From Lichina pygmaea (taxonomy: Eukaryota > Ascomycota > Lichinomycetes > Lichinales > Lichinaceae), in assembly GCA_963422465.1 (NCBI GenBank), contig OY730173.1, positions 3,906,001 through 3,970,000 of the forward strand: 64,000 nt of DNA. The letters run 5' to 3'. The first letter of the stretch is position 1; each line of letters opens with the position of its first letter. The notes below the pieces were generated by a model. The model made no database searches. It was given only the letters and a program-made list of their open reading frames with translations, and had not been told where the DNA came from. The position numbers and the translations under genes are program-made. Below, piece after piece: positions 1 to 64,000 of the stretch.

Positions 1-1898
1 TTTCTTCTCTTCCTATTGGTCTTCCCACTCTTTAGTAAAGAGCTTTTGTAGTTCTTTCTTTGAACTAGCCTGGTTAGTAGTTATTTGACTTAACCAAGTG
101 AATTTCCACTTAGGAGAGATAGTTGGGGATTCCTTTAAAGGTTTCTTCAAGAGAGAGGCATAGCTGGAAATAGTGGAAAAGATACTGTCAAGAAAGTATT
201 TGAGAGGGGAGTTTTGAATAGAAGAAAGAAAACAGGCAGTGTGAAATTTAAAGTAGAGGTCTAGAGGTAGAAGAAAAAGCTCACTCTCTAATAGAAAAGA
301 AGGAGTGGCTTTGAAAGCACCCCCAATAAGTCTTAGGCATCTGTTTTGAAATGAAACAAGAGAAGAGATATTGGAGGATTTTCTTAGAGGGTTAAACCAG
401 ATCCCCACTGCATAGCTCAGTAGAGATCTCAGTATAGCAGTGTACACCAGACATGATGTGTGAACTGGAAAGCCCCAAGTAGAATAGGAAGTTCTAGAAA
501 GAGAAGAGAGTGCTTTCTGTGCTTTTTGAAGAATAATCCTCTGGTGTTTGTGCCAGTGGAGCTTTGCATCTAGGTACACTCCAAGTACTCACACTTCTTC
601 TTTTGGTTTGAGAATCACATTCCCCAGTCTGAGCTTGAGCTGAAGATTGTCTGATCTTCTTCTGGAAAAATGAAGTATTTCATATTTCTCAGGTGAGAAG
701 ACTATTCCATGTCTTGCAGCCCAGGATAGACATTTGTGGTGTGTGTTCTTTAACTTCAGAAGGTTACTTTTCAAGGAGTGACCAAAAGCAAGCAGATTTG
801 TATCATCTGCAAACCCCAGGGCAGATACACCAGAAGAGGGAGTATGCACAGTCTCATGCAATTCAGAAATGTAGAATAGAAAAAGAATAGAGGATAATGG
901 AGAACCTTGAGAAACTCCACAATGAATGGGAATAGAATAAGACTCAGAATCATCAAAGACAAGAGTGGTAGAGCGCTTATCACAGAAGGAGTAGATCCAG
1001 GAAGCTAGCCAGGCAGGTATTCCTTTTCTTTTCAGAATTTGCTGTAGTATCTTGGGGAGAACTCTGTCATAGGCTTCTGAGATATCCAGTGAGAGTAGGG
1101 ATGCAACCATGCCTTCCTTCCAGACTTTTTCCACTTGGGAGGTTAGAAGGAAAAGTGCTGCTTCTGTGGATCTTCCTTTCCTAAAGCCCATCTGGATATC
1201 TGGCAATAGTCCAGCTTCTTCTGCTATCTTGCTTAGTCTGGCTGCAGCAATAGCTTCCATCAGCTTGCCTGTTGTGTTTAGCAGAGCTATAGGGCGCCAG
1301 GCTTTAGCTTGATTGTAGGTTCCCTTGCCAGGTTTCCTCAAGCAGACTGTTTTTGCACTCTTAAATCTTTCAGAGAAGTACTCCAGTTTCCAGCATGTTG
1401 AAGTCAGAATAGCTAGAGCTTGGCAGAACCTAGGCCCCAGAGCTCTCAGAAATCCATTTGGCAGCTTATCTCTCCCTCCTGCTGTGAAAGGTTTCTTCTT
1501 GGCCAGAATTTGCTCCACTTCTTCACATGTTACCTCCTGGGAGAGCTGTATCTCAGAGATAGTCTGGGAGCTTTCTGAGCCTGGTTCTGGAACTAGAGCT
1601 TTTGGAAAGAACTGTTGTGAGAAGACTTTAGTCTTTTCCTCAAAGGTTTTGGCTATTCCTTCTTGTGTTTCCAGGTCAGGAACCAGAGGAAGATCAGGAG
1701 TCTTGTTGGCTTTGGACTTTCCCCACTTTGCAAGCTTCCAGAACTTTGAAGAGCTGGCCAGCTCATGGATTTGGTGTCTGAAAGTGTTCTGTTTTCCATC
1801 TCTGACTGCCTTTTTCTTGAGCTTAGTTGCTTGCTCAAGTTCCTCTTGACTTGCTTGCCTTTTTTGCACTTTTCTTCTTACTCTTCTTTCCTCTTTAA
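1..1898 (-). mobile_element. LINE (non-LTR retrotransposon) copy A, 5'-truncated, runs off window start
   Basis: Minus-strand remnant of a LINE. The frame from 1,869 to 589 encodes the end of the endonuclease-RT linker and the reverse transcriptase, with the palm motif as FADD (in GFADDTNLL). The frame from 579 to 13 continues with the post-RT region. The two are the same ORF2 split by an in-frame TGA at 589-591 (after KPKEEV), where copy B has CGA. Homology to copy B stops near 1,898, so the endonuclease and ORF1 are missing, as is usual for 5'-truncated target-primed insertions. The 3' end lies outside the window. The family resembles ascomycete Tad1/I-type LINEs; that clade call is from memory. 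Confidence 0.9.
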
Positions 1899-2112
1899 CC
1901 TCACATATTTACCATACACCCTGTGGTTTGTAGTGTACGTACTGTGGGAAAACCCCAAACCCTGTAGGGGAAATAGGAAAACCACAGTAATAAGAGTTTG
2001 TAGATCTTGACAGATACTGGGTGAGCTATTTCTTGAGAGCTTTCATACATCTTGCAAGGAGTACATCTTAGACAAGTTCTATGAATCTCGGGGGTTTTTT
2101 GTGGCAGAATTT
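1899..2112. other. Unassigned A+T-rich stretch with a 9-bp inverted repeat
   Basis: No gene is supported. CTGTGGTTT at 1,921-1,929 is perfectly complementary to AAACCACAG at 1,979-1,987. The loop contains a C-run and a G-run that can also pair. Confidence 0.4.
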
Positions 2113-2240
2113 GGGGTGGGTCAGATTCAAACTGACAACTAGTTTAGTCAGGTTCTCCAGGCCTGACACCACTAGTTCCGGGTCATGGGTGCCACGTAGT
2201 GGGAAACTCCCACCAGCTTCCCACTACACCATGCCACCCC
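2113..2240 (-). ncRNA. tRNA-like 128-nt cloverleaf (tRNA-derived SINE head or degenerate tRNA relic)
   Basis: Read on the minus strand the 128 nt fold as a four-way junction. GGGGTGG (2,240-2,234) pairs with CCACCCC (2,119-2,113) as a 7-bp acceptor-like stem. A long D-side arm has a perfect 10-bp inner stem (2,196-2,205 with 2,218-2,227). An anticodon-side arm has 7-bp (2,137-2,143 with 2,171-2,177) and 6-bp (2,147-2,152 with 2,162-2,167) stems. The last arm is a canonical T arm: 5-bp GTCAG/CTGAC (2,136-2,132 with 2,124-2,120), 7-nt loop TTTGAAT, joined directly to the acceptor strand. TGGTGTAGTGGG at about 2,232-2,221 fits the pol III A-box consensus. AGTTTGAATCT resembles a B box with C-to-T changes. 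It is too long for an ordinary tRNA. No second copy was seen in the window. Confidence 0.55.
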
Positions 2241-2254
2241 TGGTGGAGATGGTA

Positions 2255-2550
2255 GAGGATGGACAAGCTCATCCAACTCTGCCACTGCTGGCAGAGATGG
2301 CAGAGAAGAGCACTTCTTCTCCAACTCTGCCACACAGAAAGCTGATACTTCTCAGAAAGAACCCCCCTCTCTCAGGCTTATGTATAAAGACACCCAGATG
2401 CCTGGAGGAATTAGCTCTCCAGATTGAACACACTATAGCAACAACAATAGCAAGAGAGTTACCCAGCCTATTCATCTATTGGGTCCTTGTCTGATTGTCC
2501 AGACACACGGACCAGCCACCTTCTCAGTGAACTTGGCCTGACTCTTAACA
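2255..2550 (+). repeat. LTR-like remnant related to the solo LTR at 57,242-57,588
   Basis: From about 2,285 to 2,550 this matches the solo LTR at 57,242. Shared blocks are the CAACTCTGCCACACAGAAAG region, the TATA-like stretch (tgtataaag against tgtatataag), the segment AGCAAGAGAGTTACCC, CTATTCATCTATTG, and the end CTCTTAACA. The left end of the LTR is replaced by unrelated sequence that includes the tRNA-like element, so this copy is incomplete. An internal near-repeat of the GAGATGG...CTCTGCCAC block lies at 2,247-2,335. The family is unknown because no internal coding region is attached. Confidence 0.65.
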
Positions 2551-3317
2551 CATTCCAGTGTTCATTAAAGAAACAGATAATCTCTTCATCAAAGTGGTAC
2601 TGCAGAGAAGCTGACCAAGCAGGGTGGTGTGAGCACCAGCATCCATCAAGACTGAGGTACAAACAACAGATTGAAGCACCTTCTGTTCAGAGCAGAAGAA
2701 TTGGGTCCAACATCACAAAAGAGGCACAGGTGAGTCCAGTGAAATCTTGGTGTGGTCTCCACAACAAGGTGGTCACTGTCTTCCAGACAATGCCAGATTA
2801 TTCCCCACTCAAAACTCTTCCTACATGACTCACCTCCTTCTTCCACCACAAGAAATACGTAGTCAGCCTGCAGTAGAGCGCTCCCTAAGCACACATAATC
2901 ATCAAGCACCAAAAAGAAACTTGGAACTCTACTTCTTCCTCACCCTCCACACAATCCACAACAAGATACCAGTACTAATTACCCATATCTCACCTTGATG
3001 AAGAACACAGTCCCTGATCCTGGCTCAGTAGCTCCATCGTAGCTCTAATCAGACAAGTAGAAGCTCTTGTTTCTATCATGTTGTACCCCACCACATGCGG
3101 TGTGCTTTGAAATTGGCGAGATGGGTAATAGGAGATGGGCAGCTCTTTTGTTAGTATACGATGATCCTCACCCACTTCCCCCCCCCCCCCCCCTCTCTCC
3201 CCCAATCCGCGTCCAATCCGCCAAATCCACCTCCAAGAAAGAAGAAGCAGTACGTACCAGCACGGACACCATCAAAAGGGAACAAAGCTTCGAGTTGAAA
3301 TGGGTTTGAATTGATTT
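2551..3317. other. Intergenic, no supported gene; 16-C homopolymer
   Basis: No recognisable coding region; the open frames are short and have no family features. A run of 16 C lies at 3,178-3,193. The right part is the 3' flank of the alpha/beta hydrolase gene. Confidence 0.5.
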
Positions 3318-3959
3318 CTACAGCGCACTCGTCTGCTCTGACGTCTCCCCCACCGTCTCCCCCACCGTCTCCGCTATCGGTGCCGTGCCTGGCGCCGAGG
3401 CCGGCCCCGCCATCGCCTCTCTGCGGTTCAGTTTCTCGACACCATCTATAAAGTCCTCCAAGAGACGAGTGAACTCGTAACGCTTTTCCCAGGGCAACAC
3501 GTGTCCGCTGTTCTCGAAGCGGACGTACCGGATCTGACCCTGGCCCTGGCCCTGACCCTGGCCCTGGCCCTGGCCGCCCCCTAGTTCCCTGACGAGCACG
3601 TCGCCGTGCGGCGCCGAGATCATGCGATCGCGACCGCCGTGCATAACCATGATGCGGTCGCGCCCGACCTTGTCGGCGAGCGCCGTCAGCTGGTCCGGGC
3701 TCTTGTGGTGCCAGCCCGCGGCGATGGCCTGCAGGATGAAGCCCTTTCTCGTGAAGCCGGCCGTGTTCCGGCGCTTCGTGACCTCCTGCGCCGCGAAGCG
3801 GTCGCCGTTGGTCGGCCAGGCGCCCTCGGCGTCGGCGGCCTCGAGCCACTCTTGGCTGAACAGGTTGCGCTTCACCACCGCCAGCTGTTGGTCCACGGGC
3901 TTCGGGACGAACAGGTTGATACGGTTCCGGAGGTTTTCAATGAAGCCCTGGAAACTCGG

Positions 3960-3992
<33 letters not shown>

Positions 3993-5135
3993 ACATGCGA
4001 GTGAGTTTCAGAAAAAAAGCCAGTGTGCGAAGGCAAACCAAGATGTTATATTTGAGCACTGAGTGGTTCATGCCCGGCTGCAGCATGACCTAGAGCGCTT
4101 ACCTCCGTGTTCACGATCCGTGCCGCCGTCGATAACAGCGTCAAGGACGCAATCCGCTCCGGGATGAGGAGTCCCTAGACTCGAATGTCGCCCCCTCAGC
4201 GAGGCTGAAACCAGTCGTCGGAGACGGGGGAGTCGCTGAGACGGGGACAGATGTTCTGGAAGACGGACCAGCTCTTGCGCTATCATGCCGCCCATGCTGG
4301 GCCCGATGACGTGCAGCTCACGCTTCCCGGTCCAGCGTAGGTGGTCCAAGAGCTCGATCGCGTCTCTGGCCATCTCGGACGTCGAGTATCTCAGGAGGGG
4401 CTTGTCGGACTCGCCCATGCCTGCGTGATACCTCAACAACGGTGTTTACAGGCTTTCAACATGGGGGATGTTCGCTGCTCTGGACAAGAAACGGCCAAAA
4501 CGAGAGGTGTCTGCCCGAGCACATGACACCCCTGGCCCACGAGTTCGAAAGAAGGATGTTCACCTCGATTGTCGTATATCAAGCACGAGAACTTGGATCC
4601 GCGATCGTGGCCAAAGTCTTTACTCTGCCGTTGCCATGATGTCTTGAAGGAGCCCAAGCCCATGATCCACTAGATGTTTTGCATTGCAAGGGTTCGTCAC
4701 CACCGGTCGTTCCAGCAACCATGTATTGCCACAATCGCAGTCATTGTCGTCGCTGCTTCAAAGCACCTATGATGACAGAAACACGTGCCATCCTCCTCTG
4801 CAGCAGCGCACTCTTGATTCACACGTCGTACTGTACACATGCCGAAGTCATGCTTCCATCCAGCACCCAAGACACCAATCGTGATATTAAACTAAGCAGC
4901 AACGGCAGCAGCAGCAGCCGCAGTAGAGACAGCGTGGGAGACAAGAACCTAGACATACCACCATATGTATCGGACCATGACCATGGACTTCGTAAGAAAT
5001 ATCGAACGGGCCACCGCGACCGTTGGCCACGGCAAGTCTGCCCTTCTTCGCGGGCGTGAGGTCCCACAGAACGTTTGGAAAGTCGGGATGCGCGACGATC
5101 TCGGCCGCGGACAGAGGAGCGGGGGCCCTATGATC
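3318..5135 (-). CDS. alpha/beta hydrolase fold protein, five exons, 5' end uncertain
   Basis: Predicted soluble serine hydrolase of unknown substrate. Exons are about 5,135-4,959, 4,669-4,564, 4,420-4,269, 4,174-4,103 and 3,947-3,318 (stop TAG). Introns have GT-AG ends (GTATGT, GTGAAC, GTCCGT, GTAAGC donors) and phases stay consistent. The order is typical: [57 protein letters not shown], the nucleophile elbow GPSMGG (GxSxG), [19 protein letters not shown], then IMVMHGGRD with the likely acid Asp and [11 protein letters not shown] with the catalytic His. The Ser-Asp-His triad therefore looks complete. A Gly-Gln dipeptide repeat (GQ x6) sits just before the His strand. Exon 1 is open to an upstream in-frame TGA without an ATG, so the start must lie in a further exon not found. 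Intron 3,948-4,102 carries a CAT microsatellite. Confidence 0.82.
3961..3990. repeat. (CAT)10 microsatellite
   Basis: Ten perfect trinucleotide units inside the last intron of the alpha/beta hydrolase gene. Confidence 0.95.
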
Positions 5136-5838
5136 TCGAGATGTACTTGATCAGCCTCGATGATGTAGACGTCTCCAGCCTTGGGAGACGTAAGGCGTGT
5201 TTGTCGAAGCCCGTTCAGTTGGGGTCGGCGAGGGGCCGAACAACTTACATGTTCTACAACAGATTCTATGGAATGTTGGGATCTGGCCTTCCCGTGGAAG
5301 ACTTTAGCTCAACCTGAATGGCGTTGCTTGGCTTCGGCTGCCTGCCGTCAACGGCATTTCCCAGGATTTTAGCGCCCGGCCAAGCCTCCGGACGTCACCG
5401 GCGCCCCTTCCCGCCGCAGCCTCCCCCCCTCACTCGCCCCATTCCCGTAGGCCTACGTAATGTACGGGAGTACGGAAGTACAGTAGCAGTAAATAGTATT
5501 GCGCAAGTAGCTTCTGTAGGCTAAGTTAGGCTAAGATGGGCCAACGTCTCCGGCACCAACACCAACGAAAAAGCCTATAGCAGCACGAACAAGGAGATGG
5601 TCAAGCTCGTGGTGGTGGTCGTGTCCGAGGCCGCTGGAGAACAGCGGAATGACGCCTCGAACTTGAACGGTTTCAATCCTTTGGGTAATCACATCATTGG
5701 ACCATCCAAACTGATGCCCAACGCCCGTCGTCTCGTTCATCCAAGGTCCCAGAAGATAGTTTCTAGAGACATGGAAAACGAAATTCGAAGCCTGAGAGCA
5801 CACGTCCTCGGTTCTGGTCCTTTGACCTATTGAAAGTG
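5136..5838. other. Intergenic between hydrolase and complex I gene
   Basis: Should contain the missing first exon and promoter of the hydrolase and the 3' flank of the 51-kDa subunit gene. A GTAC-rich patch (5,458-5,490) resembles the hairpin islands farther right. A 119-codon minus frame at 5,531-5,890 overlaps the true 3' end of the complex I gene and has no family features. Confidence 0.5.
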
Positions 5839-7645
5839 CTACTGGCCCGGCGCGATCAACATGCCCTCCTTGTCCGCATTGTGCTGCCAACCGCCAGCTC
5901 GAGCCATGCCGCCGTGCTTCCCCGAATAGTCTGTGATGCGAGCTTCAAGTTCGTGCCGAAAGTGTCGGATCAGGCCTTGGATCGGCCACGAAAAGGCCTC
6001 GCCAAGGGCTGCACAGATTCAGTTTAGTGAGTCAGATTCGCGGTCGATGATGTGGGTTCTAGGAGGGAAGAGGCTCTCCGGAGCAGATATGAAAGTCTGG
6101 GATGAAGAGATCAAGATTACTGACCGCAGATGGTGTGTCCCTCGACCTGCTTCGTCAGCTCCTGGAGCATGTCAATCTCGCGATCCCGCGCTTGGCCCTT
6201 TTCGAACCGCTGCATGACCTGTTCGGCCCATTTACTCCCCTCGCGGCACGGCGTGCACTGGCCGCAGCTTTCGTGGCGGAAGAAAGTCGATAGTCGGCCA
6301 ATGGCTCGGACAACGTCCGCGCTCTGGTCCATCACGATCACTGCCGCGGTACCAAGGCCAGACTGGCTGTCTTTCAGCCCGTCAAAGTCCATGATCTGGC
6401 TGTCGCAGACATGTTTGGGCAAGATCGGCGTTGAGGCCCCCCCTGGGATGACGGCTTTCAGGTTATCCCAACCACCTCGCACGCCGCCGCAGTGGCGGTC
6501 GATAAGCTCCCGCAGAGAGATGCTCATCTCCTCTTCGACCACGCAAGGGTTGTTGACATGCCCCGATATGCAGAAGAGCTTCGTCCCGGAGTTCCTTTCT
6601 CGTCCGAACGAGGCAAACCAGCTTCCGCCTCGACGGCAGATGGTCGGAGCAACGGCGACCGTCTCGACATTGGCTACCGTAGACGGGCATCCAAAAAGGC
6701 CGACTGCGGCAGGGAACGGTGGCTTCAACCGCGGCTTGCCGGGCTTGCCCTCGAGAGACTCGATCAGGGAAGTCTCCTCGCCGCAGATGTATGCCTTCGA
6801 TCGTCAGTTCCGCCACTGAGTTATATTCCGGTAGTCTTTGACATACCCCTGCTCCCCGATGAAGGTACACGTCAAAGTCGTATCCGCTGCCACAGGCATT
6901 CCGACCAATGAGACCGTCCTTGTACGCTTCCTGTATCGCCTGTTGTAGAACTGTTGCTTCGTGATAGAACTCCCCACGAATGTAGATGTAGGCTGCGCTC
7001 GCATTCATCGCCCGGCCCGTCACGACGCATCCCTCGATGAGCTTGTGCGGGTCTTTCCGCATGATCTCTCGGTCCTTGCATGTTCCCGGCTCCCCCTCGT
7101 CCGCGTTGACGATCAGGTACCGTGGCTTCGGGTCCTTCTCCCATCCTTTCGTGTTCATAAACGACTGGGACAATCAGCGAGAGGCGCAGACAGATTCCTA
7201 GCTCGTGCATGCACGCACCCATTTCAGCCCTGATGGAAATCCCGCGCCACCACGTCCTCGCAGTCCAGACGCCTTGATCTCGGAGATGATCTGCAATCTC
7301 AGTCACTATGACGACGCCATCATTGGTCCCGCTCCAGCAGCGTGTGCTCACCCAATCGTCACCCTTGAGGATGATCTCCTTCGTCTTGTACCAGTCTCCG
7401 TAATTCTTGGCCGCCTTAAGATCAGTTCCGTGGTGACCGTACAGGTTCTGAAAGATACGATCTTGGTCTTTTAGTCCTCCATAGTGCTTGTGCTTGGGAG
7501 CGGCGTCCTGCACTGTCGCAAAGCGACGACTTCGCGGGAGGATACAAGCCGATGCGGGTCGAAGTGCTTCGCCACCTGAGCGAGTGAGATGGTCACTCGC
7601 TGCATGGAAGGCCCTCGGTGGAGGAATGTAACTCTTTGCGAGCAT
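5839..7645 (-). CDS. nuo51: NADH:ubiquinone oxidoreductase 51 kDa subunit (complex I, NDUFV1/NuoF type)
   Basis: Peripheral-arm subunit of mitochondrial complex I. It binds NADH, FMN and the N3 4Fe-4S cluster and passes electrons onward toward ubiquinone. Five exons: 7,645-7,352, 7,290-7,219, 7,164-6,847, 6,794-6,125, 6,008-5,839. Introns are 61, 54, 52 and 116 bp. The exons sum to 1,524 nt, 507 residues, the usual family length plus presequence. Visible in order: an Arg/Ser/Ala-rich mitochondrial targeting start ([20 protein letters not shown]), [32 protein letters not shown] (nucleotide/FMN loop), [49 protein letters not shown], the cluster ligands SCGQCTPC, and the fourth Cys in GHTIC. It ends [11 protein letters not shown] then a stop at 5,839-5,841. 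The start ATG at 7,645 follows CACA and no intron is needed before the targeting peptide. All key residues are present. Confidence 0.96.
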
Positions 7646-8296
7646 TGTGAGGGTAGATCTGCTCGCCTCCGTAGATGTAATGACTACGTAACGGTGCCCT
7701 TGATGTGGGTAAGTATGTTAGACAACTGTTCCAGCAATCATGCGTGTCATGATGTGATTTGGGTGTATCCGATTGGCTGATTATTGTAGGTAAGTTGCTA
7801 GACATGTGCCTGTGCTCACCCATAACAGTACAGTACTAGTTTCAGCTACGGGACACTCCAAGACCCACTGGCAGTGCACGTACTAATTTCCACGTGATTT
7901 CCTCCGCTGAAGCACCATCTATCCATGGTTGTGACCTACAAAAAGCCGGCTGCAAGTTGTTTTACAGCCGCCGTTACTCGTCCTTCCATCGCGGAGAGAT
8001 TTTCAGCGCGCTGCCTTTTCAGAGGCTTGATGCTGGAGCTACAAGGCAATGGCCTGCTCTGAGTGGGGAGAAGATGATGATCATTGACGCCCTCTCGGAC
8101 CCGAGAGCTATATGGCCTCCTATCCAGCTGACTAACACTACTGACTAAGCCAGGTTCAGCCCTGTGGCCGCAACAGTTGACTCTGCGCACTGGTTTCAAC
8201 TGACCTTGTGCCGTGCCCCGGAGGTTCCATAAAATGCTTTGCCCCGTAGTAACTGCTTTCAGCCTGGTGGCAAGCTGTACATACGTACCGGTACCG

Positions 8297-8318
8297 GTAC
8301 GGAGTAAAAACTCCGTAC
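8297..8318. repeat. Perfect hairpin GTACGGAGT-aaaa-ACTCCGTAC
   Basis: Arms at 8,297-8,305 and 8,310-8,318 are fully complementary around an AAAA loop. The same 9-mer recurs singly at 11,670, 11,772 and 12,675. Confidence 0.85.
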
Positions 8319-8484
8319 GTACATAACTGGAAGTTCCGGACTGGTCCTGGGAGAGGATTGAATACTGGTTGGTCAAGTCCAAGGGAGGAAGACCGCTGCG
8401 CCTAGTCTCGGTTCTGCTTTGGCAGAGATCCTTTGTACGTATGGGTACCGTACGTTATTTCATACGGTACGGGGTTCCAAACTG

Positions 8485-8684
8485 NNNNNNNNNNNNNNNN
8501 NNNNNNNNNNNNNNNNNNNNNNNNNNNNNNNNNNNNNNNNNNNNNNNNNNNNNNNNNNNNNNNNNNNNNNNNNNNNNNNNNNNNNNNNNNNNNNNNNNNN
8601 NNNNNNNNNNNNNNNNNNNNNNNNNNNNNNNNNNNNNNNNNNNNNNNNNNNNNNNNNNNNNNNNNNNNNNNNNNNNNNNNNNNN
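8485..8684. other. Assembly gap (200 N)
   Basis: Exactly 200 unresolved bases, so probably an arbitrary-size scaffold gap. Confidence 1.
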
Positions 8685-8859
8685 GTTACCCCTCCGCGTC
8701 GATGTGTGACACAGCCACAGCCCACAAGAATGAAATCCCTCAGAGCGTTCGGGTGATCAACCGCAATCAGACACCCCGCTGTCAACTCTGGAAGCTCAGT
8801 CGTAGATACTGGGTACACTGCTATTACTTGTGGATGCTTTTGCAGATAGGCTCCGGAAC

Positions 8860-9509
8860 TTACTTGTCAGAGCTATACTCTTCGAGTTTATCATCCTTCA
8901 CGTCATCGTCTTTGATCTTGTGGACGACAGCAGGCTCGACGCCCTCTTCCTCCTCCTTCATCTTTTTGATCTTGCTGGGGGTAGACGTTAGCTCGTCGTC
9001 CTCCGCGTCGCCGTTCAGCTGCTTGCGCTTGCGCGATGGCGTTTTCGGCGTGCCGGGCTTCGATTTGCGCTTGGCAGAACCATCGCCTTTGATCGATTCG
9101 CGCTTCATTTTTTGGAAATGCTGGCTGGGTGGAATATCAGTTGTATATCCAAGGAGAGAAAGCGAACCCTGGACAGGCAGCTCAGGCTGAACTGACACCA
9201 AGCAACGTGAACAAGGTCAAGATACAGTGGTGGGGACATTCTGTATGGTACAGTGGCACCAAGAATCACAGGAAACAACGAATGTTTTGATCCTCGAGGA
9301 GACAGCGGCCGCAACATGAAGGAAAAATCATGAGAGACAAGAGGGGCAAGTGCACAACTGGAAGCAGGAACCTACCGGCACGCCTCGGCGGTGTAGGCGC
9401 CATCCATCTTCTCCGAGACGGCTATCCACGACGGCATCTTTACGCCGGAGATCTCGATGATGTTGAAGAGCAGCCGCTTCTCGTCGAGTAAACTCCACGC
9501 GTTCGGCAT
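8860..9509 (-). CDS. Small SANT/Myb-like nuclear protein, two exons
   Basis: Predicted 132-residue basic protein, probably nuclear. Exon 1 is 9,509-9,376 and exon 2 is 9,124-8,860, joined over a 251-bp GTAGGT...CAG intron. The lengths sum to 399 nt and keep frame. The N-terminal 45 residues (WSLLDEKRLLFNIIEISG ... WIAVSEKM ... YTAEACRQHFQKM) have the tryptophan spacing and helix pattern of a single Myb/SANT-like repeat seen in many small fungal proteins. The rest is Lys/Glu-rich with nuclear-localisation-like KRKSK and RKRKQ stretches and an acidic tail ending EEYSSDK. The stop TAA overlaps a good donor (AA|GTAAGT), so a further short exon toward 8,800 cannot be excluded. DNA binding is inferred from the fold only. 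Confidence 0.75.
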
Positions 9510-10016
9510 GATGATGAATGTTGCGCAGGCAATGATGGAAGTTCAAGGTGAAGTGATAAAGAAGAGACGATTGAGACGGGGGCCGCAGGAAAGGACGATG
9601 GTGTTGCGGAGGTAAACAAGAGTTCACAGCTGTGACAGAAGTTTATAAGGGTGCCTCGTGGAAGTGGCTGCGCGCGTGTCGATCAGTCATCGATTTGAGG
9701 CCAGCCACCTTTGTGATTAACAAGATACTGTGCGTTCGTCGTGGAAGTGGCTGCGCGAGTCGATCAGTCATCGATTTGAAGCCAGCAGCCCTCGTGATAA
9801 CATGGCTATCGTGTGTCGCCATTTGAGGTCCTGAAAAAGAGTAGAAGAAAACAGCCAGAGAAGGCAAGATGAGACCGCATAACAGGAGTCGTGCAAGTAG
9901 ACAGGAAACGACAGGGAGAACCATCCGGGACCTGCGACTCGCACTTGACCAAAAGAAGCAACGACGGCGCAGATCGGAATGTCATCGTTTAGCCCCCACG
10001 TACAAAGCATCTGTGC
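9510..10016. other. Intergenic: promoter of SANT gene, 3' flank of PPAT gene
   Basis: No gene seen. Contains the direct repeat listed at 9,657-9,800. Confidence 0.6.
9657..9800. repeat. Direct repeat, two copies of about 62 bp
   Basis: Copies at about 9,657-9,718 and 9,740-9,800 share GGAAGTGGCTGCGCG, GTCGATCAGTCATCGATTTG and GCCAGC blocks, with few differences, offset by 83 bp. They lie upstream of the SANT-like gene. Confidence 0.85.
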
Positions 10017-11237
10017 TTAGGAACTCTGCCTGGTCTTCTCGCTCATGCGCCTTCGAATGTCAGTGCTACTTATCTTGCTCGCGAACTCTTCCGCCGTCTC
10101 GTTTTCGGTGGCACCGTCGTCATCACGGGTGTCCAAGACGTCTACCTCAAATACGTCCAGCTCCTCCCAGCCCTTTGTCCTTCGCTTGCTGTTGATCGTG
10201 ACCGCTCCACCGCTGGTCTCGGCAGATACCACGAGAGCGGAGATCGATCTGTCTGTGATAGTTGGTCCGGCCGGATTCAGGAGCTCGACGCACTCCAAGC
10301 TGAGCAGTGGGCCCATTTTCCTGACGATCTTTCTGGTTCCCTGATCCGGCTCCGAAGTTCCTTCCCCGAGTTCCTGCCCTCCCGAAGCAAAGTTGGCAAT
10401 CGCATGCACGAACTCGGCCACCTGCCTCTCTCGTACCCCCCAAGCGCCCAGATATTCCGCGAAGCTCTTGTTTTTTAGCAGCTGATCTCCGGAAATACCA
10501 ACGATAAGTCGCCTTGCCCGCTCGTCTCCGGGTTCCGGCGGCTCCAGCACAAAGGTGGTCATCGTGAGTAGGAGCTTGTGGCCCATGTGCAGGTGGTCGA
10601 AGGTGCCGCCGACTGCCACGCTGAAATGCCTTCGCTCTTCCTTGAAAGTGAGATTGGACTGCTGACATTCCACCAGGTGAGTATCGGCTATCGTGGTCTC
10701 TCCCTTGCCGACTTTTTGACACTTCCGTTCTGGTCGTCTAACATGAGCAGCGCTACTGAATCGCTCAAGCATAAAATTCCCAGGCCCACTGTCTACTGAG
10801 AAGACAGTTCGCCACGGTCGGTCTGACAAGGCCAAAGTAGTGATTGTTGGCAGCATGCTCCACTTGCTTCGGACAGCCACTTCGTTGCTACCAGCAGTCT
10901 TGTCATCAAAACCGTCGTCCGAGAGCAATATGAGTCGCACGTCTACTGCTCGAGGGCCTTCAGTCTCAATGGATTCCTTTACAGCGATGGAACAAACGAG
11001 CTTGTATATCAAAGCTGCTAGCTTCTGTATGCCTGCGAAGTTGCTGGCTCGAGGAAGGCCGTGTTGGCTTGATTGCGATGGAGCTGGTAAGGCGACATCC
11101 AACACAACGCGGCTGTCAAGATCCGCTGAGATCTTGGCAAGGGCCTGCAACACATCTCGCAAAGCTTGGCCGTACACAGCACCAATGTTGCTCCAGGACA
11201 CGGGCATAGAAGTTTGAGGAAGCAGGAGTAGGTACAT
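10017..11237 (-). CDS. CAB4: Phosphopantetheine adenylyltransferase (CoA biosynthesis)
   Basis: Catalyses ATP plus 4'-phosphopantetheine to dephospho-CoA plus pyrophosphate, the fourth step of CoA synthesis, in the cytosol. One uninterrupted 406-residue frame. Residues about 205-225 hold the nucleotidyltransferase signature VAVGGTFDHLHMGHKLLL with the catalytic HxGH. LIVGISGDQLLKNK and ALVVSAETSGGA follow. The C-terminal KISSTDIRRRM is the family's ISSTxxR-type motif. The roughly 200-residue N-terminal half (YLLLLPQT..., LALSDRPWRTVFSVDS) matches the extra domain usual in fungal enzymes. The chosen start is the first ATG of the frame. An upstream exon through a GTAAGA...ATAG intron (about 11,252-11,314) stays open but shows no ATG, so the true N terminus is unsure. 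Confidence 0.9.
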   Translation of the reverse strand: MYLLLLPQTSMPVSWSNIGAVYGQALRDVLQALAKISADLDSRVVLDVALPAPSQSSQHGLPRASNFAGIQKLAALIYKLVCSIAVKESIETEGPRAVDVRLILLSDDGFDDKTAGSNEVAVRSKWSMLPTITTLALSDRPWRTVFSVDSGPGNFMLERFSSAAHVRRPERKCQKVGKGETTIADTHLVECQQSNLTFKEERRHFSVAVGGTFDHLHMGHKLLLTMTTFVLEPPEPGDERARRLIVGISGDQLLKNKSFAEYLGAWGVRERQVAEFVHAIANFASGGQELGEGTSEPDQGTRKIVRKMGPLLSLECVELLNPAGPTITDRSISALVVSAETSGGAVTINSKRRTKGWEELDVFEVDVLDTRDDDGATENETAEEFASKISSTDIRRRMSEKTRQSS

Positions 11238-11964
11238 CTTTGGCTGAGCTATGAGGGGCCATGATCGTCAGTGCTCTCAGTCGGACAAAAGATGATAGCA
11301 TCGTACTTCTTACCTACAACGCCTGCTTGAGCACTGAGTTCATCTGTCGCCTTGTCTGGCAGCCAAGCTAAGCCTCGTGGGGACGTTGATGGACCCTGTC
11401 GGCCAGTTCGGACTGCTGATCCGAGGACCTGACAGAAGCTTCTTGCAATGACGAGCTGACCAGCCTCTTAGGCCTCCAAACCAAGCTGTAGGCGGGCGAT
11501 TTAATGTCTACTTCAGGTTGGAAGGCGATGTTCAGAATGTGCTCTGAGAAGTTTACGACCGCTAAGGGTGTCTTTCGACGCAGGCACGAGACACATTGAA
11601 ATTGGTATAGTTCCCCCATTTCTGATCACGCGGTGGTTTATGGTAGCGGCACAAGTGTACGGGTATCCCGTACGGAGTACCCGCGCCACGGGGGTATTAC
11701 CCCCCCATGGCACGGGTACGTACGTACTTCGTATCCATACGTACTGTACTTCCGTACGTAACGTACTTATTACTCCGTACTTCCTCACAGTAGTACGTAC
11801 CTTGGCACGCTACTGTACATACGTACGTAGCGAGATGTCTTCCGTCAGTCCTGACTAAGCAGAGACATGCACGTTGGGTGTTTGTAAAAAGCATCACCTC
11901 TTGTTCACAGAAGTTGCTTCCAGCTCCCGGCTATTAGCCTGATCATCCACGACTGACAGCGCGT
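11238..11964. other. Intergenic between divergent PPAT and small TM protein genes
   Basis: Contains a cruciform-rich island at 11,655-11,840 made of GTAC-based palindromes. No gene supported. Confidence 0.6.
11657..11719. repeat. Overlapping hairpins in GTAC-rich island
   Basis: GTACGGG-TAT-CCCGTAC at 11,657-11,673 is a perfect 7-bp hairpin. It overlaps a longer imperfect one at 11,677-11,719, whose arms GTACCCG...GGGGG and CCCCC...CGGGTAC meet around TATTA. Confidence 0.8.
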
Positions 11965-12433
11965 ATGAACACTGTATGTTCTCCCTCTCATATCCAGACT
12001 CACTGATTTTTACTTATGGGTTGTGGGCTTCTCAGATCAGATCCACCTGGTATGGATGGGCTGCCTTCATCCTCAGTATGAAATCAGGAGCACTCTTTGC
12101 CGGCCTTTCTAACAATTTGCTGTAGCCGGCGGTGGTGCATACTACTTTGCGAAGAAGGCCATCAATGCAGACCGGGCTGAAAAGCACAAGGTCTACCTAG
12201 AGCGGCTCCAACTACAGAAGTCGATCGAGGAGAGTGTGATGAAGCAGTCATTGATGCCGGCTGGTGGGAGGCAACAGGGGCCCGATTTTGTGGCAAGCCC
12301 AAGCCAAGAGGCCAGTACTGATCCAGCTCCTACAAGGCATGCCCCGGAGATCGAGGGGCAAAGGGCCAAGGAGACAAGCAAATATGAAGCCAGTGAGCCC
12401 TACAAGCCAAAGAAAGGAAGTCGGCTATCATAG
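11965..12433 (+). CDS. Small conserved fungal single-TM protein (DUF4748-like?)
   Basis: Three exons, 11,965-11,973 (only nine coding bases), 12,036-12,075 and 12,126-12,433, total 357 nt, 118 residues. Introns are 62 and 50 bp with GTATGT/GTATGA donors and CAG/TAG acceptors. The N terminus (MNTIRSTWYGWAAFILAGGG AYYFA) reads as one short membrane segment or signal anchor. The conserved-looking KKAINADRAEKHKVYLERL follows, then a polar tail with DPAPTRHAPEIEGQR and KYEASEPYKPKKG. I recall small fungal proteins with these blocks, which I think are grouped as DUF4748, but cannot verify the family. The function is unknown. It is divergent from the PPAT gene. Confidence 0.8.
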
Positions 12434-13818
12434 GTCATGGTAACACCAGCAGGAGCTTCTATCCTGGTTGATGATGATATCTTCAAAGCAACACTGGGAA
12501 CATGGGGTCAGAAGCCTCATGAAGATCCTGTCAAGACTACATTTGTACTACGTATTTATCTACAAGTATGTTTACATATGTTCAAGACAGAGCTACATAT
12601 GTAAGCTCTGACAGTACGTACCAGAAGGTACTGGTAAGCAATCACGTGATCAATTGTCTCACTCCATACTCTGTACTCCGTACATTACATTCAGAAGTGG
12701 CCTGCGACGACTCAAACCTCCACGTGGTGCAGGCTGGGAACCTCGGGGCAGCGATGGCAGGCAGTCTCCCAAGCTGCTTGTAGTCGCTGCACCGAGAGCT
12801 AATTGAGTCACCGGTCGAGCTGCTGGTGCCCGCGGAGCGACGGGCCACCGGAGGTGTCGCGCAGGCACCCTGGACGCCCCCGTGAAGCGACATCAGCAGA
12901 ACAGAGGACTTCGACCAAACTGGTTATGAAAACCACCCGACGGATGTCTACCGTGTACGCTACGGCCCGAAGCCAGCCTTGCAACTGGTGGATGTGAAGT
13001 CTAGACACCCGACAGGGCACCTCTGGAGTAGACGAGAGGAGTTCCTATCGCACACCCCCCTTCTAGCAGAGTCTCCAGCAGCTGATGCATCGAGGATCTT
13101 GTTCTAGGAGGGGAGCGATGTCTGTACCGCGGTGTTGTTAATCGAACGGGGACTACGTGTTAAAAAAGGCGAGCAGGTGGCACGAAGGGTTTCCGCCGCT
13201 CCAGTACCTAAGGGCCGTGTGATAGTCAAAGTGCTGGCTTGATGGTTTTGCCTAAGGTCTTGCCACGGATTCTCTTCAGGCCACCTACGGACCGGGGCCA
13301 GGGCACTGGATCTCCAGTGGGCCACTACGTACAACCGGGGCCCCACAGGCGACAGCGGGCAGACGGAGACTTCTCCCTACTTGGTTAGTGGGCTGGAAAG
13401 GCGGTCCTGCAGGTGCTGGCATGGCCTGCAGGGTCCGTAGAGCCTGCGAGGCATGGTCGGCCTCTGTACGAGAGATCTACAGAGGTAACGCGAAACAGCG
13501 AGAGCTGCGGGGCGTGGCATATAATGGCAGTGACGGCAGTAGGGTCTGGGCCTACTACGAGACTGTCTATATGGCCCGAGAGGACGGAAGCGCATGCCGG
13601 TCCGTACAGAGTGCAGGCTCAGGCTGCAAATGACGGGCTCAAGGAGCAAACTGCAGTTGGAGCGTGGGCTCCGGGCTGGCAACCCGGCGCTCCGAAGCAG
13701 GACCTAGGGGTGAGCGTACACGGCGGAGCGCAAAAGGCCTCAGGACTGCGGGGAAGCGTGGCAGAGACCCTGCAAGGGATAGCGACTCTGCGCTATGCCT
13801 CGGCATAGCTCAACTGTG
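12434..13818. other. GC-rich region with no supported gene
   Basis: About 1.4 kb. It begins with GTAC-type motifs (12,560-12,690) and then turns clearly GC-rich to the edge of the LINE block. The longest frames (131 codons plus, 80 codons minus) lack family features. It may be an old eroded repeat or the former flank of the transposon block. Confidence 0.45.
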
Positions 13819-13867
13819 GCCAAGCTCTAGCTATTCTGACTTCAACATGCTGGAAACTAGAGTACTT

Positions 13868-13880
13868 CCCTGAAAGATTT
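13868..13880. repeat. Target-site duplication of LINE B, left copy
   Basis: CCCTGAAAGATTT, identical to 25,628-25,640. Confidence 0.95.
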
Positions 13881-14054
13881 TTTTTTTATTTTTTATTTGA
13901 TTCTTACACTGATAATAGCTTTTCAGCCATGCAGATCTTCTAGCTAAGAGTGATTTTCTTCAGAAAACCTTTAGAGGAATAAAAACTGAGGACTGGGGGT
14001 GACTAGAGAATGTAGCAAAAGGAAATCTTGTAGTGACTGGTAGAAAGAAGACTT

Positions 14055-17000
14055 CTAGATATTAGAGTGTGAATAGTGGAGTTTGAAAGCTAGATTAAAC
14101 TGGTTCAGTCTTTTCAAAGACATGAACCAGTATAGAAACTTCTGTAGAAGCTCTGGGTTTGAAATAATAGAAGTGAAATCTTGAGAATTAAAAGGAGCTT
14201 GCTGTCTTTGACTTGAAGAAAGAGAGCATGAAGAGGTGATATGTTTCACTGTCTCTTCCGCTTGACCACAGACACATAAAGGGGTAGGAAAATCTGGAAC
14301 TCCAGCTCTGAATAGAAAACTTACCAGGCCAATTCTCCCAGTTCTGGTTTGTAGTAGTAGACTTGCCTCAGCTTTCTGTAGCTTTTTGTAGAGCTTCACG
14401 TTGTTGTGGTGAGGCTTTTGACAAAACACCTGCCACCCAGAGTAGCTTTTTCTTTTCTTCTCCTCCCATTGGTTTTCCCACTCTTTAACAAAGAGTTTCT
14501 GTAGTTCTTTCTTTGAACTTGTCTGGTTAGTAGTTAATTGGTTTAACCAAGTGAACTTCCAATAGGGGGAGATAGTTGAGGATTCCTTTAAAGGTTTCTT
14601 CACAGAAGAGGCATAGTGGGAGATATTGGAAAAGATATTGTCCAGAAGTGTTTTCAGAGAGAAGGTTTGAATAGAAGAGAGAAAACAGGCTGTGCGAAAT
14701 TTGAAATAGAGATCTAGAGGTAAAAGAAAAAGCTCACTCTCTAATAAGAAAGATGGAGTGGCTTTGAAGGCACCTCCAATAAGTCTCAGGCATTTGTTCT
14801 GGAATGTGCTAAGAGAAGAGATATTAGAAGATTTTCTTAGAGGATTGAACCAGATCCCCACAGCATAACTCAGTAAAGATCTGAGTATTGCAGTGTACAC
14901 AAGACGTGATGTGAGGACTGGGAAACCCCAAGTAGAATATAAAGTTCTAGAAAGAGAGGAAAGTGCTTTCTGAGCTTTTTGAAGAATAATTCTCTGGTGC
15001 TTATGCCAGTGGAGTTTTGCATCCAGGTACACTCCTAAAACTCGCACTTCTTCTTTTGGTCTTAGAATCATATTCCCCAGTCTGAGCTTAAGCTGAAGAT
15101 TGTCTGATCTTCTTCTGGAAAAATGAAGTATTTCATATTTCTCAGGAGAGAAGACCATTCCATGTCTTGCAGCCCATGATAGACATTTGAGGTGTGTGTT
15201 CTTCAACTTCAGAAGGTTGCTTTTTAGAGAGTGTCCAAATGCAAGCAGATTTGTATCATCTGCAAATCCCAGAGCAGAAACACCAGTGGAAGGAGAGTGT
15301 ACAGTTTCATGAAGTTCAGAAATATAAAATAGAAACAGAATAGGAGATAAAGGGGAACCTTGGGGAACTCCACAGTGAATAGGAATAGCAGAAGACTCAG
15401 AGTCATCAAACACAAGAGTGGTAGAACAACTGGTGCAGAAAGAGAGAATCCAGGAAGATAGCCAGAGAGGAATTCCTTTTCTCTCTAGGATTTGTTGGAG
15501 GATCTTAGGTAGAACTCTGTCATAGGCTCCTGAGATATCCAGAGAAAGTAGAGATGCAACCATGCCTTCCTTCCAGACTTTTTCCACTTGGGAAGTTAGT
15601 AGGAAGAGTGCTGATTCAGTTGATCTCCCTTTCCTGAAGCCCATCTGGATTTCTGGCAAAAGTCTAGCTTCTTCTGCTACCTTGCTTAGCCTGGTTGCTG
15701 TAATAGCTTCCATCAGCTTGCCAGTTGTGTTTAGCAAAGCTATAGGGCGCCAGGCTTTAGCTTGGTTATAGCATCCTTTACCAGGTTTTCTTAGACAGAC
15801 TGTCTTTGCATTCTTGAACCTCTCTGGAAAGTATTCCAGTCTCCAGCATGTTGATGTGAGAACAGCTATAGCTTGGCAGAACTTGGAACCCAGAGCTTTC
15901 AGAAATCCATTTGGCAGCTTATCTTTTCCCCCTGCTGTGAAAGGTTTCTTTTTGTTCAGGATTTGTTCCACTTCTTCAGCAGTAACTTCCTGAGAAAGCT
16001 GGATCTCTGGAGTACTCTGGGAACTCTCTGTACTTGGTTCTGGAACAAGTGCTTTGGGGAAGAACTGGGCTGAGAATGCCTTTGTCTTCTCCTCAAAGGT
16101 TTTAGCTAGTCCTTCTTGAGTTTCCAAGTCTGGGACCAGGGGAAGATCAGGAGTCCTGGTGGCTTTTGTTTTTCCTCACTTTGCAAGCTTCCAGAATTTT
16201 GAAGAACTGGCTAGCTCATGGACTTGTTGTCTGAAGGTGGTCTGCTTTCCCTCTCTGACTGCTTTTTTCTTGTTCTTAGTTGCTTGCTCAAGGTCTTCTT
16301 GGGATGCCTGTCCTCTGAGAACTTGTCTTCTTACTCTTCTTTCCTCTCTAACCTTGTTTTGGATGTCTTGGTTCCACCAGGGAACTGAGTGACCAGATTG
16401 CTTCTGGAGCTGTGTACATTTGCTTGCCACTTCTTGGAGAAAGTTGTCCAGGTACTCCAAGTACTTATCCACTTCATTTTTGTCTTGAAAGTGGGAAGGT
16501 AGCTGTAGCTTCTCACACTCTACTCTTGCAAGGTTTGAGTCCAGTGTCTTCCAGTTCCTTTCTGGCTTCCAGGTTTTCCTTGGAGGATCCAGGTCCAGGC
16601 TAGTTAGTATAGGTCTGTGGTCAGACCCATGAAAGAACTGGAGAGCCACTTTAGAGAAAATCAGGGAGTTAGAAAGAGAAGAAGAAATAAAAGACAGATC
16701 AATTGCAGAACATGGTTTTTCTGAAAGAGATCTTGCTCTGGTGGGAGTAAAAGGTGCAATAGCTAAATCCAGATTTAAATCTTTCATTAGACCTTGGAAC
16801 TTGTTTGCAGTGTCAGAGTACAGTCTTCTTTTCTTTGACCAGTCTGGGTGGTGGAGGTTTGAATCTGTGAGAAGAATATGTTGTCCTTGTGCTTGTAAAG
16901 CATTTTGGAGTAAACAGAGAAGAGCTTCTGATGCTTCTGTATAGTTTTCTTGACTTGATGGGGTAAAGTAAAGATTATACACCCAAAGAGAAGTAGAAGA

Positions 17001-17297
17001 GTTTTCCAAGTAGATTTCAAGAGAAATAAAGTCTTTACTCCAGAAAGTAGGATGAAGAGAAGAGAGTTTCAGGTTTTTATTAATAAGAAAAAGTGTTCTA
17101 CCAATCTCTGAACAGTAAAGAGGAAGAAAAGAAGAGAAAACAGTAGAGGTGCTTATCTCCAGGTGAGGGTTTTTCCAGAGTTCTTGAAGTGCAATAATGT
17201 CCACCTCTTGAAGAGCTGAGGTTGTTAGAAGTAGCTCTTGGACTGATTGGCTTTTTTGCACATTATACTGGAGAAGTGTGAGCTTTGAGTCTTTCAT
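14055..17297 (-). pseudogene. LINE B ORF2: endonuclease plus reverse transcriptase, one in-frame stop
   Basis: 1,080 codons from ATG 17,297. The N-terminal third is an AP-endonuclease-like domain: LLQYNVQKS, IIALQELWKN, VYNLYFTPS, LLTDSNLHHPDW, HGSDHRPILTS. The reverse transcriptase follows with KAWRPIALLNTTGKLMEA, DISGAYDRVLP, GVPQGSPLSPILFLFYI and GFADDTNLL. Near the C terminus CVCGQAEETVKHITSSC gives a Cys/His cluster seen in this LINE group. No RNase H domain is evident. A TGA at 16,176-16,178 stands where copy A has Trp (LAKWGKS), separating the endonuclease from the RT. The ATG overlaps the ORF1 stop (ATGA), suggesting coupled reinitiation. Confidence 0.92.
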
Positions 17298-18802
17298 GTA
17301 GACATCTCATCTTCAAAGATCTTGAAAGGGTTGGCTGATACTTTTCCCTTATTATTTGTTGATCTTGCCCCATGAGTTTGAACTTCTGGACAGCTTCCCC
17401 TGATTCTCTCTGAGCTTCTGGTTGGCTCAGCTGTTTTACGTTTTTTCCCCCCTGGGAGTGGCTGGGAGAAAGAGAAAGATGTAGCTGGAGATTGGGGTAC
17501 TGGTGTCAGAGATGTAGAGATTGGGATCTCATACTTCCCTGGGCGTGAAATCCAAGCTTCCCTGGCTCTCTTGGCTGCTTCCTGGCGTACTGGGCATGTG
17601 CTAGCCCAGGCTGGGTGAGATCCCTGGCAATTGCAGCATTTTGGTTTCAGCAAGTTTTCAGGAATTGGTCATGCTCTCCTCTCATGTTGTCCACCACATG
17701 CTCCACAGGCAGTTCTGTTCCTGCAGGCATGAGCTTGGGGGCTATAGCCAAAGCACTTGAAGTATTGTGCAATAACTGTGTTTGCCAGGAAGGGTTCCAC
17801 TTCATGTAGTCTGTGTCCTAGCACTAGTCCATTCTCAATAAGAAGATTGGCCTGTTGGGGAGTAGAGAGATCCAGGTGGAGAGAGGTGACCTGTTTCTTT
17901 TGAGCTATGGATTTCTTGGACCAATATGCTCTCAGAATAGTGATCTGTTTGCCAAGAGAAGGGTTGCTAGTCTGGATTTTTTTGCAGGTGTTCTCCAGAT
18001 TCTCTGGCTGGATATCTGCTGTTCTGACTCCATGAACCAGAACTGGGAATCTCTTGGGCTGGACTATTGCCTTTGTGTTGAAGATAGTTGCAGTCCAGGA
18101 GGAATCCTTTTCCAGAAAAAGCTTAGTTTCCTGGCTCTCTGTGTGAATAAGAATATCCCCTGATGGGAGTTTTCTCACTGCCCTGATCTGTTTGTTATAA
18201 AAGCTTGGGAGTCTGTCTTGGAGGGCTTGGAAGAGCTGGACATGGGTTCTGTTGGCTATGTCTGGAGTCTGGTGCCCAGGGTGTACCAGAACCTCTTTGA
18301 GAATTCTGGAAGCTAGTGGAATTTGAGCAGAGGAAGTTTTTGCAGCTGCCTGTGCATAAGATGGTTTTGCCTCTTGTCTATCTAGACGTTTGTTGAGGTT
18401 TTCAAGCTCCTGGATAATCTTGTTGGTAATGCCAGAAGCTAGAGGTTGGACAGTGCTAGTCTGCAGCTCTGCAGAGAGTTTTTGCTTAAGGTTCCCCCAG
18501 CTTTTTCTGACTGGTTCTGGAACTGGTTGGGTTTTCAGCCAGGAGTTAAGAAGTTCCCAGTCTTTCTGTATAGTACTTTCAGTGGTGGGAGGACTGGCTT
18601 GAGTGTTAGAGAGACTGGAAGCTGGTGTGGCTAGTGGTGCTCTGGGATTGGTTTCTAAAAAAGTGGGTTTTTTCTTTTTTAGTGCCATAGTGGAGCTTGC
18701 TTGGCACAGGTCTACTGTTTCTAGTCTGTGAAGTAGTGCCAGAAAGAGAGGAGTCACCTGGTTTCCCAGCAGTAATAATCTAGTCCTGGGACCAGACCCC
18801 AA
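17294..18802 (-). pseudogene. LINE B ORF1: gag-like nucleic-acid-binding protein, one in-frame stop
   Basis: 502 codons from 18,802 if started at the first ATG; a later ATG (before ALKKKKPTF) may be the true start. A Pro/Ser/Thr-rich N terminus is followed by a helical region and an RRM-like central part. The C terminus is Cys-rich, with zinc-knuckle-like spacings in CFGYSPQAHACRNRTACGAC and CCNCQGSHPAWASTC. A TGA at 17,669-17,671 interrupts the frame between the two knuckle groups. The frame ends ANPFKIFEDEMST and its stop overlaps the ORF2 ATG. Confidence 0.85.
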
Positions 18803-19088
18803 GACTCGACTTTCCTGGGCAGCTTACTCCAACTAAGCTCTGGGTAAAGCTAGGAGTATTTGCCTAGACTAGGGACCAGACTCCCTATCTAGACTTTCCT
18901 TGAGTCAAGGACTCTGCTAGCCCCAGAGTCAGTCAGACTCTAACCATTCCTCTTATCCTGAGACTCTCTCTCTCTGGTTGTGGCTGGATTGCTGGTTGTT
19001 GAAGAAACAGATCATGGATTCCAAGATCATAACTTTTGACAATCAGGTGTGATTCTCAAAGGTGATGGGTTTTCACCTTAAGGTTTGG

Positions 19089-19632
19089 TGTTGCGGTCCG
19101 TACCGTACTGTCCTATCCGAGTATAGGATTAGGGTGAGAGGTGGAAGGTGGGTTGGTTCTCACAGGAGAGGAGTGTCAAGGAGTGCGAAGGGGTTTGGTG
19201 GAACATGGTGGTGGTGACACCTGATCAACAGCTTCGTACAAAAGGATTGTATTGAAGTAGATCTAGTTGTCTGGATCACAACATGAGTTGAAGATGATTG
19301 TTCCATAGGGGAACTATCGCCGGACTATATAGTGCCCAGTTCGTGAGCAGAGTGAGCTCTGCTCACTTTGCTCACTTTTCATGCACGCTGCAGTGAGCTG
19401 GGTGAGCTCTGCTCACTTTGCTCACTTTTCATGCACGCTGCGGCGAGCTGGGTGAGCTCTGCTCACTTTGCTCACTTGTTCGTGCATATGCATGCTGCGG
19501 CGAGCACCCCCTGGTTTGTCTCGCCGGTCACGTGACTGGTTCCTGTGTCACGCTGTCTGGTACTTCCGTCCAGTATCCTGTCTGCTGCTTTCTGTGAGTA
19601 TATAAAGACTGTGTTCCTTCTGGGTCGTAACA
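19089..19632 (-). repeat. Gypsy-1 3' LTR (544 bp, LTR type A)
   Basis: Runs from TGTTGCGG to CGTAACA on plus. Contains about 2.9 tandem copies of a 50-bp unit (19,354 to about 19,505) rich in GCTCACTTT. An antisense-direction TATA-like box TATATAAAG lies at 19,599-19,607 and a sense-direction TATATAG near 19,326. Confidence 0.95.
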
Positions 19633-19798
19633 CTATCCTCCTCTCCATCTTTCATTGTCCTGATGAAATCTGGTCATACCTCCAAAGTCACGTGCGACTG
19701 TTAGCCGAACTCAGCTGGCTGCTCAAATCCACGATCAGGGTTTTGTTTCGCGTACACCCTGCGACTTTTGTGTTCTCCGTGGTCGTCCGTGCTTCCAG

Positions 19799-20080
19799 AT
19801 GCCAGGAGAAGACGATAAGTTGAAATGTGCTGCGTGCACTTGGCGTGGAAGGTCTTGTGTCTCTGTGTCCTGGGAATCTTTGAACATGTCCCAGGACAAC
19901 CTCTGTGAGGATGTTGCCACTGACGAGGCAACACATGATGCACTTTTTGAACAACTTGCCACAGTGCAGGCTCGTCTGTCTCAGAAGCGAAAGGTGTTGG
20001 AGGGTGCCGAGGTCTGTGCGAGGCAGAAGCTTCAGTGCTTGGTGAAAGAGATGGAGTCGGATGGCGAGGATTTGACTTGA
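19799..20080 (+). CDS. Antisense accessory frame of Gypsy-1 (Zn2Cys6-like plus coiled coil)
   Basis: 92-codon frame opposite the 3' end of the integrase strand. Visible: KCAACTWRGRSC (Cys-x2-Cys-x6-Cys, second half of the cluster), then SVSWESLNMSQDNLCEDVA, then FEQLATVQARLSQKRKVLEGAE with heptad-like Leu/Ala and many charges, ending EMESDGEDLT. The same protein style appears in Gypsy-2, -3 and -4. This copy is shorter at its N terminus than Gypsy-3's. Confidence 0.6.
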   Translation: MPGEDDKLKCAACTWRGRSCVSVSWESLNMSQDNLCEDVATDEATHDALFEQLATVQARLSQKRKVLEGAEVCARQKLQCLVKEMESDGEDLT

Positions 20081-23000
20081 TCGGTCATTGACATGTCCCT
20101 CCTGCAGGCTGAGCTGTTCGGTCCTGCTCCTGCCGAAACTGTCGCAGAAGAAGCTGGCAGTTCGCGAGGTTCTTGAGTGGTTCCCAGGTATTTTCTGAGT
20201 CTGGGTATCCTTTCCACTTGACGAGGTATTGCTGACTTTTTCTAGCCAGGATCTGTTCAACCTCAAACTCTTGTTCTTCTTCGGGTTGATAATGAAATGT
20301 TTCCTGCAAGGGTGTGGTCTGGTCGGCTGGTTCAATCATCGATATATGAAAGTTTGGGTGTACCCGAGTGTCTCTTGGTAGTCGCAGTCTGATGTTGACT
20401 GGTCCAGTTCTTTCTTCGACTGAAAATAGTCCGACCTTAACATGGTCCAGTTTCTTTGTTCTTGGTTTCTTCGTTTTCCAATTTCTTGTGAGGAGGTAGA
20501 CTTTATCCCCCTTCTTTAGCTGAGGTGCCATTTTCGATTTCTTGTCTATTTGGTGTTGCATTCTTTCTGAGGTCTCTTGAAGGTAGTGCCTCATCATCGT
20601 GTGCGTTTGTCGTAGGAGCTTGTCGTGTTGGAGTGCTTTCTCCGTGTTTGGTGAAGCTCTGCTTGGTATCCTGATGTTTGCATGTTGTCCAAAATTGGCA
20701 AAAAATGGCGATTCCTTTGTTGAGTCTGATCTGTGCTGGTTGATTGCCAGCTGTGCCACCGGTAATAACTGTACCCAATTACTGTGGGTTTTGTTGATGT
20801 AATGCTGTAGGTAAGTCTCCAGGACTTGGTTTGCTCACTCTGTCTGGCTGTCAGTTTGTGGGTGATAGGCTGTAGACATTTTGGGTTTTGTTCCCATGGC
20901 TGCACTGATTGTCTTCCAGTAGTTGGATGTGAAGAGTTTATCTCTGTCTGTAATGATCATGATTGGAACTCTGTGGTCTCTGACTAGTCTGTCCAGTAAG
21001 AGGTGTCCCAACTGTTCTGCTGTGTGGGTCTCCTTGAATGGTACTGTTATTAGATATTTTGTGAATCTGTCCACTATCACCATAATCAAGTCGTAGGTGA
21101 TTCCTGTGACTGGGTCTTTGGACTTGGGTAGCTTTGTGATAAAGTCCATTGACACGTCTTCCCACAGGCCTCTCAGTATCGTGTTCGGGTGTCCTTCTCT
21201 GTATGGCTTGTGTCTCCCATATTTGTTTTTCTGGCATAGTAGACACTTGCTGATGTAGTTTGTGACATGTTGTCAGAGGTTAATGACATTGTTCCCTGCC
21301 TGTTGGATAAGGTCTGTGGTCTTGGAGATTCCTGGGTGACCATGTGCTGGATTGTCGTGGTAGTTCCTTATTAGTTCTTCAGTGTCTTCTGCCGTGAGCT
21401 TGTTGATCTGTGGCTGGGGCACCAGGTTTCCTTGCTGGTCCTGCTGTAAGATCATTCCTTGGTGTTCATCATCTTCCATGTGGTCTTTTCGTCAGTGTAG
21501 TGTGTCTGCTCTCCCATTGTCTCGTCCAGGGGTGTACAAGATCTTGAACTTGTGTTGCCCTAGGAGTTCAGCCCATCTGACTTGCCGTCTGTTCAGCTTC
21601 TTGGTTGTCGTGAATGTTGTCAGATTCTTGTGGTCTGTGAGAATGGTGAGTTCGGAACTGCTTTCCGCGTACACTCTCCAGTGTTCGAGTGCGTTGACAA
21701 CTGCCAGTAGCTCTTTATCGTGGATATTATAGTTTCATTCCGCTTGTGTCATCTTTCGTGAGTAGTAGGCAACTGGGTGCCACTTGCCGTCTGCCTGTTG
21801 GCATAGACATGCTCCCACTGCCTGATCTGAAGCGTCTGTCTTGATTCGTGTCGGTTGGCCTGTCTTGAAGTTGAGGAGAACTGGTTCCTTGGCGCAAGCG
21901 TCCTTGAGCTGTTGGAATGCTTTTTGTTGTCTCTCCGTCCACCAGTACTCCACGTCCTTCTTCGTGAGTTCTGTCAGTGGTGTTGCCATCTGTGAGTAGT
22001 TCTTGATGAACTGTCGGTTGAAGTTGGCAAATCCCAGGAAGGCTTGTACTTCCTTAACTGATGTCAGTGTTGGCCATTGCTGAATCACTTTGATTTTCTC
22101 AGGGTCAATCTTGATCTCTTCGATCCCTATGATGTATCCGAGGAATTCAACTTCCGGTTTGTTGAACTCGCATTTCTTTGGGTTGAGCTTGAGCCCTGCC
22201 TCTTGTAGGCATCGTAGAACATCCTTCACATGTTTGGTATGTTCTTGTTGCGTGTTCGAGTAGACAAGAATGTCGTCTAGGTAGGCGATAGCTGTTTGGT
22301 CCAGGTGTGCTCTGATGACGTTGTTGATCAATGCTTGACATGTTGCTGGTGTGTTTGTGAGTCCGAATGGCATAACCAGATACTTGTAGTGTCTGTATCG
22401 GGTTCTGAAGGCTGTCTTCCATTCTTCTCCTTTTTTCATGCGTATCAGGTTGTATACTCCTTTCAAGTCCAGCTTGGTAAAGATTGTAGCTTGGCTGATC
22501 CTGTCTCGCAATTCGTTCAAATTTGGCAACAGATATCAGTTCTTGATGGTAATGTCATTGAGTTTCCTGTAGTCCACACAAAGTCGAAGACTTCCGTCTT
22601 TCTTTAGTGCAAATAGTATCAGGTATCCTGCTGGTGATTGAGATTCTTGAATGAAACTCTTTTTCAGGTTTTCCTCCAGGTACTCGTGAAGTACTTGGAG
22701 CTCTTTCTCTGATAACTGGTAAATTGGTCCAAATCCTGGCTCCATCCCTGGTTGCAACTTGATCTCATGATCCCAAGGTTGGTGCTTAGGCAACACTGCT
22801 GTTGTTGTCTCTTCCTGAAAGAGGTTATCATACCCAGGTCAGTACTCTTCAGGGATCTCCAGAGGGTTAACAACTTCCTCTCTCTTCATCTCTGACTGTT
22901 TGGCCACCTGGTTCCGGGGTGTGCCTGTCGAGGCGGACCTCTTCTCTTGAGAGTCGTCCTTTCTATCGGTGAGGTTCCACTGAGGACTCCTTCCCTCATC

Positions 23001-24973
23001 TGTCCACACCTTCTGCGGCTGGTAACAGGTCTGAGCTGCGTTGTTAGTGCAGTTCCTAAACGTGAGTACTCCTGTCTTCCAGTTAACAACTGGGTTGTGC
23101 TTCTTTAGCCAAGGCATCCCCAAGTAGATATCCTGAGTGGCCAACTTGACGATATCAAGGTGGATCCTTTCAGCATGGTGTCCGGTAACCATTTCCATTG
23201 GCTGTGTCTCATGGCAGACTAGCTCTGTCTGTCCATTTGCTATCGCAAGCTGATAGGGCTGCTGCTTGCGTCTCCTTCCAGTGCCGAGGGTATCGTAAAG
23301 TTGTCTTGAAATGTAGTTCCCACTGGCTCCAGAGTCAACAAGTGCGTATGTCTGTATCAGCGTGTTGGCGTATAGTGACACAGGCAATCACAGGTGCTTT
23401 GCGTTGCTAGGGGTCATGTTGTTGAGCTCCCAATGTTGCCCCTTGACAAGGGAGTTCAGTCTTTTCCCAATCGAAGTGTCTTACCACTGACTGGGCAATG
23501 GGTCCAGCCATTCCCATCAGTTCTGAGGAATCTGTTCATGAATTTGTCTTGCTGATGCTTGTCACATCCAGGCTTGAGGTAGTACTGCCAATTGTCGATG
23601 TAGCAGTTGTAGTTGTTGCCTTGCTGTAGGAACATGAGGTGTTTGTGCCAATCATGTGTGTGCCCAGGGAATGTGGTGTGTTGGCGTTTATCCCAAAGAT
23701 GGATCTCACACGCATCCTTCTCGCAATTGACCCAATGCTTGTGGCAGGTGGCGTGGTAGGGTGAATGTCCTCCGTACCTTCGTAGTTGTTCGTGGTAGGT
23801 GCAGTAGTGCTTTGTGCAGAACTTCCACTGTAGTTCGCCGTGCCGTAGGTTTCGTGGGTCCATGCTATAAGCATAGCTTCCTTGTGGTATTTCTTCTTTG
23901 ATAGATGCGGGTTCATCTTGGTCTCCATCAGAGGTGGTTAAGGGCTCCTGTCCCTTGTCCTGACCTGTTAGTTCTGGTAGGTCCTTGCCTCCTGATGTTG
24001 CCAGTTGGTGGGCTGCTTCCAATGTCTGATCGTAGTCGTCCCATTGTTCGAGGGATAGCTGAGCCTCTCCTGGTGGGTCCTCTGGCTTGATGACATTCCA
24101 GTCTCCGTTGAGCATATTAAGTTGCTGTCGGTGCACCTTGTTCTTTGAACAACAGTCTTTCGCCATGTGGCCTAGCTTGCCACAGGCATAGCACTTCAGT
24201 GCTTTCCCCTTTTTGTTGTTCCTTCCCTTCGTGAACCTTCCCTTGTGGTGGACTGCATCCAGTTCCATGGGTGCATAGCCATATGGGTCATGTGGTGGTG
24301 CCTTGTTAGGCGGCTTGTAGTGGTTGCTCACATGCCATGCGGGGCGGCTGTATCCTCCGTCGTGGTGTTTCTCCATCGCTCGCTCGAATAGTTTGTCATC
24401 GATGTTGATTGCTTGTGCGATGAGTTTGTCCAGTGTGTCGACTGCTTGTCTGTCAAAGGTGATTTCATCCTTCACGTTTTCCTTGAGTCCACGTCGGTAC
24501 ATGACCATCAGGGCGTCGTCGTCCCAGTCGGTCAGTACTGAGTATTGTTTGAACTGCGTGGTGTACTCTGCAGCTGAGCGTTGTTGTTTGATGTGCTGGA
24601 TCATTCGTATAGCCACTTTGTCTTTGTTAGATGGTCCAAGGATCCTTTTGATCTTGTCCTTGAATTGTGTCTATTTTGTCATCTATTCTGTTGTGCCGTC
24701 ATGGTCTCTGTTTCCTGAGAGATGTTTGTTGACGTAGGGCTTGATCCATCGATAGGTATTGCCTCTCATGTAAGTGGTTGCGAAGAGGGGCCACTTTTCC
24801 TTAGGCAGCCTCGTCTCTGGTTGGAATTGAAAGTAGACTTGGAGTTGCATAAGCCAGTCTTCGACCTTGTTTCTTTCGCCGTAGAACAGGTCTGGCTTGG
24901 CGACGCTAATCTTTCCATCTGGGAAGTTGGGGTTGGTTGCTCCTGAGGTACTCATCCTTGAGGGTCTTCAAAG

Positions 24974-25517
24974 TGTTGTGGTCCGTACCGTACTGTCCTA
25001 TCCGAGTATAGGATTAGGGCGAGAGGTGGAAGGTGGGTTGGTTCTCGCAGGAGAGGAGTGTCAAGGAGTGCGAAGGGGTTTGGTGGAACGTGGTGGTGGT
25101 GACACCTGATCAACAGCTTCGTACAAAAGGATTGTATTGAAGTAGATCTAGTTGTCTGGATCACAACATGAGTTGAAGACAATTGTTCCATAGGGGAACT
25201 ATCGCCAGACTATATAGTGCCCAGTTCGTGAGCAGAGTGAGCTCTGCTCACTTTGCTCACTTTTCATGCACGCTGCAGTGAGCTGGGTGAGCTCTGCTCA
25301 CTTTGCTCACTTTTCATGCACGCTGCGGTGAGCTGGGTGAGCTCTGCTCACTTTGCTCACTTGTTCGTGCATATGCATGCTGCGGCGAGCACCCCCTGGT
25401 TTGTCTCGCCGGTCACGTGACCGGTTCCCGTGTCACGCTGTCTGGTACTTCCGTCCAGTATCCTGTCTGCTGCTTTCTGTGAGTATATAAAGACTGTGTT
25501 CCTCCTGGGTCATAACA
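24974..25517 (-). repeat. Gypsy-1 5' LTR (544 bp, LTR type A)
   Basis: Same length as the 3' LTR and about 98% identical by eye, with the same 50-bp tandem units. Ends in CATAACA, followed by the TTTGG duplication. Confidence 0.95.
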
Positions 25518-25627
25518 TTTGGGTGAGTCAGGACAGGATGTTGGCTGTTTTCCAGAACATATGACAAAATGCTGTCTTTACCAAAAGTCATGGTCCTTGA
25601 ACAGCGTGGTTCTGGGAAGAGTTTTTG

Positions 25628-25640
25628 CCCTGAAAGATTT
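25628..25640. repeat. Target-site duplication of LINE B, right copy
   Basis: CCCTGAAAGATTT, identical to 13,868-13,880. Confidence 0.95.
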
Positions 25641-27061
25641 AAGAGTGCAAAAACAGTCTGCTTGAGGAAACCTGGCAAGGGAACCTACAATCAAGCTAAA
25701 GCCTGGCGCCCTATAGCTCTGCTAAACACAACAGGCAAGCTGATGGAAGCTATTGCTGCAGCCAGACTAAGCAAGATAGCAGAAGAAGCTGGACTATTGC
25801 CAGATATCCAGATGGACTTTAGGAAAGGAAGATCCACAGAAGCAGCACTTTTCCTTCTAATCTCCCAAGTGGAAAAAGTCTGGAAGGAAGGCATGGTTGC
25901 ATCCCTACTCTCACTGGATATCTCAGGAGCCTATGACAGAGTTCTCCCCAAGATACTACAGCAAATTCTGAAGAGAAAAGGAATACCTGCCTGGCTAGCT
26001 TCCTGGATCTACTTCTTCTGTGATAAGCACTCTACCACTCTTGTCTTTGATGATTCTGAGTCTTGTTCTATTCCTATTCATTGTGGAGTTTCTCAAGGTT
26101 CTCCATTATCCTCTATTCTTTTTCTATTCTACATTTCTGAATTGCATGAGACTGTGCATACTCCCTCTTCTGGTGTATCTGCCCTGGGGTTTCCAGATGA
26201 TACAAATCTGCTTGCTTTTGGTCACTCCTTGAAAAGTAACCTTCTGAAGTTAAAGAACACACACCACAAATGTCTATCCTGGGCTGCAAGACATGGAATA
26301 GTCTTCTCACCTGAGAAATATGAAATACTTCATTTTTCCAGAAGAAGATCAGACAATCTTCAGCTCAAGCTCAGACTGGGGAATGTGATTCTCAAACCAA
26401 AAGAAGAAGTGTGAGTACTTGGAGTGTACCTAGATGCAAAGCTCCACTGGCACAAACACCAGAGGATTATTCTTCAAAAAGTACAGAAAGCACTCTCTTC
26501 TCTTTCTAGAACTTCCTATTCTACTTGGGGCTTTCCAGTTCACACATCATGTCTGGTGTACACTGCTATACTGAGATCTCTACTGAGCTGTGCAGTGGGG
26601 ATCTGGTTTAACCCTCTAAGAAAATTCTCCAATATCTCTTCTCTTGTTTTGTTTCAAAACAGATGCCTAAGACTTATTGGGGGTGCTTTCAAAGCCACTC
26701 CTTCTTTTCTATTAGAGAGTGAGCTTTTTCTTCTACCTCTAGACCTCTACTTTAAATTTTGCACTGCCTGTTTTCTTTCTTCTATTGAAAACTCCCCTCT
26801 CAAATACTTTCTTGACAGTATCTTTTCCACTATTTCCAGCTATACCTCTCTCTTGAAGAAACCTTTAAAGGAATCCTCAACTATCTCTCCTAAGTGGAAA
26901 TTCACTTGGTTAAGTCAAATAACTACTAACCAGGCTAGTTCAAAGAAAGAACTACAAAAGCTCTTTACTGAAGAGTGGGAAGACCAATAGGAAGAGAAGA
27001 AAAGAAGAAGCTATCCAGGCTGGCAGACTTTCTGTCAAAAGCCACACAAAAACAATCTGAA

Positions 27062-27621
27062 TGTTACGACCCCTGGGATGGAAGCCACTTATTTATAGGC
27101 AATCAGGCCGCAGGCCAGGCAAGAGGACACTATGGAAGTCAAGTGACCAACCAACAAGGGGTCACGTGACTGTCGAGACACACACAGGCAGCTTGACGCA
27201 GCATGCATGAAGCATCAAGACAATCTCACCAGTCTTGATGCAGGATGCAGGAAGCATTGAGACAGCCTCACCAGTCTCGACGCAGGGTGTATAACATAGT
27301 GGGACTGTCGAGACAATCTCACCCATCTTGACATCAAGACTGTCAAGACAATCTTGATTGTCTTGACAGGCCAGCACTATATAGTCTGGTGATAGTTCTC
27401 TTATAGAACAATCGTCTTCAACTCATGTTGTGATCCAGACAACTAGATCTACTTCAATACAATCCTTTTGTACAAAGCTATTGATCAGGTGTCACCCCCA
27501 CCACATTCCACCAAACCCCTTCACACTCCTTGACACTCCTCTCCTGCAAGAACCAACCTGCCTTCCACATCTCACCCTTAATCCTATACTTGGTTAGGAT
27601 GGCACAGTACAGACTGCAACA
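27062..27621 (+). repeat. Gypsy-2 5' LTR (560 bp, LTR type B)
   Basis: TGTTACGACCC to GACTGCAACA. U3 has two copies of a 42-bp unit (GCATGAAGCATC...) ahead of the TATA-like CTATATAG near 27,390. Confidence 0.93.
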
Positions 27622-30600
27622 CTTTGAAGACCCTCAAGGATGAGTACCTCAGGAGCAACCAACCCCAATAGAAAGATTAGTGTCACCAAGCCAGACCTGT
27701 TCTATGGTGAAAGGAACAAGGTCGACGACTGGCTTATGCAACTCCAAGTCTACTTTCAATTCCAACTGGAGACAAGACTGCCTAAAGAAAAGTGGCCACT
27801 CTTTGCAACCACTTACATGAGAGGTAATGCCCACTGATAGATTAAGCCTTATGTCAACAAACATCTCTCATGAAACAGAGATTACAACAGCATATCAGAA
27901 TAGATAACAAAATAGATACAATTCAAGGACAAGATCAAAAGGATTCTTGGACTATCTAACAAAGACAAAGTGGCTATACAAATGATCCAGCACATCAAGC
28001 AACAACGCTCAGCCGCAGAGTACACCACACAGTTCAAACAATACTCAGTACTGACTGACTGGGATGACAACGCCCTGATGGTCATGTACTGACATGGACT
28101 CAAGGAAAACATGAAGGATGAGATCACCTTCAACAGACAAGCAGTCAACACACTGGATAAACTCATCACACAAGCAATCAACATCAACAACAAGTTATTT
28201 GAGCAAGTGATAGAGAAGTGCCACAACAGAGGATACAGCCACCCAGCATGGTATGTGAGCAACCACTACAAGCTGCCTAACAAGACACTGCCACATGACC
28301 CATATGGCTACGCACTCATCGAACTGGATGCAGTCCACCACAGGGGAAGGTTCACGAAGGGAAGGAACAACAGAAAGAGGAAAGCACTAAAGTGCTATGC
28401 CTGTGGCAAGCTAGGCCACATGGCGAAAGACTGTTGTTCAAAGAACAAGGTGCACTGACATCAACTTAATACGCTTGATGGAGACTGGAACATCATCAAG
28501 CCAGAGGACCCACCAGGAGAGGCTCAGCTATCCCTTGAACAATAGAACAATTTTGATCAGACACTTGAAGCAGTCCACCAAGTAGCAACATCAGGAGGCA
28601 AGGACCTACCAGAACAGACAGATCAGGACAAGGGACAGGAGCCCTTAACTACCTCTGATGGGGACTGAGACAAACCTGTGTCTATCAAAGAAGAAATACC
28701 ACAAGGAAGCTATGCTTACAACATAGACCCACAAAACCTACAGTATGGTGAACTACAGTGGACGTTCTGCATAAAGCACTACTACACCTACCACGAACAG
28801 TTACGAGGATACAGAGAACATTCACCCTACCGCACCACCTGCCACAAGCATTAGGTCAACTGCAAGAAGGATGTGTGTGAAATCCACCTTTGGGACAAAC
28901 AACAATACACCACATTCCCTGGGCACACACATGATTGGCACAAACACCTCATGTTCCTACAGCAAGGCAACAACAACAACTGCTACATCAACAACTGGCA
29001 GTACTGCCTTAAGCCTGGATGTGACAAGCATCAGCAAGACAAATTCATGAACAGATTCCTCAGAACTGATGGGAATGACTGGACCCATTGCCCAGTCAGT
29101 GGAAAAACACTTCAATCAGGAAAAGACTGAACTCTCTTGTCAAGGGGCAACATCGGGAGCTCAACAACATGACCCCTAGCAACACAAAGCACCTGCAATT
29201 GCCTGTGTCACTACACACCAACACGCCAGTACAGACATACGTGCTTGTTGACTCTGGAGCCAGTGGGAACTATATTTCAAGACAACTTTACAACACCCTC
29301 GGCACTGGAAGAAGACGCAAGTGGCAGCCCTATCAGCTCACGATGGCAAATAGACAGACTGAGCTAGTCTGCCACAAGACACAGCCAATGGAAATAGTTA
29401 CCAGACACTATGTTGAAAGGATCCAACTTGATATTGTCGAGTTGGCCACTCAGGATATCTATTTGGGGATGCCTTGGCTAAAGAAGCACAACCCAGTTGT
29501 TAACTGGAGGACAGGAGTACTCACGTTTAGGAACTGCACTAACAACACAGCTCAGACCTGTTACCAGCCGTAGAAGGCGTGGACAGATAAGGGAAGGAGT
29601 CCTCAGTGGAACCTCACTGACAGAAAGGACAACTCTCAAGAGAAGAGGTCTGCCTTGACAGGCACACCCCAGAACCAGGTGGCCAAACAGTCAGAGATGA
29701 AGAGAGAGGAAGTTGTTAACTCTCTGGAGATCCCTGAAGAGTACTGACCTGGGTATGATAACTTCTTTCAGGAAGAGACAACAACAGCAGTGTTGTCTAA
29801 GCACTAACCTTGAGATTATAAGATCAAGTTGCAACCAGGGACAGAGCCAGGATTTGGACCAATTTACCAGTTATCAGAAAAAAAGCTCCAAGTACTTCGC
29901 GAGTACCTGGAGGAAAACCTGACAAAGAGTTTCATTCAAGAATCTCAATCACCAGCAGGATACCCAATACTATTTGCACCAAAGAAAGACAGAAGTCTTC
30001 GACTTTGTGTGGATTACAGGAAACTCAACAACATTACTATCAAAAATCAATACCTGTTGCCAAATGTGAACAAATTGTGAGACAGGATCAGCCAAGCTAC
30101 AATCTTCACCAAGCTGGACTTGAAAGAAGCATACAACCTGATACACATGAAAAAAGAAGAAGAATGGAAGACAGCTTTCAGAACCTGATACAGACACTAC
30201 AAGTATCTGGTCATGCTATTAGGACTCACAAACATACCAGCAACATGTCAAGCCTTGATCAACAATGTTATTAGAGCACACCTGGACCAAACAGCTATCA
30301 CCTACTTGGACAACATTCTTGTCTACTCGAACACATAACAGGAACATACCAAACATGTGAAGGATGTTCTACAATGTCTACAAGAGGCAGGGCTCAAGTT
30401 CAACCCAAAGAAATACAAGTTCAACAAACTGGAAGTTGAATTCCTCAGATATATCCTAGGGATTGAAGGGATCAAGATTGACCCTGAGAAAATCAAAGTG
30501 ATTCAGCAATAGCCAACACTGACATCAGTCAAGGAAGTACAAGCTTTCCTAGGATTTGCCAACTTCAACTGACAGTTCATTAAGAACTACTCACAGATGG

Positions 30601-32601
30601 CAACACCACTGACAGAACTCACAAAGAAGGATGTGGAGTACTGGTGGACAGAGAGACAACAAAAAGCATTCCAACAGCTCAAGGATACTTGCGCCAAGAA
30701 ACCAGTTCTCCTCAACTTCAAGACAGGCCAGCCAACACAAATCAAAACAGACACTTCAGACCAAGCGGTGGGAGCATGTCTATACCAACAGGCAGACAGC
30801 AAGTGGCACCCAGTTGCCTACTACTCACACATAATGTCACAAGCAGAACAAAACTGTGATATCTATGACAAAGAGCTACTGGCAGTTGTCAACACACTCA
30901 AACATTGGAGAGTGTATGCGGAAAGCAGTTCTGAACTCACTATTCTCACAGACCACAAGAATCTGACAATGTTCACAACAACAAAGAAGCTGAACAGAAA
31001 ACAAGTCAGATAGGCTGAACTCCTAGAGCAACACTAGTTCAAGATCTTGTACACTCCCAGACAAGACAATAGGAGAGTAGACGCACTAAGCTGACAAAAA
31101 GACCACATGGAAGATGATGAACACCAAGGAACAATCTTACAGCAGGACCAGCAAGGAAACCTGGTTCCTCAACCACAGATCAACAAGCTCACAGCAGAAG
31201 ACACTGAAGAACTAATAAGGAACTACCATGATAATCCAGCATATAGTCACCCAGGAATCACCAAAACCACAGACCTTATCCAACAGGCAGGGAATAATGT
31301 CATCAATCTCTGATAACACATCACAAGCTACATCAACAAATATCTACTATGCCAGAAAAACAAGCATGGAAGACACAAGCCATATGGAGAAGAACACCCG
31401 AACACAATACTGAGAGGTCCATGGGAAGATATGTCAATGGACTTCATCACAAAGCTACCCAAGTCTAAAGACCCAGTCACAGGAATCACCTACAACTCAA
31501 TTATGGTGATTGTGGACAGATTCACAAAATACCTAATAGTGGTACTATTCAAGGAAACCCACACAGCAGAGTAGTTGGGATACCTCCTACTGGACAGATT
31601 GGTCAGGGACCACAGAGTTCCAATCATGGTTATTACTGACAGAGACAAACTCTTCACATCTAACTACTGGAAAACTATCAGTGCAGCCGTGGGAACAAAA
31701 CCCAAGATGTCTACAGCCTATCACCCACAAACTGACAGCCAGACAGAGCAAGCAAACCAAGTCCTGGAGACTTATTTGCAGTATTACATCAACCAGACCC
31801 ACAGCAATTGGGTACAATTATTACCAGTGGCACAGCTGGTAATCAACCAGCACAGATCAGACTCAACAAAGGAATCACTATTCTTTGCCAATTTTGGACA
31901 ACACACAAACATTGGAATGCCAAGCAGAGCTTCACCAAACACAGAGAAAGCACTCCAACATGACAAGCTCCTACAACAAACACACACAATGATGAGGCAT
32001 TACCTTTAAGAGACCTCAGAAAAGATGCAACACCAAATAGACAAAAAATTGAAAATAGTACCTCAGCTGAAGAAGGGGGATAAAGTCTACCTCCTCACAA
32101 AAAATTGGAAAGTCAAGAAACCAAGAACAAAGAAACTGGACTATGTCAAGGTTGAACTATTTTCAGTCAAGGAAAGAACTGGACCAGTCAATGTCAGACT
32201 GCGACTACAGAGAGATGCTTGGGTACACCCAAACTTTCACATCTCAATGATCAAATTAGCTGACCAGAGCACACCCTTGCAGGAAACATTTCATTACCAA
32301 CCAGAGGAAGAACAGGAATTTGAGGTCAAACAGATCTTGAAGAGAAAAGGTCAGTGATACCTTGTCAAGTGGAAAAACTACCCAGACTCAGAAAATACCT
32401 GGGAACCACTCAGGAATCTTGCGAACTGGCAGCTCCTCCTGCAGCAGTTCTGGCAGAAGCAGGACTGAACAGCTCAGCCTGCAGCACGGACATGTCAATG
32501 ACTGTTGCTGACAAGTCTTCACCATCCACCTCTATTTCAGCAACAAGGCACTGGAGCTTCTTCTTTGCTTGACTCTCAGCACCTTCAAGAATCTTTCACT
32601 T

Positions 32602-32841
32602 TCAGGACACACAAGCCTGCAGCTTGGCAAGCTGCTCAACAAGAGCATCCTGCTTGGCCTCATCAACAGCCAAATCCTCGCGAAGGTTATCTCGGGTCAT
32701 GTTCAGTGACTCCCAAGAAAGTGACACACAGAACTTCCCATGACAAGTGCATTCAGCGCACTTCAACTTATTGTTGTTGTCAGACATTTGGAAGCAGGGC
32801 TTGTGGTTCAAAACACAGAAGTCACACAGAGCAAGTGACAT
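32602..32841 (-). CDS. Antisense accessory frame of Gypsy-2 (partial)
   Basis: 79-codon frame starting MSLALCDFCVLNHKPCFQMS. It contains both Cys triplets (CDFC...PC and KCAECTCHGKFC) with Zn(II)2Cys6-like spacing, then SLSWESLNMTRDNLREDLAVDEAKQDALVEQLAKLQ in the coiled-coil part. Confidence 0.55.
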   Translation of the reverse strand: MSLALCDFCVLNHKPCFQMSDNNNKLKCAECTCHGKFCVSLSWESLNMTRDNLREDLAVDEAKQDALVEQLAKLQACVS

Positions 32842-32954
32842 GAAGTTATGATCACAGATCTGGGCTGCCAGTTGTTTTCAGTAAGCAGAGGCATGTGATT
32901 TTGCAGACATACTCAAGAATTCATCAGGACAATAAATGAAGGAGAGGAGGGTAG

Positions 32955-33514
32955 TGTTACAACCTATGGGATGGGAGCCACTCATTTATAGGTAATCAGG
33001 CTGTGGGCCAGGCAAGAGGACACCATGGAAGTCAAGTGACCAACCAACAAGGGGTCACGTGACTGTCAAGACACACATGGGTGGCTTGACGCAGCATGCA
33101 TGAAGCATCAAGAGAATCTCACCAGTCTTGATGCAGGATGCAGGAAACATCAAGACAGCCTCACCAGTCTTGACGCAGGGTGCATAACATAGTGGGACCA
33201 TCAACACAATCTCACCTGTCTTGACGTCAAGACTGTCAAGACAATCTTGATCATCTTGACAGGCCAGCACTATATAGTCTGGTGATAGTTCCCTTATGGA
33301 ACAATTGTCTTCAACTCATGTTGTGATCCAGACAACTAGATCTACTTCAATACAATCCTTTTGTACAAAGCTATTGATCAGGTGTCACCACTACCATGTT
33401 CCACCAAACCCCTTCGCACTCCTTGACACTCCTCTCCTGCAAGAACCAACCTGTCTTCCACATCTCACCCTTAATCCTATACTCAGTTAGGACAGCACTG
33501 TACAGACTGCAACA
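32955..33514 (+). repeat. Gypsy-2 3' LTR (560 bp, LTR type B)
   Basis: TGTTACAACC to GACTGCAACA, same length and unit count as the 5' LTR. Confidence 0.93.
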
Positions 33515-33705
33515 TGCTCACGCATATGTGTGCTGCGGCGAGCAACCTCTGGTCAGTCTTGCCAGTCATGTGACTGCTTCCTGTGTTATGCTGCCTGGTA
33601 CTTCTGTCCAGTATCCTGTCTGCTGTTTCTTGTGAGTATAAAGACTGTGTTCCTCCTGGGTCGTAACACTATCCTCCTCTCCATCTTTCATTGTCTTGAT
33701 GAAAC

Positions 33706-34026
33706 TTGGTCATGTCTCCAAAGTCATGTGCGACTGTTAGCCAAACTCAGCTTACTGCTCAAATCCACGATCAGGATTTTGTTTCGTGTACGCCCTGCAA
33801 TTTTTGTGTTTTCTGTGGTCGTCCATGCTTCCAGATGCCAGGAGAAGATGATAAGTTGAAATGTGCTGTGTGCACTCAGCACGGGAAGTCTTGTGTCTCT
33901 GTGTCCTGGGAATCTCTGAACATATCCCAGGACAACCTTCGTGAGGATGTGGCTGCTGAAGAGGCAACACGCAACACACTCTTCGAACAACTTGCTGTGG
34001 TGCAAGTTTGTCTGTCTCAGAAGTGA
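33706..34026 (+). CDS. Antisense accessory frame of Gypsy-3 (longest N terminus)
   Basis: 106-codon frame. After MSPKSCATVSQTQLTAQIHD comes the full cluster: Cys-x2-Cys-x6-Cys, an 11-residue linker, then Cys-x2-Cys-x6-Cys (PCNFCVFCGRPC and KCAVCTQHGKSC). It continues SVSWESLNISQDNLREDVA and FEQLAVVQVCLSQK. A TATA-like TATAAAG at 33,637-33,643 in the LTR edge lies about 65 bp upstream. Confidence 0.6.
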   Translation: MVMSPKSCATVSQTQLTAQIHDQDFVSCTPCNFCVFCGRPCFQMPGEDDKLKCAVCTQHGKSCVSVSWESLNISQDNLREDVAAEEATRNTLFEQLAVVQVCLSQK

Positions 34027-34381
34027 AAGGTGTTGGAAGGTGCCAAGGTCTGTGCAAGACAGAAGCTTCAGTGTCTGGTGAAAGAGATGGAGTCGGATGG
34101 CAAGGATTTGACTTGATCAGTCATTGACACATCCCTTCTGCAGGCTGAGCTGTTCAGTCTTGCTCCTGCTGAAACTGTCGCAGAAGGAGCTGGCAGTTCG
34201 CGAGGTTCTTGAGTGGTTCCCAGGTATTCTCTGAGTCTGGGTATCCTTTCCACTTGACAAGGTATTGCTGACCTTTTCTAGCCAGGATCTGTTTGACTTC
34301 AAACTCTTGTTCTTCTTCGGGTTAGTAATGAAATGTCTCCTGCAAGGGTGTGCTCTGGTCAGCTGGTTCAATCATTGATAT

Positions 34382-34648
34382 TGTCACAGTTCTGGCCCAG
34401 TTGCATATCTGGCACAAGTCACACATCTTGCCAGGAAGTTCCATCTGCACTGTTGCCTGTTTGCTCCACTGTATCCCCTGCCTATAAGAACTTCTCCTAC
34501 TCCCCCAGCTTCTTCTCTTCTTCTTTTCTCTTTTCCTTCCTTGTCTTTTGTTTTGTACATCAATCCAAGTCTCAAGTCTCAAGTCAAGTCAGGTCAAGGT
34601 TACCGAATCAGTTAGGCTTGAGTTCTGCTCTGCTATTGTCTTGTCACA
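34382..34648 (+). repeat. GypC-1 5' LTR (267 bp)
   Basis: TGTCACAG to TTGTCACA, TATA-like CCTATAAGAAC near 34,479. Confidence 0.93.
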
Positions 34649-37600
34649 CTACGAAAGACCTACCCAACCATAACACACTTCACCAAGCCATGTTCACATC
34701 CTTGTCATGTCTCAACAACCAGACCAAGCCATGCCAGTTGCTGGAAATGACAAGTTCCTTCGCAACATGTTTGCAGAGTTCATGTGAATTCAAGCTACCA
34801 ACACCACTTCCAAGTCCAAGTCTGAACACACTGCTGACCCAGAGATCTTCAGTGGTGATGGCGGAAACACAGAAATCACACATGAGAAGCTTGAGAGCTT
34901 CATCACATCACTGTCACTCAAGATGACACTCAACACTGACTGGTACCCCACAGAAATATTGCGGATTGTGTACGTCTTTTCACGCACGACTGGCACTGCG
35001 CAGTCCTACATCTCAGCTAAGATCACAGCTGGCCAGTACATTGACTGGCACAACATTGTCCAAGATCTCCGGAATGCCTTCTCTGACCCAGACCCAGAGT
35101 TCCTAGCTCAGAGAAAGCTTATCACCTTGTGTCAGGCCAACTGTTCCTTTGCCGAGTTCTTCACAGAGTTCAATCAGTATGCTCCACACACAGGCTTCAA
35201 TGACAAGGCCTTGAAGTGCCATCTTTGATGTGCTGTCTCTGAAGAGCTTGCCAAGCAGCTTATCAGCATCAACCTCAAGGACATCAGCTATCAGAAGCTT
35301 GTTGAGGAATGCCAGCTGCAGGACAACCAGTTACATGCCACTTCTGCCAACTCTCACTGTCCACATCAAGCACCTCCCACCCAAGCCTCAGTTCCACAGT
35401 CAGGAGCTTCAGTTCTGTGTCCAGGGTTCATCAAGCCAGCCTTCACACCACAGCCACCAAGTCCTACCATAGATCTCAGCTGCTCTAAGCTGACACCAGA
35501 AGAGTGAGAACATCACTGAAGCAAAGGCCTCTGCTTCTACTGTGGGAACCAAGGTCATGTCTCAACCTTCTGTCCAGTGAAAAGCATGCCTGTTGTTGCC
35601 ACCACCACAACCACCACCAAGTCTGCCACTGTTGAGACTACTCCAAAGTCAGAAAACAAGTAGTCCTTGGTTATCATCACACCCAAGGACATGAAAAGGA
35701 TCTCCATGTTGGCTATCTGTCTCCAGACCAGCAATTGGACAGCAAGTGCTTGTTTCTTCCTTGTATCCTAGATGGGAAATTCAAGTGCAATACTCTTATT
35801 GACTCTGGCTGTTCAGCATTTGGCTGCATTGGTGCTTCCTTTACGCAATCTCTTCACTAAGAACCTCTCCCCTACCCACGCACATTGTGATTGTTTGATG
35901 GCAAGACATCACAAACCACACATCTTGCGAAGACAATCATGACTATGGCACATGGTGTGCACCAGGAGGAAGTCTCTCTCTTGGTGTCTCCTGGTCCTCA
36001 CTATGATGTGATTCTGGGGATGCCATGGCTCCAGAAGCACAGGCCACACATTGATTAGACAAACACCTCAATCATGTTCAAGTCAGATCACTACTGATCC
36101 CCATGCCTCAAGTCAAACAATAGCTATCCAATCTCTTTGGATCTTAAAGCCAAGATGTCTGCTGGAAAGTCTCAGAATCCCAAGCCTCTTTCTGCCATGC
36201 CAATCCCTATCAATGCTGCCACATTTTCTCTCCTTGCTGCCAAGCCAGATCACCAGGTGTTCAGTGTTTCTCTGAGAGACATTGAGCAGGTGTTGAAGTC
36301 AAAGAAGTATGTGGATCCTGCCACACTTCTCCCTGCTCAGTACCACAAGTTCCTGGATGTCTTCAGCAAGGATGACGCTGACAAGCTTGCTCCTCTACGC
36401 CCAGGAGTTGACCACAAGATCAAGATGGAACCAGGAACCCAGGCACCCTCTGGACCTTTGTACAGCATGAGCAGAGAAGAACTTGAAGTTCTCAAGAAGT
36501 ACCTGACAGAGAACCTGAACAAGGGCTTCATTCAAGTATCTTCATCACCTGCTGCTACACCAGTCCTCTTTGTCAAGAAGCCAGAAGGTGGATTGTGTTT
36601 CTGTGTAGACTACAGAGCACTCAACACTATCACCATCAAGAACTGTTACCCCCTACCACTGATCCCGGAGATGTTGGACCAGCTTTGCAAAGCTGTGTGG
36701 TACACCAAGCTTGACATTGTTGGTGCCTTCAACTGTATCTGGATGAAGGAAGGTGAAGAATAGAAGACTGTGTTCTGCACACGCTCAGGCCTCTACAAAT
36801 ACCTTGTCATGCCCTTTGGTCTTGCCAATACTCCAAGCATGTTCCAGAACTATATCAATGATGTTTTGAGACCTGACATCCTTGATGTCTTTGGCACTGC
36901 CTATGTGGATGACATTCTTGTCTACAGTCAGACACTCAAGAAACACTGGAAGCATGTCAAGCTTGTTCTCAGTCAACTACAAGATGCAAGCCTGCAAGTT
37001 GACATCTCCAAGTGTGACTTTGAAGTGCATCAAGTCAAGTACCTTAGCCTCATCATTCAGTCTGCCACTGAAGATGGCTGACCCAGATCTGTGAGTATAG
37101 ACCCAGCCAAGACTGACACCATCAAGGAGTGGAAGCCTCCTGCCAGTCTCAAGGAAGTGGAGAGCTTCATTGTCTTTGCAAACTTCTACCACTAGTTTAT
37201 CAAAGACTTTGCCAAGCTTGCATCCCTACTCACAGCTCTGACCAAGAAGAATGTTGCCTTCAAGTGGGAAACCCCAGAGCAGCACCTGTTTGAAAGTATC
37301 AAGAAGGTCTTCAGAACTGCACCCATCCTGCAGCACTTTGATCTGGAGAAGGAGGGTGTTGTTGAGACTGACACTTCTGACTACGTCTCTGGTGCTGTCC
37401 TGTCACAGCCAGATCATGAAGGAGTTCTACGCCCTGTTGCCTTCTTGTCACGCCACCACCTGCCGGCAGAATGCAACTACAAGATCTATAATAAAGAGTT
37501 GCTGGCAATTGTCTGTGCCTTTGAAGAATAGTGAGCAGAGCTTGAAGGATCTCCAGAACCTGTCAAAGTGATCTCTGATCACAAGAACTTGGAGTACTTC

Positions 37601-39424
37601 ATGTTGTCAAAGTGCCTTTCCTGCTGTCAAGCCTGTTGGAGCAAGTTCTTGTCACACTTCAATTTCAAGATCAGCTACTGTCCAGGCAGTCAGTGCAAGT
37701 CTGACACTCTCACTTGATGTTCTCAAGACCTCCTGTCAGACAGTGATCCCTGTCAAGACTTCATGGAGCAAGTTGTCCTCAAGCCCAAGAATCTTGCATA
37801 TTCAGAGGTTCAAGTCAAGCCTATCCAGATCCTGAGATGTTCAGAAGCTGCACCAGTTGACACTGAACCTGGCACTGCACCTCTTTCAGACATCATCCAA
37901 GCTACCTATAACAACCTTGCTGAAGGTGATCCAGTGGCAACAGTGTCACAGATACTAAGGGATAGTGTCAGGCACAGTCAAGAAGTGTCTCTCTCAGACT
38001 GCAGCTTAGAAAATAACTATCTCTTCTACAAGAACTGACTCTGGATCTCTGAGAATGATGAGCTACACCTACACCTGTTCCAAGAAGCCCATGACCAAGC
38101 AATAGCTAGCCACACTGAGATTGCCAAGACCCACAATCTTCTGTCTTGTTGGTACTATTGGCCAAAGATGGTGAACATCATACAGCAGTACATCAGGAAT
38201 TGTCATGTCTGCTCTAAAGCAAAGCCTGCCCGTGATCACCAAGGAGAGCTGCTGTCTCTTCCCATACCTCAGCAATGTTGGCAGGATCTGGCTATAGATT
38301 TCATTACTGACTTGCCCAAGTCAAGAGATGCCTGCTTCCCTGGTGCCAAGCACATCTGGGTCATCACTGACTGTCTCACCAAAGAACACCACTTTGTGCC
38401 ATGTGCTGAGATGACAACCTCACATCTTGTCTGGATGTTCATCCAGTTTGTTGTCTGTACCCATGGCTTGCCCAGGAGTATTGTCTCAGACAGATGAGGT
38501 CAGTTTGTCAGCTTATTCTGGAAAGCACTCTGTACCCATCTTGACATCATGCTATGACTATTCTCAGGACACCACTCAGAGACAGATAGTCAGATAGAAC
38601 AAGAGAATCAGGAGCTTGAACACTACCTGAGATCCTATGTCAACTATCTCCAAGATGACTGGGTCCAATAGCTTCCTCTGGCAGAGTTCATGCAGAACAA
38701 CTCCCAGTCTGATTCCTCTGGCATGTCACTGTTCTTTGCCAACAAAGGGTTCTATCCACAGCTCAGCATCACACCCACGAGTGAAGTCTGCAACCAAGAT
38801 GCTATGGAAATCTCTGGAGAAATGATGCAGATTCTGGAACAGTTGTAAGCTGAACTCCGACTATCCCAGGAAGCTCAAGCTCACACCACCAATTTGCATC
38901 AAGTCCTGTCACTGTCCTATCAAACTGGAGATCTTGTTTGGCTGAATACCAAGAACATCAGGGCACACCACCCATGCAAAAAGCTTGACAACAAGTGGAT
39001 TGGACTATTCAAGTTGTTGAAGACAGTCAGAAGCTGTGCCTGCCATCTGGAGCTTCCACACACTCTCAAGATCCACTCTGTCTTTCACGTTTCCCTTCTA
39101 CGTCTGACACCTGCTAATCCTATCCCTGGCCAATCAAATGAACACCCTGGCCCTGTCATTGGTCAAGACACAGATGAAGAGTTCCAGGTTGAAGAAATCC
39201 TTGACTCCAAGCCAGCAATGTCTTGACAGAAGTTCAAGTACCTGGTCAAATAGTCTGGATGGCCAATTGAAGATGCCACTGAAGAGCCTATTGAGCATCT
39301 TGACAACACCAAAGACACTATCTACAACTTCCATGAGAAATACTCAAGGAAACCACAGCCACAGAACTACAGCCACAAGCAGCCTGAGACTCACAGGAGT
39401 TCACCATGTGAAGGAGGGGGGTAA

Positions 39425-39691
39425 TGTCACAGTTCTGGCCCAGTTGCATATCTGGCACAAGTCACACACCTTGCTGGGAAGTTCCATCTGCACTGTTGCC
39501 TGTTTGCTCTGCTGTATCCCCTGCCTATAAGAACTTCTCCTGCTCCCCCAGCTTCTTCTCTTCTTCTTTTCTTTTTTCCTTCGTTGTCTTTTGTCTTGTA
39601 CATCAATCCAAGTCTCAAGTCTCAAGCCAAGTCAGGTCAAGGTTACTGAATCAGTTAGGCTTGAGTTCTGCTCTGCCATTGTCTTGTCACA
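39425..39691 (+). repeat. GypC-1 3' LTR (267 bp)
   Basis: Same length and ends as the 5' copy. Confidence 0.93.
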
Positions 39692-42600
39692 GATATATGA
39701 AAGTTTGGATGGACTCTGGCATCTCTTGGTAGTCGTATCTTGACGTTGACTAGTCCTGTTTTCTCTTCGACTGAAAATGGTCTGACCTTGATATTGTCAA
39801 GTTTCTTTGTCTTTGGCTTTTTTGTTTTCCAATTTTTTGTGAGAAGGTAGACTTTATCCCCCTTCTTTAGCTGAGGTGCCATTTTCAATTTTTTGTCTAT
39901 TTAACACTGTATTTTTTTTGAGGTCTCTTGAAAGTAGTGCCTTATCATTGTGTGTGTTTGTCGCAGGAGCTTGTCATGTCAGAGTGCTTTCTCCATGTTC
40001 AGTGAAGCTCTGCTTGGTATTCCGATGTTTGCATGTTGTCCAAAATTAGCAAAAAATAGCGATTCCTTTGTTGAATCTGATCTGTGCTGGTTGATTGCCA
40101 GCTGTGCCACCAGTAATAACTGTACCCAATTGCTATAGGTCTGGTTGATGTAATGCCACAAGTAAGTCTCCAGGACTTGGCTTGCTTGCTCTGTCTGGCT
40201 GTCTGTCTGTGGGTGATAGGCTGTAGACATTTTGGGTTTTGTTCCTATGGCTGCACTGATTGTCTTCCAGTAGTTGGATGTGAAGAGTTTGTCTCTGTCT
40301 GTAATGATTGTGATTGGAACTCTGTAGTCTCTGACCAATCTGTCCAGTAAGAGGTGTCCCAACTGTTCTGCTGTGTGGGTCTCCTTGAATAGTACCACTA
40401 TCAGATATTTTGTGAATCTGTCCACCATCACTATAATCAAGTTGTAGGTGATTCCTGTGACTGGGTCTTTGGACTTGGGTAGCTTTGTGATGAAGTCCAT
40501 TGACACATCTTCCTACAGGCCTCTTGGTATTGTGTTCAGGTGTCCTTCTCCATATGGCTTGTGTCTTCTATGTTTGTTTTTCTGGCACAGTAGACATTTG
40601 CTGATGTAGCTTGTGACATGTTTTCAGAGATTGATGATATTGTTCTCTGCCTGTTAGATAAGGTCTGTGGTCTTGGTGATTCCTGGGTGACTATGTGCTG
40701 GGTTGTTGTGGTAGTTCCTTATTAATTCTTCAGTGTCTTTTGCTGTGAGCTTGTTGATCTGTGGTCAAGGCATCAGGTTTCCTTGCTGGTCCTGCTGTAA
40801 GATCATTCCTTGGTGTTCATCATCTTCCATATGGTCTTTTTGTCAGCTTAGTGTGTCTGCTCTCCTGTTGTCTTGTCCGGGGGTATACAAGATCTTGAAC
40901 TTGTGTTGCTCTAGGAGTTCAGTCTATCTGACTTGTCATCTGTTCAGCTTCTTTGTTGTTGTGAATATTGTCAGATTCTTGTGGTCTGTGAGAATGGTGA
41001 GTTCAGAACTACTTTCTGCGTACACTCTCCAGTGTTCAAGTGTGTTGACAACTGCCAGTAGCTCTTTGTTGTGGATATCATAGTTCTGTTCTGCTTGTGT
41101 CATCTTGCGTGAGTAGTAGGCAACTGGGTGCCACTTGTCGTCTGCCTGTTGGTATAAACATGCTCCCACTGCTTGGTCTGAAGTGTCTGTTTTGATTTGT
41201 GTTGGTTGGCCTGTCTTGAAGTTGAGGAGAACTGGTTCCTTGGCGCAAGTGTCCTTGAGCTGTTGGAATGCTTTTTGTTGTCTCTCTGTCCACCAGTACT
41301 CCGCGTCCTTCTTTGTGAGTTCTGTCAGTAGTGTTACTATCTGTGAGTAGTTCTTAATGAACTGTCAGTTGAAGTTGGCAAATTCTAGGAAGGCTTGTAC
41401 TTTCTTGACTGATGTCAGTGTTGGCTATTACTAAATCACTTTGATTTTCTCAGGGTCAATATTGATCTCTTCAATCCCTAGGATGTATCCAAGGAATTCA
41501 ACTTCCAGTTTGTTGAACTTGTATTTCTTCAGGTTGAGCTTGAGCCCTGCCTCTTGTAGGCATCATAGAACATCCTTCACATGTTTGGTATGTTCCTGTT
41601 ACGTGTTCGAGTAGACAAGAATATTGTCCAAGTAGGTGATAGCTGTTTGGTCCAGGTGTGCTCTGATGATATTGTTGATCAAGGCTTGACATGTTGCTGG
41701 TGTGTTTGTGAGTCCGAATAGCATGACCAGATACTTGTAGTGTCTGTATCAGGTTCTGAAAGCTGTCTTCCATTCTTCTCCTTCTTTCATGCGTATCAGG
41801 TTGTATACTCCTTTCAAGTCCAGCTTGGTGAAGGTTGTAGCTTGTCTGATCCTGTCTTGCAGTTTGTTCGCATTTGGCAACAGATATCAGTTTTTGATGG
41901 TAATGTTGTTGAGTTTCCTGTAGTCCACACAAAGTCAAAGACTTCCATCTTTCTTTAGTGCAAATAGTATCAGATATCCTGCTGGCGATTGAGATTCTTG
42001 AATGAAACTCTTTTTCAGGTTCTCCTCCAGGTACTCGCAAAGTACTTGGAGCTCTTTCTCTGATAACTGGTAAATTGGTCCAAATCCTGGCTCTGTCCCT
42101 GGTTGCAACTTGATCTCATGATCCCAAGGTTAGTGCTTAGGCAACACTGCTGTTGTTGTCTCTTCCTGAAAGAGGTTATCATACTCAGGTCAGTACTCTT
42201 CAGAGATCTCCAGAGAGTTAACAACTTCCTCTCTCTTCATCTCTGACTGTTTGGCCACCTGGTTCTGGGGTGTGCCTGTCAAGGCAGACCTCTTCTCTTG
42301 AGAGTTGTCCTTTCTGTCAGTGAGGTTCCACTGAGGGTTCCTTCCCTTATCTGTCCACACCTTCTGTAGCTAGTAACAGGTTCGAGCTGTGTTGTTAGTG
42401 CAGTTCCTAAACATGAGTAGTCCTGTCCTCCAGTTAACAACTGGGTTATGCTTCTTTAGCCAAGACATCCCCAAATAGATATTCTGAGTGGCCAACTTGA
42501 CAATATCAAGGTAGATCCTTTCAGCATGGTGTCTGGTAACTATTTCCATTGGCTGCGTCTTGTGGCAGACTAGCTCTGTCTGTCTATTTGCCATCACAAG

Positions 42601-43706
42601 CTGATAGAGCTGCCGCTTGCGTCTTCTTCCAGTGCTGAGGGTGTCGTAAAGTTGTCTTGAAATGTAGTTTCCACTGGCTCCAGAATCAACAAGTGTGTAT
42701 GTCTGTACTGGCGTGTTGGCGTGTAGTGACACAGGTAATCATAGGTGCTTTGTGTTGCTAGGGGTCATGTTGTTAAGCTCCTGATGTCACCCCTTGACAA
42801 GAGAGTTCAATCTTTTCCTGATTGAAGTGTTTTTCCACTGACTGGGCAATAGGTCCAGCTATTCCCATCAGTTCTGAGGAATCTGTTCATGAATTTGTCT
42901 TGCTGATGCTTGTCACATCCAGGCTTGAGGCAGTACTGCCAAATGTTGATGTAGCAGTTGTGGTTGTTGCCTTGCTGTAGGAACATGAGGTGTTCATGCC
43001 AATCATGTGTGTGCCCGGGGAATGCGGTGTGTTGGTGTTTGTCCCAGAGATGGATCTCACACACATTCTTCTTGCAGTTGGCCCAATGTTTGTGGCAGGT
43101 GGCGTGGTAGGGTGAATGCCCTCCATATCTTTGTAGCTGTTTGTGGTAGGTGCAGTAGTGCTTTATGCAAAACCTCCACTGTAGTTCGCCGTGCTGTAGG
43201 TTTTGTGAGTCTATGCTGTAAGCATAGCTTTCTTGTGGTATTTCTTCTTTGATAGACACAGGTTCATCTCAGTCCCTATCAGAGGTGGTTAAGAGCTCCT
43301 GTCCCTTGTCCTGACCTGTCTGTTCTGGTAGGTCCTTGCCTCCTGATGTTGCCAGTTGGTGGGCTGCTTCCAATGTCTGGTTGTATTTGTCCTATTGTTT
43401 GAGGGATAGCTGCGCCTCTCCTGGTGGATCCTCTGGCTTGATGACATTCCAGTCTCCGTCAAGTGTATTAAGTTGCTGTCAGTGCACCTTGTTCTTTGAA
43501 CAACAGTCTCTTGCCATGTGGTCTAGCTTGCCACAGGCATAGCACTTCAGTGCTTTCCCCTTCTTGTTGTTCCTTCCTTTTGTGAACCTTCTCTTGTGGT
43601 GGACTGCATCCAGTTCCATGGGTGCGTAGCCATATAAGTCATGTGGCGGTGCATTCTTAGGTGACTTGTAGTGGTTGCTCACATGCCATGTGGGGTGGCT
43701 CTGTCC

Positions 43707-44087
43707 TGTGACAAGGCAATGGCAGAGCAGAACTTGAGCCTAACTGATTCAGTAACCTTGACCTGACTTGGCTTGAGACTTGAGACTTGGATTGATGTAC
43801 AAGATGAAAGACAAGGAAGGAAGAAAAAAAGAAAAGAAGAGAAGAAGCTGGGGGAGCAGGAGAAGTTCTTATAGGCAGGTGATCAGGCAATAGTGTAGCA
43901 AACAGGCAACAGTGCAGATGGAACTTCCCGGCAAGGTGCGTGCAGATGGAACTTCCCAGCAAGGTGCGTGACTTGTGCCAGATATGCAACAAGGCAATAG
44001 CAGAGCAAACAGGCAACAGTGCAGATAGAACTTCCCAGCAAGGTGTGTGACTTGTGCCAGATATGCAACTGGGCCAGAACTGTGATA
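43707..44087 (-). repeat. GypC-2 3' LTR, enlarged to 381 bp
   Basis: Compared with the 267-bp LTRs it contains extra copies of the GATGGAACTTCCC-GCAAGGTGCGTG block and of the GGCAACAGTGCAGAT block at about 43,900-44,050, explaining the extra 114 bp. Confidence 0.85.
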
Positions 44088-47000
44088 TTACCCACCTCCT
44101 TCACATGGCAAACTCCTGTGAGCCTCAGGCCACTCGTGGCCGTAGTTCTGTGGCTGTGGTTTCCTTGGGTATTTCTTATGGAAGTTGTAGATAGTGTCTT
44201 TGGTGTTGTCAAGATGCTCAATAGGCTCTTCAGTGGCATCTTCAATTAGCCATCCAGACTATTTGACCAGGTACTTGAACTTCTGTCAAGACATTGCTGG
44301 CTTGGAGTCAAGGATTTCTTCAACCTGGAACTCTTCATCTGTGTCTTGACCAATGACAGGGCCAGAGTGTTCATTTGATTGGCCAGGGATAGGATTAGCA
44401 GGTGTCAGACATAGAAGGGAAACATGAAAGACAGGGTGGATCTTGAGAGTGTGTGGAAGCTCCAGATGGCAGGCACAGCTTCCGACTGTCTTCAACACCT
44501 TGAATGGTCTAATCCACTTGTCGTCAAGCTCTTTGCATAGGCGGTGTGTCCTGATGTTCTTGGTATTCAGCCAAACAAGATCTCCAGTTTGATAGGACAG
44601 TGACAGGACTTGATGTAAATTGGCAGTGTGAGCTTGAGCTTCCTGGGATAGTCGGAGTTCAGCTTGCAACTGTTCCAGAATCTGTATCATTTCTCCAGAG
44701 ATTTCTATAGTATCTTGGTTGCAGGCTTCACTTGTGGGTGTGATGCTGAGCTGTGGATGGAACTCTGTGTTGGCAAAGAACAGTGACATGCCAGAGGAAT
44801 CAGACTGGGAGTTCTTCTGCGTGAACTCTGCCAGAGGAAGCTATTGGACCCAGTCATCTTGGAGATAGTTGACATAGGATCTCAGGTAGTGTTCAAGCTC
44901 CTGATTCTCTTGTTCTGTCTGACCATCTGTCTCTGGGTGGTGTCCTGAGGATAGTCGTAGCATGATGTCAAGATGGGTACAGAGTGCTTTCCAGAATAAG
45001 CTGACAAACTGACCTCCTCTGTCTGAGACAATACTCCTGGGCAAGCCATGGGTACAGACAACAAACTGGATGACCGTCCAGACAAGATGCGAGGTTGTCA
45101 TCTCAGCACATGGCACAAAGTGGTGTTCTTTGGTGAGACAGTCAGTGATGACCCAGATGTGCTTGGCACCAGGGAAGCAGGCATCTCTTGACTTGGGCAA
45201 GTCAGTAATGAAATCTATAGCCAGATCCTGCCAACATTGCTGAGGCACAGAAAGAGACAGCAGCTCTCCTTGGCGATCACAGGCAGGCTTTGCTCAAGAG
45301 TAGACATGACAATTCTGGATGTACTACTGTATGATGTTCACCATCTTTAGCCAATAGTACCAACAAGACAGAAGATTGTGGGTCTTGGCAATCCCAGTGT
45401 GGCCAGCCATTGCTTGGTCATGGACTTCTTGGAACAGGTGTAGGTGTAGCTCATTGTTCTCAGGGATCCAGAGTCAGTTCTTGTAGAAGAGGCAGTTATT
45501 TTCCAAGCTGCAGTCTGAGAGAGACACTTCTTGACTGTGCCTGACACCATCCCTTAGCATCTGTGACACTGTTACCACTGGATCACCTTCAGCAAGGTTG
45601 TTATAGGCAGCTTGGATGATGTCTGAAAGAGGTGCAGCATCAGGTTTAGTGTCAACTGGTGCAGCTTCTGAACATCTCAGGATCTGGATAGACTTGACTT
45701 GAACCTCTGAATGTGCAAGATTCTTGGGCTTGAGGACAACTTACTCCATGAAGTCTTGACAGGGATCACTGTCTGACAGGAGGTCTTGGGAACATTGAGT
45801 GAGGGTGTCAGCCTTGCACTGACTGCCTGGACAGTAGCTGATCTTGAAATTGAAGTGTGACAAGAACTCGCTCTAACAGGCTTGACAGCAGGAAAGGCAC
45901 TTTGACGACATGAAGTACTCCAAGTTCTTGTGATCAGAGATCACCTTGACAGGTTCTGGAGATCCTTCAAGCTCTGCTCACTATTCTTCAAAGGCACAGA
46001 CAATTGCCAGCAACTCTTTGTCGTAGATCTTGTAGTTGTATTCTGCTGGCAGGTGGTGGCGTGACAAGAAGGCAACAGAGTGTAGAACTCCTTCATGGTC
46101 TGGCTGTGACAGAACAGCACCAGAGACGTAGTCAGAAGTGTCAGTCTCAACAACACCCTCCTTCTCCAGATCAAAGTGCTGCAGGATGGGTACAGTTCTG
46201 AAGGCCTTCTTGATACTTTCAAACAAGTGCTGCTCTGGGGTTTCCCACTTGAAGGCAACATTCTTCTTGGTCAGAGCTGTGAGTGGGGATGCAAGCTTGG
46301 CAAAGTTTTTGATGAACTAGTGGTAGAAGTTTGCAAAGACAATAAAGCTCTGCACTTCCTTGAGACTGGCAGGAAGCTTCCACTCCTTGATGGCATCAGT
46401 CTTGGCTGGGTCTATACTCACAGATCTGGGTCAGCCGTCTTCAGTGGCAGACTGAATGATGAGGCCAAGGTACTTGACTTGATGGACTTCAAAGTCACAC
46501 TTGGAGATGTTGACTTGCAGGCTTACATCTCGTAGTCAACTGAGAACAAGCTTGACGTGCTTCCGGTGTTCCTTGAGTGTCTGACTGTAGATAAGGATGT
46601 CATCCACATAGGCAGTGCCAAAGACATCAAGGATGTCAGGTCTCAAAACATCATTGATGTAGTTCTGGAACGTGCTTGGAGTATTGGCAAGACCAAAGAG
46701 CATGACAAGGTATTCGTAGAGGCCTGAGCGTGTGCGGAACACAGTCTTCTATTCTTCACCTTCCTCCATCCGGATACAGTTGAAGGCACCAACAATGTCA
46801 AGCTTGGTGTACCACACAGCTTTGCAGAGCTGGTCCAATATCTCCCGGATCAGTGGTAGGGGGTAACAGTTCTTGATGGTGATGGTGTTGAGTGCTCTGT
46901 AGTCTACACAGAAACACAATCCACCTTCTGGCTTCTTGACAAAAAGGACTGGTGCAGTAGCAGGTGATGAAGATGCTTGAATGAAGCTCTTGTTCAGGTT

Positions 47001-48863
47001 CTCTGTCAGGTACTTCTTGAGAACTTCAAGTTCTTCTCTGCTCATGCTGTACAGAGGTCCAGAGGGTGCCTGGGTTCCTGGTTCTATCTTGATCTCGTGG
47101 TCAACTCCTGGGTGTAGAGGAGGAAGCTTGTCAGTGTCATCCTTGCTGAAGATGTCCAGGAACTTGTGGTACTGAGCAGGGAGAAGTGTGGCAGGATCCA
47201 CACACTTCTTTGACTTCAACACCTGCTCAATATCTCTCAGAGAAACACTGAACACCTGGTGATCTGGCTTGGCAGCAAGGAGAGAAAATGTGGCAGCATT
47301 GATGGGGATTAGTGTAGCAGAAAGGGGCTTGGGATCCTGAGGCTTTCCAGCAGATGTCTTGGCTTCAAGATCCAAAGAGATTGGATAGCCATTGTTTGAC
47401 TTGAGGCATGCGGATCAGCAGTGATCTGACTTGAACATGATTGAGGTGTTTGTCCAATCAATATGTGGCCTGTGCTTCTGGAGCCATGGCATCCCCAGAA
47501 TCACATCATAGTGAAGACCAGGAGACATAAAGAGAGAGACTTCTTCCTGGTGCACGCCATGTGCTGTGGTCATGATTGTCTTGGCAAGATGTGTGGTTTG
47601 TGATGTCTTGCCATCAAACAATCACAATGTGTGTGGGTAGGGGAGAGGTTCTTGGTGAAGAGATTGCGCAAAGGAAGCACCAATGCAGCCAAATGCTGAA
47701 CAGCCAGAGTCAATAAGAGTATTGCACTTGAATTTCCCATCTAGGATACAAGGAAGAAACAAGCACTTGCTGTCCAACTGCTGGTCTGGAGACAGATAGC
47801 AAACATGGAGATCCTTTTCATGTCCTTGGGCGTGACAATAACCAAGGACTACTTGTTTTCTGACTCTGGAGTAGTCTCAACAGTGGCAGACTTGGTGGTG
47901 GTTGTGGTGGTGGCAACAACAGGCATGCTTTTCACTGGACAGAAGGTTGAGATGTGAACTTGGTTCCCACAGTAGAAGCAGAGGCCTTTGCTTCAGCAAT
48001 GTTCTCACTCTTCTGGCGTCAGCTTAGAGCGGCTGAGATCCATGGTAGGACTTGGTGGCTGTGGCGTGAAGGCTGACTTGATGAACCCTGGACACAGAAC
48101 TGAAGCTCCTGACCGTGGAACTGAGGCTTGGGTGGGAGGTGCTTGACATGGACAGTGAGAGTTGGCAGAAGTGGCACGCAACTGGTTGTCCTGCAGCTGG
48201 CATTCCTCAACAAGCTTCTGATAGCTGATGTCCTTGAGGTTGATGCTGACAAGCTGCTTGGCAAGCTCTTCAGAGACAGCGCATCAAAGATGACACTTCA
48301 AGGTCTTGTTGTTGAAGCCTGTGCGTGGAGCATACTGATTGAACTCTGTGAAGAACTCGGCAAAGGAACAGTTGGCCTGACGCAAGGTGATGAGCTTTCT
48401 CTGAGCTAGGAACTCTGGGTCTGGGTCGGAGAAGGCATTCCGGAGATCTTGGACAATGTTGTGCCAGTCAATGTACTGGCAAGCTGTGATCTTAGCTGAG
48501 ATATAGGACTGTGCAGTGCCAGTCGTGCATGAAAAGACGTACACAATCCGCGATGTTTCTGTGGGGTACCGGTCAGTGTTGAGTGTCATCTTGAGTGACA
48601 GTGATGTGATGAAGCTCTCAAGCTTCTCATGCGTGATTTCTGTGTTTCTGCCATCGCCACTGAAGATCTCTGGGTCAGCAGTGCGTTCAGACTTGGACTT
48701 GGGAGTGGTGTTGGTAGCTTGAATTCGCATGAACTCTGCAAACATGTTGCAAAGGAACTTGTCATTTCCAGCAACTGGCATAGCTTGGTCTGGTTGTTGA
48801 GACATGACAAGGACGTGAACATGGCTTGGTGAAGTGTGTTATGGTTGGGTAGGTCTTTCGTAG

Positions 48864-49130
48864 TGTGACGAGGCAATGGCAGAGCAGAACTCAAGGCTAA
48901 CTGATTCAGTAACCTTGACCTGACTTGGCTTGAGACTTGAGACTTGGATTGATGTACAAGACGAAAGACAAGGAAGGAAAAGAGAAAAGAAGAAGGGAAG
49001 AAGCTGGGGGAGCAGGAGAAGTTCTTACAGGCAGGAGATACAGCGGAGCAAGCAGGCAACAGTGCAGATGGGACTTTTCGGCAAGGTGCGTGACTTGTGC
49101 CAGATATGCAACTGGGCCAGAACTGTGACA
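48864..49130 (-). repeat. GypC-2 5' LTR (267 bp)
   Basis: TGTGACGAGG to AACTGTGACA, the reverse complement of the GypC-1 LTR type. Confidence 0.92.
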
Positions 49131-49355
49131 CAAGCTGTGCTTGCAAATCTTGACACATATGCATGCTGTGTCAAGTCTGTCAAGCTGTGCTTGTAAATCT
49201 TGTCACATGATGTATATGCACACAGTGTCAAGCCACCCCTGGTCAGTCTTGACAGTCACATGACTTCTTCCTGTGTTATGCTGCTTGGTACTTCCACTCA
49301 GTGTTCTGTCTGTTACTCCCTGTAAGTATATAAGAGCTGTGTTTCTCCTGGGTTG
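49131..49355 (-). repeat. LTR type A-like remnant
   Basis: Shares with LTR A the blocks CATATGCATGCTG, CCCCTGGT, GTCACATGACT..CCTGTGT, TGGTACTTCC and GTAAGTATATAA, and ends GGGTTGTAAT like the GGGTCGTAACA end. Heavily transition-decayed. It contains two tandem 70-bp-like copies of CAAGCTGTGCTTG...CTTG. Confidence 0.7.
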
Positions 49356-50484
49356 TAATATTGCACAGTGACTGTGTAGATTCTCAGTGATAGTGTACAA
49401 GGTATGTAATGTACTCCTATACAAACCAGCCCAGCCACTAAAATTCCTGTCACTGCTTGGGTCACAGAGTATCCCTCTCCCTTCATATCTTGTTACAGAA
49501 GTGTGTGGAGAGATGTTAATCACAGAGTAACTCTGTGTTAGGGGGTTGATAACTAAACAGCTCTCTGAGCAGAAAAACATTACTCTGTAGGTGCACAAAA
49601 GCAATTTCACTTTCTAGCTAAAAAGATCACAGGATTTATCTCTGAGATAGAGATGTACTAGGAAGCAATTGATTGTCTTGCTGCCCTAGAAAGTTGTCCA
49701 TGCTCTGTAGGGGTGCTCTGTCACAGTTGAGTGTAGCTGTATTGTAGCCAGCTTGTTGTGTGTGGATTCTTCTGGCTGTTGTGCTCTAGTATCTTCTGAC
49801 TCTCTGACTTCCCTGTGGCATCTTGTGTCAGCTTGTGTCAGCCAAGAGCACACTCCAGATAGTGCTTGAAGTACAGAGTATGTAACATACTGTACATATT
49901 GTACTTTGTACTCATACATAAATACAGTACTGTATGGAGGTATGAAAGTACTGAAGTAGCTACAAGGGATCCAGACACAGGTCACCACACAAGAGCGACT
50001 ATTCTTGTCGCCTTACAAAAGTCTTGACCAGTCCATCTGTATGTATGTATGTACAGTACGGAAGTAAAATGTAAGAGTGTCCTGACTGAGCTTGCGAAGG
50101 AGGGGAGGTACGTACGGCAGTACCTCCTCGGCACGGGTATCGAACTATCTCGTTGATTGATCAAGAGAAACCTACAAAGGACGTACTATTCCTTACATAT
50201 CTACGGTATGTTACGTACTCTAGGACATCCAAAAGAACGAAGGGAAGCTCTCAGGGGGCCGACCTAAGTGAGCCGTGGTGAGGTAGACCACCAGATGGAC
50301 AAAGCAGATTTAGTCACGTGAAGAAGCATGTGACGATAGTTTTGTGTGCTCAGACAGTATATATTTCTGCCCTAACCGGTGCCGGAGCTACAACTATCTT
50401 CGATCATTACATCAGCTCCATTCGAACCCACACTACGCGAAGAGAAGCCGATCACTGCGTGTCGACATTGGTGCTTCCTTCAAG
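49356..50484. other. A+T-rich intergenic flank and IMPDH promoter region
   Basis: No gene supported. The left 600 bp are A+T-rich with many CpA/TpG-depleted stretches, like the adjoining repeats. From about 49,900 GTAC/TATG-type motifs reappear. Confidence 0.5.
50358..50364 (+). promoter_or_regulatory. TATA-like box of the IMP dehydrogenase gene
   Basis: TATATAT, 121 bp upstream of the ATG, in otherwise non-repetitive sequence. Confidence 0.45.
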
Positions 50485-52485
50485 ATGGTCTCAGCAAATG
50501 GTGACGGGGCTTACAAGCGGCAATCCAGCAATGTGAATGGCGACGTCCTTGATTATAGTGCTGCAAGAGAGGTCCTTGGACAAGACTATGCCCGCCGGGA
50601 TGGTCTCAGTGCCGAGGACCTACTTGACTCCACACGACACGGTGGCCTGGCTTACAATGATTTTCTCGTGCTGCCCGGATATATTGGTAGGCCGGCGATG
50701 CGGGCCAACGGCATGGAGAGACTGCGTTCCCTGTGGCTGACACTGGCTACAGGCTTTCCGGCATCTGATGTAAATTTGGACACACAGATCACTCGGCGTA
50801 TCAGCTTGAAGACGCCTCTCATATCTTCTCCAATGGACACTGTCACCGAGCATTCCATGGCGATTCACATGGCTTTGCTTGGCGGTTTGGGTGTTGTTCA
50901 TCACAACTGCTCGGCAGAGGATCAAGCGGAGATGGTCCGGAAGGTCAAGCGGTACGAGAATGGCTTCATCCTGGATCCTGTCGTCATAAGCGCCAATACC
51001 ACCGTAGGAGAGGCCAAACAACTGAAAGAGAAGTGGGGCTTTGGCGGCTTTCCAGTGACTGGTGAGTCAACGAAAAGGATAGAACTGCCGGGAGAATCTT
51101 TCAATGATGTTCAACCATTCTACCTTATAACTTTCGTTCAGCCGAAGTGGTCGAATGACCTTGGGGAATACCATGGAGATTTCTATCTGAGACTTTATTC
51201 ACCTTTTGAAAGTCGCGTCGTCAACGAGGGTGCAACAGAAGACTGATCGTCTGTCATCACAAACAGAGAATGGTACACTGCGCTCGAAGCTCATCGGCAT
51301 GGTCACAAATCGGGACATCCAATTTCACGCAACACTGGATGATCCTGTGACGGCGGTGATGTCTACCGACCTTGTGACCGCGCCCTCGGGAACGACCCTG
51401 ACAGAAGCAAATGAGGTGTTGAGGAAGTCAAAGAAGGGCAAGTTGCCCGTCGTCGATGAGCGGGGCAACCTGATATCCTTGCTCTCAAGATCAGATTTGA
51501 TGAAGAACCTCCACTTTCCCTTGGCGTCGAAGCTACCACACTCGAAGCAGCTCATCTGTGCCGCCGCGATTGGTACCCGTCCGGACGACAGGCTTAGACT
51601 GCAGCGATTGGTCGATGCAGGGCTGGACATTGTGGTCTTGGACAGCTCTCAAGGTAACAGCGTGTATCAGATTGAGATGATTCGGTATATCAAGGGACAG
51701 TATCCCGGACTGGACGTGATTGCCGGCAATGTCGTCACGCGAGACCAAGCGGCCTCACTCATTGTGGCCGGTGCAGACGGGTTACGGATTGGAATGGGCA
51801 GCGGCAGCGCTTGCATCACGCAGGAAGTCATGGCCGTGGGAAGACCTCAGGCAGCTGCCGTCTTCAACGTCTCGTCCTTTGCTGCCCGGTTTGGAGTTCC
51901 TTGCGTCGCCGACGGAGGTGTTCAGAACATCGGTCACATTGTCAAGGGGCTGGCACTCGGAGCAACAACGGTCATGATGGGCGGCTTGCTCGCTGGGACC
52001 ACCGAATCACCTGGCAATTACTACGTCAGTCGTGAAGGGCAGTTGGTAAAAGCCTATCGCGGCATGGGCAGCATCGACGCGATGGAAGACAGGAGGGCGG
52101 GGGCGGGAGCGGAGGGCAAAGATAGCCAGCGAAGCAATGCGGGAACTGCCCGCTACTTCTCTGAAGCTGATCGACTGCTTGTCGCCCAAGGTGTCTCAGG
52201 GTCCGTTGTCGACCGAGGGTATGTGGAGGATCTGAGTCTATACGAGCACGGTTCCTGTTGGCCTGAATGCTTGCTGACGTCAGTATCAGGTCTGTCACCA
52301 AGTTTGTGCCGTATCTCATCGCTGGTCTGCAGCACTCGATGCAGGATATTGGCGTCAAGAGCCTTCATGGCCTAAGAGAAGACGTCCGGGAGGGTCAAGT
52401 GCGGTTCGAGTTCCGCACCACCAGCGCTCAAGTTGAGGGCAATGTGCACGGCTTGCATACCTTCGATAAGAAGCTGTACTCCTGA
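50485..52485 (+). CDS. Inosine-5'-monophosphate dehydrogenase
   Basis: Oxidises IMP to XMP with NAD+, the committed step of guanine nucleotide synthesis, in the cytosol as a tetramer. Four exons: 50,485-50,686, 50,753-51,061, 51,267-52,218, 52,290-52,485; 1,659 nt, 552 residues. The first intron (66 bp) is in frame and can be misread as coding, but removing it restores GYIGFPASDV. Motifs: [33 protein letters not shown], the CBS-domain segment (about 120-230, [19 protein letters not shown]), DSSQGNS, the catalytic loop [11 protein letters not shown] with its Cys, [20 protein letters not shown] and the flap segment ARYFSEAD. It ends [11 protein letters not shown]. The start is the first ATG giving the usual N terminus. 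No residue needed for activity looks lost. Confidence 0.95.
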
Positions 52486-52770
52486 TAGCACGTGTCTTGA
52501 GATGAAGCATTATTATTCCAACAAGTCAACCTCCTATATCGCTAGTGATGCTGCCTACGAGCCTCGACCTTTCGGGGGCTTGGTGGTTTCCTGCCCTGTT
52601 GTAGGTTAGTGAAACGTACTGTACGTCCGGGCACATGTTCGTCAACAAGGAACTCGCACACAGCCAATTGGCCAGTGAAGCAAACATACTCGCAGCACCT
52701 TCCTTGCCTCCACCTTTTAGGGTAGCCAACTTTTCACCTACCGCCCTTCCGTGTCCTGGCCAGACCATGG
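52486..52770. other. Intergenic between IMPDH and Nudix genes
   Basis: Short spacer, same-strand neighbours; nothing else seen. Confidence 0.5.
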
Positions 52771-52923
52771 ATGCACATGCTGCTGCACGTTCTACTCCGT
52801 TCAAGGCCGGCCAATCGGCTCGGCAACGGCATCGCCAATTTCCTTCCGCGATGGCTCACCCTACGATGTTCTTCAGCAGAGAGACACCACGCCACATGCC
52901 CTCGAGGCCTGACCACTGTGACC

Positions 52924-54381
52924 ATGGGCGTTCAGGGAGCAGATGTACCCATCCTCGGATCTCGATCTAGACCAATTGCCTCTCCAAGGCCTAGCGCGAG
53001 GTACGTTTCGTCCGCCCCCACCACCACGGAGGCCTCGATCAGCATCCTCGCCAGCCCGGTCCATTCTCTCGTCAATACTCAAGTCCATACTAGCTGCAGC
53101 TGGACATCAAAGCTGATGTTCCCATGTGACTCAACAGTGTCATCCTCTTATCGCCGACCAACGAAGTACTCCTGCTGCACCGCGTCCAACAGGCGACATC
53201 GTTCCCCTCGGCGCACGTTTTCCCCGGTGGCAACGTCTCCCCGCAACAAGACGGGAGTCTCCCGGATCGCGAAGATGCCCTTCGCTTCCACGCCGATACC
53301 CCAGTGTATCGCCTCACTGCTATCAGAGAGTGCTTTGAGGAGAGCGGATATCTGCTGGCTAGACCTAAAAGCTCGGCAGGGAATGCAGGTGGAGGTGCAG
53401 GCGAAGGTGCTGGTTCAGGAGAGAAGATTCAACTACTAGCGCTGGCAGACGACGTGATAAGTACAGCGAGGAAAGCCGTGCATAACAATGAGATTCGCTT
53501 CATGGATTGGCTCGAGGAGGTGGGTGGGATCCCTAATATAGGTAAATATCACCAGGGCTCTTTTTGCGTCAAAGATGAGTCCATGTCCTCAGCACGGCGT
53601 GATATGTTTCCGCGTACCAAAAATTGATCGGCTGATAAAGGTGCCTTACCGCTCAGAGAATCTTGTACCCTTCACGCGCTGGGTTACTCCAGAACACATG
53701 CCTCGGCGATACTCGACGCAAATGTATCTATATTTCCTGCCACTAGGAGCAAGTGAAGCATGTTGTTCGCGGACCCAAGCATTCCTGGGGCCTCCTTCGT
53801 CCATGACACTATCAAGTCCGTCGTCATCATGGTCATCTTCCTCGTCGACAGAAGGTAAGGGATACACCTTGCCAACACCCACAACCGACGGCGGAATCGA
53901 GCACACGGCCGCCCGTTTCCTGCATCCCAGCACATGGCTGTTGCTAGCACAGTCCGGCTCGATCACCCTTTTCCCGCCGCAATATCTCCTGCTGCACCTG
54001 CTCGCCATCGTCCTCAATCTGCGAGGTCTTCCCCCTTCCGTCTCCGCATCACCTTCCCTCTCCCCCTCCCCCTCCTTCTCCTTGTCTCACCCGACCAGCA
54101 AGACGCAACAGCAGCGCGACGCTGTGCTCGACTTCGTGCGCAGCGGCGACCCGCCGTGGACGCAGAAATACTTCAGTCCGAGTGAGGCCCCGACGAAGAT
54201 GCCGGACGGTCGGTCCATCCTGCTGCTCGACAGACCCATACCGGAGCTGGCGCGCTTGGGCAGGCGAGGTGATCCGTCGCGATGCATCCTCATCCGCTTC
54301 ACCAAACAAGGCCCGAGGGACCTTGACGTGTGCTGGCGCGACGACGTCGAGCGCCTCATCGGTGGCTCAAGTAAACTGTGA
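52924..54381 (+). CDS. Nudix hydrolase, NUDT19-like
   Basis: Predicted hydrolase of nucleoside-diphosphate-linked substrates; the NUDT19 relatives act on CoA, but the substrate here is unknown. Exons 52,924-53,000, 53,138-53,541 and 53,657-54,381; 1,206 nt, 401 residues. Introns of 137 and 115 bp (GTACGT, GTAAAT donors). SVILLSPTNEVLLLHRVQ and AHVFPGGNVS open the fold. The Nudix signature is split as in NUDT19, with GG in FPGGN and RLTAIRECFEESGYLLA downstream. ENLVPFTRWVTPEHMPRR and TQMYLYFLPL follow, then a Ser-rich low-complexity insert, and FLHPSTWLLLAQSGSITLFPPQYLLL. The start could instead be an in-frame ATG at 52,771, adding 51 residues with a possible targeting sequence. Confidence 0.86.
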
Positions 54382-55190
54382 CGATGGGTGGAATGGTCGG
54401 CGTTACGCGGATATGGTACAGGGTTGGCAAAGAAGAACTGTATGAGGTCGGATGGTCTGCAGATGGGTACCGTGTAACTTCATAGAGAATTGTAACTGGG
54501 GAGTAGCTCGAACATCTGAATGAATGTAGAAGTTTTTTCTTCCCTCTGAAACACTTTCGATGTAGGGGATTAATCTGAGAACGATGCCCTGCTCTCCAAG
54601 ATAACAATATCCCGACAGATGGAAAAGGACCCACAACAACAGTATCAACAAGAACAACATCTCCTCTCCTATGGCATTACTCGAGAAAGTCGCCATGTTC
54701 TTTCTCCTCCTTCGTGCCCGACTCTAAAAAACAGTGCAAAAGGTCCGCGGGGCAGTCGCGAACAACAAGCATGTAGATTTGGAGAGTACCGGTATGGGGG
54801 AAAGATTGGGGTCAAAAAGAGACGAGGGGACGTCCCTAGTGAGAATGAAGCCCTCTTGTGCTCCAGCGTACGACACACCAAATCCATCCATCTCCGAGGC
54901 GCGCCTGGCCTCGTCGGTATTGCCGACTTGTAGGGGATTATCGAAGGGTGGATGACGCGAGGCTTTTGCGGACACCACCCTGGCAGATCGTCCTCCCACT
55001 AACGGCGCAGTCCACGTAGCACGCAGCCCGCTTGAGTCATGCTCCCCGAGTCGTGGTCGCAGATGTGCTGCTGTAGATGCCTACAGCGTCATCGCGTGCT
55101 GTAACGGCGGGTGGAATCCATGTCCGGGTGCCTGGCGGCAACGAACCCATCGTCCGTAAAAGCGGTGTTGTCAAGGCGATCGTTGCGGAC
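54382..55190. other. Intergenic between convergent genes
   Basis: 3' flanks of the Nudix and RBR genes. Several short frames, none with family features. Confidence 0.5.
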
Positions 55191-56480
55191 CTAATAGAAG
55201 CGATTGACGATAACCATGCCGTTATGTTCGGAGACGTCGGTCCGTATCGCTGGAGCATCATGCGAAAACCAGTTTCCGGGATGATAGTTATGGATGACAA
55301 CGTTGGGAATGGGTTCGATAGAGTGATACGGGGCGCGTTCGCCACCATCGGCAGCCATGCTTTCCGTGTCATGATCAACGTCGCCATCAGGGTGACCGTC
55401 AGGGCCACGAGTAAGCTCCGTGCCATCCTGACAGCCCAAGTCGTGGTCATTGTCCTGATAGTCCTCGTGATTATCAGAGGTGCTGTTTTCGTCTGGAGGC
55501 TCGACCTCGGCCACGCCAACTTGCCTGGCATTTGCTGTTTCAGTTGCGCCATTGCCAGGGTAGTCCGGGGTGACCTCGCTGATGAGCCTCCTGACAAACG
55601 CTGCATCTGTTTGCTGCTGCCGTCTTCTCTCGGTTTCCCTGGCCGCAGTGCGCTCTGCGAGGGCGACCTGCGCGTCTCTCCTCGCGAAAGCTTCTTGCTT
55701 CGGCTCAGCAATTGAACATTCTGTGACTGCTATATGACCATATGTCCACGGCTTCATGCAGTCCCAGCAGAACTGGAACTGGCATCTGCTGCCTGGGTCA
55801 AAAAATAGCAAGTAAGCAAACCGACTGTGGTAATGGCAGACCAATGGCCGATCGCTCACATGTCATATGCTTGCATCCGCTATCCTTTTCCATCCTCCAG
55901 GTGCATCCAGGACCGATGCAACGCCTGGAAATCCTCTTGGCTTCCTGCTCACCAAGCTGCTCATCTCTCCGTCTTGCGACCACCCCAACCTCAGTTTCAG
56001 CAGCTCTGCCCGCCTCCAGCTCCGTCGCACGTTCGAACTCCTGGCACGTCATTCGATGATGCCATTCCTACTGATGTACGAAGCAGAAAAAACCACCGTA
56101 TTGCACACATGTGACGGCGCCACCTGCATGTATTTGGCCGGCTCCACAGACACCGGATGGACACCAGATAAATCCGGGGACAAGTTTGATGACTTTGAGA
56201 GCAGCTCTCTCGTCGTAGCGAGCGAAGACTTCAGGGGTGGCGTGACGTTGCATATCTTCGTGAGATACAGGGGCAATGCATATCGGGCAGGTCATGGCTG
56301 ATACATCCCTGTTTGCAAGAAGAGTTTCAAAGTGGGTTTTGATACACCTCTTGCAAATGTCACTGAGCGGATGAGTGCAAGTGGAGGTAAGCGGAGTAGT
56401 GGGGAAGTCCAGCGACATGACCTCCTCGGTACAGTACACATTGGACTCGTGCTGCGCTTGTATTCTGCATTGGCGGTGCT
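55191..56480 (-). pseudogene. RING-between-RING (RBR) E3 ubiquitin ligase-like gene with an in-frame stop
   Basis: Minus strand. Exon of about 56,480-55,860, a 67-bp intron (55,859-55,793, GTGAGC...CAG), and a last exon 55,792-55,191. RING1 remnant: STCTHPLSDICKRC ... MTCPIC; the first Cys pair of RING1 is not evident. The in-between domain runs WCPSGVCGAGQIHAGG ... FFCFVHQ, is interrupted by TAG at 56,068-56,070, and continues EWHHRMTCQEF in the same frame (His-x4-Cys ligands expected here). A Tyr stands where a Cys is usual (CVQYGG). RING2 is good: CTWRMEKDSGCKHMTCSRCQFQFCWDC, formed exactly across the intron, with the catalytic Cys present. A long acidic tail ends NRFY. Both defects fit C-to-T/G-to-A changes. 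Possibly a RIP-damaged paralog, or a sequencing error. Confidence 0.75.
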
Positions 56481-57085
56481 CAGCTCAGTCGTGGGAATAG
56501 GCCTGGCAGGGTTGGAAGTGGTGTCGGAAGTGGTGTCGGATGCAATGTCCGAAGTGGTGTCGGAAGGGATTACAGGCGTGTCCGGTGGGGCACTCCCTGA
56601 TGAGCTTTGATCTTCTAGCTGGGTGTTGTCATGCCTGTCAAGCACAGAAAGGAATGGAGTAAGTGACAGTGTCACTTCTGAAGGACGGGCTGCCACCTCT
56701 TTGCCGCACAGATGAAGCAAGTAAGCACGACATTTCTGGAGACTGAGCTTGATCAATGTCAAAGTGACCAAAGCTTGAAGAAGTCCAATTAAAAGTCCAA
56801 CTAGAAGCATGACATGTGGGAGGAAAATCAGAAGAAAATACAATATGGCAAATATGAACAGGGCTATGACAGGTCTTCTGGATGATATCTCACAGTGAAT
56901 GTGGTGACTGCAGTGCTGGAGCTGATGCCAATTATATAGGCTAATGCTAACAGAAAGAAGTGAAGTGAATATTGTAACCACACTTGAGGAAGTGGCTGAT
57001 GGAAGTCTCCATAGTCCAAAATAGTAATCCTCTTTTTCAGAGGTGAGAGGAGGCAGTCTATTGTGGATGAAAGCTGCATCATCAC
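56481..57085 (-). other. A+T-rich minus-strand frames with membrane segments, possibly 5' part of the RBR gene
   Basis: Frames 56,981-56,292 and 57,085-56,864 overlap. They encode hydrophobic stretches (VIALFIFAILYFLLIFLPHV, LLVGLLIGLLQALVTLTLI, YSLHFFLLALAYIIGI) followed by a Thr/Ser/Asp repeat region (DTTSD motif four times at about 56,510-56,565). They are not in frame with the RING exon, and no convincing intron links them. Could be a separate decayed membrane-protein gene. No family recognised. Confidence 0.35.
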
Positions 57086-57241
57086 TTTTTCAAGAGGCCA
57101 AGTGTAAGGTCCCGTCGCAACAACTACTTACAATAGCCCGCATCCGGCAGCCCCACATCCGTCAATCACGTGATGCGGCTCTACTCACATGACCAACAGA
57201 GAAATACAGCTCCAACCTGTATAGCTGACATAAGCCAGCTG

Positions 57242-57588
57242 TGTTAAGGCCCAGGCTGGAACAGCTGAGCTGACCTAAGCAAGTGTACTGAAGTACACAG
57301 AACAATGTTCACCTGACCCAGTGGCAGAGATAGCAGAGATGTGACAAGCTCTGCTAACTCTGCCACACAGAAAGCTGATACCCCTTGAGAAGAACCCCCC
57401 TCTCGGGTTCCTGTATATAAGAGAACCCAGATAGCTGGAGAGAATAGCTCTCCAGACTGAACACACATTACAAGTGATAATAGCAAGAGAGTTACCCCAC
57501 TTGCTATTCATCTATTGAGTCTCTGCTCTTCTTGGTCAAGACACATAGACTACCTATATTTTGTGTGAACATAGACTGGCTCTTAACA
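57242..57588 (+). repeat. Solo LTR, 347 bp
   Basis: Begins TGTTAAG and ends CTTAACA, perfect 7-bp inverted ends, with a TATA-like TGTATATAAGAG near 57,411. No internal domain on either side and no clear target duplication. Related to the remnant at 2,255-2,550. The orientation follows the TATA box. Family not determinable. Confidence 0.8.
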
Positions 57589-57635
57589 GTTTCAGCCTCT
57601 AATGAATAGGACACCAGCTTAATATGATAGCAGAT

Positions 57636-58234
57636 TGTTACGACCCAGGGATGGGAGCCACTCATTTATAGGCAATCAGGCCGCGGGCCAGGCAAGAGGA
57701 CACCATGGAAGTCAAGTGACCAACCAACAAGGGGTCACGTGACTGTCGAGACACACACGGGAGTCTTGACACATGATGCATGAAGCATCGAGACAATCTC
57801 ACCAGTCTTGACGCAGGGTGCATGAAGCATCAAGACAATCTCACCCGTCTCGACGCAGGATGCATGAAGCATCGAGACAATCTCACCCGTCTCGACGCAG
57901 GGTGCATAACATGGTGGGACTGTCAAGACAATCTCACCCGTCTCGACGTCAAGACTGTCGAGACAATCTCGATTGTCTTGACAGGCCAGCACTATATAGT
58001 CCGGTGATAGTTCCCTTATGGAACAATCGTCTTCAACTCATGTTGTGATCCAGACAACTAGATCTACTTCAATACAATCCTTTGTACGAAGCCATTGATC
58101 AGGTGTCACCACCACCACGTTCCACCAAACCCCTTCGCACTCCTTGACACTCCTCTCCTGCGAGAACCAACCCGCCTTCCACCTCTCGCCCTAATCCTAT
58201 ACTCGGATAGGACGGTACGGTACAGACCGCAACA
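57636..58234 (+). repeat. Gypsy-4 5' LTR (599 bp, LTR type B)
   Basis: TGTTACGACCC to GACCGCAACA. U3 has three 42-bp units at 57,778-57,819, 57,820-57,861 and 57,862-57,903, one more than Gypsy-2. Sense TATA-like CTATATAG near 57,993. Confidence 0.95.
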
Positions 58235-61200
58235 CTTTGAAGACCCTCAAGGATGAGTACCTCAGGAGTAACCAACCCCAACTTCCCAGATGGAAAGATT
58301 AGCGTCGCCAAGCCAGACCTGTTCTACGGCGAAAGGAACAAGGTTGACGATTGGCTCATGCAACTCCAAGTCTACTTTCAATTCCAACCAGAGACGAAGC
58401 TGCCTAAAGAAAAGTGGCCACTCTTTGCAACCACTTACATGAGAGGCAATGCTTATCGATGGATCAAGCCCTACGTCAACAAACATCTCTCAGGAAACAG
58501 AGACCATGACGGCACATCGGAATGGATGACGAAATGGACGCAATTCAAGGATGAGATCAAAAGGATCCTTGGACTATCTAACGAAGATAAAGTGGCTATA
58601 CAAATGATCCAGCACATCAAGCAACGACGCTCAGCCACAGAGTACACCACACAGTTCAAACAATACTCAGTACTGACTGATTGGGACGACGACGCCCTGA
58701 TGGTCATGTACCGACGTGGACTCAAGGAAAACGTGAAGGATGAAATTACCTTCGACAGACGAGCGGTCGACACACTGGACGAACTCATCGCACAAGCAAT
58801 CAACATTGATGACAAACTATTCAAGCGAGCGATGGAGAAACGCCACGACGGAGGATACAGCCGCCCCGCATGGCATGTGAGCAACCACTACAAGCCACCT
58901 AACAAGGCACCGCCACATGACCCATATGGCTATGCACCCATGGAACTGGATGCAGTCCACCACAAGGGAAGGTTCACGAAGGGAAGGAACAACAAAAAGG
59001 GGAAAGCACTGAAGTGCTATGCCTGTGGCAAGCTAGGCCACATGGCGAAAGACTGTCGTTCAAAGAACAAGGTGCACTGACAGCAACTTAATACACTCGA
59101 CGGAGACTGGAATGTCATCGAGTGAGAGGACCCACCAGGAGAGGCTCAGCTATCCCTCGAACAATAGGACGACTACGATCAGATATTGGAAGCAGCCCAC
59201 CAACTGGCAACATCAGGAGGCAAGGACCTACCAGAACTAACAGGTCAGGACAAGGGACAGGAGCCCTTAACCACCTCTGATGGGGACCGAGACGAACCCG
59301 CGTCTATCAAAGAAGAAATACCACGAGGAAGCTATGCTTACAGCATGGACCCACGAAATCTACGGCATGGTGAACTACAGTGGAGGTTTTGCACAAGGCA
59401 CTACTGCACCTACCACGAACAACTACGAAGGTACGGAGGACATTCACCCTACCACACCACCTGCCACAAGCATTGGGTCAATTGCGAGAAGGATGCGTGT
59501 GAGATCCATCTTTGGGACAAACACCAACACACCACATTCCCCGAGCACACACATGATTGGCACGAACGCCTCATGTTCCTACAGCAAGGCAACAACTACA
59601 ACTGCTACGTTGACAATTGGCAGTACTGCCTCAAGCCTGGATGTGACAAGCATCAGCAAGACAAATTCATGAACAGATTCCTCAGGACTGATGGGAATGG
59701 CTGGACCTATTGCCCAGTCAGTGGAAAGACACTTCAATCAGGAAAAGACTGAACTCCCTTGTCAAGGGGCGACATCGGGAGCTCAACAACATGACCCCTA
59801 GCAACGCAAAGCACCTGCGATTGCCTGTGTCACTACACGCCAACACGCCGATACAGACATACACACTTGTTGACTCTGGAGCCAGTGGGAACTACATTTC
59901 AAGACAACTTTACGATACCCTCAGCACTGGAAGGAGACGCAAGCAGCAGCCCTATCAGCTCGCGATGGCAAATAGACAGACAGAGCTAGTCTGCCATGAG
60001 ACGCAGCCAATGGAAATGGTTACCGGACACCATGCTGAAAGGATCCACCTTGATATCGTCGAGTTGGCCACTCAGGATATCTACTTGGGGATGCCTTGGC
60101 TAAAGAAGCACAACCCAGTTGTTAACTGGAAGACAGGAGTACTCACGTTTAGGAACTGCACTAACAACGCAGCTCAGACCTGTTACCAGCCGCAGAAGGC
60201 GTGGACAGATGAGGGAAGGAGTCCTCAGTGGAACCTCACCAACAGAAAGGACAACTCTCAAAAGAAGAGGTCTGCCTCGACAGGCACACCCCAGAACCAG
60301 GTGGCCAAACAGTCAGAGATGAAGAGAGAGGAAGTTGTTAACCCTCTGGAGATCCCTGAAGAGTACCGACCTGGGTATGATAACCTCTTTCAGGAAGAGA
60401 CAACGACAGCAGCGTTGCCTAAGCACCAACCTTGGGATCATGAGATCAAGTTGCAACCAGGGATGGAGCCAGGATTTGGACCAATTTACCAGTTATCAGA
60501 GAAAGAGCTCCAAGTACTTCGCGAGTACCTGGAGGAAAACCTGAAAAAGGGTTTCATTCGAGAATCTCAATTGCCAGCAGGATACCCGATACTATTTGCA
60601 CCAAAGAAAGACAGAAGTCTTCGACTTTGTGTGGATTACAGGAAACTCAACAACATTACCATCAAGAATTGATATCCGCTGCCAAATGCGAACAAATTGC
60701 GAGACAGGATCAGCCAAGCTACAATCTTTACCAAGCTGGACTTGAAAGGAGCATACAACCTGATACGCATGAAAAAAGAAGAAGAATGGAAGACAGCCTT
60801 CAGAACCTGATACAGACACTACGAGTATCTGGTTATGCCATTCGGACTCACAAACGCACCAGCAACATGTCAAGCATTGATCAACAACGTCATCAGAGCA
60901 CACCTGGACCAAACAGCTATCGCCTACCTGGACGACATTCTTGTCTACTCGAACACGCAACAGGAACATACCAAACATGTGAAGGATGTTCTACGATGCC
61001 TACAAAAGGCAGGGCTCAAGCTCAACCCGAAGAAATGTGAGTTCAACAAACCGGAAGTTGAATTCCTTGGATACATCATAGGGATTGAAGGGATCAAGAT
61101 TGACCCTGAGAAAATCAAAGCGATTCAGCAATAGCCAACACCAACATCAGTTAAGGAAGTACAAGCCTTCCTGGGATTTGCCAACTTCAACTGACAGTTC

Positions 61201-63031
61201 ATCAAGAACTACTCACAGATGGCAACTCCACTGACAGAACTCACGAAGAAGGACGTGGAGTACCGGTGGACGGAGAGACAACAAAAAGCATTCCAACAGC
61301 TCAAGGACACTTGCGCCAAGGAACCAGTTCTCCTCAACTTCAAGACAGGCCAACCGACGCGAATCAAGACAGACGCTTCAGATCAAGCAGTGGGAGCATG
61401 TCTATGCCAACAGGCAGACGGCAAGTGGCACCCAGTTGCCTACTACTCACAAAAAATGACACAAGCGGAACGAAACTATGATATCCACGATAAAGAGCTA
61501 CTGGCAGTCGTCAACGCACTCGAACACTGGAGAGTGTACGCGGAAAGCAGTTCCGAACTCACTATTCTCACAGACCACAAGAATCTGACAACGTTCACGA
61601 CAACCAAGAAGCTGAACAGACGGCAAGTCAGATGGGCTGAACTCCTAGGGCAACACAAGTTCAAGATCTTGTACACCCCTGGACAAGACAATGGGAGAGC
61701 AGACACACTAAGCCGACGAAAAGACCACATGGAAGATGATGAACACCAAGGAACGATCTTACAGCAGGACCAGCAAGGAAACCTGGTACCTCAACCACAG
61801 ATCAACAAGCTCACGGCAGAAGACACTGAAGAACTAATAAGGAACTACCACGATAATCCAGCACATGGTCACCCAGGAATCACCAAAACTACAGACCTGA
61901 TCCAACAGGCAGGGAACAATGTCATCAATCTCTGACAACATGTCACAAGCTACATCAACAAATGTCTACTATGCCAGAAAAACAAGCATGGAAGACACAA
62001 GCCATATGGAGAAGGACACCCAAACACGATACCGAGAGGCCTGTGGGAAGATGTGTCAATGGACTTCATCACAAAGCTACCCAAGTCCAAAGACCCAGTC
62101 ACAGGAATCACCTACAACTTGATTATGGTGATAGTGGACAGATTCACAAAATACCTAATAGCGGTACCATTCAAGGAAACCCACACAGCAGAGCAGTTGG
62201 GACACCTCCTACTGGACAGATTGGTCAGGGACCACGGAGTTCCAATCACGGTCATTACTGACAGAGACAAACTCTTCACATCCAACTACTGGAAAACAAT
62301 CAGTGCAGCCATGGGAACAAAACCCAAAATGTCTACAGCCTATCACCCACGAACTGACAGCCAGACAGAGCGAGCGAACCAAGTCCTGGAGACTTACTTA
62401 CGGCATTACATCAACAAGACCCACAGCAATTGGGCACAGTTATTACCGGTGGCACAGCTGGCAATCAACCAGCACAGATCAGACTCAACAAAGGAATCGC
62501 CATTTTTTGCCAATTTTGGACAACATGCGAACATCAGGATGCCAAGCAGAGCTTCACCAAACGTGGAGAAAGCACTCCAACACAACAAGCTCCTACGACA
62601 AACGCACACGATGATGAGGCACTACCTTCAAGAGACCTCAGAAAGAATGCAACGCCAAATGGACAAGAAATCGAAAATGGCACCTCAGCTAAAGAAGGGG
62701 GATAAAGTCTACCTCCTCACAAGAAATTGGAAAATGAAGAAACCAAGAACAAAGAAACTGGACCATGTTAAGGTCGGACCATTTTCAATCGAAGAAAGAA
62801 CTGGACCAGTCAACATCAGACTGCGACTACTGAGAGACGCTCGGGTACACCCAAACTTTCACATCTCAATGATCGAATTAGCCGACCAGAGCACACCCTT
62901 GCAGGAAACATTTCATTACCAACCAGAGGAAGAACAGGAATTCAAGGCCGAACAGATCCTGAAGAGAAAAGGTCAGCGATACCTTGTCAAGTGGAAAGAC
63001 TACCCAGACTCGGAAAATACCTGGGAGCCAC

Positions 63032-63463
63032 TCAGGAACCTCGCGAACTGCCAGCTCCTCCTGCAGCAGTTCCGGCAGGAGCAGGACCGAACAGCTCAGC
63101 CTGCAGCGTGGACGTGTCAATGACTGTCACCGACAAGTCTTCACCATCCGCCTCCATTTCAGCAACAAGGCACTGGAGCTTCTTCTTTGCTCGACCCTCA
63201 GCACCCTCAAGAACCTTTCGCTTTCGGGACACACAAGCCTGCAGCTCGGCAAGCTGCTCGACAAGAGCATCCCGCTTGGCCTCATCGACAGCCAAATCCT
63301 CGCGAAGGTTATCCCGAGTCATGTTCAGCGACTCCCAAGAAAGTGACACACAGGACTTTCCCCGACGAGTGCACTCAGCGCACTTCAACTTATCGTTGTC
63401 GTCAGACATTCGGAAGCAGGGCTTGTGGTTCAAAACACAGAATTCACACGGAGCAAGCGACAC
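63032..63463 (-). CDS. Antisense accessory frame of Gypsy-4, Zn(II)2Cys6-like
   Basis: Open from 63,463 to 63,032 (143 codons as read from a GTG; the first ATG is at MSDDNDK). Full cluster spacing: CEFC-x6-C, 11 residues, CAEC-x6-C (CEFCVLNHKPC and CAECTRRGKSC). Then SLSWESLNMTRDNLREDLA, a Leu/Ala heptad stretch DALVEQLAELQACVSRKRKVLEGAE, EMEADGEDLSVTVIDTSTLQAELFG and a Gly/Ser/Ala tail. It overlaps the end of the integrase-chromodomain frame by about 90 bp tail to tail. A TATA-like CTATAAA (63,612-63,606, antisense) lies in the LTR edge upstream. The role is unknown; DNA binding is inferred. Confidence 0.65.
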   Translation of the reverse strand: MSLAPCEFCVLNHKPCFRMSDDNDKLKCAECTRRGKSCVSLSWESLNMTRDNLREDLAVDEAKRDALVEQLAELQACVSRKRKVLEGAEGRAKKKLQCLVAEMEADGEDLSVTVIDTSTLQAELFGPAPAGTAAGGAGSSRGS

Positions 63464-63576
63464 GAAGTTATGATCACGGATCTGGGCTGCCAGTTGGTTT
63501 CAGTAAGCAGAGGCACGTGATTTTGCAGACATACTCAAGAATTCATCGGGACGATGAATGAAGGAGAGGAGGGTAG

Positions 63577-64000
63577 TGTTACAACCCAGGGATGGGAGCC
63601 ACTTATTTATAGGCAATCAGGCTGTGGGCCAGGCAAGAGGACACCATGGAAGTCAAGTGACCAACCAACAAGGGGTCACATGACTGTCGAGACACACACA
63701 GGAGTCTCGACGCATGATGCATGAAGCATCAAGACAATCTCACCAGTCTCAACGCAGGGTGCATGAAGCATCGAGACAATCTCACCCATCTCAACGCAGG
63801 ATGCATGAAGCATCGAGACAATCTCACCCGTCTCGACGCAGGGTGCATAACATGGTGGGACTGTCGAGACAATCTCACCTGTCTCGACGTCGAGACTGTC
63901 AAGACAATCTCGATTGTCTCGACAGGCCAGCACTATATAGTCCGGCGATAGTTCCCTTATGGAATGATTGTCTTCAACTCATGTTGTGATCCAGACAACT
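63577..64000 (+). repeat. Gypsy-4 3' LTR (partial)
   Basis: TGTTACAACCCAGGG onward, with the same tandem units from about 63,718. Truncated by the window edge after 424 bp. Confidence 0.95.

What the first reader, a model, noticed from the sequence alone, without database searches (positions are those of the whole stretch)
63032..63463. Gypsy family carries a conserved antisense Zn(II)2Cys6-like open frame
All four copies of this gypsy family (19,799-20,080; 32,602-32,841; 33,706-34,026; 63,032-63,463) keep, opposite the 3' end of the integrase strand, a frame with Cys-x2-Cys-x6-Cys, an 11-residue linker, then Cys-x2-Cys-x6-Cys (Gypsy-1's listed frame holds only the second half). A charged heptad region follows. 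That spacing is the fungal binuclear zinc cluster spacing. Its persistence in copies that differ greatly in decay suggests past selection on the product. A retroelement that encodes its own transcription-factor-like protein antisense to pol would be unusual. I recall similar unannotated hypothetical fungal proteins but cannot verify this.
Basis: partly seen in the sequence, partly recalled or inferred. Interest (0 to 1): 0.82.

Follow-up and report, generated by a model that had tools for sequence, protein, structure and literature searches.

The report
Fungal retrotransposon with selected antisense gene
A family of fungal jumping genes carries, on the opposite strand next to its right-hand repeat, a small gene that evolution once kept intact as a protein and that looks like a DNA-binding regulator, swapped between copies together with the control region beside it.

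Summary
Four of four copies of one chromodomain Ty3/gypsy family carry, antisense, C-x2-C-x6-C-x11-C-x2-C-x6-C, then a predicted long helix; a six-frame scan of the window gave only these four hits. The frame starts 45 nt from the 3' LTR, not at the listed GTG, and lies mostly between pol and the LTR. Between two subfamilies it has no indel; fixed changes fall 22/16/53 on its codon positions (p 2e-6), pN/pS 0.26. dN/dS is about 0.09 where correctable, 0.74-2.1 in other frames except a sense frame sharing its third positions. So it was a real gene. Zn(II)2Cys6 membership is not shown: Zn_clus E 1.3, no confident fold. Beyond the finding: copies A and D are 92-99% identical per 200 nt elsewhere, but this gene plus U3 is a swapped module, 63-86% identical. 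Each U3 type has its own inverted half-sites between divergent TATA boxes. Best reading, partly inferred: an antisense autoregulator travelling with its operators. Antisense genes in gypsy elements are known (Botrytis brtn, Retand). All four copies are broken; no RNA evidence.

The parts
63032..63532 (-). Copy D antisense gene: from the homologous ATG (63532-63530) to the stop at 63032-63034; open from 63499 down, with one in-frame TGA at codon 11; overlaps the pol 3' end by 92 nt
63350..63448 (-). Copy D six-Cys domain C-x2-C-x6-C-x11-C-x2-C-x6-C
63149..63337 (-). Copy D predicted long helix (residues 55-117 of the 155-residue frame); pLDDT 93-97 in the blocks of residues 71-110, lower at both ends
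   Evidence: window coordinates derived from the frame 63032-63499
19676..20080 (+). Copy A antisense gene (ATA at the start-codon position; ends with the stop shared with C, 4 nt short of the pol stop)
33712..34116 (+). Copy C antisense gene (ATG; one internal stop ending the open frame at 34026, then the stop shared with A)
32410..32910 (-). Copy B antisense gene (ATG; internal stops at codon 11 and two more)
61936..63123 (+). Copy D integrase / SH3 / chromodomain end of pol
57636..58235 (+). Copy D 5' LTR
63577..64000 (+). Copy D 3' LTR (cut by the window end), preceded by a purine-rich tract at about 63561-63576
63606..63611 (-). Antisense TATAAA inside the 3' LTR; the hexamer lies 26-30 nt into 7 of 7 LTR starts of the family (one search prints 26-32, but its B3 and C3 stretches were cut 2 and 4 nt before the LTR start)
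63932..63940 (+). Sense TATA (ACTATATAG) at the other end of U3, copy D 3' LTR
63703..63848 (+). U3 42-nt repeat array with inverted TCRAGAC / GTCTYGA half-sites, copy D 3' LTR
57762..57907 (+). The same array in copy D 5' LTR
19343..19486 (-). U3 50-nt repeat array with GTGAGC / GCTCAC half-sites, copy A 3' LTR
25228..25371 (-). The same array in copy A 5' LTR
19088..25517 (-). Copy A, whole element (LTRs 19088-19632 and 24973-25517, 97.8% identical)
27062..33514 (+). Copy B, whole element
33522..43710 (-). Copy C: 3' part 33522-34381 and the rest from 39687, interrupted by another gypsy-like element at about 34379-39691; its 5' end was not traced
62850..63931 (+). Exchanged module in copy D (borders approximate): chromodomain end, antisense gene, purine tract and U3 up to the sense TATA

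Best explanation
The element has a third gene, read in the opposite direction to gag-pol and beginning next to its 3' LTR. It makes a small protein of about 134 aa (A/C type) or about 166 aa (B/D type). SHOWN: the frame was under purifying selection as protein, ends at or just past the pol stop, and has been inherited and exchanged as one block with U3. SHOWN as sequence: an antisense TATA box, a sense TATA box, and between them inverted half-sites that differ between the two gene types. INFERRED: transcription starts at the antisense TATA, the six cysteines hold a zinc cluster, the long helix makes a coiled-coil dimer, and the dimer binds its own type of U3 half-sites. There it would set transcription of both strands, most likely as negative feedback on the element. 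Lying antisense beside U3 lets one template switch move the regulator and its operators together. Per step: selected gene 0.95; zinc-bound coiled-coil protein 0.65; U3 binding and autoregulation 0.4; repressor rather than activator 0.6 given binding.
For: Selection: fixed A/C versus B/D changes are 22/16/53 by antisense codon position (chi-square p 2e-6), internal-branch pN/pS 0.26 with 48 synonymous and 42 non-synonymous changes. dN/dS is 0.089 and 0.087 for the two between-type pairs that JC could correct; the other two pairs have saturated synonymous sites, so the values 0.045 and 0.057 printed for them rest on a cap I set. Uncorrected pN/pS is 0.26-0.31 over the four pairs. Changes private to one copy are looser, 0.50, and 40 of 54 are C>T or G>A, as expected of decay after insertion. 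No gap in 409 columns. Layout: six unvarying Cys, then a predicted 63-residue helix. Promoters: TATAAA antisense near the LTR edge in 7 of 7 LTR starts, sense TATA 299-355 nt in, in 6 of 6 LTRs long enough to hold it. Half-sites: TCRAGAC/GTCTYGA 13 in D5, 11 in D3, 8 in B5, 7 in B3 and none in A5, A3 or the cut C3; GTGAGC/GCTCAC 12 in A5, 11 in A3, 1 in the cut C3 and none in B or D; shuffled expectation 0.21 for D5 and 0.50 for A5. Module: D/A identity is 92-99% per 200 nt in the backbone, 63-86% in the module; pol dS is 0.03-0.23 in five stretches before 62,850 and 0.73 in 62851-63030. Site patterns favour D with A by 84 to 21 and 14 in 58852-61851, and D with B by 135 to 6 and 5 in the aligned module end 62950-63640.
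Against: No RNA evidence. No protein family passes its cut-off. The Cys domain was predicted only at pLDDT about 40-60, with a strand pair rather than a helix in the first half. The half-sites sit mostly in tandem repeats, so they are only a few independent units (my estimate 3 to 5). Fixed protein differences are not concentrated in the Cys domain: 5 of 33 there, 13 of 75 in the linker and helix, 6 of 28 before the domain. Only four copies, all broken; B and D share a stop at codon 11. Pol dS in the last stretch 63031-63120 is 0.36, between the two levels, and 61852-62351 groups D with B by 12 to 4, so the mosaic has more than one break. The block exchanged may just reflect where templates switch.
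Confidence: 0.45

Rival explanations
1. A selected antisense protein with another job: for example a nucleic-acid chaperone, Gag or integrase partner, or nuclear import factor. The U3 half-sites would then bind host factors.
For: Selection is shown, but no family names the function. Plant and Botrytis antisense ORFs have no known function (PMC7264820 section 5). The only confidently predicted part is a long helix.
Against: The gene and U3 are exchanged as one block with type-specific half-sites, and the six-Cys plus helix layout fits a DNA-binding dimer.
Confidence: 0.35
2. The antisense transcript itself is the regulator (double-stranded RNA or transcriptional interference), and the protein is secondary.
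For: Antisense TATA near the LTR edge. This role is discussed for plant antisense ORFs (PMC7264820 passages).
Against: A non-coding RNA would not give frame-specific pN/pS 0.26 and zero gaps.
Confidence: 0.1
3. A captured host gene of the fungal zinc-cluster kind, picked up and passively carried.
For: Sub-threshold matches to Zn_clus and DUF3716.
Against: Present in four of four copies and in both subfamilies, with synonymous sites near saturation between them, so it is not recent or passive. An ancient capture stays possible as an origin.
Confidence: 0.07
4. Chance or by-product: the open frame mirrors codon bias or an overlapping sense frame, without its own selection.
For: One sense frame shares its third positions and also shows low dN/dS, 0.16-0.23.
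Against: That sense frame has 2 to 6 stops in each of the four copies, and for the two pairs that can be compared its dN/dS is more than twice the antisense value. The tested stretch lies outside pol.
Confidence: 0.03

Closest known systems
brtn of Boty-like gypsy elements, Botrytis cinerea (Zhao et al. 2011, Virology; paper not held; only its title and citing papers seen)
   Same: Fungal element with an extra gene called antisense in the title. A gag-pol with a chromodomain plus brtn is described in a passage of PMC4227169; PMC7264820 lists Boty among antisense ORFs between pol and 3' LTR.
   Different: The BRTN protein sequence, its domain and any U3 pairing could not be compared. The host here may be a basidiomycete: the IMPDH gene in this window matches best the PDB chain 4af0, recalled as Cryptococcus.
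Plant antisense aORFs: Retand (TRP28 domain), Grande gene23, RIRE2, PvRetro13
   Same: Antisense ORF between pol and 3' LTR, kept in most copies; DNA binding predicted for TRP28, nuclear location for the Grande protein (passages of PMC11963269, and PMC7264820).
   Different: Other domains, pol-LTR regions of 2.9-6.6 kb in Retand, plants. No paired U3 operator or module exchange is mentioned in the passages seen.
HBZ and APH proteins of HTLV (deltaretroviruses)
   Same: Antisense genes expressed from the 3' LTR; HBZ is a nuclear bZIP protein that lowers HTLV-1 expression, and APH-3 and APH-4 inhibit LTR activity (passages of PMC10186651).
   Different: HBZ acts by binding CREB-2 (same passages); bZIP type; no sequence relation tested or claimed.
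Steamer-like element MchSLE-1 of a mussel
   Same: Its 3' LTR drives antisense RNA, and an antisense ORF can be expressed as protein in cell culture (abstract and section headings of PMC10974842).
   Different: Animal element; no zinc-cluster domain mentioned in what was seen.
Fungal Zn(II)2Cys6 regulators (Gal4 kind)
   Same: Cys spacing, helix after the cluster, inverted half-sites between divergent promoters (Gal4 and GAL1-GAL10 layout recalled).
   Different: No significant family match; the first half lacks the basic run between Cys2 and Cys3 that is recalled as typical.

Membership tests
Fungal Zn(II)2Cys6 cluster (Pfam Zn_clus PF00172) | Six Cys with CX2CX6C-X5-12-CX2CX6-8C spacing (range recalled) | tested here: met
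   Spacing 2-6-11-2-6 in four of four copies
Fungal Zn(II)2Cys6 cluster (Pfam Zn_clus PF00172) | Profile score above the gathering cut-off | tested here: not met
   9.6 bits against 21 for the Cys region of D, not listed for the other three; not listed for the four whole frames
Fungal Zn(II)2Cys6 cluster (Pfam Zn_clus PF00172) | Binuclear cluster fold | tested here: inconclusive
   Models of the region have pLDDT about 40-60
Fungal Zn(II)2Cys6 cluster (Pfam Zn_clus PF00172) | Zinc and DNA binding | not testable with these tools
   Needs protein
DUF3716 (PF12511) | Profile score above cut-off | tested here: not met
   14 bits against 22 for A, E 0.048; not listed for B, C, D
Antisense aORF between pol and 3' LTR of gypsy elements (brtn, Retand class) | Antisense ORF in that place, in most copies, conserved as protein | tested here: met
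   Four of four copies; pN/pS 0.26
brtn itself | Sequence homology to BRTN | not testable with these tools
   Paper not held; no fungal sequence collection on hand
HBZ-like antisense regulator | Transcription from an antisense promoter in the 3' LTR | tested here: inconclusive
   TATAAA at a fitting place in 7 of 7 LTR starts; no RNA data
HBZ-like antisense regulator | Represses or modulates its own LTR | not testable with these tools
   Only half-site arrays seen

The most novel reading that the evidence does not exclude
Retrotransposons with swappable immunity-like regions: an antisense-encoded zinc-cluster regulator and its cognate operator array sit side by side at the 3' end of the RNA, so one template switch replaces both. 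Near-identical gag-pol backbones then carry regulators of different specificity and escape each other's control, as heteroimmune lambdoid phages do (that comparison is recalled).
Probability: 0.28. Interest if true: 0.88.

Novelty: new variant of a known kind. Interest (0 to 1): 0.66.

Why it matters
What antisense genes in LTR retrotransposons do is called unknown in the two papers consulted on them (passages of PMC7264820 and PMC11963269). This family offers frame-specific selection, a plausible DNA-binding layout, and two natural gene/U3 types on similar backbones. Swapping proteins and U3s between the two types would test the autoregulation idea directly. If true, retroelements use regulator-operator cassettes much as temperate phages do.

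Tried and rejected
Homologue searches gave nothing: viral contigs with the D protein (18 pattern matches, 0 relatives) and with the alignment (35, 0); genome contigs with the alignment (35, 0). These hold viral, bacterial and archaeal contigs, so the zero says little about fungi. PDB by sequence: 7 chance-level hits (E 0.64-1.5) for the 143-residue D protein, none for two of the four Cys regions (the other two were not given). Fold search was not run, because the Cys model was too poor.

An intron explanation for the codon-11 stop in B and D was considered (GTATGT ... CAG is readable there). It was left aside because A and C have no such site and a stop just upstream blocks the first exon. A sense gene in the same stretch was rejected: long sense frames of A and D lie in different frames, and sense dN/dS is 0.74-2.1 or the frame has stops in each copy.

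A concentration of protein changes in the Cys domain was looked for and not found, although three neighbouring codons between Cys2 and Cys3 differ between D and A.

Literature: searches found 0 papers; one found, 30 listed; 5; one found, 20 listed; 463 found, 15 listed; 172 found, 15 listed; 121 found, 12 listed. In these listings and the passages read I saw no zinc-cluster antisense gene in a fungal gypsy element. Most subscription papers are missing from the library. [quoted passage not shown] A word search in PMC3411680 (Laccaria transposons) found no 'antisense' or 'additional ORF'.

Full report
WHAT IS THERE. The window holds four copies of one chromodomain Ty3/gypsy family: A (19088-25517, minus), B (27062-33514, plus), C (33522-34381 and from 39687, minus, interrupted by another element) and D (57636 to beyond the window end, plus). 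Pfam recognises gag in A and integrase, SH3 and chromodomain in D. A six-frame scan for two CX2CX6C-type halves gave four hits in the window, one in each copy, all antisense to gag-pol. The spacing 2-6-11-2-6 and all six Cys are the same in four of four.

THE REAL FRAME. The alignment of the four 3' ends shows an ATG at the same place in B, C and D and ATA in A; in D it lies 45 nt from the 3' LTR, on the internal side. From there to the pol stop (409 columns) there is no gap in any copy. The 116 columns upstream have 17 gap columns, 9 of them at the ragged alignment end and 8 internal. In A and C the frame ends 4 nt before the pol stop; in B and D it runs 92 nt further, over the pol end. So this gene lies tail to tail with pol and starts next to the LTR. 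Every copy is broken somewhere: D and B have a stop at codon 11, B two more, C one, and A has no ATG. The sense strand of this stretch has no shared long frame.

SELECTION. D and A share 77.5% of bases in the 3' end. Fixed differences between the A/C and B/D types by antisense codon position are 22, 16 and 53 (chi-square p 2e-6), 48 synonymous and 42 non-synonymous, pN/pS 0.26; over the four between-type pairs pN/pS is 0.26-0.31 with bootstrap limits 0.19-0.42. In one search dN/dS in the antisense frame is 0.089 and 0.087 for the two pairs that could be corrected; the other two have saturated synonymous sites. In the other frames it is 0.74-2.1 between types, except sense frame 2 (0.16-0.23), which shares third positions and has 2 to 6 stops per copy. 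Changes private to single copies are looser (0.50), and 40 of 54 are C>T or G>A, as expected of dead copies. The antisense product was therefore kept by selection while the elements were active.

WHAT THE PROTEIN LOOKS LIKE. A short N-terminus, the six-Cys stretch, then a helix predicted over 63 residues, with pLDDT 93-97 in its middle 40. The Cys part was not predicted with confidence, alone or in the whole. Zn_clus (E 1.3, D) and DUF3716 (E 0.048, A) appear only below threshold, in one copy each, beside unrelated families of similar score. By layout it could work like a zinc-cluster plus coiled-coil regulator; membership is not shown.

THE SURROUNDINGS. U3 is bounded by two TATA boxes facing outwards: TATAAA antisense 26-30 nt into 7 of 7 LTR starts, and ACTATATAG sense at 299-355 in 6 of 6 LTRs long enough. 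Between them are repeat arrays: 42-nt units in B and D, 50-nt units in A; C's U3 is cut. TCRAGAC/GTCTYGA half-sites number 13 in D5, 11 in D3, 8 in B5, 7 in B3 and none in A or C. GTGAGC/GCTCAC number 12 in A5, 11 in A3, 1 in the cut C3 and none in B or D. Simulated sequences of the same dinucleotide make-up give 0.21 for D5 and 0.50 for A5, and the rest of the window has 0.46 and 0.50 per kb. Because most lie in tandem repeats, these are only a few independent sites (my estimate 3 to 5 each). Spacer parts between half-sites can be aligned by eye between the types.

A SWAPPED MODULE. D and A are 92-99% identical per 200 nt from the U3/R border through gag and pol to about 62,835, and 63-86% through the chromodomain end, the antisense gene and U3 of both LTRs. 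Pol dS between D and A is 0.03-0.23 in five stretches before 62,850, 0.73 in 62851-63030 and 0.36 in 63031-63120, where both genes overlap. In the backbone 58852-61851, 84 sites group D with A, 21 D with B, 14 D with C; in the aligned end 62950-63640, 135 group D with B and only 6 and 5 the others. One stretch, 61852-62351, leans the other way (12 to 4), perhaps a second small exchange, and 62352-62872 returns to D with A (16 to 5 and 4). The border at the U3/R junction is where strong-stop DNA jumps to a second RNA in reverse transcription (known mechanism, recalled). A jump to a co-packaged RNA of another lineage would copy U3 and the antisense gene together.

MECHANISM. Most likely: an antisense-encoded dimeric regulator that reads its own U3 and tunes transcription from both TATA boxes. 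The gene, its selection and the module exchange are shown; transcription, zinc, dimer, DNA binding and the sign of control are inferred. The strongest rival is a selected protein with a different role.

KNOWN OR NEW. [quoted passage not shown] HBZ is the retroviral parallel (passages). The function of the antisense ORFs of this kind is called unknown in PMC7264820. In the searches listed under Tried and rejected I saw no report of a six-Cys antisense gene paired with type-specific U3 arrays. Whether BRTN is itself of this kind could not be checked. I therefore call it a new variant of a known kind.

Noticed in passing
window 61852-62351: In this part of pol the site patterns favour D with B (12) over D with A (4), against the rest of the backbone; possibly a second exchange tract.
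   Followed up: partly
window 34379-39691 and 43999-49143: A second gypsy-like family, the first copy with LTR-like ends of about 270 nt and nested inside copy C; it gave no hit in the two-half Cys scan.
   Followed up: partly
window 1-1908, 14058-17306, 25527-26990: LINE-like pieces: reverse transcriptase in the first two and an endonuclease domain in the second; the third is largely a 99% inverted match to the first.
   Followed up: no
window 50314-52375 and 6466-7173: Host genes: IMP dehydrogenase (best PDB match 4af0, recalled as Cryptococcus) and a complex I 51 kDa piece.
   Followed up: partly
window 63487-63534: B and D have GTATGT ... CAG over the codon-11 stop, readable as a short intron; A and C do not.
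   Followed up: partly
window about 57734-57754 and about 25402-25421: Both U3 types share a GTCACGTGAC palindrome followed within a few bases by CGAGACA before the arrays; possibly a host-factor site.
   Followed up: no
window 62352-62872 against copy C (39687 onwards): C is only 84.5-86.2% identical to the other three here, while it is 90-93% over 58852-61851, so C may be mosaic further upstream than A.
   Followed up: no
window 8485-8684: A run of 200 N, an assembly gap.
   Followed up: no
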